A stretch of 64,000 nt of DNA from Strongyloides papillosus. Its lineage: Eukaryota > Nematoda > Chromadorea > Rhabditida > Strongyloididae. Each line of letters begins with the position of its first letter. Position 1 is the stretch's first letter. Under the pieces are notes generated by a model. It made no database searches, had not been told where the DNA came from, and saw only the letters and a program-made list of their open reading frames with translations. The position numbers and the translations under genes were made by a program. The stretch covers positions 310,001-374,000 of the forward strand of contig SRSI01000027.1 of the NCBI GenBank assembly GCA_005656395.1. Reading direction: 5' to 3'. Positions 1 through 64,000 of this stretch are shown one piece after another.

Positions 1-231
1 TAATTGAAGAACGTATCAAACAGAATTTATTAATAAATTTGTTCATTATTTTTAATAAGTGTTCGTGTTTTAATTTTTTCCATATATAATTTTATTGTTG
101 TAGGGTATTTGTTGGATAAGACGCCAGCAATAATAATTTTACAATAAAATATTATTTTCTCGATCTGGTTCGTGGGTTCAGATATAGAAGTCGAGTAGGT
201 ATTATTTTCTGGAACCGAAAGACTGTACTAT
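1..231 (+). other. Untranslated leader (possible LTR remnant) of element 1
   Basis: AT-rich, non-coding, ending immediately before the first ORF at 232. It contains an AATAAA-like run near 141-152 and a TGG-initiated stretch at 166-181 that could be a primer-binding site. No terminal repeat partner is visible, so calling it LTR or leader is an inference from position only. Confidence 0.35.
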
Positions 232-807
232 ATGAGCAAGGAGATACTGTTTTTGGAACATAAAGCTATTCTTTCGTGTGATACATCAGGAATCTTGGTG
301 GAAGACATTGAGCTACGGGAGGTAGTTGACAATATAAGCGATATTGAGAAGCTGTCTGATAAGAAGAAAAGGTGTATTGCAGAGGAGATTCTGGAAAAGA
401 AGGTGAAGGAGCTTAAGTTAGACAGTTCACCAGTTGAGAAAATAGAATTGAACGACAAGGAAAAGGAATCTCTTGTCATGATTGAGGATTCTTCTAGCGA
501 TATTGAAGAACCTTTTGGTGAGGAAAAGAGATCGCTTCTTCGTACAGAAGGATCAGTTGCTGAAATCAAAGAATCGTTGTTGCAGGTTAAGGAAGTGTTA
601 TTAAGTAGAAGGAACTTACTTATGAAGGAAAGTAATCGTTTATTGAGGGAAAAAAACTTACCGTTAAAGAGAAAAAGAAGTTTGCTTCGGTTAAAGAAGA
701 GGAGAAAGAATCTTCCGAAAGTTGACGAGGAAGAGAAGGTGCAGAAGAGTTTCTGCAAGTTAAAAATAGAGACAAATATCGTAACTAGAAAGAAAAAAAA
801 AACATGA
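232..807 (+). CDS. Charged upstream ORF of element 1 (Gag-region protein of unknown function)
   Basis: 191 codons starting at ATG 232. The product is rich in Glu, Lys and Leu, strongly acidic in the middle and very basic at the C-terminus (a long Lys/Arg tract followed by poly-Lys), with heptad-like Leu spacing that suggests coiled coil. I recognise no domain. Its TGA stop (805-807) overlaps the ATG of the next ORF (804-806) as ATGA, right after a run of adenines at 793-802. This suggests that the second ORF is reached by termination-reinitiation, or by -1 slippage on the A-run (an A AAA AAA site lies in the reading frame). It is probably the matrix-like or leader part of Gag, but that is inferred from position alone. 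Confidence 0.55.
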   Translation: MSKEILFLEHKAILSCDTSGILVEDIELREVVDNISDIEKLSDKKKRCIAEEILEKKVKELKLDSSPVEKIELNDKEKESLVMIEDSSSDIEEPFGEEKRSLLRTEGSVAEIKESLLQVKEVLLSRRNLLMKESNRLLREKNLPLKRKRSLLRLKKRRKNLPKVDEEEKVQKSFCKLKIETNIVTRKKKKT

Positions 808-1574
808 GTCTTTTGAAAGATATAACGAAGTACGATTGCATGAATGGTTCACCCATCAAGGAGCATTTAACGATCTTGAAGGAAACCTTCATCCTGGAAG
901 ATATTGATGCTGATAGGAAGGAATGTTCATATTTGATGTTGACAGTTGATCAATCCTTGAGAGACTATATCCGTAGTCTATCAGACGAGTTGAAGTCAGA
1001 TTGGGTATTATTGACCGCGAATTTGGAAGAGAAGTATCCTGGTGAAATCAGTGTTGTTTCAACGAAAGGAAAACTGCGTAACATGAGGATCAATACTTCT
1101 TATCATGAGTTTAGAAATTGTGCTTTGGAGTTAGTGAAGACATACAGAGTTGCTAATCACAAGAGAGGAGATGATGAGATCTTGGAGAAGTTACAAGAGT
1201 TGTGTGCCCATTCAGCGCCGATCTGGAATATGCTGAACAAAGCTGAAAATAAGGACTTGATTCAAACGATTGCGAAAATTGAAGCTTATTTGGCTAGTGA
1301 ATCTAAGAGGAATTCGATCTTGAAAGGAAGTACTGTTGGTGCTGGTAAAGCTAGATGTTTCAACTGTAAAGAGGAAGGACATAAAGCTACACAATGTCAG
1401 AAGGCTGTCAAGTCTGAAGCCAACATTGAATGTTACAAGTGCAAGCAAAAAGGACATTATGCAAACAAGTACACGAATGAAGTTAAATTGGAGTCTAAAG
1501 TCAATGCCGTAGTTACTAAAAATGAATCTTCAGTTAAAATGAATTTATTGTACAGTGATGTTGTCGTTAATTAA
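804..1574 (+). CDS. Gag of element 1 with CCHC zinc knuckles
   Basis: 256-aa Gag. The first ~170 residues look like a retrotransposon capsid region (helical, no enzymatic motif). Two zinc knuckles follow: CFNCKEEGHKATQC (about residues 188-201) is a perfect CX2CX4HX4C, and a second, CYKCKQKGHYANKY, has lost its last Cys to Tyr. Knuckles bind the packaged RNA. The ORF closes at TAA 1572-1574, but the same frame continues directly into the protease, so the stop is likely a lesion (CAA to TAA would do) or a position where readthrough once occurred. The start overlaps the upstream stop as ATGA. Confidence 0.75.
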   Translation: MSLLKDITKYDCMNGSPIKEHLTILKETFILEDIDADRKECSYLMLTVDQSLRDYIRSLSDELKSDWVLLTANLEEKYPGEISVVSTKGKLRNMRINTSYHEFRNCALELVKTYRVANHKRGDDEILEKLQELCAHSAPIWNMLNKAENKDLIQTIAKIEAYLASESKRNSILKGSTVGAGKARCFNCKEEGHKATQCQKAVKSEANIECYKCKQKGHYANKYTNEVKLESKVNAVVTKNESSVKMNLLYSDVVVN

Positions 1575-2192
1575 GTTGTTGGTAACGTTAGTAATACATG
1601 TACATCAAATGATATTTTGATTAAGTGTAATATTGCGTATAATGACATTAACGTTTTAGCATTGGTAGACACAGGAAGTGAAATTAACATGATTACTCAT
1701 GATGCTGCAGTAAGATGTGGACTTGCATTGGAACCGACTAATTTCCATATTAGAGGAATAGGTGGTGTTGATTGTGTTAATGCTGTAACTTTAATCAAAT
1801 TGTTAGGTGAAGAGTTAGAAGTTTACGTTGGTAAGATTCCGGTTGCTGGTATTGATATTTTACTTGGTGTCAACGCAGTATTGAATTTAGGATTTCACAG
1901 GCTTTTTGGATTGTCGGAGAGAACTAAATTGACGTTTCCAGATGATGATCAACCTGTTTTGTTGAGTATTAGTGAAGTAATTGAGCATAGTCGTGAAACC
2001 AAAGTTAAAGGAACTATTGAATCGTCGAAGTCTTGTTATACCAATGATGAAATACTGGCAATGTTATTAGAACGTGATGAAAGAGTGATGGCTGCAATAT
2101 CATTTAAGAAAAATGATATCGGTAGATTCAATGAAGAGGTAGATGTTATAGTGATTGACTTTATGAAAGCTAGTAAGGATTTTATGTCGTAA
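1575..2192 (+). pseudogene. Retropepsin region of element 1
   Basis: Same frame as Gag, separated from it by one TAA. It carries the aspartic protease active site ALVDTGSEINMI (DTG at about 1668-1676) and the second conserved block ending in an I-L-L-G motif near 1855-1870, so it is a complete single-domain retropepsin that would cleave the Gag-Pol polyprotein. The stretch closes at TAA 2190-2192, again with the frame continuing into reverse transcriptase. The ORF has no ATG of its own, as expected of a polyprotein segment. Confidence 0.7.
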
Positions 2193-2207
2193 AAGTTTCC
2201 AGAAAAG

Positions 2208-3600
2208 ATGCGTCAAGAAGGTGATAAGCTTATAAATGAATTGTTGTCTACAAATATTATTGTTCCTGGTGGAGCAAAGTTGTTGCATAATATCATTTGT
2301 GTAAGAAAGAAGACTGGTGATATGCGTGCTTGTGTAGATATGAGATATAGCAACAAGTACATGCATAAATATTATTACCCAATACCACGACTTGACCAAT
2401 TTCTGTATAAGACAACGGGTTACCGTTATTGTTCCGTATTAGACCTGCCTGCTGCTTTTCATCAATTTTTGTTACATTCATCACAACGAGATTTATTTGG
2501 TATTTACTATCGTGGAAAATGTTATCGTTATCGAACTTTACCACGAGGATGTAAGAATAATCCAATGTTGATGCAAGAAAAGTTAAGTTCATTATTTGAT
2601 GAAGATTTGATTTCATGGTAATATGATAATGGCATTATTTGTAGTTATGAGTTTGATGATCACATGGAAAAGTTGTTGAAAGTGTTGTTAAAGTTGGCTG
2701 AGGTAGGATTGAAGATTTCTCACGAAAAGTCGATTTATTGTTCTTCGGCTGTAGACTTTTTAGGTAATCGTTTGGAAGATGGACTTGTTATTACTGAATC
2801 AGCTAAACGTACCGTAAATTCAATTCGTCCACCTTCATCCGTTAGTGAAGTTCGTTCTCTGTTAGGAAATCTCGGTTTTTACTCAAAGTATGTTCGTAAT
2901 TATTCTCAAATCTTGTTCCCGATTACACAGTTGTTGAAGAAGTCAGTTGATTTTGTTTGGAGTGAATCATGTGATGCTGCCCTTGTTGAACTTAAAAGAA
3001 TACTTTCCAGTAATGTTGTACTTGCTAGACTTAGATTGGATCTTCCTCTGATTATTCAATCCGATTCTTGTGAACGTGGTTATGGAGTAGCTATGTTTCA
3101 GGATTTTCCAGGTGAAGGACGTCGACCAGTTTTGTTTTGGAGCATGAAGAGACCAAATAGAGTTAAGTATCGAAATAGTGTTTATTTAGAAGGACATGCT
3201 GTAATATGTTTTGTTCGTAAACATTTTCATCTACTTTTGGGTATGGATATTTTAATTGAGAGTGATAACAAACCGTTTGTACAGGCAATGACAGGTGGTA
3301 CATCTCATCCTCAACTTAGTGCATGGGCACAGGAGTTGTCTTTTCTTTCAATTACGTGGATTTATATTTCTAAGAATGTTAACGACGTTGCAGATATTCT
3401 TAGTCGAGTAGAAAAGGATGAGGAAGGTGATGATGAACCTGATGAAGCTTTAGAAATTTCTCCTTTTAGAGAGGGGGTGGGTTTGGATAAGAAACATGTT
3501 TGTGCAATAACTACTATCGAACTTAAGGACCACCAGAAACAATGGATTACTTATAATGGCACAGATGGACTGACTAAGAGAGTCAATAGTGATTATTGGG
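2208..3600 (+). pseudogene. Reverse transcriptase and RNase H region of element 1, catalytically broken
   Basis: Ty3-type RT blocks can be followed in one frame: VLDLPAAFHQF near 2440, TLPRGCKNNP near 2535, and the thumb region LLGNLGFYSKYVRNYS near 2855. At the YxDD box the sequence reads W-stop-YDNGIICS (2616-2645): the Tyr position is a TAA stop and the second Asp is Asn, so the polymerase is dead. RNase H follows, with its first Asp in QSDSCERGYG (near 3060), the Glu region YLEGHAVICF (near 3185) and ESDNKPFVQAM (near 3257). The frame is lost near the G-run at 3598-3602, where integrase continues in another frame. Confidence 0.75.
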
Positions 3601-4711
3601 GGAAGGTAAATGGATCCCGTTGGCATCAGATGAATTGGTTGAAAAGGAAGCTTTGCTTGTTCATAGTTTTGGGCATTTCAATTGGCGTAAAGTTGCTGCA
3701 GTTTTGAAACATAAAGTTTACAACCCGAATTTAGAAAGTATTGTTGAAAGATGTATTAGTGCTTGTAAGACATGTCAACAATGTAATGTTAATGGTAAGA
3801 AAGTTAAAGTTTCAAATTGGTGTAGTTACATGGTTCCAAGAGAAAATTATGCTGCTGATATTTGTGGTCCACGAGAAGGAAAGTATATTCTTCACATGGT
3901 TGAAAGTGCTACGTCGTTTTGGATGGTTGAAGTTATTCCAAATGTTGAAAGTGATACAGTAATGATGGCTTCTCTTAAGTTATGTTGGAAATATGGGTTT
4001 CCCAATAGTTGGAGATCGGATAATGCTCCATACTGGAATAAGACAATGGAGAAACTTGGAGAATTTGGATGTGATGTAAGTACAGGGAATCCATATCATC
4101 ACAATAGTAATAGTGTAGCAGAGAATGCAATTGGTAATCTTCAGCATGTAATGAGGAAGATTTTGGCGGACCAAATTGATGGAAACAAGAAACCAATGAA
4201 TCTGGAGGATGTTGTGGAATGGTCGGTTATATTCCATAACTCTATTGCTGAAGAAGGAGAAAGTCCTAGTGAACTATTCTTAGGACACAAGTTCAAGTAC
4301 CCGTCATATGTGGAGAAGCATTCTTACAGTGAAGAAGGCTCTGATGCTGCAAGAGACGTTGAATTACTTCGATTGGAAATGTTGAGCAAGTCTAGTGCTC
4401 AACGGATGATGGAAAAAATAGTAAGAGAAGAAAAAGAAATAAAAAAGAGTAAGAATTTAATTGTTATGGATGAAGAGATGTATAAAATTGGAGATCTGGT
4501 CCTCACTTCTTCATGTTGGAAGTAGCTTAAAGCTAAATGGGAAGGTCCATATGTCATCAAGGAGATTCATGGATTAACTGCCGTACTCGAGAGAGCTGTT
4601 AAAGCTGTTAATGGAAAGAAACGAGGTAGATCACCAAAGAATGTTATCTCAAGGAACCTCGTCCAGTTGAAGAAATTTAAGGATGGTGATGTTTTAAGAG
4701 GTGGTGAGTGA
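3596..4711 (+). pseudogene. Integrase region of element 1
   Basis: The N-terminal zinc domain is visible (HSFGH, then CISACKTCQQC near 3750-3785), followed by the DDE core: Asp in YAADICGP (near 3850), Asp in RSDNAPYW (near 4015) and Glu in NSVAENAIGN (near 4110). The frame differs from the RT frame by an indel in the G-run near 3598. A TAG at 4523-4525 interrupts the C-terminal domain, after which the typical chromatin/DNA-binding tail (KAKWEGPYVI) continues in frame to TGA 4709-4711. The enzyme would insert the cDNA into the genome; this copy cannot make a full protein. Confidence 0.75.
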
Positions 4712-5056
4712 ATGATGTGCAGATAATTTACACACAAAAACGATTTCTGACATTTTGGTATGTACACTGCAAAAATAACGTTTTTGCAATGTATTTTTTA
4801 AAACGTCTCTCCAAATGAAAATTTACAATAATTACCGAAATTTTTAATCATAAGAGAACATGGTTAATAAGTAAATTTATTGAATAATAAGTATAATGTA
4901 ACAATAATTAACATTATTAATAATATGATAAAAATAAACTAGTTTTCAAGTAAAAAAATGTATTTTTCAAAAAGAAATTTGATATATTATTTTATTTTTT
5001 TCCAATGAATAGTAACTTTATCAACTTATCATCAATATCATCTGTGGTAGATTCAT
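4712..5056. other. AT-rich spacer after element 1
   Basis: No gene seen. A short perfect hairpin (TGCAAAAA/TTTTTGCA, 8-bp arms) lies near 4767-4788. An ACACACAAAAA motif at 4730 resembles the ends of other inverted-repeat elements in the window (for example 55181), but no partner end was found. Confidence 0.4.
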
Positions 5057-5626
5057 ATGTTGCTTCCAAGTTTTGCCAAAAAAACAACAATTTACATACT
5101 TAAAATGTTAAATAAACTTTGTATCACAAGAAAATTGGTTCCTTCTTTTCTTTTACTTGATGAAGTATGTTCGTCACTAAAATTTGGAAAAAATGTTAAT
5201 GAAAAGGAACTTATAAACATTCTTCAAAACATAGTTTAGATTACTAAAATAAAAATAGAAGAAAATGATGTTTCTGCTTTGAAGTTAATTGCATCAAAGT
5301 TGCTTAAAGTAAATAAACATTCTGTTGGAGAATCTTTTAATGATGAAAAGTATAATATCTTCTCCATAAAGAATAAAAATTTTATTGGTGAATCTGATGG
5401 TGATTATATAACAACAAAGACTTCTGCAAGTACATCAGCTCCAATTAAAAATAGTATTAGCTTAAGTTCCAATAAGCCTTCTAGTACTATTTCATCTAAT
5501 CCAATTGATTCTAATTTACAATGTTCTACTACTATGCTTCCTTTAACTAACTCGAACAATTTTGATAAAAGTGAATTAAAAAATAATAGTGCTGACAAAG
5601 AATTTTTTAACGATAATGAATATTAA
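5057..5626 (+). pseudogene. Interrupted low-complexity ORF, unrecognised
   Basis: One frame stays open for about 190 codons except for a single TAG at 5237-5239. The first part is Leu/Lys-rich and could be helical; the second part (after about 5400) is Ser/Thr/Asn-rich and low in complexity. No domain is recognised and no homologous stretch is seen elsewhere in the window. It may be an exon or relic of a host gene, or fortuitous. A splice removing the stop was not apparent. Low confidence that it is a gene. Confidence 0.3.
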
Positions 5627-8080
5627 ATATTTATAGATTTTTCACAAAAAACTAAAATTGTTTTATTTGATTTTTTTTCTTCAATAATGTGTTAGAAATA
5701 ATATCTACAATAATGTAACTTACTGACACATGCTTTGTAATTTTGTTTTTTGCAATTTCCTTTAAAATCTAACATAACATTAAATATTTTATAATAACAA
5801 CAATTATCAGCCATTGGTAAATTCACAGAAACAGTGCGTTTGGTTTATCTTTAAAAAGTTGACCTACCACAAATATTTGTAGCAAAATTACCATTTTTAG
5901 TGTTTCATTATTATATTTAATAGAAAGAGAGATGGAAGAAAAGCTTATAATGAAAAATATGGTTAGCGATATTTAGATTGATTTTTATATCAAAAGTAAA
6001 ATTTTATATAATAAGAATAATAAAAGATTTATTGGTGCCAATTTTTCCAGTAATGAACAAAATAACTAGACAATAAAATAGGACAATAATAGTTATTAGT
6101 GACAGTTCTACAATAGACAATTATAAACAACACAAATATAAAAGTATAAAAAGATCTTTCACTTAACATTTTAGAGTCTTATATAATATAAAGTCATTAA
6201 ATTTTTACTTTAATAAAGAAGAATCTAGATATTTACAGATCTTTTACTCAACACACAGAGATAATCTCATCATTTTTTTCCCAATTCAATCATTTTTTTC
6301 TCTAAAAAATTAAATTTTTAATATAATCAATTTAAAATTTTTTTATATAGTAGTTTGAATATTATTTCTATTGTATAATATTTTTTAATTAGTAAATAAA
6401 TAGTCAGTTAACTTATCTAATTTTAGAAATAATATATTGTATTTATATTTTTATTGTGGTTATATGAATACTTACGACTTCTGAAATATGCAAGACCTCT
6501 TATTTAAATCTCTCAAACCTTATTTATAGTCACTCTATTTTATACCATTTATCATAATACTACTTTTTTAATTTTTATATATGAGAAGATTTTATAAATA
6601 TAACAAGGTAGTACTTCATATCCATTTAATTATAAATCTATTTGAAACAGTTATATTCCATGTGGATATATAATTTACAAATAAATTATTTGAGCATTTA
6701 AATTATCAAATACTAGGTAAATAACATCATCTTAACATTAAAATGATTAAAATTCTAATTGGCTCACAACATTTTTGAGGATTAAAATTTCTTTAATGTT
6801 TTTTCAATCAAAGGCTCCATATACCATGATGGACATACATACCAAAGATGGAAGCTATTGGACAAGTTTGAAGTTTATAAAACAAGTCCGGATTTTCATT
6901 TGCTGAATTTCATGAAATCCATGGACACTCTAATTTCTTGAAAACAACTTCAAGAAGTCTAAAAAACTTCTATATATGTATATTTGAGTTCATATAAGAC
7001 AAAATTGAATTATTTTAGAAAAATATATTTGGCCAACAATTATCGAAAATTGGACCTCAAGATTTAGACCCCAAAATATCCCATTGAATTTGCCGTATTC
7101 AATTGCATATACCCGAAAATATTTATTCCTGTGAAGTAAATACTTCTTGATATTGAAACATCTATTTTTAAGATTATCAATTTCTAAAGGCGAATTTTGT
7201 TATATATGTATTCGGGCATTTTTGCCCATTGCAAACATTAGGATTGAAACTTTGCCTAATATTGTCGATTCAATTTTATTAGATTTAAAAATTAAAAAAA
7301 CATTTTTCCAATTTTTGCAATTAAACAATAATTGCATTGTAAATAAATAGCTCAATGCATTGCAATAGGTATTAAAAAAACCATGAAAATGTCCGAATTT
7401 GTTTTTGTGTGTATGGAAGAAAATTGTGTGAAGGAACAAAACTTTGCTGTGCAATGTTGTATGGTCAAAAAACAAAAGATTTTTTCAAACACATAAAATC
7501 AAATTCTTCGTCTACTATACATATGATGAGGGTTTAAATAATATATATATTTTTAATAATTTGATAGCACTTTTATTGTTGTTTACATGGGCAAAAAAAT
7601 TAGAAATAATTAATTTTTTAGGTTTAAAAGATTAATGAAAAAAATAACAAAATACTATGATTGTTTCTCAAAATAAAACACATAAAACTAAACAAAAAAT
7701 ATATTCAATAATAAAGAAAAAAAACCCTCAAAATCATAAGAAATGTTAATTTTTTTCTTACAAAAACGCATTATTTCTATATTTAACAAGTATTATTTTA
7801 TTGAAAAAATACAATGTTTTAATAATCAAAATAATGATAAATTAGCATATAAAATACATACAATTTTCTTTTATTTGTTATGTATAATTTAAAAAAAATT
7901 GAATACTAAAATTTACAAAAAGCATAACGTTTTTTTGTTTTTACATATTATAATAAAAAACGAAGGAATAAATAGTAAAAAAATATAAGTGGTTTGGCTA
8001 ATAGATTTATTTTATTGGAGAACACACATAAAAAAAATAAAACGGCACAATACAAAAAAAACTATAAAGTAATTAACACA
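5627..8080. other. AT-rich intergenic DNA without a supported gene
   Basis: About 2.4 kb of very AT-rich sequence. ORFs here are short, lack recognisable motifs and look like chance. The only structure noted is the repeat at 7345-7415, which recurs at 21791-21862. Confidence 0.5.
7345..7415 (+). repeat. Dispersed repeat, empty-site copy
   Basis: The segment AATAGCTCAATGCATTGCAA and the ~50 bases after it recur with few changes at 21791-21862. There, the mariner end abuts the repeat exactly at a TA, so this copy shows what the repeat looks like without that mariner insertion. Confidence 0.6.
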
Positions 8081-9714
8081 TACAGGGTGTCTCAAAAGTA
8101 ACTCCCCAGTTGCAAATGCTTATAATTTTTTTCCTATGTGAGATAAAAGTGTAAAATTTTGTAGGTTTGTAGATAAGCGAAGTAATATTTTTTATTTTTT
8201 TTCCTATTAAAAAATTATGGTTCCATCAGGACGTATAGCCTCTTGAAAAAAAATCTTTTTTTTGTCCTATTTGTGCGTGTAACTTTTTTAAATAAAAAGA
8301 TATTAACATGATTCTTTTATAGATCGAAAGCCCATCTTCTTTTGTACTAGAATCACTGATACCATAAATGTTAAACTTCACTAACATTGTTTAATTTTTA
8401 ATAAAAACAAAAAAACCATGATTTTTGCCAAAATTTCGTGCTTTTTTCAAAATTAAAGCTTATTGAGAAGATTATTAAGAATGTTGTATAATTATTCTGA
8501 TAGAGCAAACGATTCTCTATCAAATGAATGTAGTATCATAAAAATAAAATAAGTTTGAAGAAAGTTATGATTTACTAAAGATCGCCGATTTCGTACTTTT
8601 GGTAAAAAATTATGTAGCAAACACTATTTTTCTCAACATATTTGATACTTAATAGTATTATTATCATCAAAAAATATGTTATTTTACAAAATATTGCTTC
8701 TTTGTTCATATATGATCAAAAAAATTCTAATAATTTCGAACACTTAAATTTTGAAAATGTCGGCAGTTGACGCATTATATCAACTACCTATAAAAATTTA
8801 CATAACATATAAATTTTAATATAAACAATTAATATATATATCGTTAAAATTGTAAAATAATTGTCTTATTAATATTTAATAAAATATAAATTTATTTTCA
8901 ATATGACCACGAGCCAGAAGCTGATGGAGCTGATGGCTGACAGAAAAAATTATTTTTTTAAATATTTATTACCATTTATCTGCATTATCTACTATTTTAC
9001 GTATTTATTATCCTATAAGAGCATTGTTAAACATCTTTAAAAAATATCGTATGTTCGATCTTGTTCTCAAAGAATTTATGTTTGAAATATGAACAGTTAA
9101 CAATAAAAAATAAAATAATATTTTAACTACTTTCAATAAAGAATCATTATCAATGTTAAAAAATTAAAAAAAGTAACATAATTTTTTTTAATTTCCAGAA
9201 AAATGAAAAAATTGAACTATTTTTGAATTGTCATAACTTACTTAAAACTTATTTATAATAGACAAGATTATTACCGTTGAATAGAGCATCGTTAACGCTA
9301 TTAGAATAATGATACCACATTTGAGAAATTCTTCTCAATGAGCTTTAATTTTGAAAAAAGCACGAAATTTTGGCAAAAATCATGGTTTTTTGTTTTTATT
9401 AAAAATTAAACAATGTTAATGAAGTTTAACATTTATGGTATTAGTGATTCTAGTACAAAAGAAGTTGGGCTTTCGATCTATAAAAGAATCATCCTAATAT
9501 CTTTTCATTCAAAAAAGTTACATGCACAAATAGGGCAAAAAAAAGATTTTTTTTCAAGGGGCCATAATTCCTGATGGAACCATAATTTTTTAATAGGAAA
9601 AAAAAAATATTACTTCGCTTATCTACAAACCCACAAAATTTTACGCTTTTATCTCACGTAGGAAAAAAGTTATAAGAGTTCGCAACTGGGGAGTTACTTT
9701 TGAGACACCCTGTA
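8081..9714. mobile_element. Foldback/MITE-like DNA element with ~450-500-bp inverted repeats
   Basis: The left end TACAGGGTGTCTC (8081) and right end GAGACACCCTGTA (to 9714) begin inverted repeats that can be followed inward to about 8560 and 9240. Both arms share the blocks reading AGTAACTCCCCAGTTGC and ATGGTTCCATCAGG in opposite orientation, with small differences. The ends are TA-CAGGGTGTC, as in Tc1/mariner-type elements with TA target duplications. The ~650-bp centre is AT-rich with no transposase ORF, so it is non-autonomous. The superfamily assignment is an inference. Confidence 0.75.
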
Positions 9715-10281
9715 GACAATTATTAAAGAATTATGATGACATACCCAAGGTCGGCTCCTTGGTTCCTATAACAGCCAGAGAATGACCGAATAGGTGAAAC
9801 ATCATCTATTTATACTATAAAAAACAATGACATAGGAACGCGTCATCTTTTACTAAATATTTTATGATTATTTGACAGGTGACCCTTCGTTTTGAAAAAT
9901 AAAACTAAACCTTTTTTTCTTCAAAACATGGAATTTTATTTAATCAAAGTAACCAACGCAGTTGATAAATTCAATTAAATGTACTGTTATTAAAGAATAT
10001 TATAATTTCTAGAGAAGTTTTTATGACGTAAATAGAAGTTGGGTAAGAATATTTAGTATAATTGATTATTATATAGCTAATCAGGATAAAATAAATTCTT
10101 TTAAATGACAAGACAATTGGGGTAATCCAGATATGGTAAGTTTTATATCTCAAGAAATAGCTTTTTAATTTCATTTTTTACTAATTAAATATAACTGAAG
10201 TTGTGAAAAATAAACAAACATATTCTCTGAAAGTTGTCTATCGTCCGGTTAAGTTTAAAGATTTTTAAGTTTTAAGTAAAA
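9715..10281. other. AT-rich spacer
   Basis: No supported gene. Short ORFs have no recognisable domain or start context. Confidence 0.4.
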
Positions 10282-10728
10282 ATGTTTTAGAATGTACAAA
10301 TACCATTTGAGTATTGTGAGTATAGTAGAAAAAATTATTCTATACAATCAATTCAAACGCTTTTAAAAGATGTAGAAGGAATTGTGATAACAGATAATGA
10401 TGTACCTGAGAAAAATAGGCATCATAAACATGGAGGTATAAGAATTAAGTGTTGCTGTGGATGAACCAAAAACAGTTATGCTTAGAGAGCTTCAGGAGAA
10501 ACAAATAAATAAAAAACAACTGTTAAAAATCTTAGTACTTATAAAATTGATTTTAAAGTAGCAATAAAATTCTTTTCATCCAAGTTAGTCTGTTTTAGTA
10601 GTGTAACAGGAGCCGATAAAATTGCTATTCAGGGAGATGTTGTTGATGAGTTATATGATGTTATTCCAGGCAAATGGCTCTACATCACTGAAGATGACAC
10701 AGATGAAATTGAAGATAAAAAAAAGTAA
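10282..10728 (+). pseudogene. DENR: Processed pseudogene of DENR (density-regulated protein, SUI1 family)
   Basis: DENR works with MCT-1 in ribosome recycling and reinitiation and ends in a SUI1-like domain. Family features are visible in order: PFEYCEYS (near 10305; the family has EYCEY), the basic HKHGGIRIK stretch (near 10430), a Lys-rich linker in another frame (10460-10550), then the SUI1 core KIDFKVAIKFFSSK followed by SVTGADKIAIQGDV (10545-10650) and an acidic end EDDTDEIED, stop 10726-10728. The first and last parts share a frame while the middle is in a different one, so two compensating indels are present; there are also stops (TAG at codon 3, TAA near 10507). It has no introns, so a retrocopy is likely. 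It is no longer able to encode the protein. Confidence 0.7.
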
Positions 10729-11073
10729 AATCTTTAATTCTATTTGTGATACATTCATCTGTTAAAATATATATAACCTTACTACATTATTTTAAGTCAA
10801 AAAAATACATTTATTGAAGATTAAAAGAAAATAATAGTAAGAATTTTGAGAGAATTGAAAACAAAAATTAAGTCAAACAAAAAAGTAGACTTTTTTTATT
10901 TTGAGGGCCAAGAAACTAGTGAAGATATTAAAATGACCGAGTGTGATGAAAGTAAAACTTTACAAATTTTGGGAATGGTAGAGTATCTCTTTATTGTTAA
11001 AAATGATTATATTTTTATTTATTTTATCATTAGTTTTTTGTCTATATAATAAGTTTGTTAATAAATATACTTA
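10729..11073. other. AT-rich spacer
   Basis: No supported gene. A 60-codon ORF near 10850 has no recognisable features. Confidence 0.35.
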
Positions 11074-11328
11074 TACACAGAAAAAAAGTGGGAAGCATTT
11101 TTTTGTAAAATGTAATGAATTTTTCCCACCTAACAAAATTTGAATTTCCTAATTTGCGACTAATTTTAATGCAATTATATCGTACATAAAAATTAAACAA
11201 TAATTAAGTAGTTATTAAAATAAGTTTCTATTTTTTATTATATTATTGTTATTTTAAAATTTAGATTTTCTTTTACAATAATTTTTTAAATATAAGATTA
11301 GAATTTAATTTTATGTAAGATTACATAT

Positions 11329-11451
11329 TGTTGCACATGGTGCAAGAGGATTAGCTTGATATAACTTTGTCATTGTTTTTTTCATATTTAAAGAGTAATT
11401 TTTATAAATAAAGGCAGTATCGATAATAATCTGTTTTATTATTGTCTAACA
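11329..11451 (+). repeat. 5' LTR of element 2 (123 bp)
   Basis: Starts TGTTGCACATGG and ends GTCTAACA. It carries TATAAATAAAGG near 11403, which could serve as TATA box and/or AATAAA polyadenylation signal. The final A of the LTR is also the A of the polyprotein ATG. It is unusually short for an animal Ty3-like element. Confidence 0.95.
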
Positions 11452-14400
11452 TGGGGGCTCAACCAGATTCTATTATATCATATTGTGGTAAATATGATTA
11501 CATTGAATACATTCAACGTGTAAAGTTATTATCAGGTGATAATTCTTCATTAGGGATATACTTTGCTAGAGCGCAACCAGAGGATATTGCTATGGAATTC
11601 TTCGATTCATTCGACAAAGATGTTTCTATTAATGATATTGGTGAAGACCATATTCAAGCGTTCTGTGAAAAGTATCAGGTGAAATGTATTGATGAAAAAA
11701 CTAAGGAATTGTTAAACTTTAGTGATGTAAGACGGAAATTTGATGAGACCGCATCAAGTTATGTGATGTGTTTAAAGCGTATGTTAAAATATTTTAATGG
11801 AACTGATGATTTGTTATTGTTCAAAATTATTGGCGAGGTACCTATAGAGGTAAAAGCAAAGCTTAAGGATGATAATTTATCGTTAAAGTTTGTAATGCAT
11901 GAATGGGATGAATTTCTTAGATTAATGGGTATGAGAAAGATACTAAATGGAAAATCTAATGAAAAGAATTTCAATAATGAAAAAAAAGGTGATAAAAATC
12001 AAAGAGTTTTTGACAATGATTTTACTAGAAAAGTAGAGATCAAAGATGAGGTCAAAAAATTAGATAGTGATATAAGACATAATGGTAATGTTAAAGGTGA
12101 AATTGATATAGAAGAAAAAATTAAGAGTAATACCAATATTATGACTGATAATGGTCGTGAAAAAATGAAAATGAAGGTCCCACCCCAAGTTTTATGTTTC
12201 AATTGTGGTGGAAATCATTATGCATCAAAATGTGAATTGAGAGGGGTTCAAATGGGATCATTGCAAATGCCTGAATCTTTTAAAGTGGCACCTATGCTTA
12301 TGGAAGCAGTATCAATTGCAGGAATTGTAGGACCAGTTAACATTGATACAGGATCACAAGTTAACTTGTTACCGTTAGGTTTAAGCAAGCAATTTAGTTC
12401 TCGATTTGATATGAAAAGAATTAATGTGATGGGCAAAGCCATAGATGGTAAAAATGTTGAACTAGAGTTGAAAGCTGAACTACCAATATTGGCATTGCGT
12501 ACAAATAAGAGGTATTGGACTGCTGAATTTTATTTTGCTAAGGGAGTAAGTCCAACAATTTCTTATCATACGGCAAGAGAATTGGATATATCTGTTGATG
12601 AATTGGCAGATGAAGTAATTAAAAATAGAGAAAGTATCATGAATAAGTTAAATGAAGTGCACTATCATAGTGAATTATTGGCAAATGAATTCGTGAAAAA
12701 TGAAAAAATTTTTAATGATATACTTTTACATCCAATTTCATATGTGGATATACCGGTAGTTGAAGAAGTTCAAAGTAAAATTTGTAAGCCTTATAAATTG
12801 AAAGATGGAGCAGATAGTGTACTACGTAAACAATTAGCTGATGAGATTGTTAATGAACGATTAGTACAAGTATTTAATCCAAGAGTAACATCTCCAGTAA
12901 GAATAGTTCTTGAGCCAAAACCAAGAATGTGTATGGATGCGCGAAGAATTAACAAGTATTTAGCTGAAGTTGAAATTGAGTTACCAAATCTTGTAGAAAT
13001 TCAACAGAAATTATCTCAAAATGAATGTTTTAGTAAAGCTGATTTAAAATGGGCATTCAAGAATCTGGGTATTTCTGATGGTTCTCAAGAATATAGTACT
13101 ATTGTTACAGCATATGGGACATTTCAAAGTAATCGACTTCAGTTTGGGTATAAATCTAGTAGTAGCATATTTCATAAATGGTTTGAGAGTTGTCTTAAGG
13201 AGTTTGGGGTTGAAAAATATATCTTATATATAGATGACTTGTGTTTGTTAGGATCTAAACAAGATCAAATCATTGAGTGGATAAAAGTAATTAATTGTTG
13301 TGCTCATTATAATATTAAATTAAATTTTGCTAAGTGCTCTTTCTTTTGTAATGATATGGAATTTTTAGGTCATAAATTTAGTGTTGGTTGTGTTTCTGTT
13401 TTGGATGCGAGACTAAATGAGGTTAAAAATCTACAATACCCTAGTACAAAAGATGAATGGTTAGCAGTATTAGGAAAATTAAACTACATGTCTAAATTTA
13501 TTCCTAATTATGGTAAATTAGCAAAGAAATTGTACCCAAAAAAGTCCGGAATTATTAATGATTCTGAAGGAAAAATTGTGTGGAAAGAATTGATGAATGA
13601 AATTCATAATGTAAGAAATTTTTATCTTCCATTACCAAATGAAAAATTATATGTAGAAGCAATTATGGATGATAATGTGATTTCTGCTGAAATATATGTT
13701 CAAAGAGACAGTAAAAAATTAATTTCAATTGTTGAAAGGAAAAAAATTGATGCTGAGAATAGATATACAAGTGCTGAAGTTGAATTAGTTAGCATTAATA
13801 ATGCTTTAAATAAATTAAAAATAGATAGTACAAGAGTTGTATTAGTGGTTAGTAATAATTACGTAGCAAAGTTGTTGAAACAGACAGATGATGTTCTCAA
13901 CGAAGCTTCTAATAGATTACAATCATTAATTATACCTTTACAATTACGAGAATATGATGTCATAGTGAAATCAAAACCAATACATGTTAAAGCCATGGTG
14001 ATTGTACCTAATGAACCAATAGAATTAAGTTTAGCTGATAAAATATTGGATTGGCAAAAAAGTGATAACATGTGTCAAATGATTAAAGAGTATATTAAAA
14101 CATTAAACAAAGATGTTTATAAGAAATTACCTAAAATGCTTGTTGATAAAATGAATTTAATTGATATAGATTTAGATGGTATGTTATTTGTTGACAGAAA
14201 ACCAATAATTTCAATAGAATTGGGAAAAGAATTAGCATTACATGATCATATGAAGAATCATAACGGGCAAAAAGCACTGTATGAAGCTTTAGCTACAAAA
14301 TTTTTTTGTTTTGGTTTATCAAATGTTTGTATTGAAATAGTACGGAAATGTCATGTTTGTAATGTTACTAGACCTTTACAACCGAGTAAAGCTAAAGTGA

Positions 14401-15917
14401 ATGTATGGCCAAAATGTACGTATGCTCGTGAGCGAATGCACTGTGATATTGCATATTATGAATCTTTACCAATTTTTGTGATTACTGATGCATTTTCCTC
14501 ATATACGTATGCATGTGTTTTAAGAAGTAAAAAATCAAGTGAAATTTTAGAAGTGTTGAAGAAAATTTACAGTGAACATCCAGTAAAAATGTTGGTAAGT
14601 GATAATGAACCAGCCTTAAATTCAAGGGAAATAATGGAATTAATTAATAATCAGTCAACTACTACTTGGATTACAAAGAAAAGTAACTCAATAGCTTATC
14701 ATTCACAATCGAATGGTTTAGTTGAAAGAGCCATACGCTCCTTAAAAGCTAAACTTGATAAGTTTAGATTTGAAAACAAAGATATGTCATTGGAAAAATT
14801 GCTAGTTTTAGCACTTACAGCAACGAATAATTGCGGTAATAAACATACAAAATTTTATTGTGGTATTGATTATCAAGATAATGTATTTAATGATAAATAT
14901 GTTCAGGTTAAAGAATATCCAATTTATTTTAGAAAATGCGGTAAATTATCAACACAATTTGAAATTGGTACAGTTATTGGACATTTGGGAAATAGAACAC
15001 TTCATATTGTTGACGACAATAATGTGGGTCATTTTATTTCAAAAGATTATGTTCATAATGGATTGGTACCACCACATTTGTATGATATTGAAGAAGTATC
15101 ATTAGAGGATTCTAATTTGTTCAATGAACAAACCGTAAATGTGATTCCGGCCCCGGAGATTGATGAAATCAATGAGGTGGAAAGAATGAATGAAAAGTTA
15201 GAGAATGAAATAGATGGAAAACAAAACGTAGATGATTCTGTAACTGACGATAATTTAGGAAAAGAAAACAAGTCAACAATACTTGATCACAACTATGAAG
15301 ATAGTTATATTGAAAATTGGAAAGTTGAGAATAAACTTGAATCATTGGTCTGTGATGAGGAAATTATTGAATGTATAAGAAAGTTTGAAGGAGATACAAT
15401 AATGATTATTGACGGTAGTGCTGATAATAGTAAGAAAGCAGACGCTTCAAATCATGGTATTGGAGTAGTAATTATAAATAAGTCATTCAAAAGTATTATG
15501 ATGAAAGGACTTCATGGATTTTTAGTTGGAAGAGTGACTTCAGCTAGAGTAGAAGTTGCTGCTATGCTTGCTGCATTAGAAGAAAGTTGTAATATGGAGA
15601 AGGTATTAATTTTGGGTGATAATACTTATGTACTAGAAGCATGTATTGATAAAGAACAACTGAATAAATTTGCTAAAGATTATTATCAACCACAGAATAA
15701 GTTATGGTCAAAAATAAAAGTTATATTAGATAAAGAGAGTGACAATAAGTTTACATTTGAACATATAACTTCAAAGACGAATGAATTTAGTAAAGTGGTA
15801 GATCAAATAGCTAAAGGAACGACACCAATTACAGTTCGTTTATTAGAGGTATTGAAACCTTTGGGAAAGTTTAAAGTTGCCAAAGAAGGTATTTCAAAGA
15901 ATATTTTTAAGAATTAA
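11451..15917 (+). CDS. Gag-Pol polyprotein of element 2 with C-terminal second RNase H
   Basis: Single ORF of 1488 codons from ATG 11451 to TAA 15917. Approximate residues: Gag 1-285 with one knuckle, CFNCGGNHYASKC (249-261); retropepsin with NIDTGSQVNLLP (297); RT with YILYIDDLCLL (589); an RNase H-like region 728-845 that keeps the first Asp and a Glu (YTSAEVEL) but has VVSNNY where the third catalytic Asp (TDH/SDN) should be; integrase zinc domain HMKNH...CHVC (930-970); DDE core with MHCDIAYY (996), VSDNEPAL (1050) and GLVERAIR (1088); an acidic linker; then a second RNase H, 1315-1455, with IIDGSAD (D), ARVEVAAML (E), LGDNTY (D) and HITSKTNEFSKVVDQIAK (H, N, D). All its catalytic positions are present, so it likely replaces the decayed first copy. 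No frameshift separates gag and pol. Confidence 0.93.
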   Translation: MGAQPDSIISYCGKYDYIEYIQRVKLLSGDNSSLGIYFARAQPEDIAMEFFDSFDKDVSINDIGEDHIQAFCEKYQVKCIDEKTKELLNFSDVRRKFDETASSYVMCLKRMLKYFNGTDDLLLFKIIGEVPIEVKAKLKDDNLSLKFVMHEWDEFLRLMGMRKILNGKSNEKNFNNEKKGDKNQRVFDNDFTRKVEIKDEVKKLDSDIRHNGNVKGEIDIEEKIKSNTNIMTDNGREKMKMKVPPQVLCFNCGGNHYASKCELRGVQMGSLQMPESFKVAPMLMEAVSIAGIVGPVNIDTGSQVNLLPLGLSKQFSSRFDMKRINVMGKAIDGKNVELELKAELPILALRTNKRYWTAEFYFAKGVSPTISYHTARELDISVDELADEVIKNRESIMNKLNEVHYHSELLANEFVKNEKIFNDILLHPISYVDIPVVEEVQSKICKPYKLKDGADSVLRKQLADEIVNERLVQVFNPRVTSPVRIVLEPKPRMCMDARRINKYLAEVEIELPNLVEIQQKLSQNECFSKADLKWAFKNLGISDGSQEYSTIVTAYGTFQSNRLQFGYKSSSSIFHKWFESCLKEFGVEKYILYIDDLCLLGSKQDQIIEWIKVINCCAHYNIKLNFAKCSFFCNDMEFLGHKFSVGCVSVLDARLNEVKNLQYPSTKDEWLAVLGKLNYMSKFIPNYGKLAKKLYPKKSGIINDSEGKIVWKELMNEIHNVRNFYLPLPNEKLYVEAIMDDNVISAEIYVQRDSKKLISIVERKKIDAENRYTSAEVELVSINNALNKLKIDSTRVVLVVSNNYVAKLLKQTDDVLNEASNRLQSLIIPLQLREYDVIVKSKPIHVKAMVIVPNEPIELSLADKILDWQKSDNMCQMIKEYIKTLNKDVYKKLPKMLVDKMNLIDIDLDGMLFVDRKPIISIELGKELALHDHMKNHNGQKALYEALATKFFCFGLSNVCIEIVRKCHVCNVTRPLQPSKAKVNVWPKCTYARERMHCDIAYYESLPIFVITDAFSSYTYACVLRSKKSSEILEVLKKIYSEHPVKMLVSDNEPALNSREIMELINNQSTTTWITKKSNSIAYHSQSNGLVERAIRSLKAKLDKFRFENKDMSLEKLLVLALTATNNCGNKHTKFYCGIDYQDNVFNDKYVQVKEYPIYFRKCGKLSTQFEIGTVIGHLGNRTLHIVDDNNVGHFISKDYVHNGLVPPHLYDIEEVSLEDSNLFNEQTVNVIPAPEIDEINEVERMNEKLENEIDGKQNVDDSVTDDNLGKENKSTILDHNYEDSYIENWKVENKLESLVCDEEIIECIRKFEGDTIMIIDGSADNSKKADASNHGIGVVIINKSFKSIMMKGLHGFLVGRVTSARVEVAAMLAALEESCNMEKVLILGDNTYVLEACIDKEQLNKFAKDYYQPQNKLWSKIKVILDKESDNKFTFEHITSKTNEFSKVVDQIAKGTTPITVRLLEVLKPLGKFKVAKEGISKNIFKN
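11452..11466 (+). promoter_or_regulatory. Primer-binding site of element 2, probably tRNA-Pro
   Basis: TGGGGGCTC follows the LTR with no gap. It is the complement of the 3' end GAGCCCCCA that animal tRNA-Pro carries once CCA is added; after nine bases the match stops. The site lies inside the first codons of the polyprotein. Confidence 0.55.
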
Positions 15918-15935
15918 ATTGTATTCCTCCCCCAA

Positions 15936-16058
15936 TGTTGCACATGGTGCAAGAGGATTAGCTTGATATAACTTTGTCATTGTTTTTTTCATATTTAAAG
16001 AGTAATTTTTATAAATAAAGGCAGTATCGATAATAATCTGTTTTATTATTGTCTAACA
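15936..16058 (+). repeat. 3' LTR of element 2 (123 bp)
   Basis: Identical by eye to the 5' LTR. The bases just before it on the + strand are pyrimidine-rich (CCTCCCCC at 15926-15933) rather than the expected polypurine tract. CATAT follows at 16059-16063. Confidence 0.95.
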
Positions 16059-16063
16059 CATAT

Positions 16064-16763
16064 GCTTTCATAAAGAGCTTTCTTTAACATATCACAATAT
16101 TTTTGTTAATAAGTTTAAGTAGTTTGAATTATTATAAATTTTACTTTTTTATGAAGTTACACTCTTCTGAAGGCGGAAATTTTTTTGGTACTTTAAAGGT
16201 CTCATTTAAAAATCAAATCTATGAAAAGTCATAAAATTATATGGATTTTTATCTATAGTAAAAAATATCTTCTACATATTTAAAGTTAATATATGAACAA
16301 ATACTAAAATAATATTTTTAATTATTAATGCTTTGTGTGGTTAAATAATAATTTTTAGCTTTTTGTTATTATTATTATAAATTTTTATATTTATTGTTAC
16401 AAGTAAATTGTTTAAGCTAATGATTTTTGTTAAAACTTAACAACTTTACACGAAATTGAGTTTTAACAACGTATTTCATGTATATTAGAAAAAAAAAACT
16501 AGATCCTAAGATTAGAATTATATCAAAAACATTAAGATTAAATAAAAGTTACATTATTTAAAATATAAAACAATTATAATTTTGTAAAAAAAACAGCAAA
16601 GTTTTGCGACAACCTGATATTTTTCATCATTTAAAACATTTTTGCTGTCGCTTGATAATTTTAAAATTTGAATAAATGTTGGTTTTTTTAACAGGTGAGA
16701 ATTTTTATTGCATTTTATGTAATAATGTCAAAATTTTTCCCATTTTTTTCTGTGTGTACTTAA
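16064..16763. other. AT-rich DNA after element 2, with a mariner-like end
   Basis: No gene. CAAAGTTTTGCGACAACCT near 16597-16615 resembles the right end of the mariner at 57453-59836 (TTTTGCGACAACCT), so it may be a solo mariner terminus. The right inverted end of the tentative host element (to 16757) is also here. Confidence 0.4.
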
Positions 16764-18080
16764 ATATGTTGATTAGAATATGCTTAAACACATATATAAA
16801 AATTATGAGAAAGTAATGTATAGTTTTTAAAATATTGCCATATTTATTCATTATACTTTATAAATATATGATAAATATAAATGTATGAAAATCGTTTTTT
16901 CAAATGCTACAGATAGTAAATACGAGTTTTTGGAAACAATCAAAATACCTAGATATGTTGATTAGAATGTACTTAATCACATATATCAAAATTGTGAGAA
17001 AGTAATGTTTCGTTTTTAAGAAATTATCATTTTCACTAAAATACGTTACTAAGATATTAAATATATAGATGTATGAAAATTGTTTTTTCAAATGCCATAG
17101 ATGGTAAATTTGATTTTTTAGAAACAATCAAAATATATAGATATGTTGATTAGAATGTTCTTAATCATATATATCAATATTGTAGGAAAGTTATGTTTCA
17201 TTTTTAAGTTTTGCTATTTTAATGATCATGCTTTATTTTATATTCGTATATAGATGATGTATGGGAATTGTTTTTCCAAAAGTCATAGATGATAAAAATG
17301 ATTTTTTAGAAACAAATGGAATATTCAAATATGTTGATTAGAATGTTCTTAATCACATATATCAAAATTGTAGGAAAGTTATGTTTTATTTTTAAGTTTT
17401 GTTATTTTAATGATCATGCTCTATTAATATATCGTATATAGATAATGTATGGGAATTGTTTTCCAAAAGCCATATATGATAAAAATGATTTTTTAGAAAC
17501 AATCAAAATATATAGATATGTTGATTAGAATGTTCTTAATCACATATATCAATATTGTAGGAAAGTTATGTTTCATTTTTAAGTTTTGCTATTTTAATGA
17601 TCATGTTTTATTTTATATTCGTATATAGATGATGTATGGGAATTGTTTTCCAAAAGTCATAGATAATAAAAATGATTTTTTAGAAACAAATGGAATATTT
17701 AAGTATGTTGATTAGAATGTGCTTAATCACATGTATAAAAATTATGAGAAAGTAATGTTTCGTTTTCAAAATATTGCCATTTTTATGCATCATACCTTAC
17801 TGATATCAAGTATATATAAATGTATGAATATTGTTGTTTCAAATGCCATAGATGGTAAATTTGAGTTTTTAGAAACAATGAAAATACCTAGATATGTTGA
17901 TTAGAATGTACTTAATCACATATATAAAAATTATGAGAAAGTAATGTTTCGTTCTTAAGATATTGTTATATTTATTTATTATATTTTACTTATTTATGAC
18001 ATATATAAATGTTTGGAAATTACTTTTTAAATGCTATAAGTGGTAAATATGAATTTTAAGAAAAAAATATCTTAAAATGT
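16764..18080 (+). repeat. Satellite of ~188-bp units, about seven copies
   Basis: The marker ATATGTTGATTAGAATG (or close variants) recurs at about 16764, 16953, 17141, 17329, 17516, 17703 and 17892, with a decayed start near 18075: spacings of 187-189 bp. Units fall into two kinds. The copies at 17141 and 17516 are nearly alike and differ from the outer copies (16764, 16953, 17703, 17892), which suggests a ~375-bp higher-order period in the middle. Apparent ORFs here are by-products of the repeat. Confidence 0.9.
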
Positions 18081-20640
18081 TGATAAAAATGATCTTAATA
18101 ACATTATCAAAAAATTTAAACGCTGATTTACTTATTTCTAAAGATTTTGTCTTTTAGAGTTTCTAGCATATTGAAATCCGGATTTCCAAATGTCAAATGA
18201 TAAAGATATATTTTAAACAAAATATAGTACTCAAGATTACAATTGTTTTAATTAAAAAACAGTTAAACTGGCATTATGGATGTGATAGTGTTTACAAATT
18301 TATAAAATTTCTCTATTTTAGTATTAATTACTGTTATAAAACTGTAACTAACTCAAGATAATTGATAAAGCAAAACAGCATTTTTTCTAAATGTTAATAA
18401 AATTTTTGTTACTTATTTTATTTTATGTTTGGAATCAAACACAACGCATACATATTATTTATTATTATAATTTTTTCATTATCTTTGGTAACTATTTTTT
18501 GATTAAAACAATTTTAATTTAGAATATTAAATTTTATCTAAAATAATTTTTATCTTTTGCAATTTGTAAAAGTCGAGTTTTAATTTACTATTAATTTTAA
18601 CAAAATAAAATTTATAATGATAATTAAATCAACATTTTCAATTATTCATATTTCAATTTATTAAATATTCCAATATATTAATACTTTAATTTATTAATTC
18701 TTCAAGTTTCTCATATGTTTTAGATAGCTAATAATAACAAACTTTCGTAATATTAACCCAAATGAACAATTGCTAGTTTAGTTATTTTCGTCGTATAACT
18801 TTTTAATCAAGTTAGTAAATTAATAGACTGAACTTTTAACGCAATTGATCAAATTAGTATGTAACTATACTATTAGTTTAGGTAAATCAAGAGTTGAAAA
18901 TTACTCAAAATTTTAAGGATTATAAATATGCTATATAAAGCAATTTGTTTAATTAAAATAAAAATCTAGTACTAATAATACTTTTAACTACCCTAATTTG
19001 CTAGTAAAGTAATTTTTATAATTTTTCAATTCTTTAAAATTTTGATTTCTTAGTTTGTTAATTCCTTTAAATATATTATTAAGGTGTCAATTTTTTATTA
19101 TTTAAGAAATGTTAAACCAAAGGTAAGTAGATTATGCGTAATGTTATTAAAGATGAGATAATTAATAAGCGATGAAAAAGAAAAATTGTAAAAATAATAT
19201 ATTACTTTGTTAAGTTGATTTTTTGAAAAATAAAGCATTATTTTAATATTTGTATATACAAAGTTTTAGTGAAAGATAATTTGTTTGCAAATTTTATAAC
19301 ATGCATTTGCACTTAGATTTAGTGCACAATTAAAATTAAAATGCTAAGAAAACATTTATAAAATCTTCTATCTTTATTAATAATATATATTCCAAAAACA
19401 CACGAAATAAGAAAATTCATCAAATTTAAATGTATTCAATATTTTAAAAAACTAAGTAAATTTTACAATTTTTTTCATGTCCATTATTAGACAAAATACA
19501 TTATGTAAAAAAAATGAATGGAATGTTTCCGCTCATCATCTTTTGTTTAGTGATTTTAAAAACGAAGGGTATATGCATTTAATAATATTTGACATAAGCA
19601 TATTATTTTAAAATAGTTATCTATCATATTAACTGTATATACAAAAAAAATTAAATGTATGTTATTTTGTGAAATTTTGTATATGCAAAAATGAGGCATA
19701 CGAAAGTATATGCACAAAAAAAATTGTTTTACATAACAGCCTTCGTGAGAGAAGAATTTGATTTTATGTGAATCAGGCTTTAACTTATTTTTAAAGTATT
19801 TCGAAAAATTGTTATGCACAACTCAAATTTTACAGCAATCGTCTTAATAATTTTAAAAATCCAAAGACGCATAATGACTATTTAAAAACATTATCTATTC
19901 TTTAAATACAAGCATATGATTTTCTAAACCAATAACAAGAATTTAATTGTTTCGAACTACAGCAAAGCATGTTAACAATCATGATAATAAATGGTCTATA
20001 TTTTAAATTTCCTTAATTTTCTAACAATATATATATAAAATAAAGTTAATAAATATTAAATATTTCTTAGCACACCTCACGAATTACAAACATTCTCTTA
20101 AGATATGTAAAAATCACTGTCTTTATTAGAAGTATATTTTAAAGTTTTTTTTTACACTTTAAAGATAGAAAAATTTACACCTTTAAGAAATCTAAATTAA
20201 ATATTTTGTGTATTTTTAAAAGACAGCGATAGATTTATAATACTATAAAAATAAAGTCAGTAAAACATTAGAAGTATACGATATCTGGTATTGTAAGAAA
20301 AATTCAGTTTACTAAAAAAATTATGTCGTTTATATAAAAATGAAAGAAAGTTAAGTATAATTCCTCAAAAAAAAAGTAATTTTAACATCCAAATTTGTTT
20401 TATTAAATATCATATACTGATATAGATATTCTGACATTGTAAACAAGTAGCCATCAAACAAAGCGAATAGAGCTGCTTGTAATTTTAATAATAAAAGATT
20501 TAATTTCAATTATACTCAAAATTTACACCATATAAATTTCGCTTATTTTTGTGTAATTTTGGCGGAAAAATTTAACTAGCTTTGCGGTAGCGATCAAAAT
20601 TAATTTTTAAAATTATCTAAAAATTTAAATATAATTTTTT
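18081..20640. other. AT-rich intergenic DNA
   Basis: About 2.6 kb with no supported gene. Six-frame ORFs are short, Phe/Ile/Asn-rich and without domains. Confidence 0.5.
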
Positions 20641-20717
20641 TCATAGGACAGAAAATGAACTGTGGACGAAAAATGATCCTTTAGGACGGAAAATGCACGT
20701 TTTTTTTTTGTGTGTTC
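20641..20717. other. End of an unidentified repeat joining the truncated mariner
   Basis: Contains three imperfect GGACGRAAAATG motifs (about 20646, 20664, 20688) and ends in a T-run plus GTGTGT at 20717, like the ACACACAAAA ends seen elsewhere in the window. The mariner sequence is cut off exactly here, so this element probably truncated it. Confidence 0.4.
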
Positions 20718-21603
20718 TGAAAATTTTCTCCGTTAAGAAGTTATCGAGATGTTTGAAAAAGTGGAAATCTGTTGAAGCAAGGTCAGATAAATATGCGGGA
20801 TAAGGCAGTGTTCCATACATTAATTCGTTCAGTTTCTAGAGGGTCTTCTTTGAAACATGAGGTTTTGCGTTATCATGGAGGAGAATTGGCTCATTTCTAT
20901 TGACTAAACCAGGCATTTTTTGAGACAATTTTTGATGCATTTCTTCAAGCACTTGACAATAGGACTCCGAATTAATAGTTTCTCCATGTTCCATGAACTT
21001 ATAATGAATCACTCCTACAGCAGACCACGAAACAGTTATCATAACCTTCTTTGGGGTCAATTTGGGTTTTGGAAAGTGTTTTGGAGCTTTATTTTTGTCC
21101 AACCATTGTCTAGTTCTTTCACGATTGTCGTACAGAATCCACTTTTCGTCACAAGTTATAAGATGACTTAGAAATGGGTCATTTTTGTTCCTTAAAATGA
21201 GGGAAGAACAAACCTCAAAACGACACATTTTTTGATAGTCGTTTAATTCATCAGGTACCCATTTGTCAAGCTTTTTTGTCTTTTCTATCTCTTTTAAGTG
21301 ACGGGAAATTGTTGCTGTAGATACATTTAAGTCTTCTGCAAGACTCCTGACAGTTGCACGTGGATTGGCTTCAACAGCTTTCCGTAATTCATCGTTATCA
21401 ATCACGGTCTCAGGTCTCCCACGCTCTTCATTCTCGAGGTCTTCACTTCCTTCTTTGAATTTTCTAAACCATCTTTGTACAGTAGAAACAGAGACAAGAT
21501 CTTCTCCGAAAGATTCATTAATTTGTTGAGTTGTTTTTGAAGCATTAGTACCGCGTTTGAACTCACAAAGCATAATAGCACGAATATCACGTTTTGAAAG
21601 CAT
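20717..21603 (-). pseudogene. Mariner transposase, interrupted and truncated
   Basis: Reads from ATG 21603 to TAG 20836-20838 (255 aa), then in the same frame to about 20717. The N-terminus has the paired helix-turn-helix DNA-binding region (TVQRWFRKFKEGSEDLENEE, then [20 protein letters not shown]). The catalytic core shows ITCDEKWILY (first Asp), the WVPDEL mariner signature and LLHDNAKPH (second Asp). After the TAG the frame shows YLSDLASTDFHFF, which supplies the third Asp of a D34D triad. The protein would cut and join at TA dinucleotides. With one nonsense codon and loss of the last ~40 residues it is inactive. Confidence 0.85.
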
Positions 21604-21790
21604 AGTTTGTTTTTGAAATAATTTGAAGATAAATAGAGCTCATGGCAACAATATATATATCATCGTGTAGAGGAGATTTAGGAGAATCTAACAGTTTGTT
21701 TAATTATACCAAAACATAACAAATCGTTTAAGAAAAGGCGCGCCAAACAACGCGCATTAAAAAACAGTCACTTCATATGTAACAACCTAA
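20717..21790 (-). mobile_element. 3'-truncated mariner element
   Basis: The 5' terminal repeat is intact at the right: on the minus strand it begins TTAGGTTGTTACATATGAAG at 21790, followed on the + strand by the TA target at 21791. The other end is missing, the coding region being cut off near 20717. It sits in a copy of the repeat also found at 7345. Confidence 0.8.
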
Positions 21791-21862
21791 TAAATAGCTC
21801 AATGCATTGCAATAGGTATTAAAAAAAACCATGGAAATATCCGAATTTGTTTTTGTGTATGT
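21791..21862 (+). repeat. Second copy of the dispersed repeat at 7345
   Basis: Begins TAAATAGCTCAATGCATTGC directly at the mariner end and matches 7345-7415 with a few substitutions. The TA at the junction is the expected mariner target. Confidence 0.6.
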
Positions 21863-22493
21863 ACTTATCACAATGAAATAATTCTTCATTTATGTTATAT
21901 CATTATTAATATTTATGTAGAAAACAATTCCAGTGTCTTGCTTTTATAGATTCAAAATCAAGTGTTAACCATAGTTGACAATACAACTTTGAGTATATTC
22001 TACTTATTGTACTGAATTCCGTTTGATTTCCGAAGTGAATTGCCTGTAAATTACCTTATAACTTGGATGAAAGACCTATTTACAACATTTAATAGCATAA
22101 GCCTTTTTTATCTTCGTTTATAAATGTTTCTTCAATAAAAAGCAAAATATTATTATTTTTGTAATATTTGATATTATATAATGTAATATGTATAATTTCA
22201 TCACCATCTTTATTTATAATAAAATGAAAGTTATCGAGATACTTTGCTTCAAGTGTTTCAAGGACTCGTTATATATTCAAAATTATGTATCTAGAAAAAT
22301 ATAAATTAAAAATCTTTTATAGCTCAAGTTAAAAGAGTATTAATAATGATACAGTTTAGTTCAATAACTATCTTTTTTCTTTTACCGACAAATGATAGCC
22401 ATTTTATTTAATAAGTAATCATTTTTTAATATTAGCTATTAATTACGTGTCGTGAAAAAATTTTATATAGTCTTTCGTTATTTTAGTTAATAA
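21863..22493. other. AT-rich spacer before element 3
   Basis: No supported gene. It ends in AATAA (22489-22493), the left copy of the element 3 target duplication. Confidence 0.45.
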
Positions 22494-22634
22494 AGTAAGA
22501 ATGGATGAATCCTGAACGGATTGTTAGCTCAATGAGTCCTATCCTGATTACCTGTTCACCTGTCATTGGGATTATTAATTATCATTCTTTTTATATTGTT
22601 ATAACCCCAGTTTCATTCTAATAAAATTTTTACT
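22494..22634 (+). repeat. 5' LTR of element 3 (141 bp)
   Basis: AGTAAGAATGG at the start, AAAATTTTTACT at the end, with AATAAA at 22619-22624 as a likely polyadenylation signal. Identical to the 3' copy. Confidence 0.95.
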
Positions 22635-22692
22635 GTTTTGTGGACAGTACTTTTATTCTATTGTGTTTCACGGGTCTCTCCGAAGCCCTACT

Positions 22693-23053
22693 TCTGTCCA
22701 ACGCTACGCCATTGAAGGCTCACAGCTATACGGATCTGCATTTTATTACTACTTTTGGGTTACTCGCTGCGGGAGTTATCAATTTTTGTGAAGGTCTTTC
22801 TACAGCCTATTTCTGTTCCACGCTACGCCACCGAAGGCTCACAGCTACACAGATCAACTTTTATCTTTACTTGTGTCACCACTGCTCTTATTCTGTTACA
22901 CGCTACGCCACTGAAGGCTCACAGCTACACAGACCTGCATTTTATCGCTTTTTGTTTTACTACTGCTCTTACTCTGTTACACGCTACGCCACTGAAGGCT
23001 CACAGCTACACAGATTTACATTTTATCTACTTTTGATTTACACACTGCTGAAG
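22693..23053 (+). repeat. Tandem ~80-bp repeat in the leader of element 3
   Basis: The block CGCTACGCCACTGAAGGCTC with its flanks recurs four times, starting at about 22693, 22812, 22892 and 22973. The last two intervals are 80 and 81 bp; the first interval is 119 bp. It sits between the 5' LTR and gag, where packaging and dimerisation signals reside in retroelements. An overlapping ORF (22640-23077) looks like a by-product because its reading frame shifts between repeats. Confidence 0.85.
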
Positions 23054-23101
23054 TTAGCAATTCCTAGAAGTAAGTGATTGACGAAATTTTTACTGGATTA
23101 G

Positions 23102-24142
23102 TCGTCAATACAACTTACAGAAGAGAAGCTTGCTACGTTATCGTTATCAATTCACATTCTGGAATCGCCTAAAATTTCTGAATCTGACCAACTCATCTAT
23201 ACTCAAATAGAGGACGTACTCAATACCCTCTCATCGCTAGATCAATATCAACATATCGATTTTAAATCACTTGACCGACAAGATATCTTCGCTCGTACAA
23301 AGAGACATCATAGTGATCCTACTAGACTGTCTCGCGCTATCTTTACAGTTCTGTCTGAAGTAGAATCTAACGATACTACTATGGCTCAACCAACTGTGGC
23401 TCAACGCCAATCTTACGACTTTTGCTTATCTGTTACCTTATTCAATCATCGTGACCAAACCCAACGTGTCGAACAATTCTTGGAATCCTTAAATGAAGCT
23501 TTTGAATTAGATGGTATTACTCAAGATAGAGTTAAGATCAATGTACTCCGCCAACGTGTTGAACAAGTTACCAGACGTTTGTTACCAACTGTCGCTGCGA
23601 CTGAAACTTTCCAATCTTACTCTACAAAGATCAGAAATGCTTTTCCATCTAGCTACTCTGACACACTTGCCTCTGATAAGTACTACAAGTTCAAGATCGA
23701 CATGAAATCGTTTGAAGAATCTTTACTCCAATTTGAACATCTCGCTGAAATCGTCTTAGCCAACTACCCTGAAGCTGATAAATTGAATTCTATCAAAGAT
23801 CGTCTAAAATGTCAACTCGCCTCTTATAAAGATCTGTACGAATATGTTAGAGATTTCGATGGAAATCCTGTTACGCTTTTTAGAGATCTGATTCATCGGT
23901 ATGATGACGAAAAGATAAGAAGACAAACTGCTAACGCTGGTAAGTTCTCAAGATACACTTCTTTTTCTCGTTTTAAGTCTATTAAGTGTTATCATTGCCA
24001 AATCTTGGGACATACTAGTGATCAGTGTAAAAGAAAGAAACAAGGTGCTCCACCAGGTGATTATTCAAGACGTCCTATCAAAACTGAATTTGAAGGTGAT
24101 GCCACTGGAAGATCAATCTCCAATGAAGTTCATTTAAACTAA
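23102..24142 (+). CDS. Gag of element 3
   Basis: From the first ATG (23381) the product is 253 aa. It has a helical capsid-like region and one CCHC knuckle, CYHCQILGHTSDQC (about residues 204-217), then a basic tail. The same frame is open and coding-like upstream to 23102 (after TAG 23099-23101) but holds no ATG over these ~93 codons. So either translation starts at a non-AUG codon or by another route, or a start has been lost; ATG 23381 is the conservative start. The ORF ends at TAA 24140-24142, immediately after a slippery heptamer. Confidence 0.8.
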   Translation, partial: SSIQLTEEKLATLSLSIHILESPKISESDQLIYTQIEDVLNTLSSLDQYQHIDFKSLDRQDIFARTKRHHSDPTRLSRAIFTVLSEVESNDTTMAQPTVAQRQSYDFCLSVTLFNHRDQTQRVEQFLESLNEAFELDGITQDRVKINVLRQRVEQVTRRLLPTVAATETFQSYSTKIRNAFPSSYSDTLASDKYYKFKIDMKSFEESLLQFEHLAEIVLANYPEADKLNSIKDRLKCQLASYKDLYEYVRDFDGNPVTLFRDLIHRYDDEKIRRQTANAGKFSRYTSFSRFKSIKCYHCQILGHTSDQCKRKKQGAPPGDYSRRPIKTEFEGDATGRSISNEVHLN

Positions 24143-26999
24143 CGGGGTCCAGAGAGCCTCCTCTGGACTTAAACAACAAAGCACAAGACAGACCTGAATC
24201 TCCTAGAGTTCTTGCTACGGTTATTGTAAATGGGTTATCTGCTACTGCTCTTCTCGATGGTGGATCTGATGTTAGTATCATTAATACGGACTTAGCTAAA
24301 CAGCTTGATTTATGTGTTTCAAATGACGTTGAAAGTATTACTACACTCGCGGGTAAATGTGAAATGGTGTATCTCTACAAATCAATGATCGATCTCGTAT
24401 CACGTGTAGCCGAAATCAACTCTATTCTGGTCCAACTCCTAATTATGCTCAACTACTTCTTGGCAGACCTGCTCTTGCTAGTTTTGGAATCATAATTGAC
24501 TATAGTACATCTACTTTTTCTTACAGACCTGAGTTTAATGATAAAAACTGTCAATTTGTTCTAAAAGATAAGTCACAAGATGAACTTGAGTTTAAATCTA
24601 AGTTAGAGAAAACCTTCCCATCATTAATATCCCAGCATATGTATGATGTGGATGAAGGCTTTGCAACGGCACCTCCTCAAGATTTTACAACTACCAATCC
24701 TATCAAAGACTACAAAGTGTTCAATCGTAAGTATCCATTACGGGGTGAAAGAGAAACAATCCAATCAATGTTAGGCCAAGGAATTCTGAAACCAACCAAA
24801 TCTTTAGAGATCTGCAATCACTATCTTATTGACAAACCTCATTCAAAGGAAAAACGGTTCATTATTGACTGTCGACCAGTTAATAATCGTACTCGAAAGT
24901 TATGGACTGAAAATAGAAAAACAACTTCTCTTATCAACTCTTTTCACATGTTTAAATTTGCCTCTTGTGTTGATCTTAGATCTGGTTATAATCAAGTTAA
25001 TCTCGCTGAAAGTGATCTTCATATGTACAATTTTCAATTCTTACATCAACGATTTACATTTACGAAACTGCCCCAAGGCTCAACCAACGCACCAATCATT
25101 TATCAAAATCTTATGGAAGATCTTGTATTACCGTTACGACAAAAATTTGACGAAAATCTGCATGCTATTATTGTGTATCTGGACGATATATTGGTTCTTA
25201 GCAATACTGATTCAGAAAAACATAAACGTGTTATGTGGGAATTATGCAAACTATTCAATGAACGTAAAGTCAAATTAAATTGGGAAAAATGTCATTTTAT
25301 TCATCAAACAATATGTTTCTTAGGCTGGAAGTTTTCTGGTAAAGACATGTATCCTGAACCAGATAGTGTTCCAGAGAAAATGAAAGTTCTACCTACATCA
25401 AAAGTTATATTATACAAATGGTTACAAACTCTCAATTATTATAGAATATCAATTCCAAAATATGCTGAAAAGACTACAGACCTGTATTTTCTCACTCGTC
25501 AACGCTCTTCAAAACATGTTCAATGGACTGAATCTACAATTCAAGCTTATCATGAAATAGTCAACTTGGTATACTGTAAGCCTCGCATACAACTTCGTGA
25601 TCATTCAAAGAAAGTTATTATGGAAGTCGATGCATCCCAGTTATGCATTGGAGCTGTACTGTTACAAGAATCTGACAATCCCGAGAATGAAGAAGTTTTA
25701 TTTAGAAAGAAATATGTACCGATCTGTTATTACTCTGAAATGTTATCTCCAACCAAGAAAGCTCGTGCTGCAACGTATCTCGAATTGTATGGCATAAAGA
25801 AAGCTTTAATCTTCTTTGCTCCACTTATATCTCAAGAAGAACTAACTGTTTATTCTGACCATAAACCACTGGAGAAAGTTTTAGAACATAACGTTACCCC
25901 CAGATATGCTGACCTGATCGATGCCATTTCTTCATATTCAATAAAGATACATTACATTAATGGAAAGAGTAACTCTCTATCAGACCTGTTAAGCCGGATG
26001 TTCGCGTATGATTCTCTCGAATCCCATCACTTAACTGTATCTACTGACAATTCAAAAAGTCAACTATTGGCACAAGAATTATTTGATGAGTATCATAAGA
26101 AGCTATCACATATCTGTTATTCAAAAATGAAAGACTATGTTATCGAACATCTTCATGAACTTAAGTTGTCACACTATATGGTACTGGAAGTTTTGGAAAA
26201 TTTACTTATCTTAATAAAAGAATGTCCGATCTGCAACCAAAACAACCCACTTAAGAGAAAGAAGAAATTAAAAACAACCCCTACGACTGTGCTAAAAATA
26301 CTTTATCTTGACTTTGCCTTATTAGAGAACCACTATGTTTTAGTAATGATTGATGGTTTTTCGAAATACCTATGGACGGTTGTCACTGAATCACAATCTA
26401 CTAACATTGTTATTACTGCTCTGCATTCCATTCAGAATCAACTTGATTGCCCTATTATTACTATTCGTGCTGATAATTTCAAGTCTTTTACTAGCCCACA
26501 ACTCATCCAAGAATTCCCAGAAATTAAGTTTGAATCAACTATCCCGAATGAACATACTTCAAATGGTGTTGCTGAACGTGTTATTCGAACACTTCGTGCA
26601 CTTCTCAAGAAAGACGAGTCAACATTTCGCGGAAGGAATAGTTTTCAAAGAAGGGTGGCGGTTGTGACTAGGAATTATAATAGAACAAAACATTCAAGTA
26701 CTGGTGAAAGACCTAGAGATCTGATTTTTGTTTTTTCTACTCATGGCATATCAAGAGATCCTGAAGATATTAAGTTGAAAAATCTCAAGCTAGAAACTCT
26801 CCAATATGTTAACAACCCTGTGGCTTATAGAATCTACAAACAAGGAAAACCTGAGACTGCTGTTGGTATTCTTCAAAGTGTTAACGAAAATGACGATACT
26901 GTCATGATCAAGTCAAAGGAAAACTCAATGATCAAAAGACCTGTTCTAAAAATTAGGCCACTGGAAAATTTTAAAGGAGGGAGAAGTAAGAATGGATGA
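24127..26999 (+). pseudogene. Pol of element 3: protease, RT, RNase H, integrase (one frame break)
   Basis: Protease begins in the -1 frame relative to gag with ALLDGGSDVSII (near 24250; the usual DTG/DSG reads DGG). Near 24360-24373 the coding frame changes and protease is completed by LLLGRPALASFGIII; I see no slippery site, so this is likely an indel. From there to TGA 26999 the frame is open: RT with DLRSGYNQVNL (24974), TKLPQGSTNAP (25057) and VYLDDILVL (25178); RNase H with VDASQLCIGAVL (25627), Glu in YLELYGIKKAL and YSDHKPLEKVL (25850); integrase zinc domain HKKLSH...CPIC (26095-26235) and DDE core with YLDFALL (26307), RADNFKSF (26470) and SNGVAERVIR (26560). The C-terminal tail is short. 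Confidence 0.88.
24133..24168 (+). promoter_or_regulatory. -1 ribosomal frameshift signal (gag to protease) of element 3
   Basis: In the gag frame the last codons are CAT TTA AAC TAA, which contain the heptamer T_TTA_AAC (24133-24139). A 7-base spacer follows, then a perfect 8-bp hairpin: GTCCAGAG (24147-24154), a 6-base loop, CTCTGGAC (24161-24168). The protease frame is the -1 frame and is open from 24127, so a single -1 slip fuses Gag to Pol. Heptamer, spacer and stem all fit the known rules for -1 frameshifting. Confidence 0.85.
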
Positions 27000-27125
27000 A
27001 TCCTGAACGGATTGTTAGCTCAATGAGTCCTATCCTGATTACCTGTTCACCTGTCATTGGGATTATTAATTATCATTCTTTTTATATTGTTATAACCCCA
27101 GTTTCATTCTAATAAAATTTTTACT
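26985..27125 (+). repeat. 3' LTR of element 3 (141 bp)
   Basis: Identical to the 5' LTR. It is preceded by the polypurine tract at 26971-26984 and followed by AATAA. Confidence 0.95.
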
Positions 27126-27130
27126 AATAA

Positions 27131-27679
27131 AAAGCAATTGTAATAATAGTTTTTGTTAACATCAAATTCCAATAATCGTATTAATGAAATTCTATTTTAT
27201 TTAAAATCATAGCTATTTTCCCAAGCATAAAAATTAACTAACGCATTTTAATGTATTTATTAGATGAAAGAAATAAATTATTCGAAAATGTTTGGTCAAT
27301 TGTTTTTGAGTAGAATAATATTTTGTCTTTTTGACATGAAATCTTGAAAAAAAGACTCGTCGCGCGTTGCCTCTGCACTCAAACTGAAAGTGTTAGGTCG
27401 AGCTAACATTTCCACAATACGCTGACTCGAGTTAACATATATTTTAATATAATTTGTATGGTATGTACCAAAGTACCTTTGTTGTTTGTGTGTAAATAAC
27501 TACCATGCTTTGTAAATTTTTTATAATGAGTGATTAAAACAATTTACTAACAAAAATAAAGTTAAAAAGTATGTAATACCACAATAAACAAATAGTAATA
27601 CAATTTTTACCACATCAAATATAAATTATTAATGATTTTATTTCAATATTTGTTCTTTTTTGTGTCACATCTTATAAAT
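27131..27679. other. AT-rich spacer
   Basis: No supported gene. A short GC-richer patch (TCGCGCGTTGCC, near 27359) stands out, but nothing is recognised around it. Confidence 0.4.
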
Positions 27680-29500
27680 TTAATCTATTTTGACATTATA
27701 TTTCCGAAGAAACTTTTTTAGTTCTTCTCTAATTATAATTTTTTTTATAATAGTAAGAGAGGGCATTCGATGATTAGCACTTGCTTGAAAAAATCTTTTT
27801 ACTATCTTATGTTTTGATTCAAATCTATCTGTACTAAGATCATGTAACTTATTTCCATTAAATTCAGCTATGATTGCATAGTGTGTAATATAATGGAGCT
27901 TTTTTGACCATCCATATTTGTTTTCTGAGAGTTTTAGGCTTTCTAAAACAACATTATCACAGGTATTTTTAAGGTTTGTAATATCATATGGATTTAGTGG
28001 TGTTTTTTGACAACATAAATTATAAAGCTTTAGGCATGCATTTAAAGTTCTTTGATATTGTAAGAGCCTAGTGCTTGGATACTCCTGTAATAAATTACTA
28101 ATTAAATCAAACATGCATTGTGCTGCCTCTAATGTTCCATGTCCACTATTAAACGTTATTGCTTTACGTCTATTTTCATCAACCATTGACACTTTCAAAC
28201 TTATTAAATCACGGCTAAGAATATTTGAGATATTTTGATAAACATTTTTACCACGATTTTTATGGTAATTTAGTAAAGGCATAGATACATCACACAATCT
28301 TATCCCAGGAAAGTTAATATCACTTTTACATATTCCTTGTATTATTAGATAAAGATTCGTTGGAATCACACCTTCCAATAGATCATGAAAATAATCAGAA
28401 TAATACATTGGTTTTAAACATCTAAAAATCGGGTCATCCGGTATCATTGTTCTTATAAGTTCGTCTTTATTTTTTTCAAAATCACTAACTTTAGAAAATT
28501 TTTCATATTCCACTGGAGTTAGTGTACACAACCTACATGACGGAATTACCCCACGACAGCTATTATTAGAATTAATCTCCCAGTATGAATCGAGGAATGG
28601 ATGATCTCCCAATAATTGAATAAATACAAATTCCAACGTACGTTCTTGAAATTCAATTATATTATTAGAATTAAATTCATGAAAAAAAGCCTTAAAAAAG
28701 TTGTAGTATTTTCCTCTATCTGATTTTAATTCTGGATGTTTTAATTCAATTGTCGGGAGAAGAGCAATAGTGTAAATTGACTCTAACTTTGATTTATCAA
28801 TAAAATCATTCTTCAGTCTTATTGAAACATGTAAGAATTGAGACATACCTGATGTAAATGCATTAATATTTATTTCATCTGCGTAAAGCTGTAACTCAAT
28901 TTTATTATTGCATTGAGAAATTACATCACTGTGGTTTTGGCAAATAAGATTTAATAAATATTTTGTATCTATCATTACAGCAAAATTTTTTTTGTTTTCA
29001 GTTATCGGAATTGTATTGCTTTGTGATGTAATGTTATTTAATTCTCTACTAATGTTTTCATCTTCATCAAACGGAGATATGTATTTCAATTTATCCATTC
29101 CACCTTTGTTTATAATTTCAGAAAGGTAATTGAGAGTTTCAACTGCCATAAGATTATTGTAAATGAGGGCAAATTGTTGACAAGAAGTAATATTCCATTC
29201 AAGCATTTCGACAGTCGTTGAATTTTTACTCATTAACCAGAAAAAATTTTTTAGAGTAGCATTTAAAAATTTAACATGTGGATCAGTTATGGTATCACTA
29301 AAAATTATCTCATCATTATTAGAAGATAAGTTGCTCAATTCATCAACATTATCATTAAATTCATTTATAGGTACATCAATACTTTCTAATGATAAATTAC
29401 AATTTTCAGTTGGTTCTTCTATTGAGCTAGCACTGGTATTAGAATATAATTCACTTGAGTTTTCTACAAAATTTTGATAAACAAATTTAAGACACCAGCC
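27680..29500 (-). pseudogene. 5'-truncated TNP2-like (DNA-transposon-derived) protein
   Basis: The frame is open from 29500 down to TAA at 27680, about 606 codons, without an ATG for the first ~135. Central motifs include PMYYSDYFHDLLEGVIPTNL (near 28380), a Cys pair CRLC (near 28535), and near the C-terminus a His/Phe-rich block with KKLHYITHYAI and DRFESKHKIVKRFF. The HDLLEGV-type block is what I associate with TNP2/CMC-type transposase relatives in animals, but I cannot confirm the family without a search. The frame is cut at TAA 29501-29503, which lies in the hairpin region taken to be the Helitron 3' end. So the ORF has probably lost its start by Helitron insertion. Confidence 0.5.
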
Positions 29501-29531
29501 TTAGACCTGCCTTCGGCAGGTCACGTCTGGT
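29494..29531 (-). repeat. Hairpin at the probable Helitron 3' terminus
   Basis: GACCTGCC-TTC-GGCAGGTC (29504-29522) is a perfect 8-bp stem, with an outer ACCAG/CTGGT pairing (29494-29498 with 27-31). On the minus strand the hairpin is followed at once by CTAA, the CTRR ending of Helitrons. It lies about 280 bp downstream of the Helitron stop codon. The exact end is uncertain because the base after CTAA is G, not the usual T. Confidence 0.55.
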
Positions 29532-32500
29532 CCGCAGAGCATATTTTTTAAACGAATTTTTGTATTAAATTATTATCAAAATATTTGTATTAGAACAATT
29601 TGTCATTCATAGAAATAAAAAAAACACAATTAAAAAAACAATCATTTATTTAAAAATGTTAAAAAAAATTACAAATAAAAAAAATTCATTTATTAAAAAA
29701 TGTTAAAAAAATCTTCCTGCTCCATTGTTTTTCGTCTTCCCTTTGTTCTTCTTCCTCCAAGTTACTTGTGTTATATATTTTTACTATTTGATCAGAATCT
29801 ACGTATTAAATATTTCTGTATATACAATATTTTTTGCTTTATCCAATTCTGTTTTTACAAATAGACAATCAGGACTTTTTACACGTGAAAAAGCCACATA
29901 CAATTGTCCATGTGAAAATACTGGTGTTGTTAAATCTACACCAACTTTACTTAATGTTTGCCCTTGACTTTTATTAATAGTCATAGCAAAAGCAAGTCTT
30001 ACAGGAAACTGTTTCCTTGCTAATGTAAAAGGATATTCTCCTTCAGAACTATATAAAACTATTCTAGGTATAAGAACAGTTTTATCTTTATTTAACCCTG
30101 ACAAATGGATACATGTCAAGATTCTTTTATTAATCTTTATAATTCTCAATCTTGTGCCATTACAAAGTCCTTCTTTTATGTTTAAGTTACGAAGAACAAT
30201 AATAACAGCATTAATCTTGAGATTCAACACATGCGGTGGTAAACCGCTAGGTGTTAACTGATTCAGATTTTCAATAGGCATGTTGTAGTAATTTTCATTT
30301 GTATCCGAATCTTTTCTAATCGAATCGGCTGAAAATATTTTTTCTACATCGCCTGGTAGAGTATTTAATACTTCATTATTAATAGACTCTACAATGACAT
30401 TTGTTGGAGCAAGAATTGCATAATTAGATTTTTCTAATATGCTTTCATTTTTAGCTCCAAAGATATCGTTCACTAAATTTCCAGTTGATTGGATATTTAA
30501 TGGTATATCTACTTCGCCATCTTCATTTTTTTGAAGAGCATCATTACCAATGTCTAAAATCCACTTGGCAAAATCTATCTCGTCCTCTTTAACCCTCATG
30601 TTTCTGGTAAGTTTCACTGTCTCAAAATGAACGTTCCAAAGAGGGCTATATTTTATGGAGAACAAAACATTTTGATGTCTTGTAGAATTTGGTAGGATAG
30701 GCAATGTTTGCCTGAAATCACCACCACATATGATGACTTTTCCACCGAATGGAAGATCATTCTTGCAAACTTTTTTCAGTTGCTGATCAAGATAATCAAT
30801 TACATACTTACTAAGCATAGGTGCTTCATCAATTATTATTAATGAAGCTTTTTCAAGCATAGTAGTACGTAATTTATTAAGCTTGGATAGCCTAAAATTA
30901 CTATCGTATAAGGTAATAGGTACTGAAAACATAGAATGAACTGTTTGTCCATTTCTAAGAAGAGTAGCCGCAATACCTGTTGAAGCACAATTAAGTACTA
31001 TCTTATCTTCAGCTCTAAGCAAATAATATAACGTTGTGTAGACGAATGTCTTACCTGTTCCTGCAGGTCCTTCTAAAAAGAAGCAACGTTTATCTGAGAA
31101 ATTATTAACAATGATATTTAATATCCTATTAATAAAGTTTCTCTGTTCTTCATTAGCTGATTTTAAATTTTCCTCACCTAACCTTTTTAGAACATCTTTA
31201 TCTTCAACATAATCAATCTCTATAATATCGAAATTGACTTCAGGTAAATCAGTATAGCCATTAAAGTTATTAGATTGTAGAACATTTCTAATATCAAAAA
31301 TGGCTTGAGCTTCCGCTCTTTCTTCATTACCGTTGTATTTCATTAAGTAATCTTCGATTAAGTAATTTTTAAACTTAATGAAGGTATCATAATGCCTTGT
31401 AAAAGATGGCCAATAGCAAATCATGAGCCCGAAGTAATTACGAAGCATGTTAGGCATCGCGCTTTCACATGCTTCTTCAAACAATTCATTGTAATTGTCT
31501 TCAGTATCAAGTAAGCCTCTTGCTATAGCAGCATCTCTAAATGAAGGCCATTGAACATCACTAACAATTTTCAAATCACCTTCACATGTTGCTCCAGGTA
31601 CATGAAGCAAAAGTTGGCGAAGTGAAAACAATTCGACATTCATAGGTGATACAGTAAATATCCTTCCTATTGTACGCCTTTGGCGATGTCTCAATTTCCA
31701 TTCTCTCGTTTTTAAGTCAAACCAATAATACTCCGGTATCTCATTATAGAGATACTTTCTAGCATTAATATCGTTTTTATTAAGATTATAAAATGCTAAT
31801 AATGTAGACTTATAACCTTTATCTGCTTTGAAACAGTTATTGTTGCCATTATTCATTTCATCAGCAACGGTGCAATCCTCATTTATCAGGTGAACTGCTA
31901 ATCTTACAACAGTCCAATCTTTATAAAGTATTGGATACTCCATGATTCTCCAAACTGCTTCTGATGGTCCTACATATCTACCATCGATATGAAGTTTAAC
32001 CTCATCTTTCGATTCAACGGTTTCGACCACATCTGCAGAAATTTTGTCACCATTTGACTTATGTGTATACTTAAATAAATACTTAGGACTTAAAACACTC
32101 TCACATATTTTTACATTAATATGTGAATTGTATTTCAAGCTTAAATAAGGATTATATGTTACACAAAAATCGTTATTTACTTTGTTACCAAATCTATCTG
32201 TAATATCTAATAAGGGATCAAATGATCTCTTAATGTTAACTTTACCTTTAGAAGTAATGGAAGTTACTTTATGGTACTGTTCTGGGAATTTTTTAGTGCA
32301 AATATTCTTTGCCTCATCCCAACAGGGTACTTTTGTTTTCGAAATATCACATCTCGAATGTACCATTGTTTTTGTAACAATTTCAAAAAGACGTGGATTT
32401 TTTTCTTTATCAGGGAATTCTGCTTTAACACATTCATCTACCTGATCAGAAGTTAATCTGAAGTCTTCTTTTGAAACTTTTACCAATATATGAATATGTG

Positions 32501-35500
32501 GTAAAGATCTTTTTTGAAACTCAATGGTCGACTGTAGATAAACTACATTGCCCATAATTTTGTTTTCTTTCAAGTCATGTATTAAAGCATCGGATTTATG
32601 CTTAAACACTCTTGCAATCAAGTCATGGCGATCATTCGGTAGTTGTCCTGGATAAAGATTTTCTGTAATCTCTCTCCAATTTGGGTTTGTGGTCATTGTA
32701 ATAAAGAAATCTGGTTTCCCAAATTTCCTAACAATGGCCATACCGTCTTGATAGCCTAAATGCATGAATCTTCTTGAACCAATGTAACTGCTAAAAAGTT
32801 TAATTCTTTCACTTTTTTTTGCAGCTTCTTCATTATCTTCATCACCGATAAGATAATCTTCAAGAAGATCTTCTATGTGTTTATTATTCTTTTGTTTAAG
32901 CTCTTTGTTAAGCTTAATAACATAATTTAGACGATCTCTTTCTATTGCTGTGTAAGCATCAACAACAAATAGTTGAAATAATAATCCTCCATGATGTAAA
33001 GGATTAAATGATGGCCTCACAGCAATTAGATTTTGGTAATAAACCAATTTCGTTAGAGATCTTTGTTCATTACCTTTTTTATAAGTTGTTTTCTCTTTCC
33101 ATCCAAAAGCTCCTGTTGGGAAGAACAATGGATATGTTGCAGGATCTTTTAAGGCACTGAAATGGCTCAAAGTTTCCAATTTTCCTGTTTTATTACATAA
33201 CAAAACATTATAATCAGGAACTTCTCCATCTTCACTTTGAAATATAGCTGCTATTTCTGTAACCTCTGGCAAATTACGAACTCTATCGTTCTTATTTGCT
33301 GGAGGTCTCAAAACCAATTTATACATTGTCACAGCTTTTTTCTCATTTTTGTGTTTTATTTCTTGCTCACGAATATAATCACCAAAATGTTTATATGATA
33401 ATGCTAACATATTTATTTTGGAAATTATATGAGTAAGATTACTAATAACTGATATTTCATTAAATGCGTTAACATTTTTATTTCTAATATCTTCAGCAAC
33501 ATCAGGTCCATAAAAATATAGTTGTCCATAGGACAAATTATCTTTATTTTCAGGTACAGCTGTGTTTATTACACGCTTTGCCTCACCATGCAACACAAAT
33601 GTTGGAGGACCTGGTGTTTTAAAATCTCTTTGTTGACCGGTATAACTCGCAAAGGCAAATTTATTATTAATTCGCCTACAATGCTTTTTAAAGTATATAC
33701 TTTCTTCATCTTCACCTATAAACAAATCTTTTATAAATTTAGGAAAGTTATTAAATAATCTTTCATATTCTTTAACTCCCCCAAATTCACAGCATTGTTT
33801 ATATTTGCTTTCTTTTTCATAGAACATCGCTTGGCAATGTTCACAGCCAGTATAAAGGGAACCCAAATAATGCTCATCTGGGATAATTTCCTTATTTCTA
33901 GCTGGAAAAAGTTTTTGTTTTTTCAAACTCTTTTTACTTTTTTCCCTTTTTTTAGTAAAATTGTTAGCTACTTGAATTGAATCAAGAGCTTTTACAATAG
34001 AATCTACCTGAGAATTTTTATTTAATGGTACATCAGCACATTTTATAATGTTACTTGGTAATCTTTTAATTCTTTTTGTCAATTTTTTTTTACCAATTGT
34101 TTTTCGAGTTTTATCTAATTGAACAAAATTTACTAATACATCTTTAATTACCGAAATTTTGTCATTACCATCGTTTAGTTTATCGCATTCTGCAATATTT
34201 TTTAAACTTTTTGGTAAACTCTTTTTAGATCTTTGTAATTGTAATCGTAATTTATTAGTATCCGATTTTCTTTTACAATTTTTAATTTTATTTTTAGTAA
34301 TTTTTACTTGATTTAATACAGATCTAATATCTACACTATGTTCTTTTGGATCTTTTGATATATTTTTTTCAAATATATCAACTTCCATTGGCTCCTCATT
34401 ACTTATCGTAACATTTTTATTTAGATCACAAATAAATACTTTATTTATTTTCAAATTGTCATTAGATTCCGCTTTAACAGTATCTTTTGATAATTTAGTT
34501 TGCAATCTATTTAAATGCTTTTGTAATTTCTTTTTTTCATTGACTCTTTTGCAATTTTTTATTTTACTTTCAATTTCATTTTTTTCTTTTAATGTAGAAT
34601 CAATATCTACATCAAAATTTATTGCAACATGCGATATATTTTTTTCACAAATGTCAATTTCCATTGGTTCGTCATTTTTAAAATCGAAACCTTTGTTGAA
34701 ATTACTATCAAATTCCTCATTTATTTTTATGTATTCAATACAATCTTTTTTAACAGTATCTTTAGATTTTCTTTCTAATCTATTTAACTGTGCTTGCAAT
34801 TTTCTTTTTCCCTCAATTCTTTTGCATTTTTCAATTCTAGTTTTTAATGAAGAGATTTCTTCATTCAAATTAGAATCGATCTTTTTGCTTTTTTTAGATA
34901 AGTGTAAGGATTCTTTATTGACTATTTTTGATAGTCTATCCCTTACCTTATTTTTACTGGCTGAAACATCAGGATTATTACCTGATATATCTTCAACACT
35001 AATGTTTACACCGTCAATTTGAAATACTGAATTATTACAAACCTGATTAGCTTGTAAATGTTTTATCAAATCAACTAATGTGTTAAACATTAGCATACAT
35101 GAAACACCATTTGAACAGTATCTTCCATATTGATCCATAGAATGTCGATCAAATATGAAGAATGCTTCATAATGGTGTAATATTGAAGAAGCCCTTTCAT
35201 TAGCAATCAAGATTAGAAACTGATGTTCGTTTACTAATCTATTCAATGCTTCTGAAAGAGAAACGAAACCAAAGTTAATCTCGTTTCTTCTAGCCTTCTT
35301 CCCTCTTCCCGTAAATGATAAGCACGAAGCTGTGCTAAAAGTTATTTTACGATTAAACAAAATTGTTTCTCGTAAAATATTGGTTATTGATAAATAACCT
35401 CTATGATCAATTACCTCATTAATGCTGCGCATATAATTAATGCATTCTTCGTATAAAACGTTTCCCTGGTTTAGGACATTATTTATATCAAATTTTACCC

Positions 35501-35940
35501 AATTTAATGGTGATTTGATACATGCCATAATCAATGCAGCAGATGACATTGCAACACATTGGTTATTTTGTCCTAAAGATGCTTGGCACATATCGGCTTG
35601 CAAAATTTTAAAAATAGTTGTACTATTGGAATTTATTGGCACGTAATCATTCTGAATTACCATGCCTCCAGCACAACTTTTTTTATTTTTTATAGCTTTA
35701 ACCAAATCATCGGCTTGACCATTGTTTCTAATGGTTATCGAATAAATGATTCCATTAGTATTAAGAATGTATGACACAATAATGTCTTCATTCAAAATAA
35801 TGACATGCTTCGAATTAATGAAATCATGTACAAAATTATGATTTACTGAATCAGTAAAATTACAAATTGAAGTTTTTGGAATGTCAATTTTATTGACTTT
35901 TTTCAATAAATTGTTGACGAATTCCATTTCTCCCGTTTTT
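29500..35940 (-). mobile_element. Helitron (rolling-circle transposon)
   Basis: Defined by the 2042-aa Rep-helicase ORF (29799-35927) and the terminal hairpin plus CTAA near 29501-29522. The 5' TC end upstream of 35940 could not be placed in the AT-rich sequence, so the right boundary is only a minimum. Confidence 0.8.
29799..35927 (-). CDS. Helitron Rep-helicase polyprotein with N-terminal Cys/His protease-like domain
   Basis: 2042 aa, unbroken. Residues 1-320: [10 protein letters not shown] (Cys ~122) and [15 protein letters not shown] (His ~259), the layout of herpesvirus-tegument-like (C76-type) deubiquitinating proteases; this is inferred from the motif pair only. Residues ~360-620: a Lys-rich coiled region made of three repeats of ~92 aa, marked by KNCKR/KLQxxLNRL and EPMEVDI. 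Residue ~690: the Helitron N-terminal zinc region ([11 protein letters not shown]...CCEFGGV). Residue ~1142: the HUH nuclease motif LPHIHILVK. Residue ~1289: YLFKYTHKS, the Rep tyrosine motif. Then [14 protein letters not shown]. Residues ~1590-2040: Pif1/RecD-type helicase with GPAGTGKTF (~1618), IIIDEAPML (~1704), [11 protein letters not shown] and the C-terminal [13 protein letters not shown]. It nicks and unwinds DNA for rolling-circle transposition. All catalytic motifs appear present. Confidence 0.93.
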
Positions 35941-37055
35941 TTCTATCTGAAATTAAAAAAATTAGTAGAATATAATAACAACGTAAAAAATTTATTTATA
36001 AGAACGATAATAATAAAAATGGTACTTTTTAGTTTCGATAGAGCTATTCTTAAATTTAAGTTTTAGTGATCAAAAAAAACTATATGTTTAAAAACAGTAT
36101 TTTTTATAAAAATAGATCAATATAGTATACTAATAAATCAATAGAAATTAATAAAATAAACTTAACAATATTAACAAAAACAATGAATTAGCAACTTAAA
36201 ATAGTTTTGAAAGAATAAATAAAAAAGAATAGTTTGTAAAATAAACGTGGATATAAAGTAATGTGAAGAAAACTTGAAAAAATAATTATTTTAAATATTG
36301 ACATATAAAACTTATATTTTAAGATAACAAATAAATTACAGAAACTCTTAATTATAGCAAAATATTATTACTAAATTACTAAATATTATCAAATTAATAA
36401 TCAAATAAAATTCCTATAGAGCAAATAAATAACATCTTGAAAATTTCAATATAAATTTGATCACATATTTTTTGATTAAAAAAAATCTCTAATTCTTCAT
36501 TAATTTATATAGTAAAATTTTGAGAAAATGCCTAAAACATATTTGGCATAGCACATTCTATATATTTTATATATAAAATTTTATGGATGAAATCAGAAAA
36601 ATTCAACTCCTATATAAATTTTTGATGGATATAAATTACAATATTTATTTAATTTATTTAAATTTTATATCAGTTATACAACAAAGAATTTAAATATCTA
36701 TATATTATATATTTTATATTAAAATTTTAAAAGAAATCATGTACTAAAATACTTTATTTCAAGTACTACAACAAATAATTTAAATATCCATGTATTATAT
36801 ATATGTTTTTACAGAAGTTTGGAAAAAAAACATGCAAAAAATATTTTTATTTCAAGAATTTAATAAAATCACATGCATGAAACTGTTAAAAATTAAAATT
36901 TTGCATTGACTTTCTAAAAACAAAAATCACAAATAATCTGAATAAATTTTTTAACATAAAAAATTACAATTTTTTAAATTAAATGCAAATTATTATCAGT
37001 ATATAATAACCTTTTTTTATAAAAAAATTTATAATTTAAAAATTAAAAATTTATT
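35941..37055. other. Very AT-rich spacer upstream of the Helitron ORF
   Basis: No supported gene. It should contain the 5' end of the Helitron, which I could not locate. Confidence 0.45.
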
Positions 37056-37397
37056 ATGGCAGGTCAAACAGGAGTGACACAAAAACAAAAAAGAATATTA
37101 AGTAAGTAACATATAAAAAATATTAATAATTTTTTCCCAGAAATGTTTTCAAATTTACGTATGAATGAAAAACAGAAGACGGATGAGGAGCTTCTAAAAA
37201 TAGCTGAGGAGAGATATCTCAAGCAAAAAAGGGAGAAGAATAGAAAAAGAAAGGAAAAAATAAAAGAAAAGAAGAAGAAGTTCAAAAAGGATGAATGGAA
37301 GAACAAAAAAGGGGGGAGACCCCAAGCCCGCCCTCCCATTTTTAACATTAATTATAATGGGAACATAGGAAAAATAATAACAATTCATAAAAAATAA
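37056..37397 (+). CDS. Small Lys/Arg-rich protein, two exons (hypothetical)
   Basis: Exon 1 is 37056-37101 (ATG GCA GGT ...). An intron of 39 nt, 37102-37140, starts GTAAGT and ends TTTTTCCCAG. Exon 2, 37141-37397, ends in TAA. The frame is kept across the junction and the spliced product is 100 aa: a short N-terminus (MAGQTGVTQKQKR), then a highly charged helix of Glu/Lys/Arg, then KKGGRPQARPPI and a hydrophobic tail. There is no signal peptide or known domain. The strong splice consensus and unbroken frame support a real gene; the composition suggests nucleic-acid binding or nuclear location, which is an inference. A reverse-strand ORF over the same bases is a shadow. Confidence 0.55.
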
Positions 37398-38149
37398 ATA
37401 AAAATTTTATTTTTTTTATGTATTTTAATTTAATTATAGAAATAAAAATTTTAATTTCTTACTATTTTCTTTACTCAAAACTTTTAATGACACATTTCGC
37501 ATATAGATTTTATTTTGTTTGTAATGAACATTCTTGAAAATAGATTTACATATAAGAAATGTTCTTTTTTAAATTTGCTGTGTTTTACATACTTTATCTG
37601 TAACATACATATAATATTGTGTCAATATATTTTTTACATTTATAGCATTTATTTATAATTAAAAGAACAAACATGTATATGTTTTATTGATATAAAACTA
37701 TTTAACATACTTTTTTCATAAATTAAGACATTAGTATGTAAATAAAATACTGAAATAATTTCCATCATTTTTTTACAAAAATGTTTAATGTTACATACAA
37801 AATATGTTGCCAAAAATTTTTGAGTGTTACTTTATTTGTATGATTATTCAGCATAGGGAGAGTATTGCAAACACGTTGCCACAACACGATCATACACTCA
37901 AATTCTTAACATTTTTGTTTCTTTTAGGAGATCTTTTTTATGTTCGAAATATGTAAAACTTTAATCTGTAATAAAAAAATAATAACGATAAATTGAAAAG
38001 TTAATTTTCTTACTTTTAATTAGATGAATCAAAACAAAATCTAAATTAAATTGAGAAACAAATACATTTGAACATAAAAACATATAATAAACAAATCTAA
38101 AATCATTAATATTGTTTTACTATATTTGGGAAAAATACCTAAATTTAAT
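37398..38149. other. AT-rich spacer
   Basis: No supported gene. It merges into the degenerate start of the 525-bp tandem repeat. Confidence 0.4.
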
Positions 38150-40110
38150 GTTCATTCTTTTAATTACAATATTAAGAGAAGTTACAGCAGTTATTAGATT
38201 GAATTTTTTGAAAAAATGGTTAACACTTTTTGATCCATAACTTAACTAATATATAATCAATGATTTTAATATTAAATTTCCTTTTTATTTCTGGGTTGTG
38301 CCTTTTAAAACAATAATAAACTAAAAATTTTCAATAACTTTGAGAGGAAAGATACTTATGATAAAATATTACACAAAAGATGTCTGGGAAATAAATCTTT
38401 TTAAAGATAGTTTGTCAATTTTGTTCAAGACTCTTCAAAATATTTTTTTTTCTCGCTTCTAGTTAAAAGAAATATATTTATTATTTATGAAATCAAAAAA
38501 ATTTATCGAGTTTAAACAATGCTATGCTGAAGACAAACTGATTTTTGTGTAGAAAATGAATAAAATGTGTAACAATTGTAACTAAAATTAGTATAACTCG
38601 TGTCGCTGATAAGCTATAAACTTCGCAATAGTTTCATTTATTAAGTTAGAGATAAATCTATCTAAAAAAAATCATGTTAACTTGATTTTTTATGGTTTTA
38701 ATTAAGTAATAGCTTACTAACTTCTTAATTTTTATAAAAAAAATGGTTACCACTCTTTGGCATATATCTTGGCCAGTTTCTTAACGATTCACTAATAGTA
38801 CATTTCCTCTTTAATCCTGACTCGTACCTTACAAAAAAGTCATAAGCTATAACATTTCACTTACTTTTACAAAAGTTTTTTTGAAAGACATAATTACACA
38901 AAAAAGTGACTAAAAGCTGGTGTTTTTTAAAAATAACATGGTCTATTACGAACCAATATTTTTAAAGACTGTTTTCCCCACTAAGTTACAAAAAAATACA
39001 TCTAATGACTACTTAATCATAAAAATTGATTAAGTTTGAAGAATGTTATGTCAATCACAAAATTGATTTTTATGAAAAAGATGAAGAAAAAGTGGAAAAA
39101 TTGACACCTAAATAATTATAACTCTTTATTTTGTTAATAAATATAATTCGTTGTAGTTTTATTTTTTAAGTTAGACATAGATCTATAAAATACTTTGAAT
39201 TGATTTATTTTAAACAACTTTTTATTTAGATTACAGCACTAAAATTTTTTGTTTTTATTTAAAAAATGGTGACTATTCTTGGGCTCATAACTTAGTCAGT
39301 TTTTCATATATTTCTATCGTATTGTGTTTCCCCAGAATTCCAGATTTAAATCTGTTTAAGGACTAAAAAAATAATTTATTTCATTAACTTTGAAGAAAGT
39401 TATTCTCTGCACAAAACTATGCAAAAAATTGTCCAAAAATGTGGTATTTTTTAAACATAACTTGGCCATTTATAGACTAAAAGTTTTAAGACCCATTTTC
39501 CGCACTAAGTTAGAAAAAAACACATCTAATCATTACTTTACCGTAAAAATTGATTAAGTTTGAAGAAAGTTATACTGAAGACAAAATTGATTTTTGTGAA
39601 AAAAATGAAAAAAAAGCGAAAAAGTTGACATTCAAATTAATATAACTCTTCTCTTTGTTAACCTAAAAACTTTGTTAGATACTTCTTTTTTAAGTCAGAC
39701 CTACATCTATATAACAGATACTATTTTATTTCATTTTATTACGTTATGACTAAGTTATAGCTATTTAACTTTTTAATAATTTTTTTAAAATGGTTAGCAC
39801 TCTTTGGACCATAACTCGGCTAATTTTTATTACAATTCAATAGAACTGTGTTTCCGCACTATTCTGGAATTAGACCTTTCAAATGATATATAAATCATTG
39901 TATCTTATCTTTTTTAAAATAACGTTATACCCTGGTCAAATCTATGCTAAAAAAGGCCAAAAAAACGATGTTTTTTAAAGATAATTTGGCCAAAATTTGG
40001 CCAAAAATTTTTAAAACTGATCCAGCCCCTCTAGTTAGAAAAAAACACATCTTTTGGCTATTTACCCATAAAAATCGGTTGAAATTGAAGAGAGTTATGA
40101 GAGAGACAAA
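38150..40110 (+). repeat. Degenerate tandem repeat, ~525-bp unit, about four copies
   Basis: Anchor phrases of the type CATAACTTGGCCAGTTTTT follow a run reading ATGGTTANCACTCTTTGG at about 38232, 38761, 39283 and 39807, so the period is ~522-529 bp. Each unit also carries a TTAGAAAAAAACACATCT block (clear near 40030) and a TTGAAGAAAGTTAT block. Copies have diverged considerably. A single extra unit lies inverted at 56965-57450. Confidence 0.8.
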
Positions 40111-40604
40111 TTTTTTTTCCTTATTTCTTTTTGTTATAGAAAGTAAAAAAGAAACAATAATAAAGTGTTATATTGAAATTTAAAGATAATTTAAATATTA
40201 AATATATTATATATTGTACGTGTTTTGAGATAATCAATGAATGACTCGTTTATCCACATTCACATATTTAATTAATACTTGGAGGGACCTTCTCGGCCTC
40301 CAAGATAACATAAAGTTAAAATAATTGATCTTTATTTACTGTTTAATAATATTACTTAATTGGCACTATTAAAAAAAATGTCAAAAATCAGAATTATGTT
40401 AAATATTATACATTATAACTATAAAATCATTAATTTATTGAGTATAAAGTTCATTATATAGATAATGTATTAAATATATATTATATATCATTACTATATA
40501 CTCATTAATTTATTGAGTATAAAGTTCATTACATCTGTTGATGTATCAAACATATATGTTTTGACTTTTAAACTTTCAAAATTAGTCTTATAATTTTGAT
40601 AACT
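40111..40604. other. AT-rich spacer
   Basis: No gene. A short phrase around TTTATTGAGTATAAAGTTCAT is repeated at about 40434 and 40512, a small ~78-bp local duplication. Confidence 0.45.
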
Positions 40605-41187
40605 ATGGATAGAGGTAAGCTTGTATATTTTCATATTTGTAAATGTTTATATAATTTCTATTATTGTAGCTACCAGCTTTACGATTGTAACAGATAAACA
40701 CGTTTTTTTTTAAGGAAAATATTCTCCACTTAGCAATTTTTATATTTCTCCATTCCATGATGATTCAATAAATTTAACGTTCAACTGTGTTGAGCAATAT
40801 TATCAATTTTTTAATGCAATTACGTTTGCGGATTCACAATCTGCACACATGATAATGACTTCTTATAGTCCATTTGCATGCAAAAGTATTGGCAAAAAAA
40901 TTTTGAATTATTATGAACCACATTAGGTAATCAAGCGAAATGAGGTAATGGCCAAAGCATTGCGATTGAAATTCTCAGTACCAGAAAATAAAGAAATGTT
41001 AAAACATTATTATTTGGATGGAATGAAAAAAAAAGTTTTTGTAGAAGTTACAAATAATATGTATTGGGGAAAAAAGGATGTAGTTTTAAAAACACATAAT
41101 ATTAATAATAGTGAGGATGGATTGAATACACTTGGTCAAATGTTAACTTCATTAGCTGAAGAATTCTTTATCACAGATAATCAATAG
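40605..41187 (+). pseudogene. NADAR-domain gene, interrupted by one stop
   Basis: NADAR proteins are N-glycosidases linked to ADP-ribose and riboflavin-related metabolism. The frame 40714-41187 shows the family order: KYSPLSNFYISPF (start of the fold), CVEQYYQFFNAITFAD (Glu and aromatic block), GKKIL, KALRLKFSVPEN, VEVTNNMYWG and the closing GLNTLGQMLTSLAEEF. A TAG at 40924-40926 stands where Trp is usual. Upstream, ATG GAT AGA G followed by GTAAGC (40605-40614) and an acceptor TTTTTTTTTAAG ending at 40713 would splice in frame, adding MDR before the domain. The domain is nearly complete, so this is a recent pseudogene, or a gene with a sequencing error or readthrough at one codon. Confidence 0.65.
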
Positions 41188-42722
41188 ATGGTACTTTTAT
41201 ATGTACTGTATAAACTATTATATATTGATACAGATAGTACTGCAATAATTGTAATTTTAATATATTTTCTGTATAGTGTGTTTAATTTTTGCCGTTCATT
41301 TGTAGTGAATATCATGATAAAGCATATTGTGATTTATAAAATAATATTGATGAGGGAGTTTATTGTGAAAAAAATTGTTTATTACTGTTTAATGATTCAG
41401 ATATAAAATTAAAATCATATAAATTATCTAAATTATGAGTCAGTGCTAAATCAAAAATTAATGGTATTTCTCTCACGTTTTATGTTCGTTAAAAAATTTA
41501 AATTGTTACTCAATATTAGGACTATCTTCTTTCTCTTCCTTTTCAGCAATCTCTGTAAGAATACTTTCTGAATTGTACAAAAAATCCATTAATTTTCTCA
41601 TCATTTGAGAATCATATACCTCCTGAACTGGTAAACATTTTTGTGTTGACAATAAAATACAAAATAACAGACTAAAATCTTTTTTTAAAGATTCAAGTAT
41701 AAAACCATCAAATATTAAATCACCTCTGTTCAAATTCATAAGAAGGAAAATAAATCATCTAGCAGTATCAAACCAATTCCAAGTTTATTCCTTTCATTTT
41801 CAAGTTTCACAAGTACAAATAAATCCGATTGTAACTGCTTATAACAATAATTTAAATACAAATGGATGTGACTCTCAACTTCTTCACGGTCATTTTTTAA
41901 TTTTGTTAAAAACAACATTTGTGAATGTCTAAATTGAAGTATGTATTCTTCAACATTTTAAAACTTTATTACCACTTATTAAAGAACAGGAGAATCATAT
42001 GAATGTGATGTTAATTCACCAGGCAGATGTACATTTATTCGACTACTTCATACAACCAGAGAGTTTGGAAAAATAATGTTTTTAATTCTAAAAAACTACC
42101 TAGTCTTGTTATAATTTCAACAAAACGTTCAGACATCTTGGAAGTAACGAAGCACATGATGTGGTGTATAAAATTAAGGAAGATAAATCTCCATTAACAA
42201 TCGTCCTTTATTAATTAGACTACTACTTTCACAAAAGACAACAGTACTTATTAACGTAAAAACAGATACCATCTATATTCATATTTTTAACTTTACTTCA
42301 TCATGTTGATTACTCATTTTTTCTAATAATCTTGAGACTGATAAAGATACAACAAGCTGACAATGTCAATACTTAAAACAAGAGTCAAACACCATCTATA
42401 TTATGAAAGCCTAAGCAAAAATATTTATTTTATAAATCTTACCAATTTGCATCAATTTTTTATAGATCATCTCTTTGATTCTATTATATTTATATTCCTT
42501 TTTATAAATATTATACTAATATTGTTAGTTATACTATTCCTCCATGAAAAACTTTTTGAAGTAGGATGTAAGAGACCTTAAAGTAAATTTAATTTGTTTA
42601 TTCTCGTGTATATTAAATATAAAAACAATACCTGTTTCTGGAAACATTTAAAATATTAGAATAGGTAGGTTTTCTATAGGAAGACTTCTAGTTTATAATA
42701 ACAACATAATAATTTCAAAATA
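41188..42722. other. AT-rich region with unrecognised coding-like fragments
   Basis: On the minus strand, 41918-41739 and 41739-41506 form two adjoining ORFs in different frames (60 and 77 codons). The first has a Leu/Glu-rich helical sequence ending LLDDLFSF; the second ends EKEEKEDSPNIE. Together they look like one exon with a frameshift, but I recognise no family. A small + strand patch near 42000 reads CDVNSPGRCTFIRLL, also unplaced. No functional call is made. Confidence 0.3.
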
Positions 42723-42862
42723 TGTAATCTGTTTGATAAAAGGTAGATGGAATATATATTAAATTTATTTTAAAAGCTCTCTGATTAACAATAATGTGTT
42801 TAATAATAAAAGTACCTTTCTCTTTATACTATCTTGGAAAGGGTGGGTTGTCCCACCCTACA
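42723..42862 (-). repeat. 3' LTR of element 4
   Basis: On the + strand it runs TGTAATCTGTTTGATAAAAG ... CCCACCCTACA. A perfect GGGTGGG-TTGT-CCCACCC hairpin sits at its outer U3 end and is conserved in both LTRs. Confidence 0.9.
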
Positions 42863-42873
42863 TCCCCTTTTCT
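42863..42873 (-). promoter_or_regulatory. Polypurine tract of element 4
   Basis: AGAAAAGGGGA on the minus strand, directly before the LTR start TGTAGGG. This orients the element to the minus strand. A 7-bp hairpin (CTACCTG/CAGGTAG) overlaps its inner edge. Confidence 0.8.
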
Positions 42874-43194
42874 ACCTGGTTTATCAGGTAGGGATTAAGT
42901 AAACTTGGTTTTTTCTTTTTTTGCATGTGTTAAAGGTTTTTTTTCTTTTGTCATCTTCTTTATTGTATATGTTAAAGGTTTTTTTCTTTTGTCATCTTCT
43001 CTATTGTATATGGCAGCGTAGATGATTTTCCTTTTTTTTTCTTTTACTTATATGTTTGATAAGATTAATTCTTTTTCATCTTTTTTATTATAGTTTTCTA
43101 AGAGATAGATGTATTTTTAATTCATTATTTTTAATTTAATTTTAGTTTAACTTTTTCTTTATTTATAGTTCCAATTTTTGAAATTTGATTGCGA
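42874..43194. other. T-rich leader of the antisense genes of element 4
   Basis: Contains a direct repeat of AAAGGTTTTTTTCTTTTGTCATCTTC (about 42930-42955 and 42973-42998; core length over 20 bases). No ORF. It may be the antisense promoter/leader, or the 3' untranslated part in the sense direction. Confidence 0.5.
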
Positions 43195-43440
43195 ATGGCT
43201 CCAAGTACTTATACCGAACTTTGTCAATCTCTGGGCTTTATTTCTTCCAATGACTGTCCGGTTTCAACTTCATGTCCACCGCCACCACCACCACCTCCAC
43301 CACCACCATGTAAGCCTATTACCATTCAGTATGCGGATAGTCCTAAGGAGTACTGGATGGAAGTTTTAAATCTTGTTCTTCAGTTGTTAATGCCGGTGAT
43401 TGTTTATTACTTTAACAGGTGGACTCAGCGAAATCAGTAG
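43195..43440 (+). CDS. Small proline-tract membrane protein, antisense gene of element 4
   Basis: 81 codons from ATG 43195 to TAG 43440 (an in-frame codon precedes the ATG). The product has a short polar N-terminus with three Cys, an uninterrupted run of 11 Pro (about residues 30-40), a further Cys, then a hydrophobic segment LNLVLQLLMPVIVYYF near the C-terminus that could span a membrane, ending in NRWTQRNQ. It lies on the strand opposite pol, between the 3' LTR and the larger antisense ORF. No family is recognised. An accessory or anchor-like role is possible but unsupported beyond the topology. Confidence 0.55.
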   Translation: MAPSTYTELCQSLGFISSNDCPVSTSCPPPPPPPPPPPCKPITIQYADSPKEYWMEVLNLVLQLLMPVIVYYFNRWTQRNQ

Positions 43441-44116
43441 AGTTGGTGTTCTCTTCTTTTATTTGTTTTTTGTTTTGATTTTAAAGTATAAATTTGTTAT
43501 TGTTAATATTTTTGTTGACTAGTAAATTTTTAATTTCTTTTCGTTTTTGGATTGTTGGTGGCGTTGGTGTTGATTATTATTTTCCTTCTGATTTCCCATT
43601 GTGTAGATGAAATAGCTTGGTGGCATTTTAGTATATTAATGTATCTTCATTTATTTATTAATAAGTCAACTGCTTATTTTTGCGAGTATTAATTAAATTA
43701 GCAGACAGGTATTTGATATTTGATAATTTGTTAAAACGTATATTTAGGGATTATGTCTTTTGTCTAGTTATTATTCAGTCAAATGAAATATTAGAAAAAT
43801 TTTTTTCTTTTATATTATATAATGTTACATTTTGTGCCTCTAGTTAGTACTATGCACTTTTTATTGCAATTTTTAAGTAATTAATGAAATTTTTCATTAT
43901 CAGTCTGTCCCCTTTTCAGACTAAACATATGTTGTTTAGTCGTATAAAAGTATTTTAAGCTATGTGTATATAAATATGCCATTATCAAGAATTGGTGCTT
44001 TTTTTAACGTACACATTGTGATTATATATTAACGTAACAATTATATTGTCTACATTACCAGTTATTAAATAATATTAATTTTGTTATTCTAGCTAAGTTC
44101 CCGTGAAACTGTAGTA
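43441..44116. other. Non-coding interval between the two antisense genes of element 4
   Basis: No ORF of note. It ends with a good 3' splice-site-like sequence, TTTTGTTATTCTAG (to about 44093), 23 bases before the next ATG. This suggests the interval is, or contains, an intron joining an upstream exon to the 44117 ORF. No donor that preserves a fused frame was found, so a 5'-UTR intron is more likely than a fusion. Confidence 0.4.
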
Positions 44117-45163
44117 ATGGACAATATTGATAGAAATGATGATAATGCTCTGCTTGATGGTTCAGACGGCCATCAAAGTGATGAAGGAAACATGAATGAT
44201 CTTCTGGATGAACCGAACGATCATCAAAAGGACAGGGGAGACATTGCTGTTATTCCTGGCGGCTCCGAGGCACGAATCGTTAGTGAAAGTGATCGTTATT
44301 TTATGCCTTTGGCGTTATCAAAGACTCAAGACAAAAGGGTAACCCAAACATGGTCGTGTGTAGAAAAATACGATGTTGTTCTGAATATTAATATCAGAGG
44401 AACAGTCAAGGCTTTTGAAAAATATGCTCACTGCCTGTTGACAGGTGATGATGTCAATATCGTTTTGGGGCGCTGGCGAGTTAGTAGTGTGCCAAGAAGG
44501 GGAATGATCTTCCATCAATATTGCCCTCCATTATTGGCATTTTCAACTGACCGCCGGTTGAAGAACGGTAAAATCTGCCCCAAAGAATGCTTGGAGTGGG
44601 TGAATGGCCGTCGAAGTGGGCCATTGAATGCTGCTGCCATCAAGGTGGCAATGTATCAGGAATCGCATTATGCAAGTGTAGTGGCTGCATTGAATAAACA
44701 AAGAGCGACATTATTGGACATCAATTTTTCTATGCAAGGGTGCCGTAAGCTGTTAGGAGATGCAGTTGTTGAAACACTCAAGGTAAGACCAATGGGGGTC
44801 TGTAATAACCTTGACTTCTTGGCATCTTTACATGTTAAGGCGCTGTACTGGGATGGGAATAGCAACACTATAACACGAGGAGTATTGACAGCTTTCCCAA
44901 ATTTGGCTGTCATCGTCTACAGGGATTGCAAATTCACAAGAAGCGTACAACTCCCTGGTAGCATAAGGATAATAATATGTTGCACCCGTAGATGTCAATG
45001 TGATTTGGGAAGAATACGAGGCTGGCAAAGACCATATAGCGTCAAATGTGGACCAAATGTTATTGGTGGACCAGCTAGCCTGTATTTCAAGACAAAGGAG
45101 GACTTCCTTTGTTTCGGAGACTATTCTGGCGTATCCAGAATAAGACATACACAAGATGTCTAG
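44117..45163 (+). CDS. 348-aa antisense protein of element 4, unknown family
   Basis: ATG 44117 to TAG 45163, unbroken although pol on the other strand is riddled with lesions. The N-terminus is acidic and carries an imperfect ~18-residue duplication (LLDGSDGHQSDEGN, then LLDEPNDHQKDRGD). The middle is mixed alpha/beta in character with Trp and Arg blocks (VLGRWRVSSVPRRG, ECLEWVNGRRSGPLNAAA). The last ~70 residues are Cys-rich (RIIICCTRRCQCDLGR, SVKCGPN). No signal peptide or membrane segment and no recognised domain. Base composition is less AT-rich than the flanks and similar to the pol genes, consistent with belonging to the element. Its stop is 95 bp from the convergent integrase stop. 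Confidence 0.65.
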   Translation: MDNIDRNDDNALLDGSDGHQSDEGNMNDLLDEPNDHQKDRGDIAVIPGGSEARIVSESDRYFMPLALSKTQDKRVTQTWSCVEKYDVVLNINIRGTVKAFEKYAHCLLTGDDVNIVLGRWRVSSVPRRGMIFHQYCPPLLAFSTDRRLKNGKICPKECLEWVNGRRSGPLNAAAIKVAMYQESHYASVVAALNKQRATLLDINFSMQGCRKLLGDAVVETLKVRPMGVCNNLDFLASLHVKALYWDGNSNTITRGVLTAFPNLAVIVYRDCKFTRSVQLPGSIRIIICCTRRCQCDLGRIRGWQRPYSVKCGPNVIGGPASLYFKTKEDFLCFGDYSGVSRIRHTQDV

Positions 45164-45257
45164 TGTCCAGTTTTATTATTTCATTTTATGCTTATATTGT
45201 AGCTTATATAGTATAATAAAACTTTGTTAATTATTATATTTGTTTTGAGTACTCGTC

Positions 45258-46448
45258 TTAAGATGGGTGTACGGGAACGATTTTCAATCTGTCCGCTGTA
45301 ACCCTTTCTTCCTTTCCGGTTAGGCGACCTGCCTTGGTGCAGCGTCGAATGATGAATGTGTCTCCATGTACGTGAGATATGACTGTGTAAGGGCCGTCGA
45401 ATTGGTCCTGATATTTATGAGAGGTATGAGACAATTTTTTATGCGTTACTCGTTTCATAACGATGTGGCCAGGTAGCAATTGTTTACCCTGACGACTAAC
45501 TGTATTTGGAGTATCCGAATACTTCTCCATACCGTATTTTAGAACATCCGTTAGTCCGCTAGTGATGCCATGCATAGGAATATCCTTTAATACACGATCA
45601 GCCGTGTTGAGAACAAAGTAACTTGGTGGATATCCTGTGGACATGTGCTTAGTACGGTTGTAAGCATAGGTTAAGGCATAAAACGTTTCGATTGGGGTTA
45701 ACTCTGTTTGAGCACGAAGTGATTCACGAATTGTACGATTGAATCTTTCTACAAACGCATTCGATTTGTGGTTATGTGGTGATGAAATATAATGCTTGAT
45801 ATGCATTGTCTGAAGGTACTTTTCAACCTTATTGCCAATAAAAGATGCTCCACCATCTGTACGAAGTGTTCTGGGATAACCGAAAGTCGAGAAACATTTC
45901 ATCAGTTGTACCAACGTGGACTGCTGATCTTGTTTTTTAGTTATGGCAGTGTAAGCAAAGCGACTGTATTCGTCGATAATAACAAGAACATGAAGCTTAT
46001 CGTCAAGTTGTATATAGTCGGCATTCAATGTTTCCCAGACTTCACTTGGTCGAGGAATTGAATGTGTGTTTGTTTGAACAAGATTAGAAGGTTGATGTTT
46101 GGTTCTCCAACATACCTCACAATCTTGCCATACACGTTGCATGTCCTTAGCCATCTTAGGCCAATGAAATATAAGACAAAATTTATCAGCTAGTTTAGCA
46201 TATCTCCAGTGTTGACCAATGTCGGGATGTTCATGAAATCTTCGCAAAAGTTCATTCCGTAACACACGAGGTACATAAACGCGAGATTTTCCTTTAATAG
46301 TTATCATTACTCCCTCATCTTGGAGAATAGCTTTTTCTTGGTCGTCAAGAAACTGTGCAAATCGGGATATTTCAAATGGTTTATCTCGGATGTCATTCAT
46401 GATAGGAAATGCATCCTCATATAGAGATTCATTGGCTATGATAGCATT
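45258..46448 (-). pseudogene. Integrase of element 4
   Basis: Reads from about 46448 to TAA/TGA region at 45258 with the zinc domain HEHPDIGQH...CEVC (46220-46110) and the core Asp in LNADYIQL (near 46018), Asp in RTDGGASF (near 45862) and Glu in NAFVERFNR (near 45748). The C-terminal domain includes DQFDGPYTVISHV (near 45395), the usual DNA/chromatin-binding tail. One in-frame TAA (46452-46454) separates it from RNase H, so it belonged to one Pol polyprotein. The segment itself is uninterrupted. Confidence 0.85.
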
Positions 46449-46451
46449 GAA

Positions 46452-47460
46452 TTAGTTTCTACTAAGATAGTCGGCAACATTGTTGTCGGATCCTTTAACA
46501 TAGACTATAGTAATATCATATTCCATTATGGCCATTTGGTACCTCTGAAGAATACCTGTCAGCTCCTTGTTTTTGAGCAGCGCTAACAGAGGCTTATGAT
46601 CAGTAACCACTGTTGTGTGTTTACCATAGATGTAAGGTCTAAATTGTTTGAGGGCATACACGAGCCCCAATGCCTCGAGTTTAATAATCGGATAATTCTT
46701 TTCTGCCGGTTTGAGAGAACGCGAAGCAAAAGCTATAGGTTTACTCTTCTGTGTTAGTGCTGCACCTAATCCTTGAAAGGAGGCGTCAGTAAATATGGTA
46801 TATGGAATAGTGTGGTCTGGTGGTGCCAGAACAGCAGCATTGATAAGTGCGTCTTTCATTTTGTGAAATGCCTTTTTCTGATCATCTGACCATTGAAAAT
46901 GATTAATGACACGATATAAAGGTTCAGCTATTGCTGAAAAATTGTCAATGTGCTTTCGAAAGTAAGAGACGGCACCTAGGAAGGATTTAAGTTCCTTCTC
47001 GTTCTTAGGGTCAGTTTTATTAGATATTGCTTTGACTTTAGCTGGATTAGGATGGATTCCTTCGAAATCAATCACGAAGCCTAAATAATGTGCACAATTT
47101 TGACCGAATTGACACTTATTAAGAGTTATTTTCATGTTGTATAAGCGAATACGGGATAGGATATCATGAATCCTTTCCAGATGTTCATCTTCGTCGTTAG
47201 TGCATGTCAATATATCATCGAGATATATGTAACAATTGTCAATACCACAAAGAACTTTGTCCATGATATCTTGGAATTTGTCGGGTGAACCAGTCAAGCC
47301 CATAGACATAACTTTATACTGGTATATTCCTCTGTGTGTCACGAATGCAGCAATACGTTTACTAGCTTCATCAAGGGGTATTTGGTGAAACCCTTGTTTC
47401 AAATCAAATACACTGTAGAAACGATGACCGCTAGCTTCTTATGTTAAACGATCAATTCGT
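46452..47460 (-). pseudogene. RT C-terminal part and RNase H of element 4
   Basis: Contains DLKQGFHQIPL (RT block A), the active site CYIYLDDILTC (near 47220), LGFVIDFEGI and LGAVSYFRKHI (thumb), then RNase H with IFTDASFQGLG (near 46785), Glu in KLEALGLVYAL (near 46680) and VVTDHKPLLALL (near 46600). All RT and RNase H catalytic residues are present. The upstream junction is damaged: a frame change near 47465 and an in-frame TAA near 47440. Confidence 0.85.
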
Positions 47461-48969
47461 GGTATTATGTGGTGTTTGTTTTATTAACTTATTGATAGCT
47501 CTAAAATCCACAACAAATCGCCACTTTGAATCTTTCTTGCGTACAAGAACAACTCTAGACAAGTATGGTGATCTACTGTCTTCAATCATACCTTTTTCTA
47601 GCATATCTTGAACTTGTCTATCAATTTCCTCCTCTACTTCTTTAGATCGGCGGCCTGGCCGGATACGTTGAGGCAAGGAATGTGAAGATAGCTCTATATT
47701 AAGACGTTCTGGGCCATTATATAGACCGATTATGCCGTCATATTCGAAAAAAGCTTCTCTATTCTCCCATATTATCTCTTTTAATTGGGATTTACTTTTT
47801 TCTGATAACACGCATGATTCCCATTCAATCAAGTCAAATAACTTTTCTCTAGTTAGAGGTGGGTGAGGATGCGGATAATTAGGAAGGGAATTCTCCCAAT
47901 AAGCATCATCTGGAATTATCTCTTCTCCAGATATACGAATAGTATTTTCATCTAGCTCTTCAATTGAAAAGAGTTTACCGATTTCAGTGTTACTGGGTAC
48001 ATTTACCGGATTATATCCTTTATTTTGTATAATAACAGCGTATCTGTTATCAATTACCGGACCTATCTGGTCATAAGTCATTATGTGATTTACTCTTTTC
48101 CAATGGTTATTACTTTGGAAGAGGAAATTCACTTTGTTATACATGGTTTTTACGTTAGGTGTGACATGTACTATTCTGGTAGTCATGGGGAGAATAGTGA
48201 TATTATCAATGGTTTTAACTGTGAAAAATTGCTCCTCATGAGAATTAGAATCAACCAAGTTGATAGTTAATTCGTTACCATATATAGCTCGAAGACCTTG
48301 TATTCCGATTACCATGTCATGAGGAATAGTATCAGAAACATGAGTTTTAATTTTTGATACTTTATTATTTACTTTAAGAGTTATTATCGTGGAGCCTAAG
48401 AACTTCATAACTGTATTGTTTGCTAACTGTGCTCCACTACTTTTGGATACAATGTTAGACTTTATATTTTTGGGTAATTGGTCATAAATTGTCTTGTTTA
48501 TGACGTTTATATTTGCACCCGTGTCTAATAGGGCATTCATCGTAAATGAAGGGAATTGAATTTTAATGATAGGCAGTTTAGACGGTGCATCTTCAACAGC
48601 AATGTTATTAACTACGCCATTCCGTGATACACGAATGGGATTTCCTAACAGCAAGTCATTATGATGTGTGGATAACAATGGTTCATTCACAAACAATGTA
48701 TTGTTTGGTGCATCTGTAGATCGGAAATCTTGTACCATTTTAGCGGCTTTATTAAAGCCGTACTTTGTAAGGATGATAGCGATTAAAGTCATTGCGCTTG
48801 CTACTGTGTTTGGCATTTCATGAATAGCTGTATCAAATTGTTGATCGCGTATCAACTTAATCCAATTCATGAACGAGGTGTACATATCAGGATCGTTGTC
48901 CAAACAACGAACTCTGTAATATGTGATTGGGTTAGGTGGAACAGGATGTTGTTGCACATCCCCCGCCTG
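47452..48969 (-). pseudogene. Protease and RT N-terminal part of element 4
   Basis: Begins just after a TAG at 48970-48972, in the same frame as the preceding coiled-coil segment. The first ~130 residues resemble a linker or nucleocapsid-proximal region. Retropepsin follows with NALLDTGANINVINKT (near 48525) and DMVIGIQGLRA. A ~150-residue spacer leads to the RT start (QRIRPGRRSKEVEEEI, VVDFRAINKLIK near 47510). The stop at 47452 comes from a single-base frame change. No ATG was needed for a polyprotein segment. Confidence 0.8.
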
Positions 48970-49812
48970 CTAGACGGCATCACGTAATTGTCCTTTTAAT
49001 TGGGCATTCTCAACCCTAAGGTTAATATTACTGTTCAAACATATCTCATGCTTTTCCATTATACCATCACAAGGCACGGACGATTGTGGTGCATCTACAC
49101 AAGTAACGTTAATGACAACTTGTGGAATGTCATTGTTTACAGATACACTGTCCTGATCAACCGATGTGGTTGTGTTACAGACAATATTAGATGATGCCAG
49201 TTGTAGAGCATCATGCAATTGTATTTTAAGCTCACGTGATTGCTCGCGAACATCTTTGAGGGAAGCCAATTCTACGCGTAATGCCTTAATATCGAATTCC
49301 ATTGCTTCAATTGTAGACAGATGTTCAGTCTTTTTCATGTAATCAGTACGAAAGGTAGTTAACTCACTATTTTTCAACTCTAATAGTTCGTTTAAAGAAG
49401 TAATACGAGCTGTTAATTCGTCGATTTCATTCTGTAAACTATCAGTTTGTGTAGATTTCTCGTTTACTTGCTTATGAAGAAGTTGGACTTCACTATTCAA
49501 CAGCAGCGTGTCCTGAAGACAGTGCTGCAGATCATTGGTGTTCTTGGTACAAGACGAAGCTGAGGCACGGAGTTGGTTAAGCTCCTCTCTCTCATCAATC
49601 GTCTTATCTACATACTGTTGCACGATTTTCATATCGTTCATACATTTAGTATTATCACCCCTGAGAAGTTGAAGTTGGTTATTCTTTAACTCCAGCTCCT
49701 TTTTCAACTTTTTTTCGCTCGTTTTGACATTCTAATAATTTGTCTTCGAGCTCTCGGATAGAAGATATTTGCTGTTCATGCAATGCAGCTTTCTGACGCT
49801 CACCCGCAAAAC
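48970..49812 (-). pseudogene. Long coiled-coil segment of element 4
   Basis: Almost continuous heptad pattern (for example NDLQHCLQDTLLLNSEVQLL, NEIDELTARITSLNELLELK) over ~240 residues, ending in a Ser/Val-rich stretch and RVENAQLKGQLRDAV before TAG 48970-48972. Between about 49812 and 49715 the heptad-bearing frame is displaced (QQISSIRELEDKLLECQNER reads in another frame) and it returns at a seven-A run near 49713. Two compensating indels are therefore present and the coil was originally continuous with the segment upstream. Together with the upstream part the coil spans more than 350 residues. No Ty3-type Pol domain resembles it. Confidence 0.7.
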
Positions 49813-50754
49813 CGACTGTACCGCGGTGGTGAGGGATTGAAGTTCCTCCTTCATTGATATAGGAGGAATAGTCAACGTGAAAGCATTAGGTATGCCTTCT
49901 ATATGTGTTGTAACTGTCTTAATGTCGTCGAGTATTTTAGATTTATCGTCTGCCAAAATGCGTTCTGACTTCTTTAATTTCTCGACTTTCTTCGTTTGGC
50001 TTTTCAATTTAGCCTCGCAATTACGTAACTCAGCTTCTATTTTAGATACTACTGTTTTATCTTGTGTGCTGGCACGAAGTGTAGTTGTAGCTTCAGGTGC
50101 CTTATTTGTGTTACTTGAAGCGGGTGTTTTACTCTTCTCCGTCGCGGCATGTATTACCTTTGGGGGCGCTTCCTTAATTAGAGCTACCATATTGGAAAGC
50201 TCACAAGATTGTTCATAAGCTAATATGGCTGCATGTACCTTCTTAAGAATAGAAGATGAATCAACTGTGTCGTCTGATATTTCGACAAAATCATTATTAT
50301 TGTTATCGAAGCGAACAGTTTTTACATTATGACAATTTGGATTGGCAGTTGTAGTTATTTTCTTATCGAAATCGAAGTGGTTATCAAGAAAAACATCTTT
50401 TACTCTAAGACCTTTATTTTCTAGTATGCTCCCAATTTTACAATTGGGTAGTAGCTGTTTATAATGTACTTTTACCATATTGTCAACGCCAAAATCGCAT
50501 TGATTGTAATAAGCACCATATTGTGAGGGAGCCAGCTTACATTTACCTATAGGTGCTGATGCTCCAAATGGAATTAGAAAAGCTAGTATTAACATACAAA
50601 TAGTCAATGTGTTAAGTTTTAACTCTTTGACAAGATTACTTAGATCATAGACAATGCCATCAAGTTTACCAGTGGATTGTGCATCTGTACGATCGTCATG
50701 TGATGCCTGTACGTTGTTGATTTTACCTTGCTGTGGATAGCGAGTGGTGCTTTT
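49732..50754 (-). pseudogene. Signal-peptide/ectodomain-like segment of element 4
   Basis: In frame with the nucleocapsid-like ORF but separated from it by a single TAG near 50755. After ~45 polar residues comes a hydrophobic stretch, ICMLILAFLIPFGASAPIG (about 50595-50540), typical of a signal peptide with a cleavage-like GASA/P site. A Cys-containing region follows (GKCKLAPSQYGAYYNQC, LLPNCKIG, TANPNCHNV), then a Thr/Ala/Lys-rich linker and the start of the coiled coil (KIEAELRNCEAKLKSQ). A related protein is encoded, unbroken, at 63047-64000. It might be a membrane or envelope-like component; its place between nucleocapsid and protease is unusual. Confidence 0.65.
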
Positions 50755-51318
50755 ACTCTAAGGATAGGTCTTATGGTCTCCACGGCGGTTGGTAGTTCCA
50801 CCTGTAGGAGCCTTGTTTGTATTATATGTCGTGTTAGGTTTACGAACATCGGCATGTTTCGTTAATTGACGTGATGTGTGACCGTTAGATGTATTAGCCT
50901 GATTATTATACTTGTTTTTAATATTGTTGTTAAAAGTATTATTATTATTCCCTTTATAAGTATGCTGGCGATTGTGATTATTCTTACTATGAGAATTATT
51001 AGGATGACGACTAGATCTACGATCAGAAGACTGTATTTTATTAGTATTAGGCTTCATTCCTCGTGATAAATGAGGACGCCGAATTACATCAATTGCCGGT
51101 TGCATTCTAATCTGAGTTTCTATATATGATGCAACAAAATCATCATATTCCAACTCATACAAATTGGGGGTAATGTTGTTAAGGCGTAGCAACAGATGTA
51201 ACCCTTTTGTAAATAACATTAATTGATCTCTTTTAAGATCCTTAGAAGTCCGGAAAAAGGCATTAGGATTGGTGACCGAGAATTTTTTTCGTATATACTC
51301 AGAAAATTTGTTTCGTGA
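50755..51318 (-). pseudogene. Basic Asn-rich nucleocapsid-like region of element 4
   Basis: Continues the Gag frame after an indel near 51310. After a helical stretch (LMLFTKGLHLLLRLNNI) come ~100 residues dominated by Asn, Arg, His, Lys and Thr without a CCHC knuckle, consistent with RNA binding by a disordered basic tail. It ends at a TAG near 50755-50757, beyond which the same frame continues into the signal-peptide segment. Confidence 0.65.
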
Positions 51319-52343
51319 GCGGAAACATCTAATGCGTCATTCATGGGAGGCACGGCATAGAAGTTTTCATAACTTTGCAGACCTTGCCTAGCCAGAATGT
51401 CTTTAATATCATTTAATATTTCTGTCAATGTAAAATTGTAACTAACTGAAAAACCATCGATAGTGCTTTTCTTGGTAACAGCGATGTTACGGGCATTAGC
51501 GATTTTGCTATCCGAAGGAATGATATAATTGACTAGCTTTGCTGCTATGTTATCAATTACCGGGAATTCATCCTTATTATGGGCTAAAAGATTGAGGGTA
51601 TTAATGCAATGTTGCATAAAATTGGTATAACCGTTAATTGATTTTCCTTTAAATGTACCAAACATTTTCTTTGTTTGGGCTAATAACAGAGCATTTTCCA
51701 ACTCGCTAACAGTGCGAATTGATCTCTTCTTGGGAGTATAAGATGCTCGTAAGTCGGGAACATAATAGTCACTACTAATATGTAATTCTTTCAAAACCTC
51801 CGTTAACCGGTTGGTTTGTTCGGCACGGAGAGCATCGTACTTGTGAGGCTCTGTATCAAGTACTTGCTGCTGTTCGTTAAGCAATTCAGCAATAACGGTT
51901 TTCACAATGGTCGACTGCTCAGCCAATGGAATACCATTTTGGCCTGGTTTCGTTTCGTCAACCTGACGTGGTAATCTCAAATGCGAAACTTGAGATAATA
52001 TAGAGGTGCTGCCTTTGTGGAACAAATTACGCCATCCCTTGAAAGCAGGTAATGACGTGTCCACGTTGGGCAATATTTTAGGATGCTCTTGAAAAGAGAC
52101 AACCTTGTTGGATGGTGTAGCTTTTGAAGCATACGTAGTATCATGATTAGGAAAGACTTCACTAACATGATGATCGCCACTTTCGTGGATTGGGGGTCGT
52201 GCTTGCAACATAATGGGTACAACCTGTGATGGTTGTAGCATTATGTTGACAGGCTTGGTGTCACTTGCGTGAGCATCGCCACTTACGTGGAGGGAAGTAT
52301 TTTTCTTTGTAGGTAAACTACTTGAACGATAATTAAACGACAT
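51219..52343 (-). CDS. Gag (capsid region) of element 4
   Basis: 374 aa from ATG 52343. The N-terminal ~100 residues contain an imperfect repeat (HVSGDAHASD..., HESGDHHVSE...) with MLQ-P motifs. The central part is helical (LTEVLKELHIS, ENALLLAQTKKMFGTFKGKS) and shows a capsid-like pattern (TNFMQHCINTLNLLAHNK). No enzymatic motif. The last ~30 residues are out of frame: near 51310 an indel moves the true sequence into the frame of the next segment. It lies 440 bp downstream of the primer-binding site, as expected for gag. Confidence 0.7.
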   Translation of the reverse strand: MSFNYRSSSLPTKKNTSLHVSGDAHASDTKPVNIMLQPSQVVPIMLQARPPIHESGDHHVSEVFPNHDTTYASKATPSNKVVSFQEHPKILPNVDTSLPAFKGWRNLFHKGSTSILSQVSHLRLPRQVDETKPGQNGIPLAEQSTIVKTVIAELLNEQQQVLDTEPHKYDALRAEQTNRLTEVLKELHISSDYYVPDLRASYTPKKRSIRTVSELENALLLAQTKKMFGTFKGKSINGYTNFMQHCINTLNLLAHNKDEFPVIDNIAAKLVNYIIPSDSKIANARNIAVTKKSTIDGFSVSYNFTLTEILNDIKDILARQGLQSYENFYAVPPMNDALDVSAHETNFLSIYEKNSRSPILMPFSGLLRILKEIN

Positions 52344-52766
52344 GTTGATATCGAAAACTAAAAATGATATGAAAGTTAGAAAATAACGGAATTATATAAC
52401 ATTTGTAGATAAAGAGTGTAATACTCAAGAATGTATCTTCTACTTAGTAACTCTGATGGTACCTGATTGTTTTTTAAAAAATGTCTCAGTAATTCTATCC
52501 TATGTTGTGCACAACTATACTTATCTTAATCAACGTTACAACTCAATAAACAACTAAGATTAATGAGAAGCGTAGGAAGCAAGGCAAAAAATGCTTATAT
52601 GTTGCAAACTACATATATACCAAGGCTGAATTTCTAAATGTTAAAGTGCCATGAGTATTGTGAAAATGATAATAACGTACAATAAAAATTAACATCATGA
52701 AGAATATCGGTTATAGATATAGAAAAACAATGCATTGGTTTTTTTTGAGAATTAAATATAGTTTAT

Positions 52767-52783
52767 GGTTCGTGGAACCTCCA
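52767..52783 (-). promoter_or_regulatory. Primer-binding site of element 4, probably tRNA-Gln
   Basis: TGGAGGTTCCACGAACC starts at the first base after the 5' LTR on the minus strand. Its first 11 bases are the complement of TGGAACCTCCA, the acceptor 3' end of animal tRNA-Gln with CCA added. Confidence 0.6.
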
Positions 52784-52916
52784 TGTAATCTGTTTGATAA
52801 AAGGTAGATAGAATATATAATAAATTTATTTAAAAGCTCTCTGATTAAGATGTGAATATTATAAATATATCTTTCTTTTATACTATTTTATAAAGGGTGG
52901 GTTGTCCCACCCTACA
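52784..52916 (-). repeat. 5' LTR of element 4
   Basis: 133 bp, related to 42723-42862 with several substitutions and small indels. It keeps the GGGTGGG/CCCACCC hairpin at the outer end. Confidence 0.9.
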
Positions 52917-53505
52917 AATGCATTTTTCTGTAAGATTTCTATATCCATATTTTTTTGAATACTTAGCTTTCATTAATCCGTATGTTCTTATACACTAAAA
53001 TAATAATTTTAAATCGAATTATATTGAATAGTAATAATATACTTTATGAAGACAATATATATAAAATTATTTAAAAAATAATTCTAAAGATTTTTTTTAT
53101 CACCATACCTCTAATTTACTTGATCGTAAATTGTTTATTCTAACACAAATATGTAATATTGTTCCTTCACTTTTATTTGGACCTGAAAGTACCAACAAAT
53201 CAAAACAGTTAACGTGTTTTGAAAATTTATATTTAATCTAATTTATTTATTAATATAAATTATCTATAATTGACGGTAATGCAATCAATTTAATTAAAGT
53301 CTTTAATAGATTATTTTTGAAAATTAAGTTAAGACTTATGCAACAAACTTTTTTTAAATAGTATTAAATTTACGCAGAAATGAGCATGTCTATTACTACT
53401 ATTTATCTGATAAAATAATATCTTGAATAAAATGTATACTTTTAAAAATAACAAAAAAATTTCAATATAATATAAAATTATATTGTTATCATTATTTATT
53501 TTTCA
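52917..53505. other. AT-rich spacer
   Basis: No supported gene. Confidence 0.4.
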
Positions 53506-53803
53506 CTAAAACATACCTATAGGGTTATAAACACAAACTTCATCACCATACAATGTTAGTTCTAAAATGTTATTTGGAAGATGATTTAAAAAATTAAAAT
53601 CCATTTTCTCATAACTTCTTTTTATAAAAGATTCTAAATCTTTCTTCAAATTTATTGTATATAAATTATTAGGATTTCTTTTATTAATATTAATGATCTC
53701 TTGAGTACTGTTATCATCATCAAGTTCTTCCATTAACTTATTTTCTTTGATATAATTTACTTTTAATAAATTTTTAATATCTAATTTTGAAGCTTCTTCA
53801 TAA
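53506..53803 (-). CDS. Candidate exon of a hypothetical gene
   Basis: About 99 codons open on the minus strand, from just after a splice-acceptor-like TTTTAATTTGATTATAG (on the minus strand, ending near 53804) to the stop at 53506. The product is acidic-to-mixed with Asn/Leu-rich helices (DIKNLLKVNYIKENKLMEEL) and ends LELTLYGDEVCVYNPIGMF. No ATG begins the frame, so it would be a last exon; no upstream exon was identified. Family unknown and it may be chance. Confidence 0.25.
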
Positions 53804-53817
53804 TTACCTATAATCAA

Positions 53818-54519
53818 ATTAAAATATTTGATTATTATAAAAGTAAATCATCAAATGATTTATATTTAATTGGAGGTACGGCGGCCTCAAATTCGATGAT
53901 AAATAAGACTATAAATAAGAAAGATCTTATAATAGAAGATTATTTTGATTTTGCCAACTAAAATCTACTAACAAGCCAGGAGATGGAAATTGCTAAAAAG
54001 CCTGAAAAGGGTAAATTTGAATGTGTCTTAATATCGTATAATTATGTTTATTATGTTTAGCTTTTTTTTATATTTATATCTTGTAATCTAAAAATAAATT
54101 TGAAATAAAGTTTTAAGAAAGTTGTTCTGTTGTCGTGGAAGTTCACCGATAAGTTGTTGGCTGGCCGATCTTTAACATTGAGGAATATAGTCAAGTTAAC
54201 ATTAAAAATTAACTTTCGAGAGAAAAAATGAAAGACATTATAGAAGTTAAGTAAATTTGATATAAGGGTCATGATTTATTCTATAATATCATCAAATAAA
54301 TTTTTACATTATAATTTTGAATATTTACAGAAATTTGATTTTTATAACATTGAAATTTTTTTAATTTGCATAAAAATAATATTAATATTTATTTGTAATT
54401 ATATTTGTTGTTCATTGAATATTAGGAAATTAAATATTTATTTTCCTGTAATTTTACATGAGAATTTCTAGTATTTAAAGAAATTTTGTTTTAAAAATAT
54501 CAAAATAGAATATTCAAAA
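53818..54519. other. AT-rich spacer upstream of the secreted-protein gene
   Basis: No supported gene. A GTCGTGGAAGTTCACCG patch near 54132 is less AT-rich but unplaced. The promoter of the gene at 54520 should lie here; no clear box was recognised. Confidence 0.35.
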
Positions 54520-54999
54520 ATGAGAGTTTTTAAAACATCAACAGTATTAATAATTATTTTTATATCTAACTGTTTTGGAGGAATGAATGATAATTATGAT
54601 GCTGAATTTCAAGGAACACCAAGATGTCGTTTTGAAGATAAAGAGAAAAAGGAAGAAGTTACAGTACAAATATATGTGGAGCATTCGTCTACGACTTTCC
54701 CAAAAAAAACTGGAAAATGCAATCAAATACTAAGGGTTTCAAATAGATTTGCACATGCAACTTTAGTAACTAATGGTAAAAAATATAGTAAAGAAATTAT
54801 TTAATTATTTTTAGCTATTTATCTTATATATTCTTATGGTAGTTCTAATATAAAATTTAGAAGAGATATACCAAAGGATTGTTATAATGTGAGACATTTT
54901 AATGCAACTTCTGCAAGATTTTTTTGTTATCTTACAGATCTCGATCCATTATTAAATGGAAGACGTATCTTAGTAAGAAAAAATAGTCGTAGAAAATGA
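54520..54999 (+). CDS. Small secreted protein, two exons (hypothetical)
   Basis: Exon 1 is 54520-54775 from ATG. A 39-nt intron, 54776-54814, starts GTAAAA and ends ATTATTTTTAG. Exon 2, 54815-54999, ends in TGA. The junction codon is completed across the splice and the frame holds, giving 146 aa. The N-terminus MRVFKTSTVLIIIFISNCFG is a typical signal peptide. The mature part has four Cys (PRCRF, GKCNQ, DCYN, FFCYL), likely two disulfides, one NAT glycosylation site and a basic C-terminus (RKNSRRK). Unspliced, the frame stops at 54804. Not recognised; the layout fits a small secreted factor or effector of an invertebrate, which is an inference. Confidence 0.6.
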
Positions 55000-55180
55000 A
55001 TTATTTGACATAGTAAATTATAAATAATAAAAACTAGATATTTTTTTTATCTTTTATACTTTTATATAATAACAACTTTGCTAAATTATATTATAAATTA
55101 TTTCGGTTATTTAATTGTTTAAAATTACTATTTATCTAAAAATTTAATTGGAATAAAATAAAAAAATAATAAATTACTTT

Positions 55181-56608
55181 ACACACAAATTAAAAATTCC
55201 GCAATTTAAGGTTGCAATTTAATGCTAATTGTCATACAATTCACCTAAAATTGTATAACAATTTAATGAATTTTGTATTACATTTTTACTAATTTTTGTA
55301 TAGGTACAATTCTATTCAAATTGTATTACAATTTAGGTAGAATTGTTATGCATTCCAGGTAGAATAGTTTTGCATTTTAGGAAGAATTAGTTATGCATTT
55401 TAGAAAGAATCGTTAGGCATTTTAGGTAGAATTGTATGACAATTGAAGAAGAATTGTATGACATTTGAGGGTGAATTGTATGACATTTGAGGAAGAATTG
55501 TATAACAATTTAGGTAGAATTGTTATGCAAATTTTATAAAAAAAATTTATCAAATATATTTAATTAATTATATTCTTCTTAGAAAAGAGAAAAATAATAT
55601 ATAAAAAGATTAAGAATTAAATAAAATTTACTATAAACTTATCGATGTACCAAATTAATCTAACAAACTTAATAAAAGTTTGAAATATTATATATAAAAT
55701 CACAAAAATAATGTTAGTACTTTAAAACATTGTTATTTAAATATGGAAGAACTTTCATTTTCTAAACATTTATAATATACATGTACTTCAATATAAATTT
55801 AATAAAGATTTTATTTTAATAGTTAATTAGTAACTAATATATGTAGTATGAACTATGTAACAAAATTTTTATAAATAATTTTCAAAAATTTTACTTATCT
55901 TATTTTTCGTAAATCACTTTTTTAAATCATATAATGTTGATCTATTTGTAAAATTCTTGACCATTTTTATTTTTGTTTTGTGTTTTCATTAATAAAATTT
56001 TCTAAATTTATATTGAGATACAAATATATTATTATAATGTTTAGAAAATGAAAGTTCTTCTATATTTAAATAACAATGTTTTAAAGTACTAACATTATTT
56101 TTGTGATTTTATATATAATATTTCAAACTTTTATTAAGTTTGTTAGATTAATTTGGTACATCGATAAGTTTATAGTAAATTTTATTTAATTCTTAATCTT
56201 TTTATATATTATTTTTCTTTTTTCTAAGAAGAATATAATTAATTAAATATATTTAATAATTTTTTTTTTATAAAATTTGCATAACAATTCTACCTAAATT
56301 GTTATACAATTCTTTCTCAAATGTCATACAATTCACCCTCAAATGTCATACAATTCTTCCTCAATTGTCATACAATTCTACCTAAAATGCAAAACAATTC
56401 TACCTAAAATGCCTAACGATTCTTCCTAAAATGCATAACTAATTCTTCCCAAAATGCAAAACTATTCTACCTGGAATGCGTAACAATTCCTCCTAAAATG
56501 CAAAACTATTCTATTCATTTTGTAAAATTTCCTTTTTTTGTAAATGTAATACAATTTTACATAAATTGTCATGTGCATCTTAAATTGCGAAATTTTTAAT
56601 TTGTGTGT
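55181..56608. mobile_element. Foldback element with ~640-bp inverted repeats carrying a minisatellite
   Basis: ACACACAAATTAAAAATT at 55181 and its inverse ending at 56608 begin arms that pair to about 55820 and 55985, leaving a ~165-bp centre. Each arm contains a run of ~20-22-bp units of the type GAATTGTATGACATTTGAGG (55330-55540 left; 56280-56520 right, inverted). No ORF inside. A non-autonomous element; superfamily unknown. Confidence 0.8.
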
Positions 56609-56964
56609 ACTTGAATAAACTAATTTAAAAAGATAAACTTTTACTAATTTCAGATTAAAATAATATGACTATTTTAGCAGATATGTCAGACGTTTTAAAA
56701 ATAATGATATAACTTTGCAAGTGTTAACATAAGAAAAATCAACATAAAAGTATATTTAATTTACAAGATTTATATATTATAATATTAACTTTAACTTTTT
56801 TCATTGTAAGTCACTTTCTTACATTTTATAAAAAATAATCTTGTAATTTATTCACATAAAAATGTTATATTAAGTGTCCTTTAAAAGTTTATATGATCCG
56901 TAATAATCTCTGTTATAAACATATAAAACCATTTTTTGTTCATTGATTTTTATCCATAATAAAA
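56609..56964. other. AT-rich spacer
   Basis: No supported gene. Confidence 0.4.
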
Positions 56965-57452
56965 AAAATAAGAAAAAAGATTTGTCTCTCTCATAATTCT
57001 ATTCAAATTCAATCGATTTTTATAAGTAAATAGTTAAAAGATGTGTTTTTTTCTAACTAGAGGAGCTGGACCAGTTTTAAAAACTTTTGGTCAAAATTTG
57101 ATCAAGTTATTCTTAAAAAACACCCTTTTTGATCTCTTTTTTAGCATAGATTTGATCCGGAGATAACATTATTTTAAAATATATAATATACAATGATTTA
57201 TATATTATTTGAAAGGCGAGCTTCCAGAATACTGCGGAAACACAATATTATTGAATTGTATTAAACAGTGACTGAGTTATGGTCCAAAGAGTGATAATCA
57301 TTTTGAAAAAAGGTTTAAAAGTTAAATAATTAACACTTAGTCAAAGCTTTACGGAAATAAACAAAATAATATTTATTAAATGGAACTACGTCGAACATAA
57401 AAAATAAAGGTCTAACGAAGTTTATGGCTCAACTAGGAAAGAAGTTATATTA
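56965..57452 (-). repeat. Single inverted unit of the 525-bp repeat
   Basis: On the minus strand it matches the unit at about 39600-40110, including the CTAGTTAGAAAAAAACACAT block and the ATTATGAGAGAGACAAAT block. It is cut on its left-hand (minus-strand upstream) side by the mariner at 57453. Confidence 0.75.
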
Positions 57453-57584
57453 TTAGGTTGTTGCAAAAGTTCTGTCGCGTTTTTTATGGTCATTTTTAAT
57501 CATCAAAAAAAATTATTACAATTGATATAAAATTAAGCTATTATAATAATTAGATAGTACCACTTCTTAACTTTAAAATTCGTA

Positions 57585-59091
57585 CACTGCGCGACAAAAT
57601 TAATGCACCACTCATATTCTGTATTAAATAAATAATTAGATATTGTGAATAGTCTATAAATAATTATCACTAAGAAAAACAATATTTAAGACATATAAAC
57701 AGATAATACAAAATGTTTTAGACACGTATTAAAAAATGATGATGACTTTTGACGCGACAAAATTTTTGCACCACCTCAATTTTTGTTAAATAAACTAACA
57801 AAAAAGCTTCTTAAAATCTATTAAATAATTAATTTCATCTTCTTTTGCTTCTACGACATGGAAACATCTTGATTTGAAACTTTCAAACAATAATTTTATA
57901 TAGTCTTTTGGTATTTTTTTTGCTTGAGAAAAAATTGCATTTTCCAGTTCAAATATATTTCTAAACGAATTTTCATATACCATAGATTGTAGTTTTGACC
58001 ATAAATTCTCAATAATATTTAAATTCGGTAATCTTGCTGGTCATTGCAAGCTTTTAAATGGCTGAGACGTCAAAAAATCTCTTGTTTTTTGAGAAGTATG
58101 GACAGAAGCATTGTCTTGTTACCACCAATACTTTCCTCTTTCACTAGTTTTAATGTTGTTTTTTAAAAATAGGAAGATTTTAGTCTCAAGCAATTTTTTA
58201 TACTCATCAGAGTTCATTCTTGATAACGTTTTAGTCAAATAAAATTTATCCGGATTGACCACACATCAAGGTACCATTATAGAACCACCTTTTTTTCTGT
58301 CTTTTTTGTAAATTTAATGTAGGTACACTATTTTTTTGATAGCTACATAAATTATCAGGTCCAACAACGGAAAATTTCTTTACATAATTAAATGTAATGA
58401 AGTTTGTTGATATATTCACCTGTCAACATTTTTTTTACAAAATTTTACTCTTTCATTTTTAGCTGGTTTTTATAATAGTATTTTTAATTCAATTTTACCA
58501 TACGTAAACTTCATTGTCTTTCTTTTTCATAGGATTGTTCTTAAAAATACATCAAGATTTAATTCATTTTTTTTAATTTTTAAGTTAATTAAAAAATTTC
58601 TCTTATTTTTTTCCATTTTAAGCCTTTTAATTTATCTGATCTATTTAATTTTTTCTGGACGCCTTGCCTTACTTCTGATCTTTCTATTCTTTGTTTTGCT
58701 TGATTTTAGTATTCCTGAAACAGTAATTTAGGCGATTTTTAATTTTCTGGCAATCCATCTACATTATTTGTTTTCTCTTGAATAATTCAAAATTTGTTGC
58801 ATAATTTCAGCATATAACATTTTATAGATAAGAATTAATTTTTTATCATAGGTATTAAATGTATATTACGTAATCAAGTAACTTTTAAACTTATCTTTTT
58901 TATGTGGTGCAAAAATTTTGTCGCGTCAAAAGTCATCATTTTTTGATACGTGTCTAAAACATTTTTGTATTATCTGTTTATATGTCTTAAATATTGTCTT
59001 TCTTGGTGATAATTATTTATAAACTATTCACAAAATCTAATTTTTTATTTAATACAAAATGTGAGTGGTGCATTAATTTTGTCGTGCAGTG
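57585..59091 (-). mobile_element. Tc1-like element with IR/DR ends, inserted in the mariner
   Basis: CACTGCGCGACAAAATTAAT at 57585 and its inverse to 59091, each flanked by TA. The inverted repeats are ~190 bp. Inside each repeat the GCGACAAAATT...TGCACCAC motif occurs twice, at the outer and inner edges (57591 and 57754 on the left), the IR/DR layout of transposase-binding sites in some Tc1-like elements. Confidence 0.85.
57795..58830 (-). pseudogene. Tc1-like transposase, degenerate
   Basis: Only the C-terminal end is well preserved: LPNLNIIENLWSKLQSMVYE (58030-57975), where the usual SPDLNPIEN has Asn for Asp, then NSFRNIFELENAI... to the stop at 57795. Upstream sequence contains many stops and shifts; a Lys/Asn-rich block (INLKIKKNELNLDVFLR) is a plausible mid-protein remnant. 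A Trp-to-stop change also lies just before the preserved block. Non-functional. Confidence 0.7.
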
Positions 59092-59745
59092 TATAATCAC
59101 AATTTGTGATACTATCTATGCTACATTTCCTTTTGCTAAAAGTAGATGTTGTCAGAAGTCATTTTTAACACTGTATTTTCTAAGAGCTCCAACTAAGACA
59201 ATTGACAACTGATGCTTCCAAAAATTTTTGTGTAGCATTGGGGAAAGATGTAGTAAATGTTAGAATTATGTAAAGATCTTTCTCAAAGTTTCAAGACAAA
59301 AAAATGAATCTTGAACATGAAGTATGGATTTTTATGGCTTCAGCTTCGAATGAAGATTTTTTTAATTATATCAATTCCAAACTACTTTTGATGATCTTTA
59401 TTATAAAATTCTATCAAAATTAGACAAAAAAAATTATAGAATTCGAAAAATAACAAAAATGTTGTTCTTCAGTATGACGGCATGTGACATTGAAGACTCG
59501 AAAAAATCTGGATAAGAAAAGTTATGAATTACTCTCACACACAACATATTCTCTAGATGTTTCTCTATCTAATCACTATTTATTCTTATCTGTTCATAGC
59601 TTCTAGGATGGTAGATACTTTAGTAAAGTTGGTAAAGCAAATATTGGTTTTTTTGAAACATTCTTCAAAAAGGTTAAGAAATTCTTCAAATCTGGAATCG
59701 ATAAGGTGGCTACTTAATGGAGACCAGTTGTAGATTATATTCGAT
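59092..59745 (+). pseudogene. Mariner transposase remnant (right half)
   Basis: After the nested element the + strand carries the end of a mariner transposase in scattered frames: NVVLQYDG (near 59460; the family has a HDNA block), then YELLSHTTYSLDVSLSNHYLF (59525-59588; matching the PDLAPSDYHLF block with the third Asp kept), then KVGKANIGFFETFFKKVKKF and SGIDKVAT (to ~59718). At least one stop and several indels interrupt it. The N-terminal half is not recognisable. Confidence 0.7.
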
Positions 59746-59914
59746 AGTATATTGTAAATTAGACATATTTCTTATTAAAACTACAATCATTTAAAAATTT
59801 CGTAAAAAATACGACAGAAATTTTGCGACAACCTTATATTTTATTGTTGAGGATAGAAAAATTGTTATTTTTAATATTTTTATTGTATCTTGTATAAATT
59901 TGAAGGTGAATCGC

Positions 59915-60079
59915 CAAATTAATAAAATTTAACTATTTTTAGTAAAAATAACAATAGACAAAGTTTTAATATCACTTTTACGATGCGCCTTGAAGATATG
60001 AGATTTGACAAAAACGACGCGGAAAAGCGTCATTTTTGCAAAATCTCGTTTTTAATACTACGCGTTAGCGGTGTGAGAG
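59915..60079 (-). repeat. Solo terminal repeat, CACACCG family (type B)
   Basis: On the minus strand it begins CACACCGCTAACGCG at 60079 and matches 61467 onward for ~165 bases before diverging. It contains the self-complementary GACGCGGAAAAGCGTC-like core. It abuts the integrase remnant. Confidence 0.7.
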
Positions 60080-60080
60080 A

Positions 60081-60988
60081 GATTAGTTATTAAGAAGATT
60101 CGTGGAAAGTTAATTAGAAATATTATTAGAAAAAATATTAGTAAAATTTTGGAATGTGATATTTGTCGTTTAAACAATATTTTAAAGAAAAATAGTTATC
60201 ATCGCCCAAAGGCTGGTATAATGGAATGTTTATGTATAGATTTTTGCAAAATCTCAGAAAGTAAATGGGGAGAGAAAGTATTATGTGGAATCTTGGATAG
60301 ATTCTCCAAATACATTAAATTTTATGGAATTAGAAAGACTTCATTTTCAATTCAAAAATTATTACAAGAATGATTTGATACTTTTGGTTATCCCAAATAC
60401 TTACATTCAGATAATGCTAAAGAGCTACACCGTCAACAATTTGTAGAATTGTTACAATCAAATGGCATAATTAGTACTTATGGTGCACCTTATGAACATT
60501 ACAATCGAGAGATTAAAACAGCCTTTCGAACATTTAGAGCAATTCATGGGAAATTACCAATTAAATCGAAAGATGTACAAGAAAACCTCAACAAAGTGGC
60601 ACATATTATGAATACGGCGGAACATAAATATTTACAATGTTCTCCCAATACCTTGGTTTTAAGATACAATCCAAGATTGAGAGCCGACAATTTAATGAAT
60701 TTAAAAATAGACAACGACAGTCAAGGTAAAAAGCTTATAGAGCTACAGTATGTTTTAGAAGAGTGGAAGAATAGACCTAGTTATCCTGTCAATTCTAAGT
60801 TTAATGAAGGACAAGAAGTTTATTACCGTGGGCATAAACTACATCCAAAGACTGAGAAAGGCAAGATACTTTACAAAGACAATGGTGTTACAAAAATTCA
60901 ACCGGATGGAACCAATGACAAGCTACAGTGTCATTGGGCTTCAAATGCTAAAATGAAACCTGCATTTGTTAACAATAAGAAGGAATAA
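60081..60988 (+). pseudogene. Integrase remnant of another Ty3-like element
   Basis: The frame is open from the repeat end at 60080 except for TGA 60371-60373. It shows the end of the zinc domain (ECDICRLNN), Asp in MECLCIDFCKIS (near 60238), Asp in LHSDNAKELHRQQF (near 60408), and NREIKTAFRTFR where the NGxxER block of the core should be, with Glu kept but the spacing altered. The C-terminal part includes FNEGQEVYYRGHK (the chromatin/SH3-like region) and ends at TAA 60986-60988. A GGAAGGAGTAAAAAA tract follows and may be its polypurine tract. It is 5'-truncated. Confidence 0.75.
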
Positions 60989-61360
60989 GGAAGGAGTAAA
61001 AAATATCATTCAAATTGAATCATAGATAAAAAGCATAAATTGAATATTATTGTTTTAAAAAATTAGATCATTTCTTTGAAAGTGTTTACACCAATAAAAT
61101 ATTTACTATAAATAAATTTATATTAAAACAGTCTTTATGTAGAAATGTAGGGGAACTTGCCCTGATAATATTTTACATATTATCTTAATTTTTAAATTAA
61201 TTTTTAAAAAAATTTGTCCGATCTTAAAAATGTTACCAAAAAGAGAATTAAGAATAATTTTCTTACATGAAATCAAACTTAGACGTAATAGAGTTAAAGC
61301 ATATCGAAATAAAGTGAATGCATAGGAGGAAGAGTCAACTTCTGAACGCTTTTTGCATTG
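60989..61360. other. Spacer between the integrase remnant and the third foldback
   Basis: No gene. It could include the 3' LTR of the integrase-bearing element, but no partner LTR is in the window to prove it. Confidence 0.35.
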
Positions 61361-63044
61361 CACACCGGTAAGATGACCGGATTTTATGCTTTTTCGCGCA
61401 TTTTGGCGGGTAGAGACGCATTTTTATAACTTTAGGGCGCATTGTAAAAGTGATATTAAAACATTTCACACCGCTAACGCGTAGTATTAAAAACGGGATT
61501 TTGCATAAATGACGCTTTTCCGCGTCATTTTTACAAAATCTCATATCTTCGAGGCGCACCGTAAAAGTAATATTAAAATTTTTTCAATTGTTATTTTTAT
61601 TAAAAATTAGGTATTATGCTTTTTTAAAAATTCAAAAATTCCAATTTTAAAGGTGTTTTTCACCTCAAAAAATACCCAAAAATGGCACTTTTTGGGACTT
61701 TACAGGAGCTACCACGAGATTTCAAAAAATATGAGACAGATGTCATTCGATTCGTGAACTTCTTATCTATAACATATTTTTTTTTCAAAGGATGTTTTAC
61801 GACTGGGAAAAAAGTTATGAGGCAAAAAGTAATTTTACCTCAAAAAGTACCAAACTTTTAATAATAAAGAACGAAAAAATAGTTTTTACGTAATTTTCCT
61901 TAGTATTTTTATTTAATTTTAAATACTTAGTATATAAAAGTAAGAAAAACGAGAAAATTTTGAAAGTATTACCAATTTCTAAGTCATGATAATTATTCGT
62001 TATTCCCATTAAATAAAACATTTTTTTTTATTGTTTTGTGGTATTATAATTTTTACAATGAAAACTAATTGTGTAATTCTTAAGCCAAGCATATAAACCT
62101 TTAATTTCTTGCTCACTGAAATACCAAAAAGTCCCATAATCACCAATAAATTTAACTAAATGATCAATCAAATATATGATATTTCGGTAATACAAAGAAT
62201 TTTTTAGTTAAAGTTAAATGTTTGCAAAGATTCTTCAAACTTTAAATGTAGATATTCAAAACATTTTGTTAATTCATCAGTAATGCATAATTAGAACTTA
62301 TATAAAAAGTCCTAAGGCTTTTAAAAAGTTCATTTCTTTTTTTTGTTTGTCCATTAGCATATTTAAAATGAGACAGCTAGTTTTAAATCTTAATAAAGCA
62401 AATTTTATTTTTCTAGGCATATTGAAATAGGTAAATAAATCAAATAGTTAAGAAATTTAATTGTTTATACCTTTATAGCTAACAATTGTTGGCATTTTTA
62501 ATCAAAAATCACTTTGTTTTGATAAAGAGCCTGTTGGCATTTTTTACATGTTTATTGTTTGCTTTTTTTATTTGTTTGCATTCTTTAAAAGTTTTATAAT
62601 ATATATTTTTAATTTTAAGTATGTTTTATAATTTTAACAATTATTTTTTATCATTTTTACAATAAAATTTGGTACTTTTTGAGGTAAACTTACTTTTTGC
62701 CTCATAACTTTTTTCCCAGTCGTAAAACATCCTTTGAAAAAAAAATATGCTATAGATAAGAAGTTCACGAATCGAATGACATCTGTCTCATATTTTTTGA
62801 AATCTCGTGGTAGCTCCTGTAAAGTCCCAAAAAGTGCCATTTTTGGGTATTTTTTGAGGTGAAAAACACCTTTAAAATTGGAATTTTTGAATTTTTAAAA
62901 AAGCATAATACCTAATTTTTAATAAAAATAACAATTGAAAAAATTTTAATATTACTTTTACGGTGCGCCCTAAAGTTATAAAAATGCGTCTCTACCCGCC
63001 AAAATGCGCGAAAAAGCATAAAATCCGGTCATCTTACCGGTGTG
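61361..63044. mobile_element. Foldback element with CACACCG ends (third foldback)
   Basis: CACACCGGTAAGATGACCGG at 61361 and its inverse ending 63044 begin inverted repeats of ~390-500 bp. The left arm holds an extra ~113 bp (61439-61560), which is a second terminal repeat (CACACCGCTAACGCG, the type seen at 59915-60079) placed in tandem, so the left end is composite. Both arms share a short reading frame (AGATAAGAAGTTCACG block). The centre (about 61865-62640) is AT-rich without an ORF. Non-autonomous. Its right end interrupts the ORF that continues at 63047. Confidence 0.8.
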
Positions 63045-63046
63045 GT

Positions 63047-64000
63047 ATGTTAATGATATGTATGCTTATACCATTAGGTGGTTGTCAACCCCTTGGTATA
63101 TGTCGATTTGCACCTTCTGAATTTCCTCGATTGTATCTTCAGAACAACTATGACGCTAAAAAGGCAAAACAAGTTACATTAGTATCTGTTGATACCAAAT
63201 GTGTAGCTTTAGACGTGTTTGCTAGTGGCTATCGCCTTGGCAACGTCTTTGTAGACCCCGACAGTAATGTCGAACATTACTTTGATAAAAAGGCTCCAAC
63301 ATTTTCTTGTACTGGAAGCCACCTTGTCCATTTATCAGGACGCAATGAAACCTTCGCGGAAGAAGTTTCAACAGGTACACATAATGTTGATACCTCTTTA
63401 AAGAACATACGAGCTAAGCATGCTATGTATGAAGCTGGATGTGATAAACTTAGTTCTGTTTCACAGACAGTACCTATGGATCCTCATCCTAGCAAAATAG
63501 TCTCATCGACTAAGGCGCCTGTTGTGATGTTAACAGAGCGACCACATATTGTACAAATTGTTTCACACGGTACAAATGTTTCTGCTTCAAAGATTAAGGC
63601 ACCAACGGATGTTAGTGTTCTTTCGAAAGCAACAAAATCTAATAATGATGCTACCTTAAAAGCTGCATCTGTTGATAGTTTAAAAGTATCATCAACCACA
63701 TCTGGTTATCAGAAAATTAAATCTTCATTGAAAACCTGTGAAGAAGAATTAGAAAAGACGAAAACTCTCTTAAAAGAGAGTACAAGTACTATATCCGACC
63801 TACGATCGGAAATAGAACGAATAAAGCGAGCAAATAACATGCTTTCCGAGCAACTTCGTGATTCTGAAGATCGTCATCGGACGACTTTGCGATCAATGAC
63901 TGCGGAATCGGCTAAATCCCTTTCCGAAGACATAAAAACAGTCTCTAATGTTTTGACTGATGAAAATAGAATCCGCCAGGAATGTGAAGACATCTGGAAG
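63047..64000 (+). CDS. Signal-peptide/coiled-coil protein of an element-4 relative (runs off the window)
   Basis: From ATG 63047 (or 63053) the frame is open to the last base, about 318 codons, with no stop. It matches the 49732-50754 segment: MICMLIPLGGCQPLGICRF aligns with its signal peptide and first Cys, VDTSLKNIRAKHAMYEAGC aligns with VDSSSILKKVHAAILAYEQSC (written separately in each), and KTCEEELEKTKTLLKE begins the coiled coil. The middle is Thr/Ser/Lys-rich. The hydrophobic start is weaker than in the other copy. The 5' part of this retroelement is cut by the foldback ending at 63044. The region is visibly less AT-rich than its surroundings. Confidence 0.7.
   Translation, partial: MLMICMLIPLGGCQPLGICRFAPSEFPRLYLQNNYDAKKAKQVTLVSVDTKCVALDVFASGYRLGNVFVDPDSNVEHYFDKKAPTFSCTGSHLVHLSGRNETFAEEVSTGTHNVDTSLKNIRAKHAMYEAGCDKLSSVSQTVPMDPHPSKIVSSTKAPVVMLTERPHIVQIVSHGTNVSASKIKAPTDVSVLSKATKSNNDATLKAASVDSLKVSSTTSGYQKIKSSLKTCEEELEKTKTLLKESTSTISDLRSEIERIKRANNMLSEQLRDSEDRHRTTLRSMTAESAKSLSEDIKTVSNVLTDENRIRQECEDIWK

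Follow-up and report, generated by a model that had tools for sequence, protein, structure and literature searches.

Conserved antisense genes between integrase and the 3' LTR in Ty3/gypsy-like retroelements of Strongyloides papillosus

The retroelement of the window and its antisense open reading frames

The window analysed in the present study is a stretch of 64,000 nucleotides of Strongyloides papillosus DNA, and 58.2 Mb of the genome, in 79 contigs, were searched for relatives of the element described below. The cuticle-collagen N-terminal domain, which we take to be nematode-specific, gave 66 matches in this genome and none in 14 control genomes. On the minus strand of the window lies an LTR retrotransposon, element 4. 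Read in the sense of pol, it begins with a 5' LTR recognised by alignment (52784..52916), whose subfamily is unlike that of the 3' LTR, and with a putative primer binding site (TGGAGGTTCCACGAACC, 52767..52783). Translations and comparison with copy L009 show the greater part of gag-pol (47452..52343) to be broken by stops and frame shifts; the C-terminal part of reverse transcriptase (RT) with RNase H (46452..47402, from translations and Pfam) and an integrase ORF with H2C2 and rve domains (45258..46400) follow, and Pfam places RVT_1, RT_RNaseH, H2C2 and rve on the minus strand in that order. A polypurine tract (PPT; GAAAAGGGGA in pol sense, 42863..42872) adjoins the 3' LTR (42723..42862, 140 bp), which has TG...CA ends and aligns with 52784-52916. 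Thus, the RT-RNase H-integrase order, the LTR ends and the PPT are those of Ty3/gypsy elements, with the primer binding site as a putative addition, and element 4 is a decayed, ambisense copy from a nematode Ty3/gypsy-like lineage. Its 3' LTR resembles that of L009 (97%) and its 5' LTR that of L019 (97%), and the flanks, AATA and AATG, form no clean target-site duplication; because the LTRs come from two subfamilies and the duplication is not clean, this copy is probably a recombinant.

The initial annotation had described two ORFs of 81 and 348 codons opposite to pol, between integrase and the 3' LTR, and their coordinates were confirmed. ORF A (44117..45163, plus strand, 348 codons) encodes an acidic N-terminus and an LRR-like C-terminal part with a C-x-C motif, and ORF B (43195..43440, plus strand, 81 codons from ATG) encodes a proline tract and one hydrophobic segment. 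Upstream of ORF A, within a block common to families A and B (see below), TATAAAA at 43943..43949 (plus strand) is a candidate core promoter, and a candidate plus-strand 3' splice site, TTATTCTAG, is located just 5' of the ORF A ATG (44084..44092). The PPT sequence recurs internally (TCCCCTTTTCAG on the plus strand, 43908..43919), where it can also be read as a plus-strand 3' splice site, and an AATAAA (45215..45220, plus strand) occurs 51 nt past the ORF A stop. A sense-strand env-like gene of several hundred codons is absent between integrase and the 3' LTR of the window, where the longest sense ORF has 108 codons from TTG (44828-45154) and overlaps ORF A.

The openness of the larger ORF despite the lesions in pol had been read as showing that it does not simply reflect a young copy. 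The lesions are real: against the open frame of L009, stops interrupt the window pol in frame at 5 sites and the frame shifts at 2, within approximately 6.6 kb. At this rate, the 1.29 kb of ORFs A and B would be expected to carry approximately 1.4 lesions, with a probability of approximately 0.25 of carrying none, and the unbroken ORF in a single copy is therefore weak evidence on its own. From the translations, further mobile elements are presumably located at 29799-35927, 20836-21603, 804-4525, 11442-15917 and 23381-26999 of the window, including what we take to be a 2042-aa Helitron-like frame, a mariner-like transposase and more LTR element frames.

Recurrence and loss across families

Genome-wide, 60 ORF A loci were identified. 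At 45 of them, a convergent integrase lies no more than 3 kb away, and at 41 of these 45 no more than 530 bp away; two third-group pairs among the 45 depend on 84-bp N-terminal matches. The remaining 15 loci have no integrase match within 3 kb in any orientation, and a convergent integrase C-terminal remnant was found at all five of those 15 that were examined (L012, L013 and L043-L045). The reverse comparison used 71 integrase matches over 900 bp, binned by identity to the window integrase. ORF A was paired with 11/11 integrases at 85% and over, 4/11 at 50-84% and 18/25 at 38-49%, and with 0/12 at 33-37% and 0/12 under 33%. In other words, 33 of the 47 elements with an integrase 38% or more identical carry an ORF A match, seven of these 33 in the truncated family A form.

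Twelve copies of family A were read (the window, L009-L011 and L014-L021). Both ORFs are present in four, open in the window and L009 and with a frame shift (L010) or a stop (L011) in ORF A, and the other eight have no ORF B and an ORF A from which 248 codons are missing in frame. Of these eight remnants, seven form open frames of 149 codons, and the one in L021 is interrupted by an insertion. The inserted sequence (L021 2340-6578), situated within the remnant ORF A, is itself a retroelement and has a long open frame. Separately, an unrelated stretch common to the deleted subfamily was observed in L014-L020, approximately 0.2-0.7 kb inside the 3' LTR, where it replaces the ORF B region. L012 and L013, relatives at 78-79%, have decayed integrase ends, and what we take to be an arginine kinase gene lies beside L012.

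Family B, whose integrase is 63-64% identical to that of the window, has ORF A paired in 4 of 11 elements (integrase matches over 900 bp). Both ORFs are present in L038 and L041; ORF A is present and ORF B was not found in L039 and L040; ORF B is present and ORF A absent in L066 and L067; and L063, L064, L065, L068 and L069 have neither ORF A nor a complete ORF B. ORF A is thus wholly or largely lost in 8/12 family A and 7/11 family B copies, some of which have an open pol, and uninterrupted pol frames of 2348 aa (contig C7) and 2341 aa (contig C26) lie next to deleted cassettes.

In a third group (integrase 38-44% identical), L056, L057 and L062 carry antisense ORFs of 230-401 codons bearing L..L..C and C-x-C motifs, and the L056 and L057 proteins as queries gave 39 and 35 matches, respectively, the two sets overlapping and including the queries themselves. 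Profile alignment (hhalign) of the A/B and third-group types scored 32.1, with P 0.0018 including L070 and P 0.012 excluding it; none of 200 column shuffles reached this score (maximum 22.9), and the reversed control scored 15.6. These similarities suggest that ORF A recurs in the third group, less securely than in family B, in which ORF A is 28-33% identical to that of family A (matches of 200 residues or more). At L070 (C1:1185700-1186900), a third-group-type ORF A (36% to L057) adjoins an A/B-type integrase (55-64% to that of the window), and we propose that this locus represents an intermediate or a swapped cassette.

The initial annotation had named copies lacking both ORFs as potential evidence against a cassette. 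Many copies are indeed deleted or truncated, yet the losses occur within families that also have the ORFs, and because they do so and ORF A predates the A/B split, the outcome is mixed but favourable. The proposed ambisense element with an antisense accessory cassette is supported, since ORF A is located at the same place and in the same orientation in a sister family and is under purifying selection.

Coding constraint, proteins and candidate antisense expression signals

Coding constraint on ORFs A and B is clear across copies, and this comparison, unlike the open frame of the single window copy, is decisive. The initial annotation had proposed comparing dN/dS across copies, and this ratio is mostly 0.09-0.26 for ORF A, with a looser N-terminus, and 0.04-0.13 for ORF B in the six pairs of family A. 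Between the window and L012, mismatches in ORF A number 35, 30 and 88 at codon positions 1, 2 and 3 (p=1.6e-9), with dN 0.122, dS 0.80 and a ratio of 0.15; the same test gave p=0.0024, 0.01 and 0.14 in three other pairs, the last with L010a. Further ratios against the window are 0.12 (L009), 0.185 (L011b), 0.14 (L010b) and 0.145-0.21 (pieces of L013), and constraint is weaker for L010a (0.36), for the acidic N-terminus in L011a (0.59) and between the decayed L012 and L013 (0.53-0.76). Family B pairs with a finite dS have ratios of 0.09-0.26, with many dS values above 1 and several saturated. Indels in the acidic N-terminus preserve the reading frame. With ratios well below 1 and in-frame indels, selection therefore acts at the protein level. 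In family B, ORF B has ratios of 0.04 and 0.09 in two pairs and an undefined ratio in one, and of 0.38-0.54 in the three pairs that include L041, where the C-terminal tail is read in a different frame. Within family A, constraint on ORF B is strong, and family B has a counterpart at the corresponding position.

One locus pair stands apart. L043 (C51:179596-183303) and L044 (C31:1015-4722) have an intact ORF A of 329 codons and an integrase tail of only approximately 40 residues. Over a 5.1-kb alignment, they are 93.5-94.9% identical upstream, 97.0% within ORF A and 84.9% downstream, and the ORF A differences are 20 synonymous and 10 nonsynonymous (dN/dS 0.135, P=2.5e-7). These loci are candidates for a domesticated antisense gene, or for alleles or duplicates with gene conversion.

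The ORF A protein has invariant cysteines and a C-x-C motif, and the description of the cassette as containing a Cys-rich protein is loosely true to this extent and not more. ORF A looks LRR-like and has no named relative: the window ORF A matched no Pfam family, and ORF A of the window and six relatives gave no LRR, F-box, bZIP or TRP28 (PF04195) match at E up to 1. Its structural matches include the F-box LRR entries COI1 and TIR1 and an F-box protein, and its viral match list includes giant-virus F-box/FNIP proteins, all sub-threshold. For ORF B, the window protein alone gave no Pfam match above the cut-offs and no TRP28 or bZIP match at E up to 1. The ORF B proteins of families A and B have in common their position, hydrophobic segment, proline tracts and an N-terminal Y-x-E-L-C, with hydrophobicity of 1.69 and 1.70, right at the usual threshold; at a BLASTP E of 0.067, the likeness is only suggestive by sequence. 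Predicted splicing of the antisense introns described below would give MPA-x-NY(E/R)ELC, comparable by eye to MAPSTYTELC of family A. Inspection by eye revealed a small antisense ORF encoding a single hydrophobic segment in family A, family B, L057-L060 and L062, but none in L056 or L061. In L059 and L060 (integrase 34-36%), it is the only antisense ORF and its hydrophobic segment is strong (KD 3.2-3.4); L060 has relatives at 4 further sites in the genome (E below 1e-27), and L059 has relatives at 3.

Several signals suggest expression from the antisense strand. In 10 cassettes, predicted introns of the nematode-like form GTAAGT..TTT(n)AG occur five times on the antisense strand (L038, L041, L056, L057 and L060) and never on the pol strand, with 0.6 expected from first-order shuffles; the five are not independent cases, because L038 and L041 come from one family. 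A further intron, ending in TTTTTATAG, is predicted in L057, where the hydrophobic segment continues across it by eye, and the canonical form is absent from the window cassette. The survival of antisense-strand introns through retrotransposition is an established principle, and the introns would persist because the sense genomic RNA carries none in splicing orientation. AATAAA occurs 34-53 nt past the ORF A stop in 14/15 cases, a frequency for which chance is not negligible in AT-rich DNA. Past ORF B, a poly(A)-type signal was observed at 24-48 nt in L038, L041, L066, L067 and L057, but not in L059, L060 or any of the four copies of family A.

Families A and B have in common, with slight variation, a block located 5' of ORF A, TCCCCTTTTCAGAC..TAGTCG..TATAAA(A/T), the TCCCCTTTTCAGAC part of which repeats the 3' PPT sequence. 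With a strict pattern, both PPT copies were found in 12/12 family A copies and 10/16 family B loci (some of the remaining loci had their 3' side outside the fetched sequence), including cassette-deleted ones, and in none of L056-L062. Because it is kept where the antisense genes are deleted, the internal copy would seem to be an independent cis element, which may serve as an additional primer for the plus strand, as a splice acceptor or within a promoter.

Interpretation and comparison with known systems

Herein, we propose that ORFs A and B probably constitute an old, dispensable antisense accessory module between integrase and the 3' LTR. That these are real, conserved antisense genes is almost certain, and that the module is accessory and unneeded in cis is very likely, since subfamilies continued to multiply after deleting it. 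Selection kept ORF A over the A/B divergence and both ORFs within families, and the module would pay over the long term while being unneeded for copying within the genome. Antisense mRNAs would be transcribed from promoters within the element, for which the TATA box conserved between families A and B ahead of ORF A is a candidate; the ORF B product would be a small membrane protein and the ORF A product an LRR-like adaptor or an RNA-binding protein. By analogy with the env and Rev/CERV-type genes of other elements and with the loss of env from endogenous retroviruses, our preferred guess is that element RNA might leave the nucleus via ORF A and that RNA or particles might cross membranes via ORF B; such an export or membrane role is tentative.

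Several narrower or opposing explanations bear on this module. A membrane-active ORF B might act as an env substitute (a fusion, pore or budding factor) that moves particles between cells with the assistance of ORF A, and loss of the pair would then mark lineages that have become exclusively intracellular, as in endogenous retroviruses without env. The small hydrophobic ORF recognised by eye in family A, family B, L057-L060 and L062 and the repeated loss of the pair while pol remains open are consistent with this idea, but the hydrophobicity in families A and B just at the usual threshold, the lack of a Pfam match above the cut-offs for the window ORF B, the separate losses of A and B in family B and the reliance of the small-ORF likeness on position and a short motif leave both the substitute and its corollary rather doubtful. 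By analogy with CERV for Cer1 and NXF1 for CTE RNA, ORF A may instead be a nuclear regulator that binds element RNA or export factors and takes unspliced genomic RNA out of the nucleus, which we consider a little more doubtful. ORF A as an F-box/LRR-like adaptor marking a host factor for destruction would agree with the COI1, TIR1, F-box and F-box/FNIP entries among its matches; every one of these is sub-threshold, however, and Pfam detected no F-box, making this role unlikely.

The regulation of elements by antisense transcripts is discussed in the available text of PMC7264820, and the antisense RNA itself might matter here, through dsRNA or small-RNA control of gag-pol, with the ORFs as by-products; however, the low dN/dS and in-frame indels demand selection on protein, and this explanation is very unlikely. 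A single capture of a host fragment, or a frame open by chance in the window copy, would suit an ORF A without a Pfam family, but is extremely improbable: ORF A occurs in two families at 28-33% identity and in the third group, convergent wherever an integrase is near, and a single capture in the window copy is thereby refuted. An ancient capture of ORF A is possible. Beyond the accessory module proposed above, a broader and distinctly doubtful reading is that of an animal lineage of LTR elements that has become ambisense throughout. In this reading, the two antisense genes, encoding a small membrane protein (from a spliced mRNA in some families) and an LRR-type RNA or host-factor adaptor, take the place of env and Rev-like genes and are shed time and again by exclusively intracellular sublineages, and the host would have retained one ORF A gene (L043/L044) for its own benefit.

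The comparison with HBZ, a bZIP protein whose gene is expressed from the 3' LTR, was made in the initial annotation and gained no support. A bZIP domain was found neither in ORF A of the window and six relatives nor in the window ORF B, and nothing points to a 3' LTR promoter for these ORFs. Antisense retroelement genes have previously been a plant and retrovirus subject. The nematode lineage combines, within one genome, conserved antisense genes, some of them with predicted introns, with open copies and naturally deleted derivatives; it offers a way to probe the function of such genes, and suggests a route for intron persistence in retroelements, on a strand hidden from the spliceosome in genomic RNA. 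TE annotation restricted to the pol strand overlooks such genes.

Among known systems, HTLV-1 HBZ and related retroviral genes encode protein antisense near the 3' LTR, according to the accessible portions of PMC11963269 and PMC7264820. The same portions describe the plant Retand elements (Retand, Grande, RIRE2), which have antisense ORFs between pol and the 3' LTR in many copies, of unknown function and with a proposed regulatory role. The Retand/Tat elements are like the nematode cassette in the position and orientation of the extra genes and in their presence across many copies; as described there, they are confined to plants and encode mostly TRP28 (PF04195) proteins, for which ORF A of the window and six relatives and the window ORF B gave no match. 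The nematode products are instead LRR-like (ORF A) or small and hydrophobic (ORF B), and introns are predicted. Cer1 of C. elegans, in the available part of PMC10309623, is likewise a nematode Ty3/gypsy element bearing a lineage-specific extra gene, CERV, expressed from a spliced mRNA; unlike ORFs A and B, CERV is in sense orientation and has exons and reading frame in common with gag-pol. The bdelloid rotifer LTR elements also have a small transmembrane third ORF (ORF3), for which the excerpted text of PMC5408684 gives no antisense orientation. No animal LTR elements with antisense ORFs between pol and the 3' LTR were found in the literature searched: in the accessible text, an annelid paper (PMC8220671) mentions such ORFs in its introduction only, and a survey of plant-parasitic nematodes (PMC11118728) makes no mention of antisense. 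Thus, the position of the antisense ORFs is already known from other systems, and the proteins, the introns and the host phylum are new.
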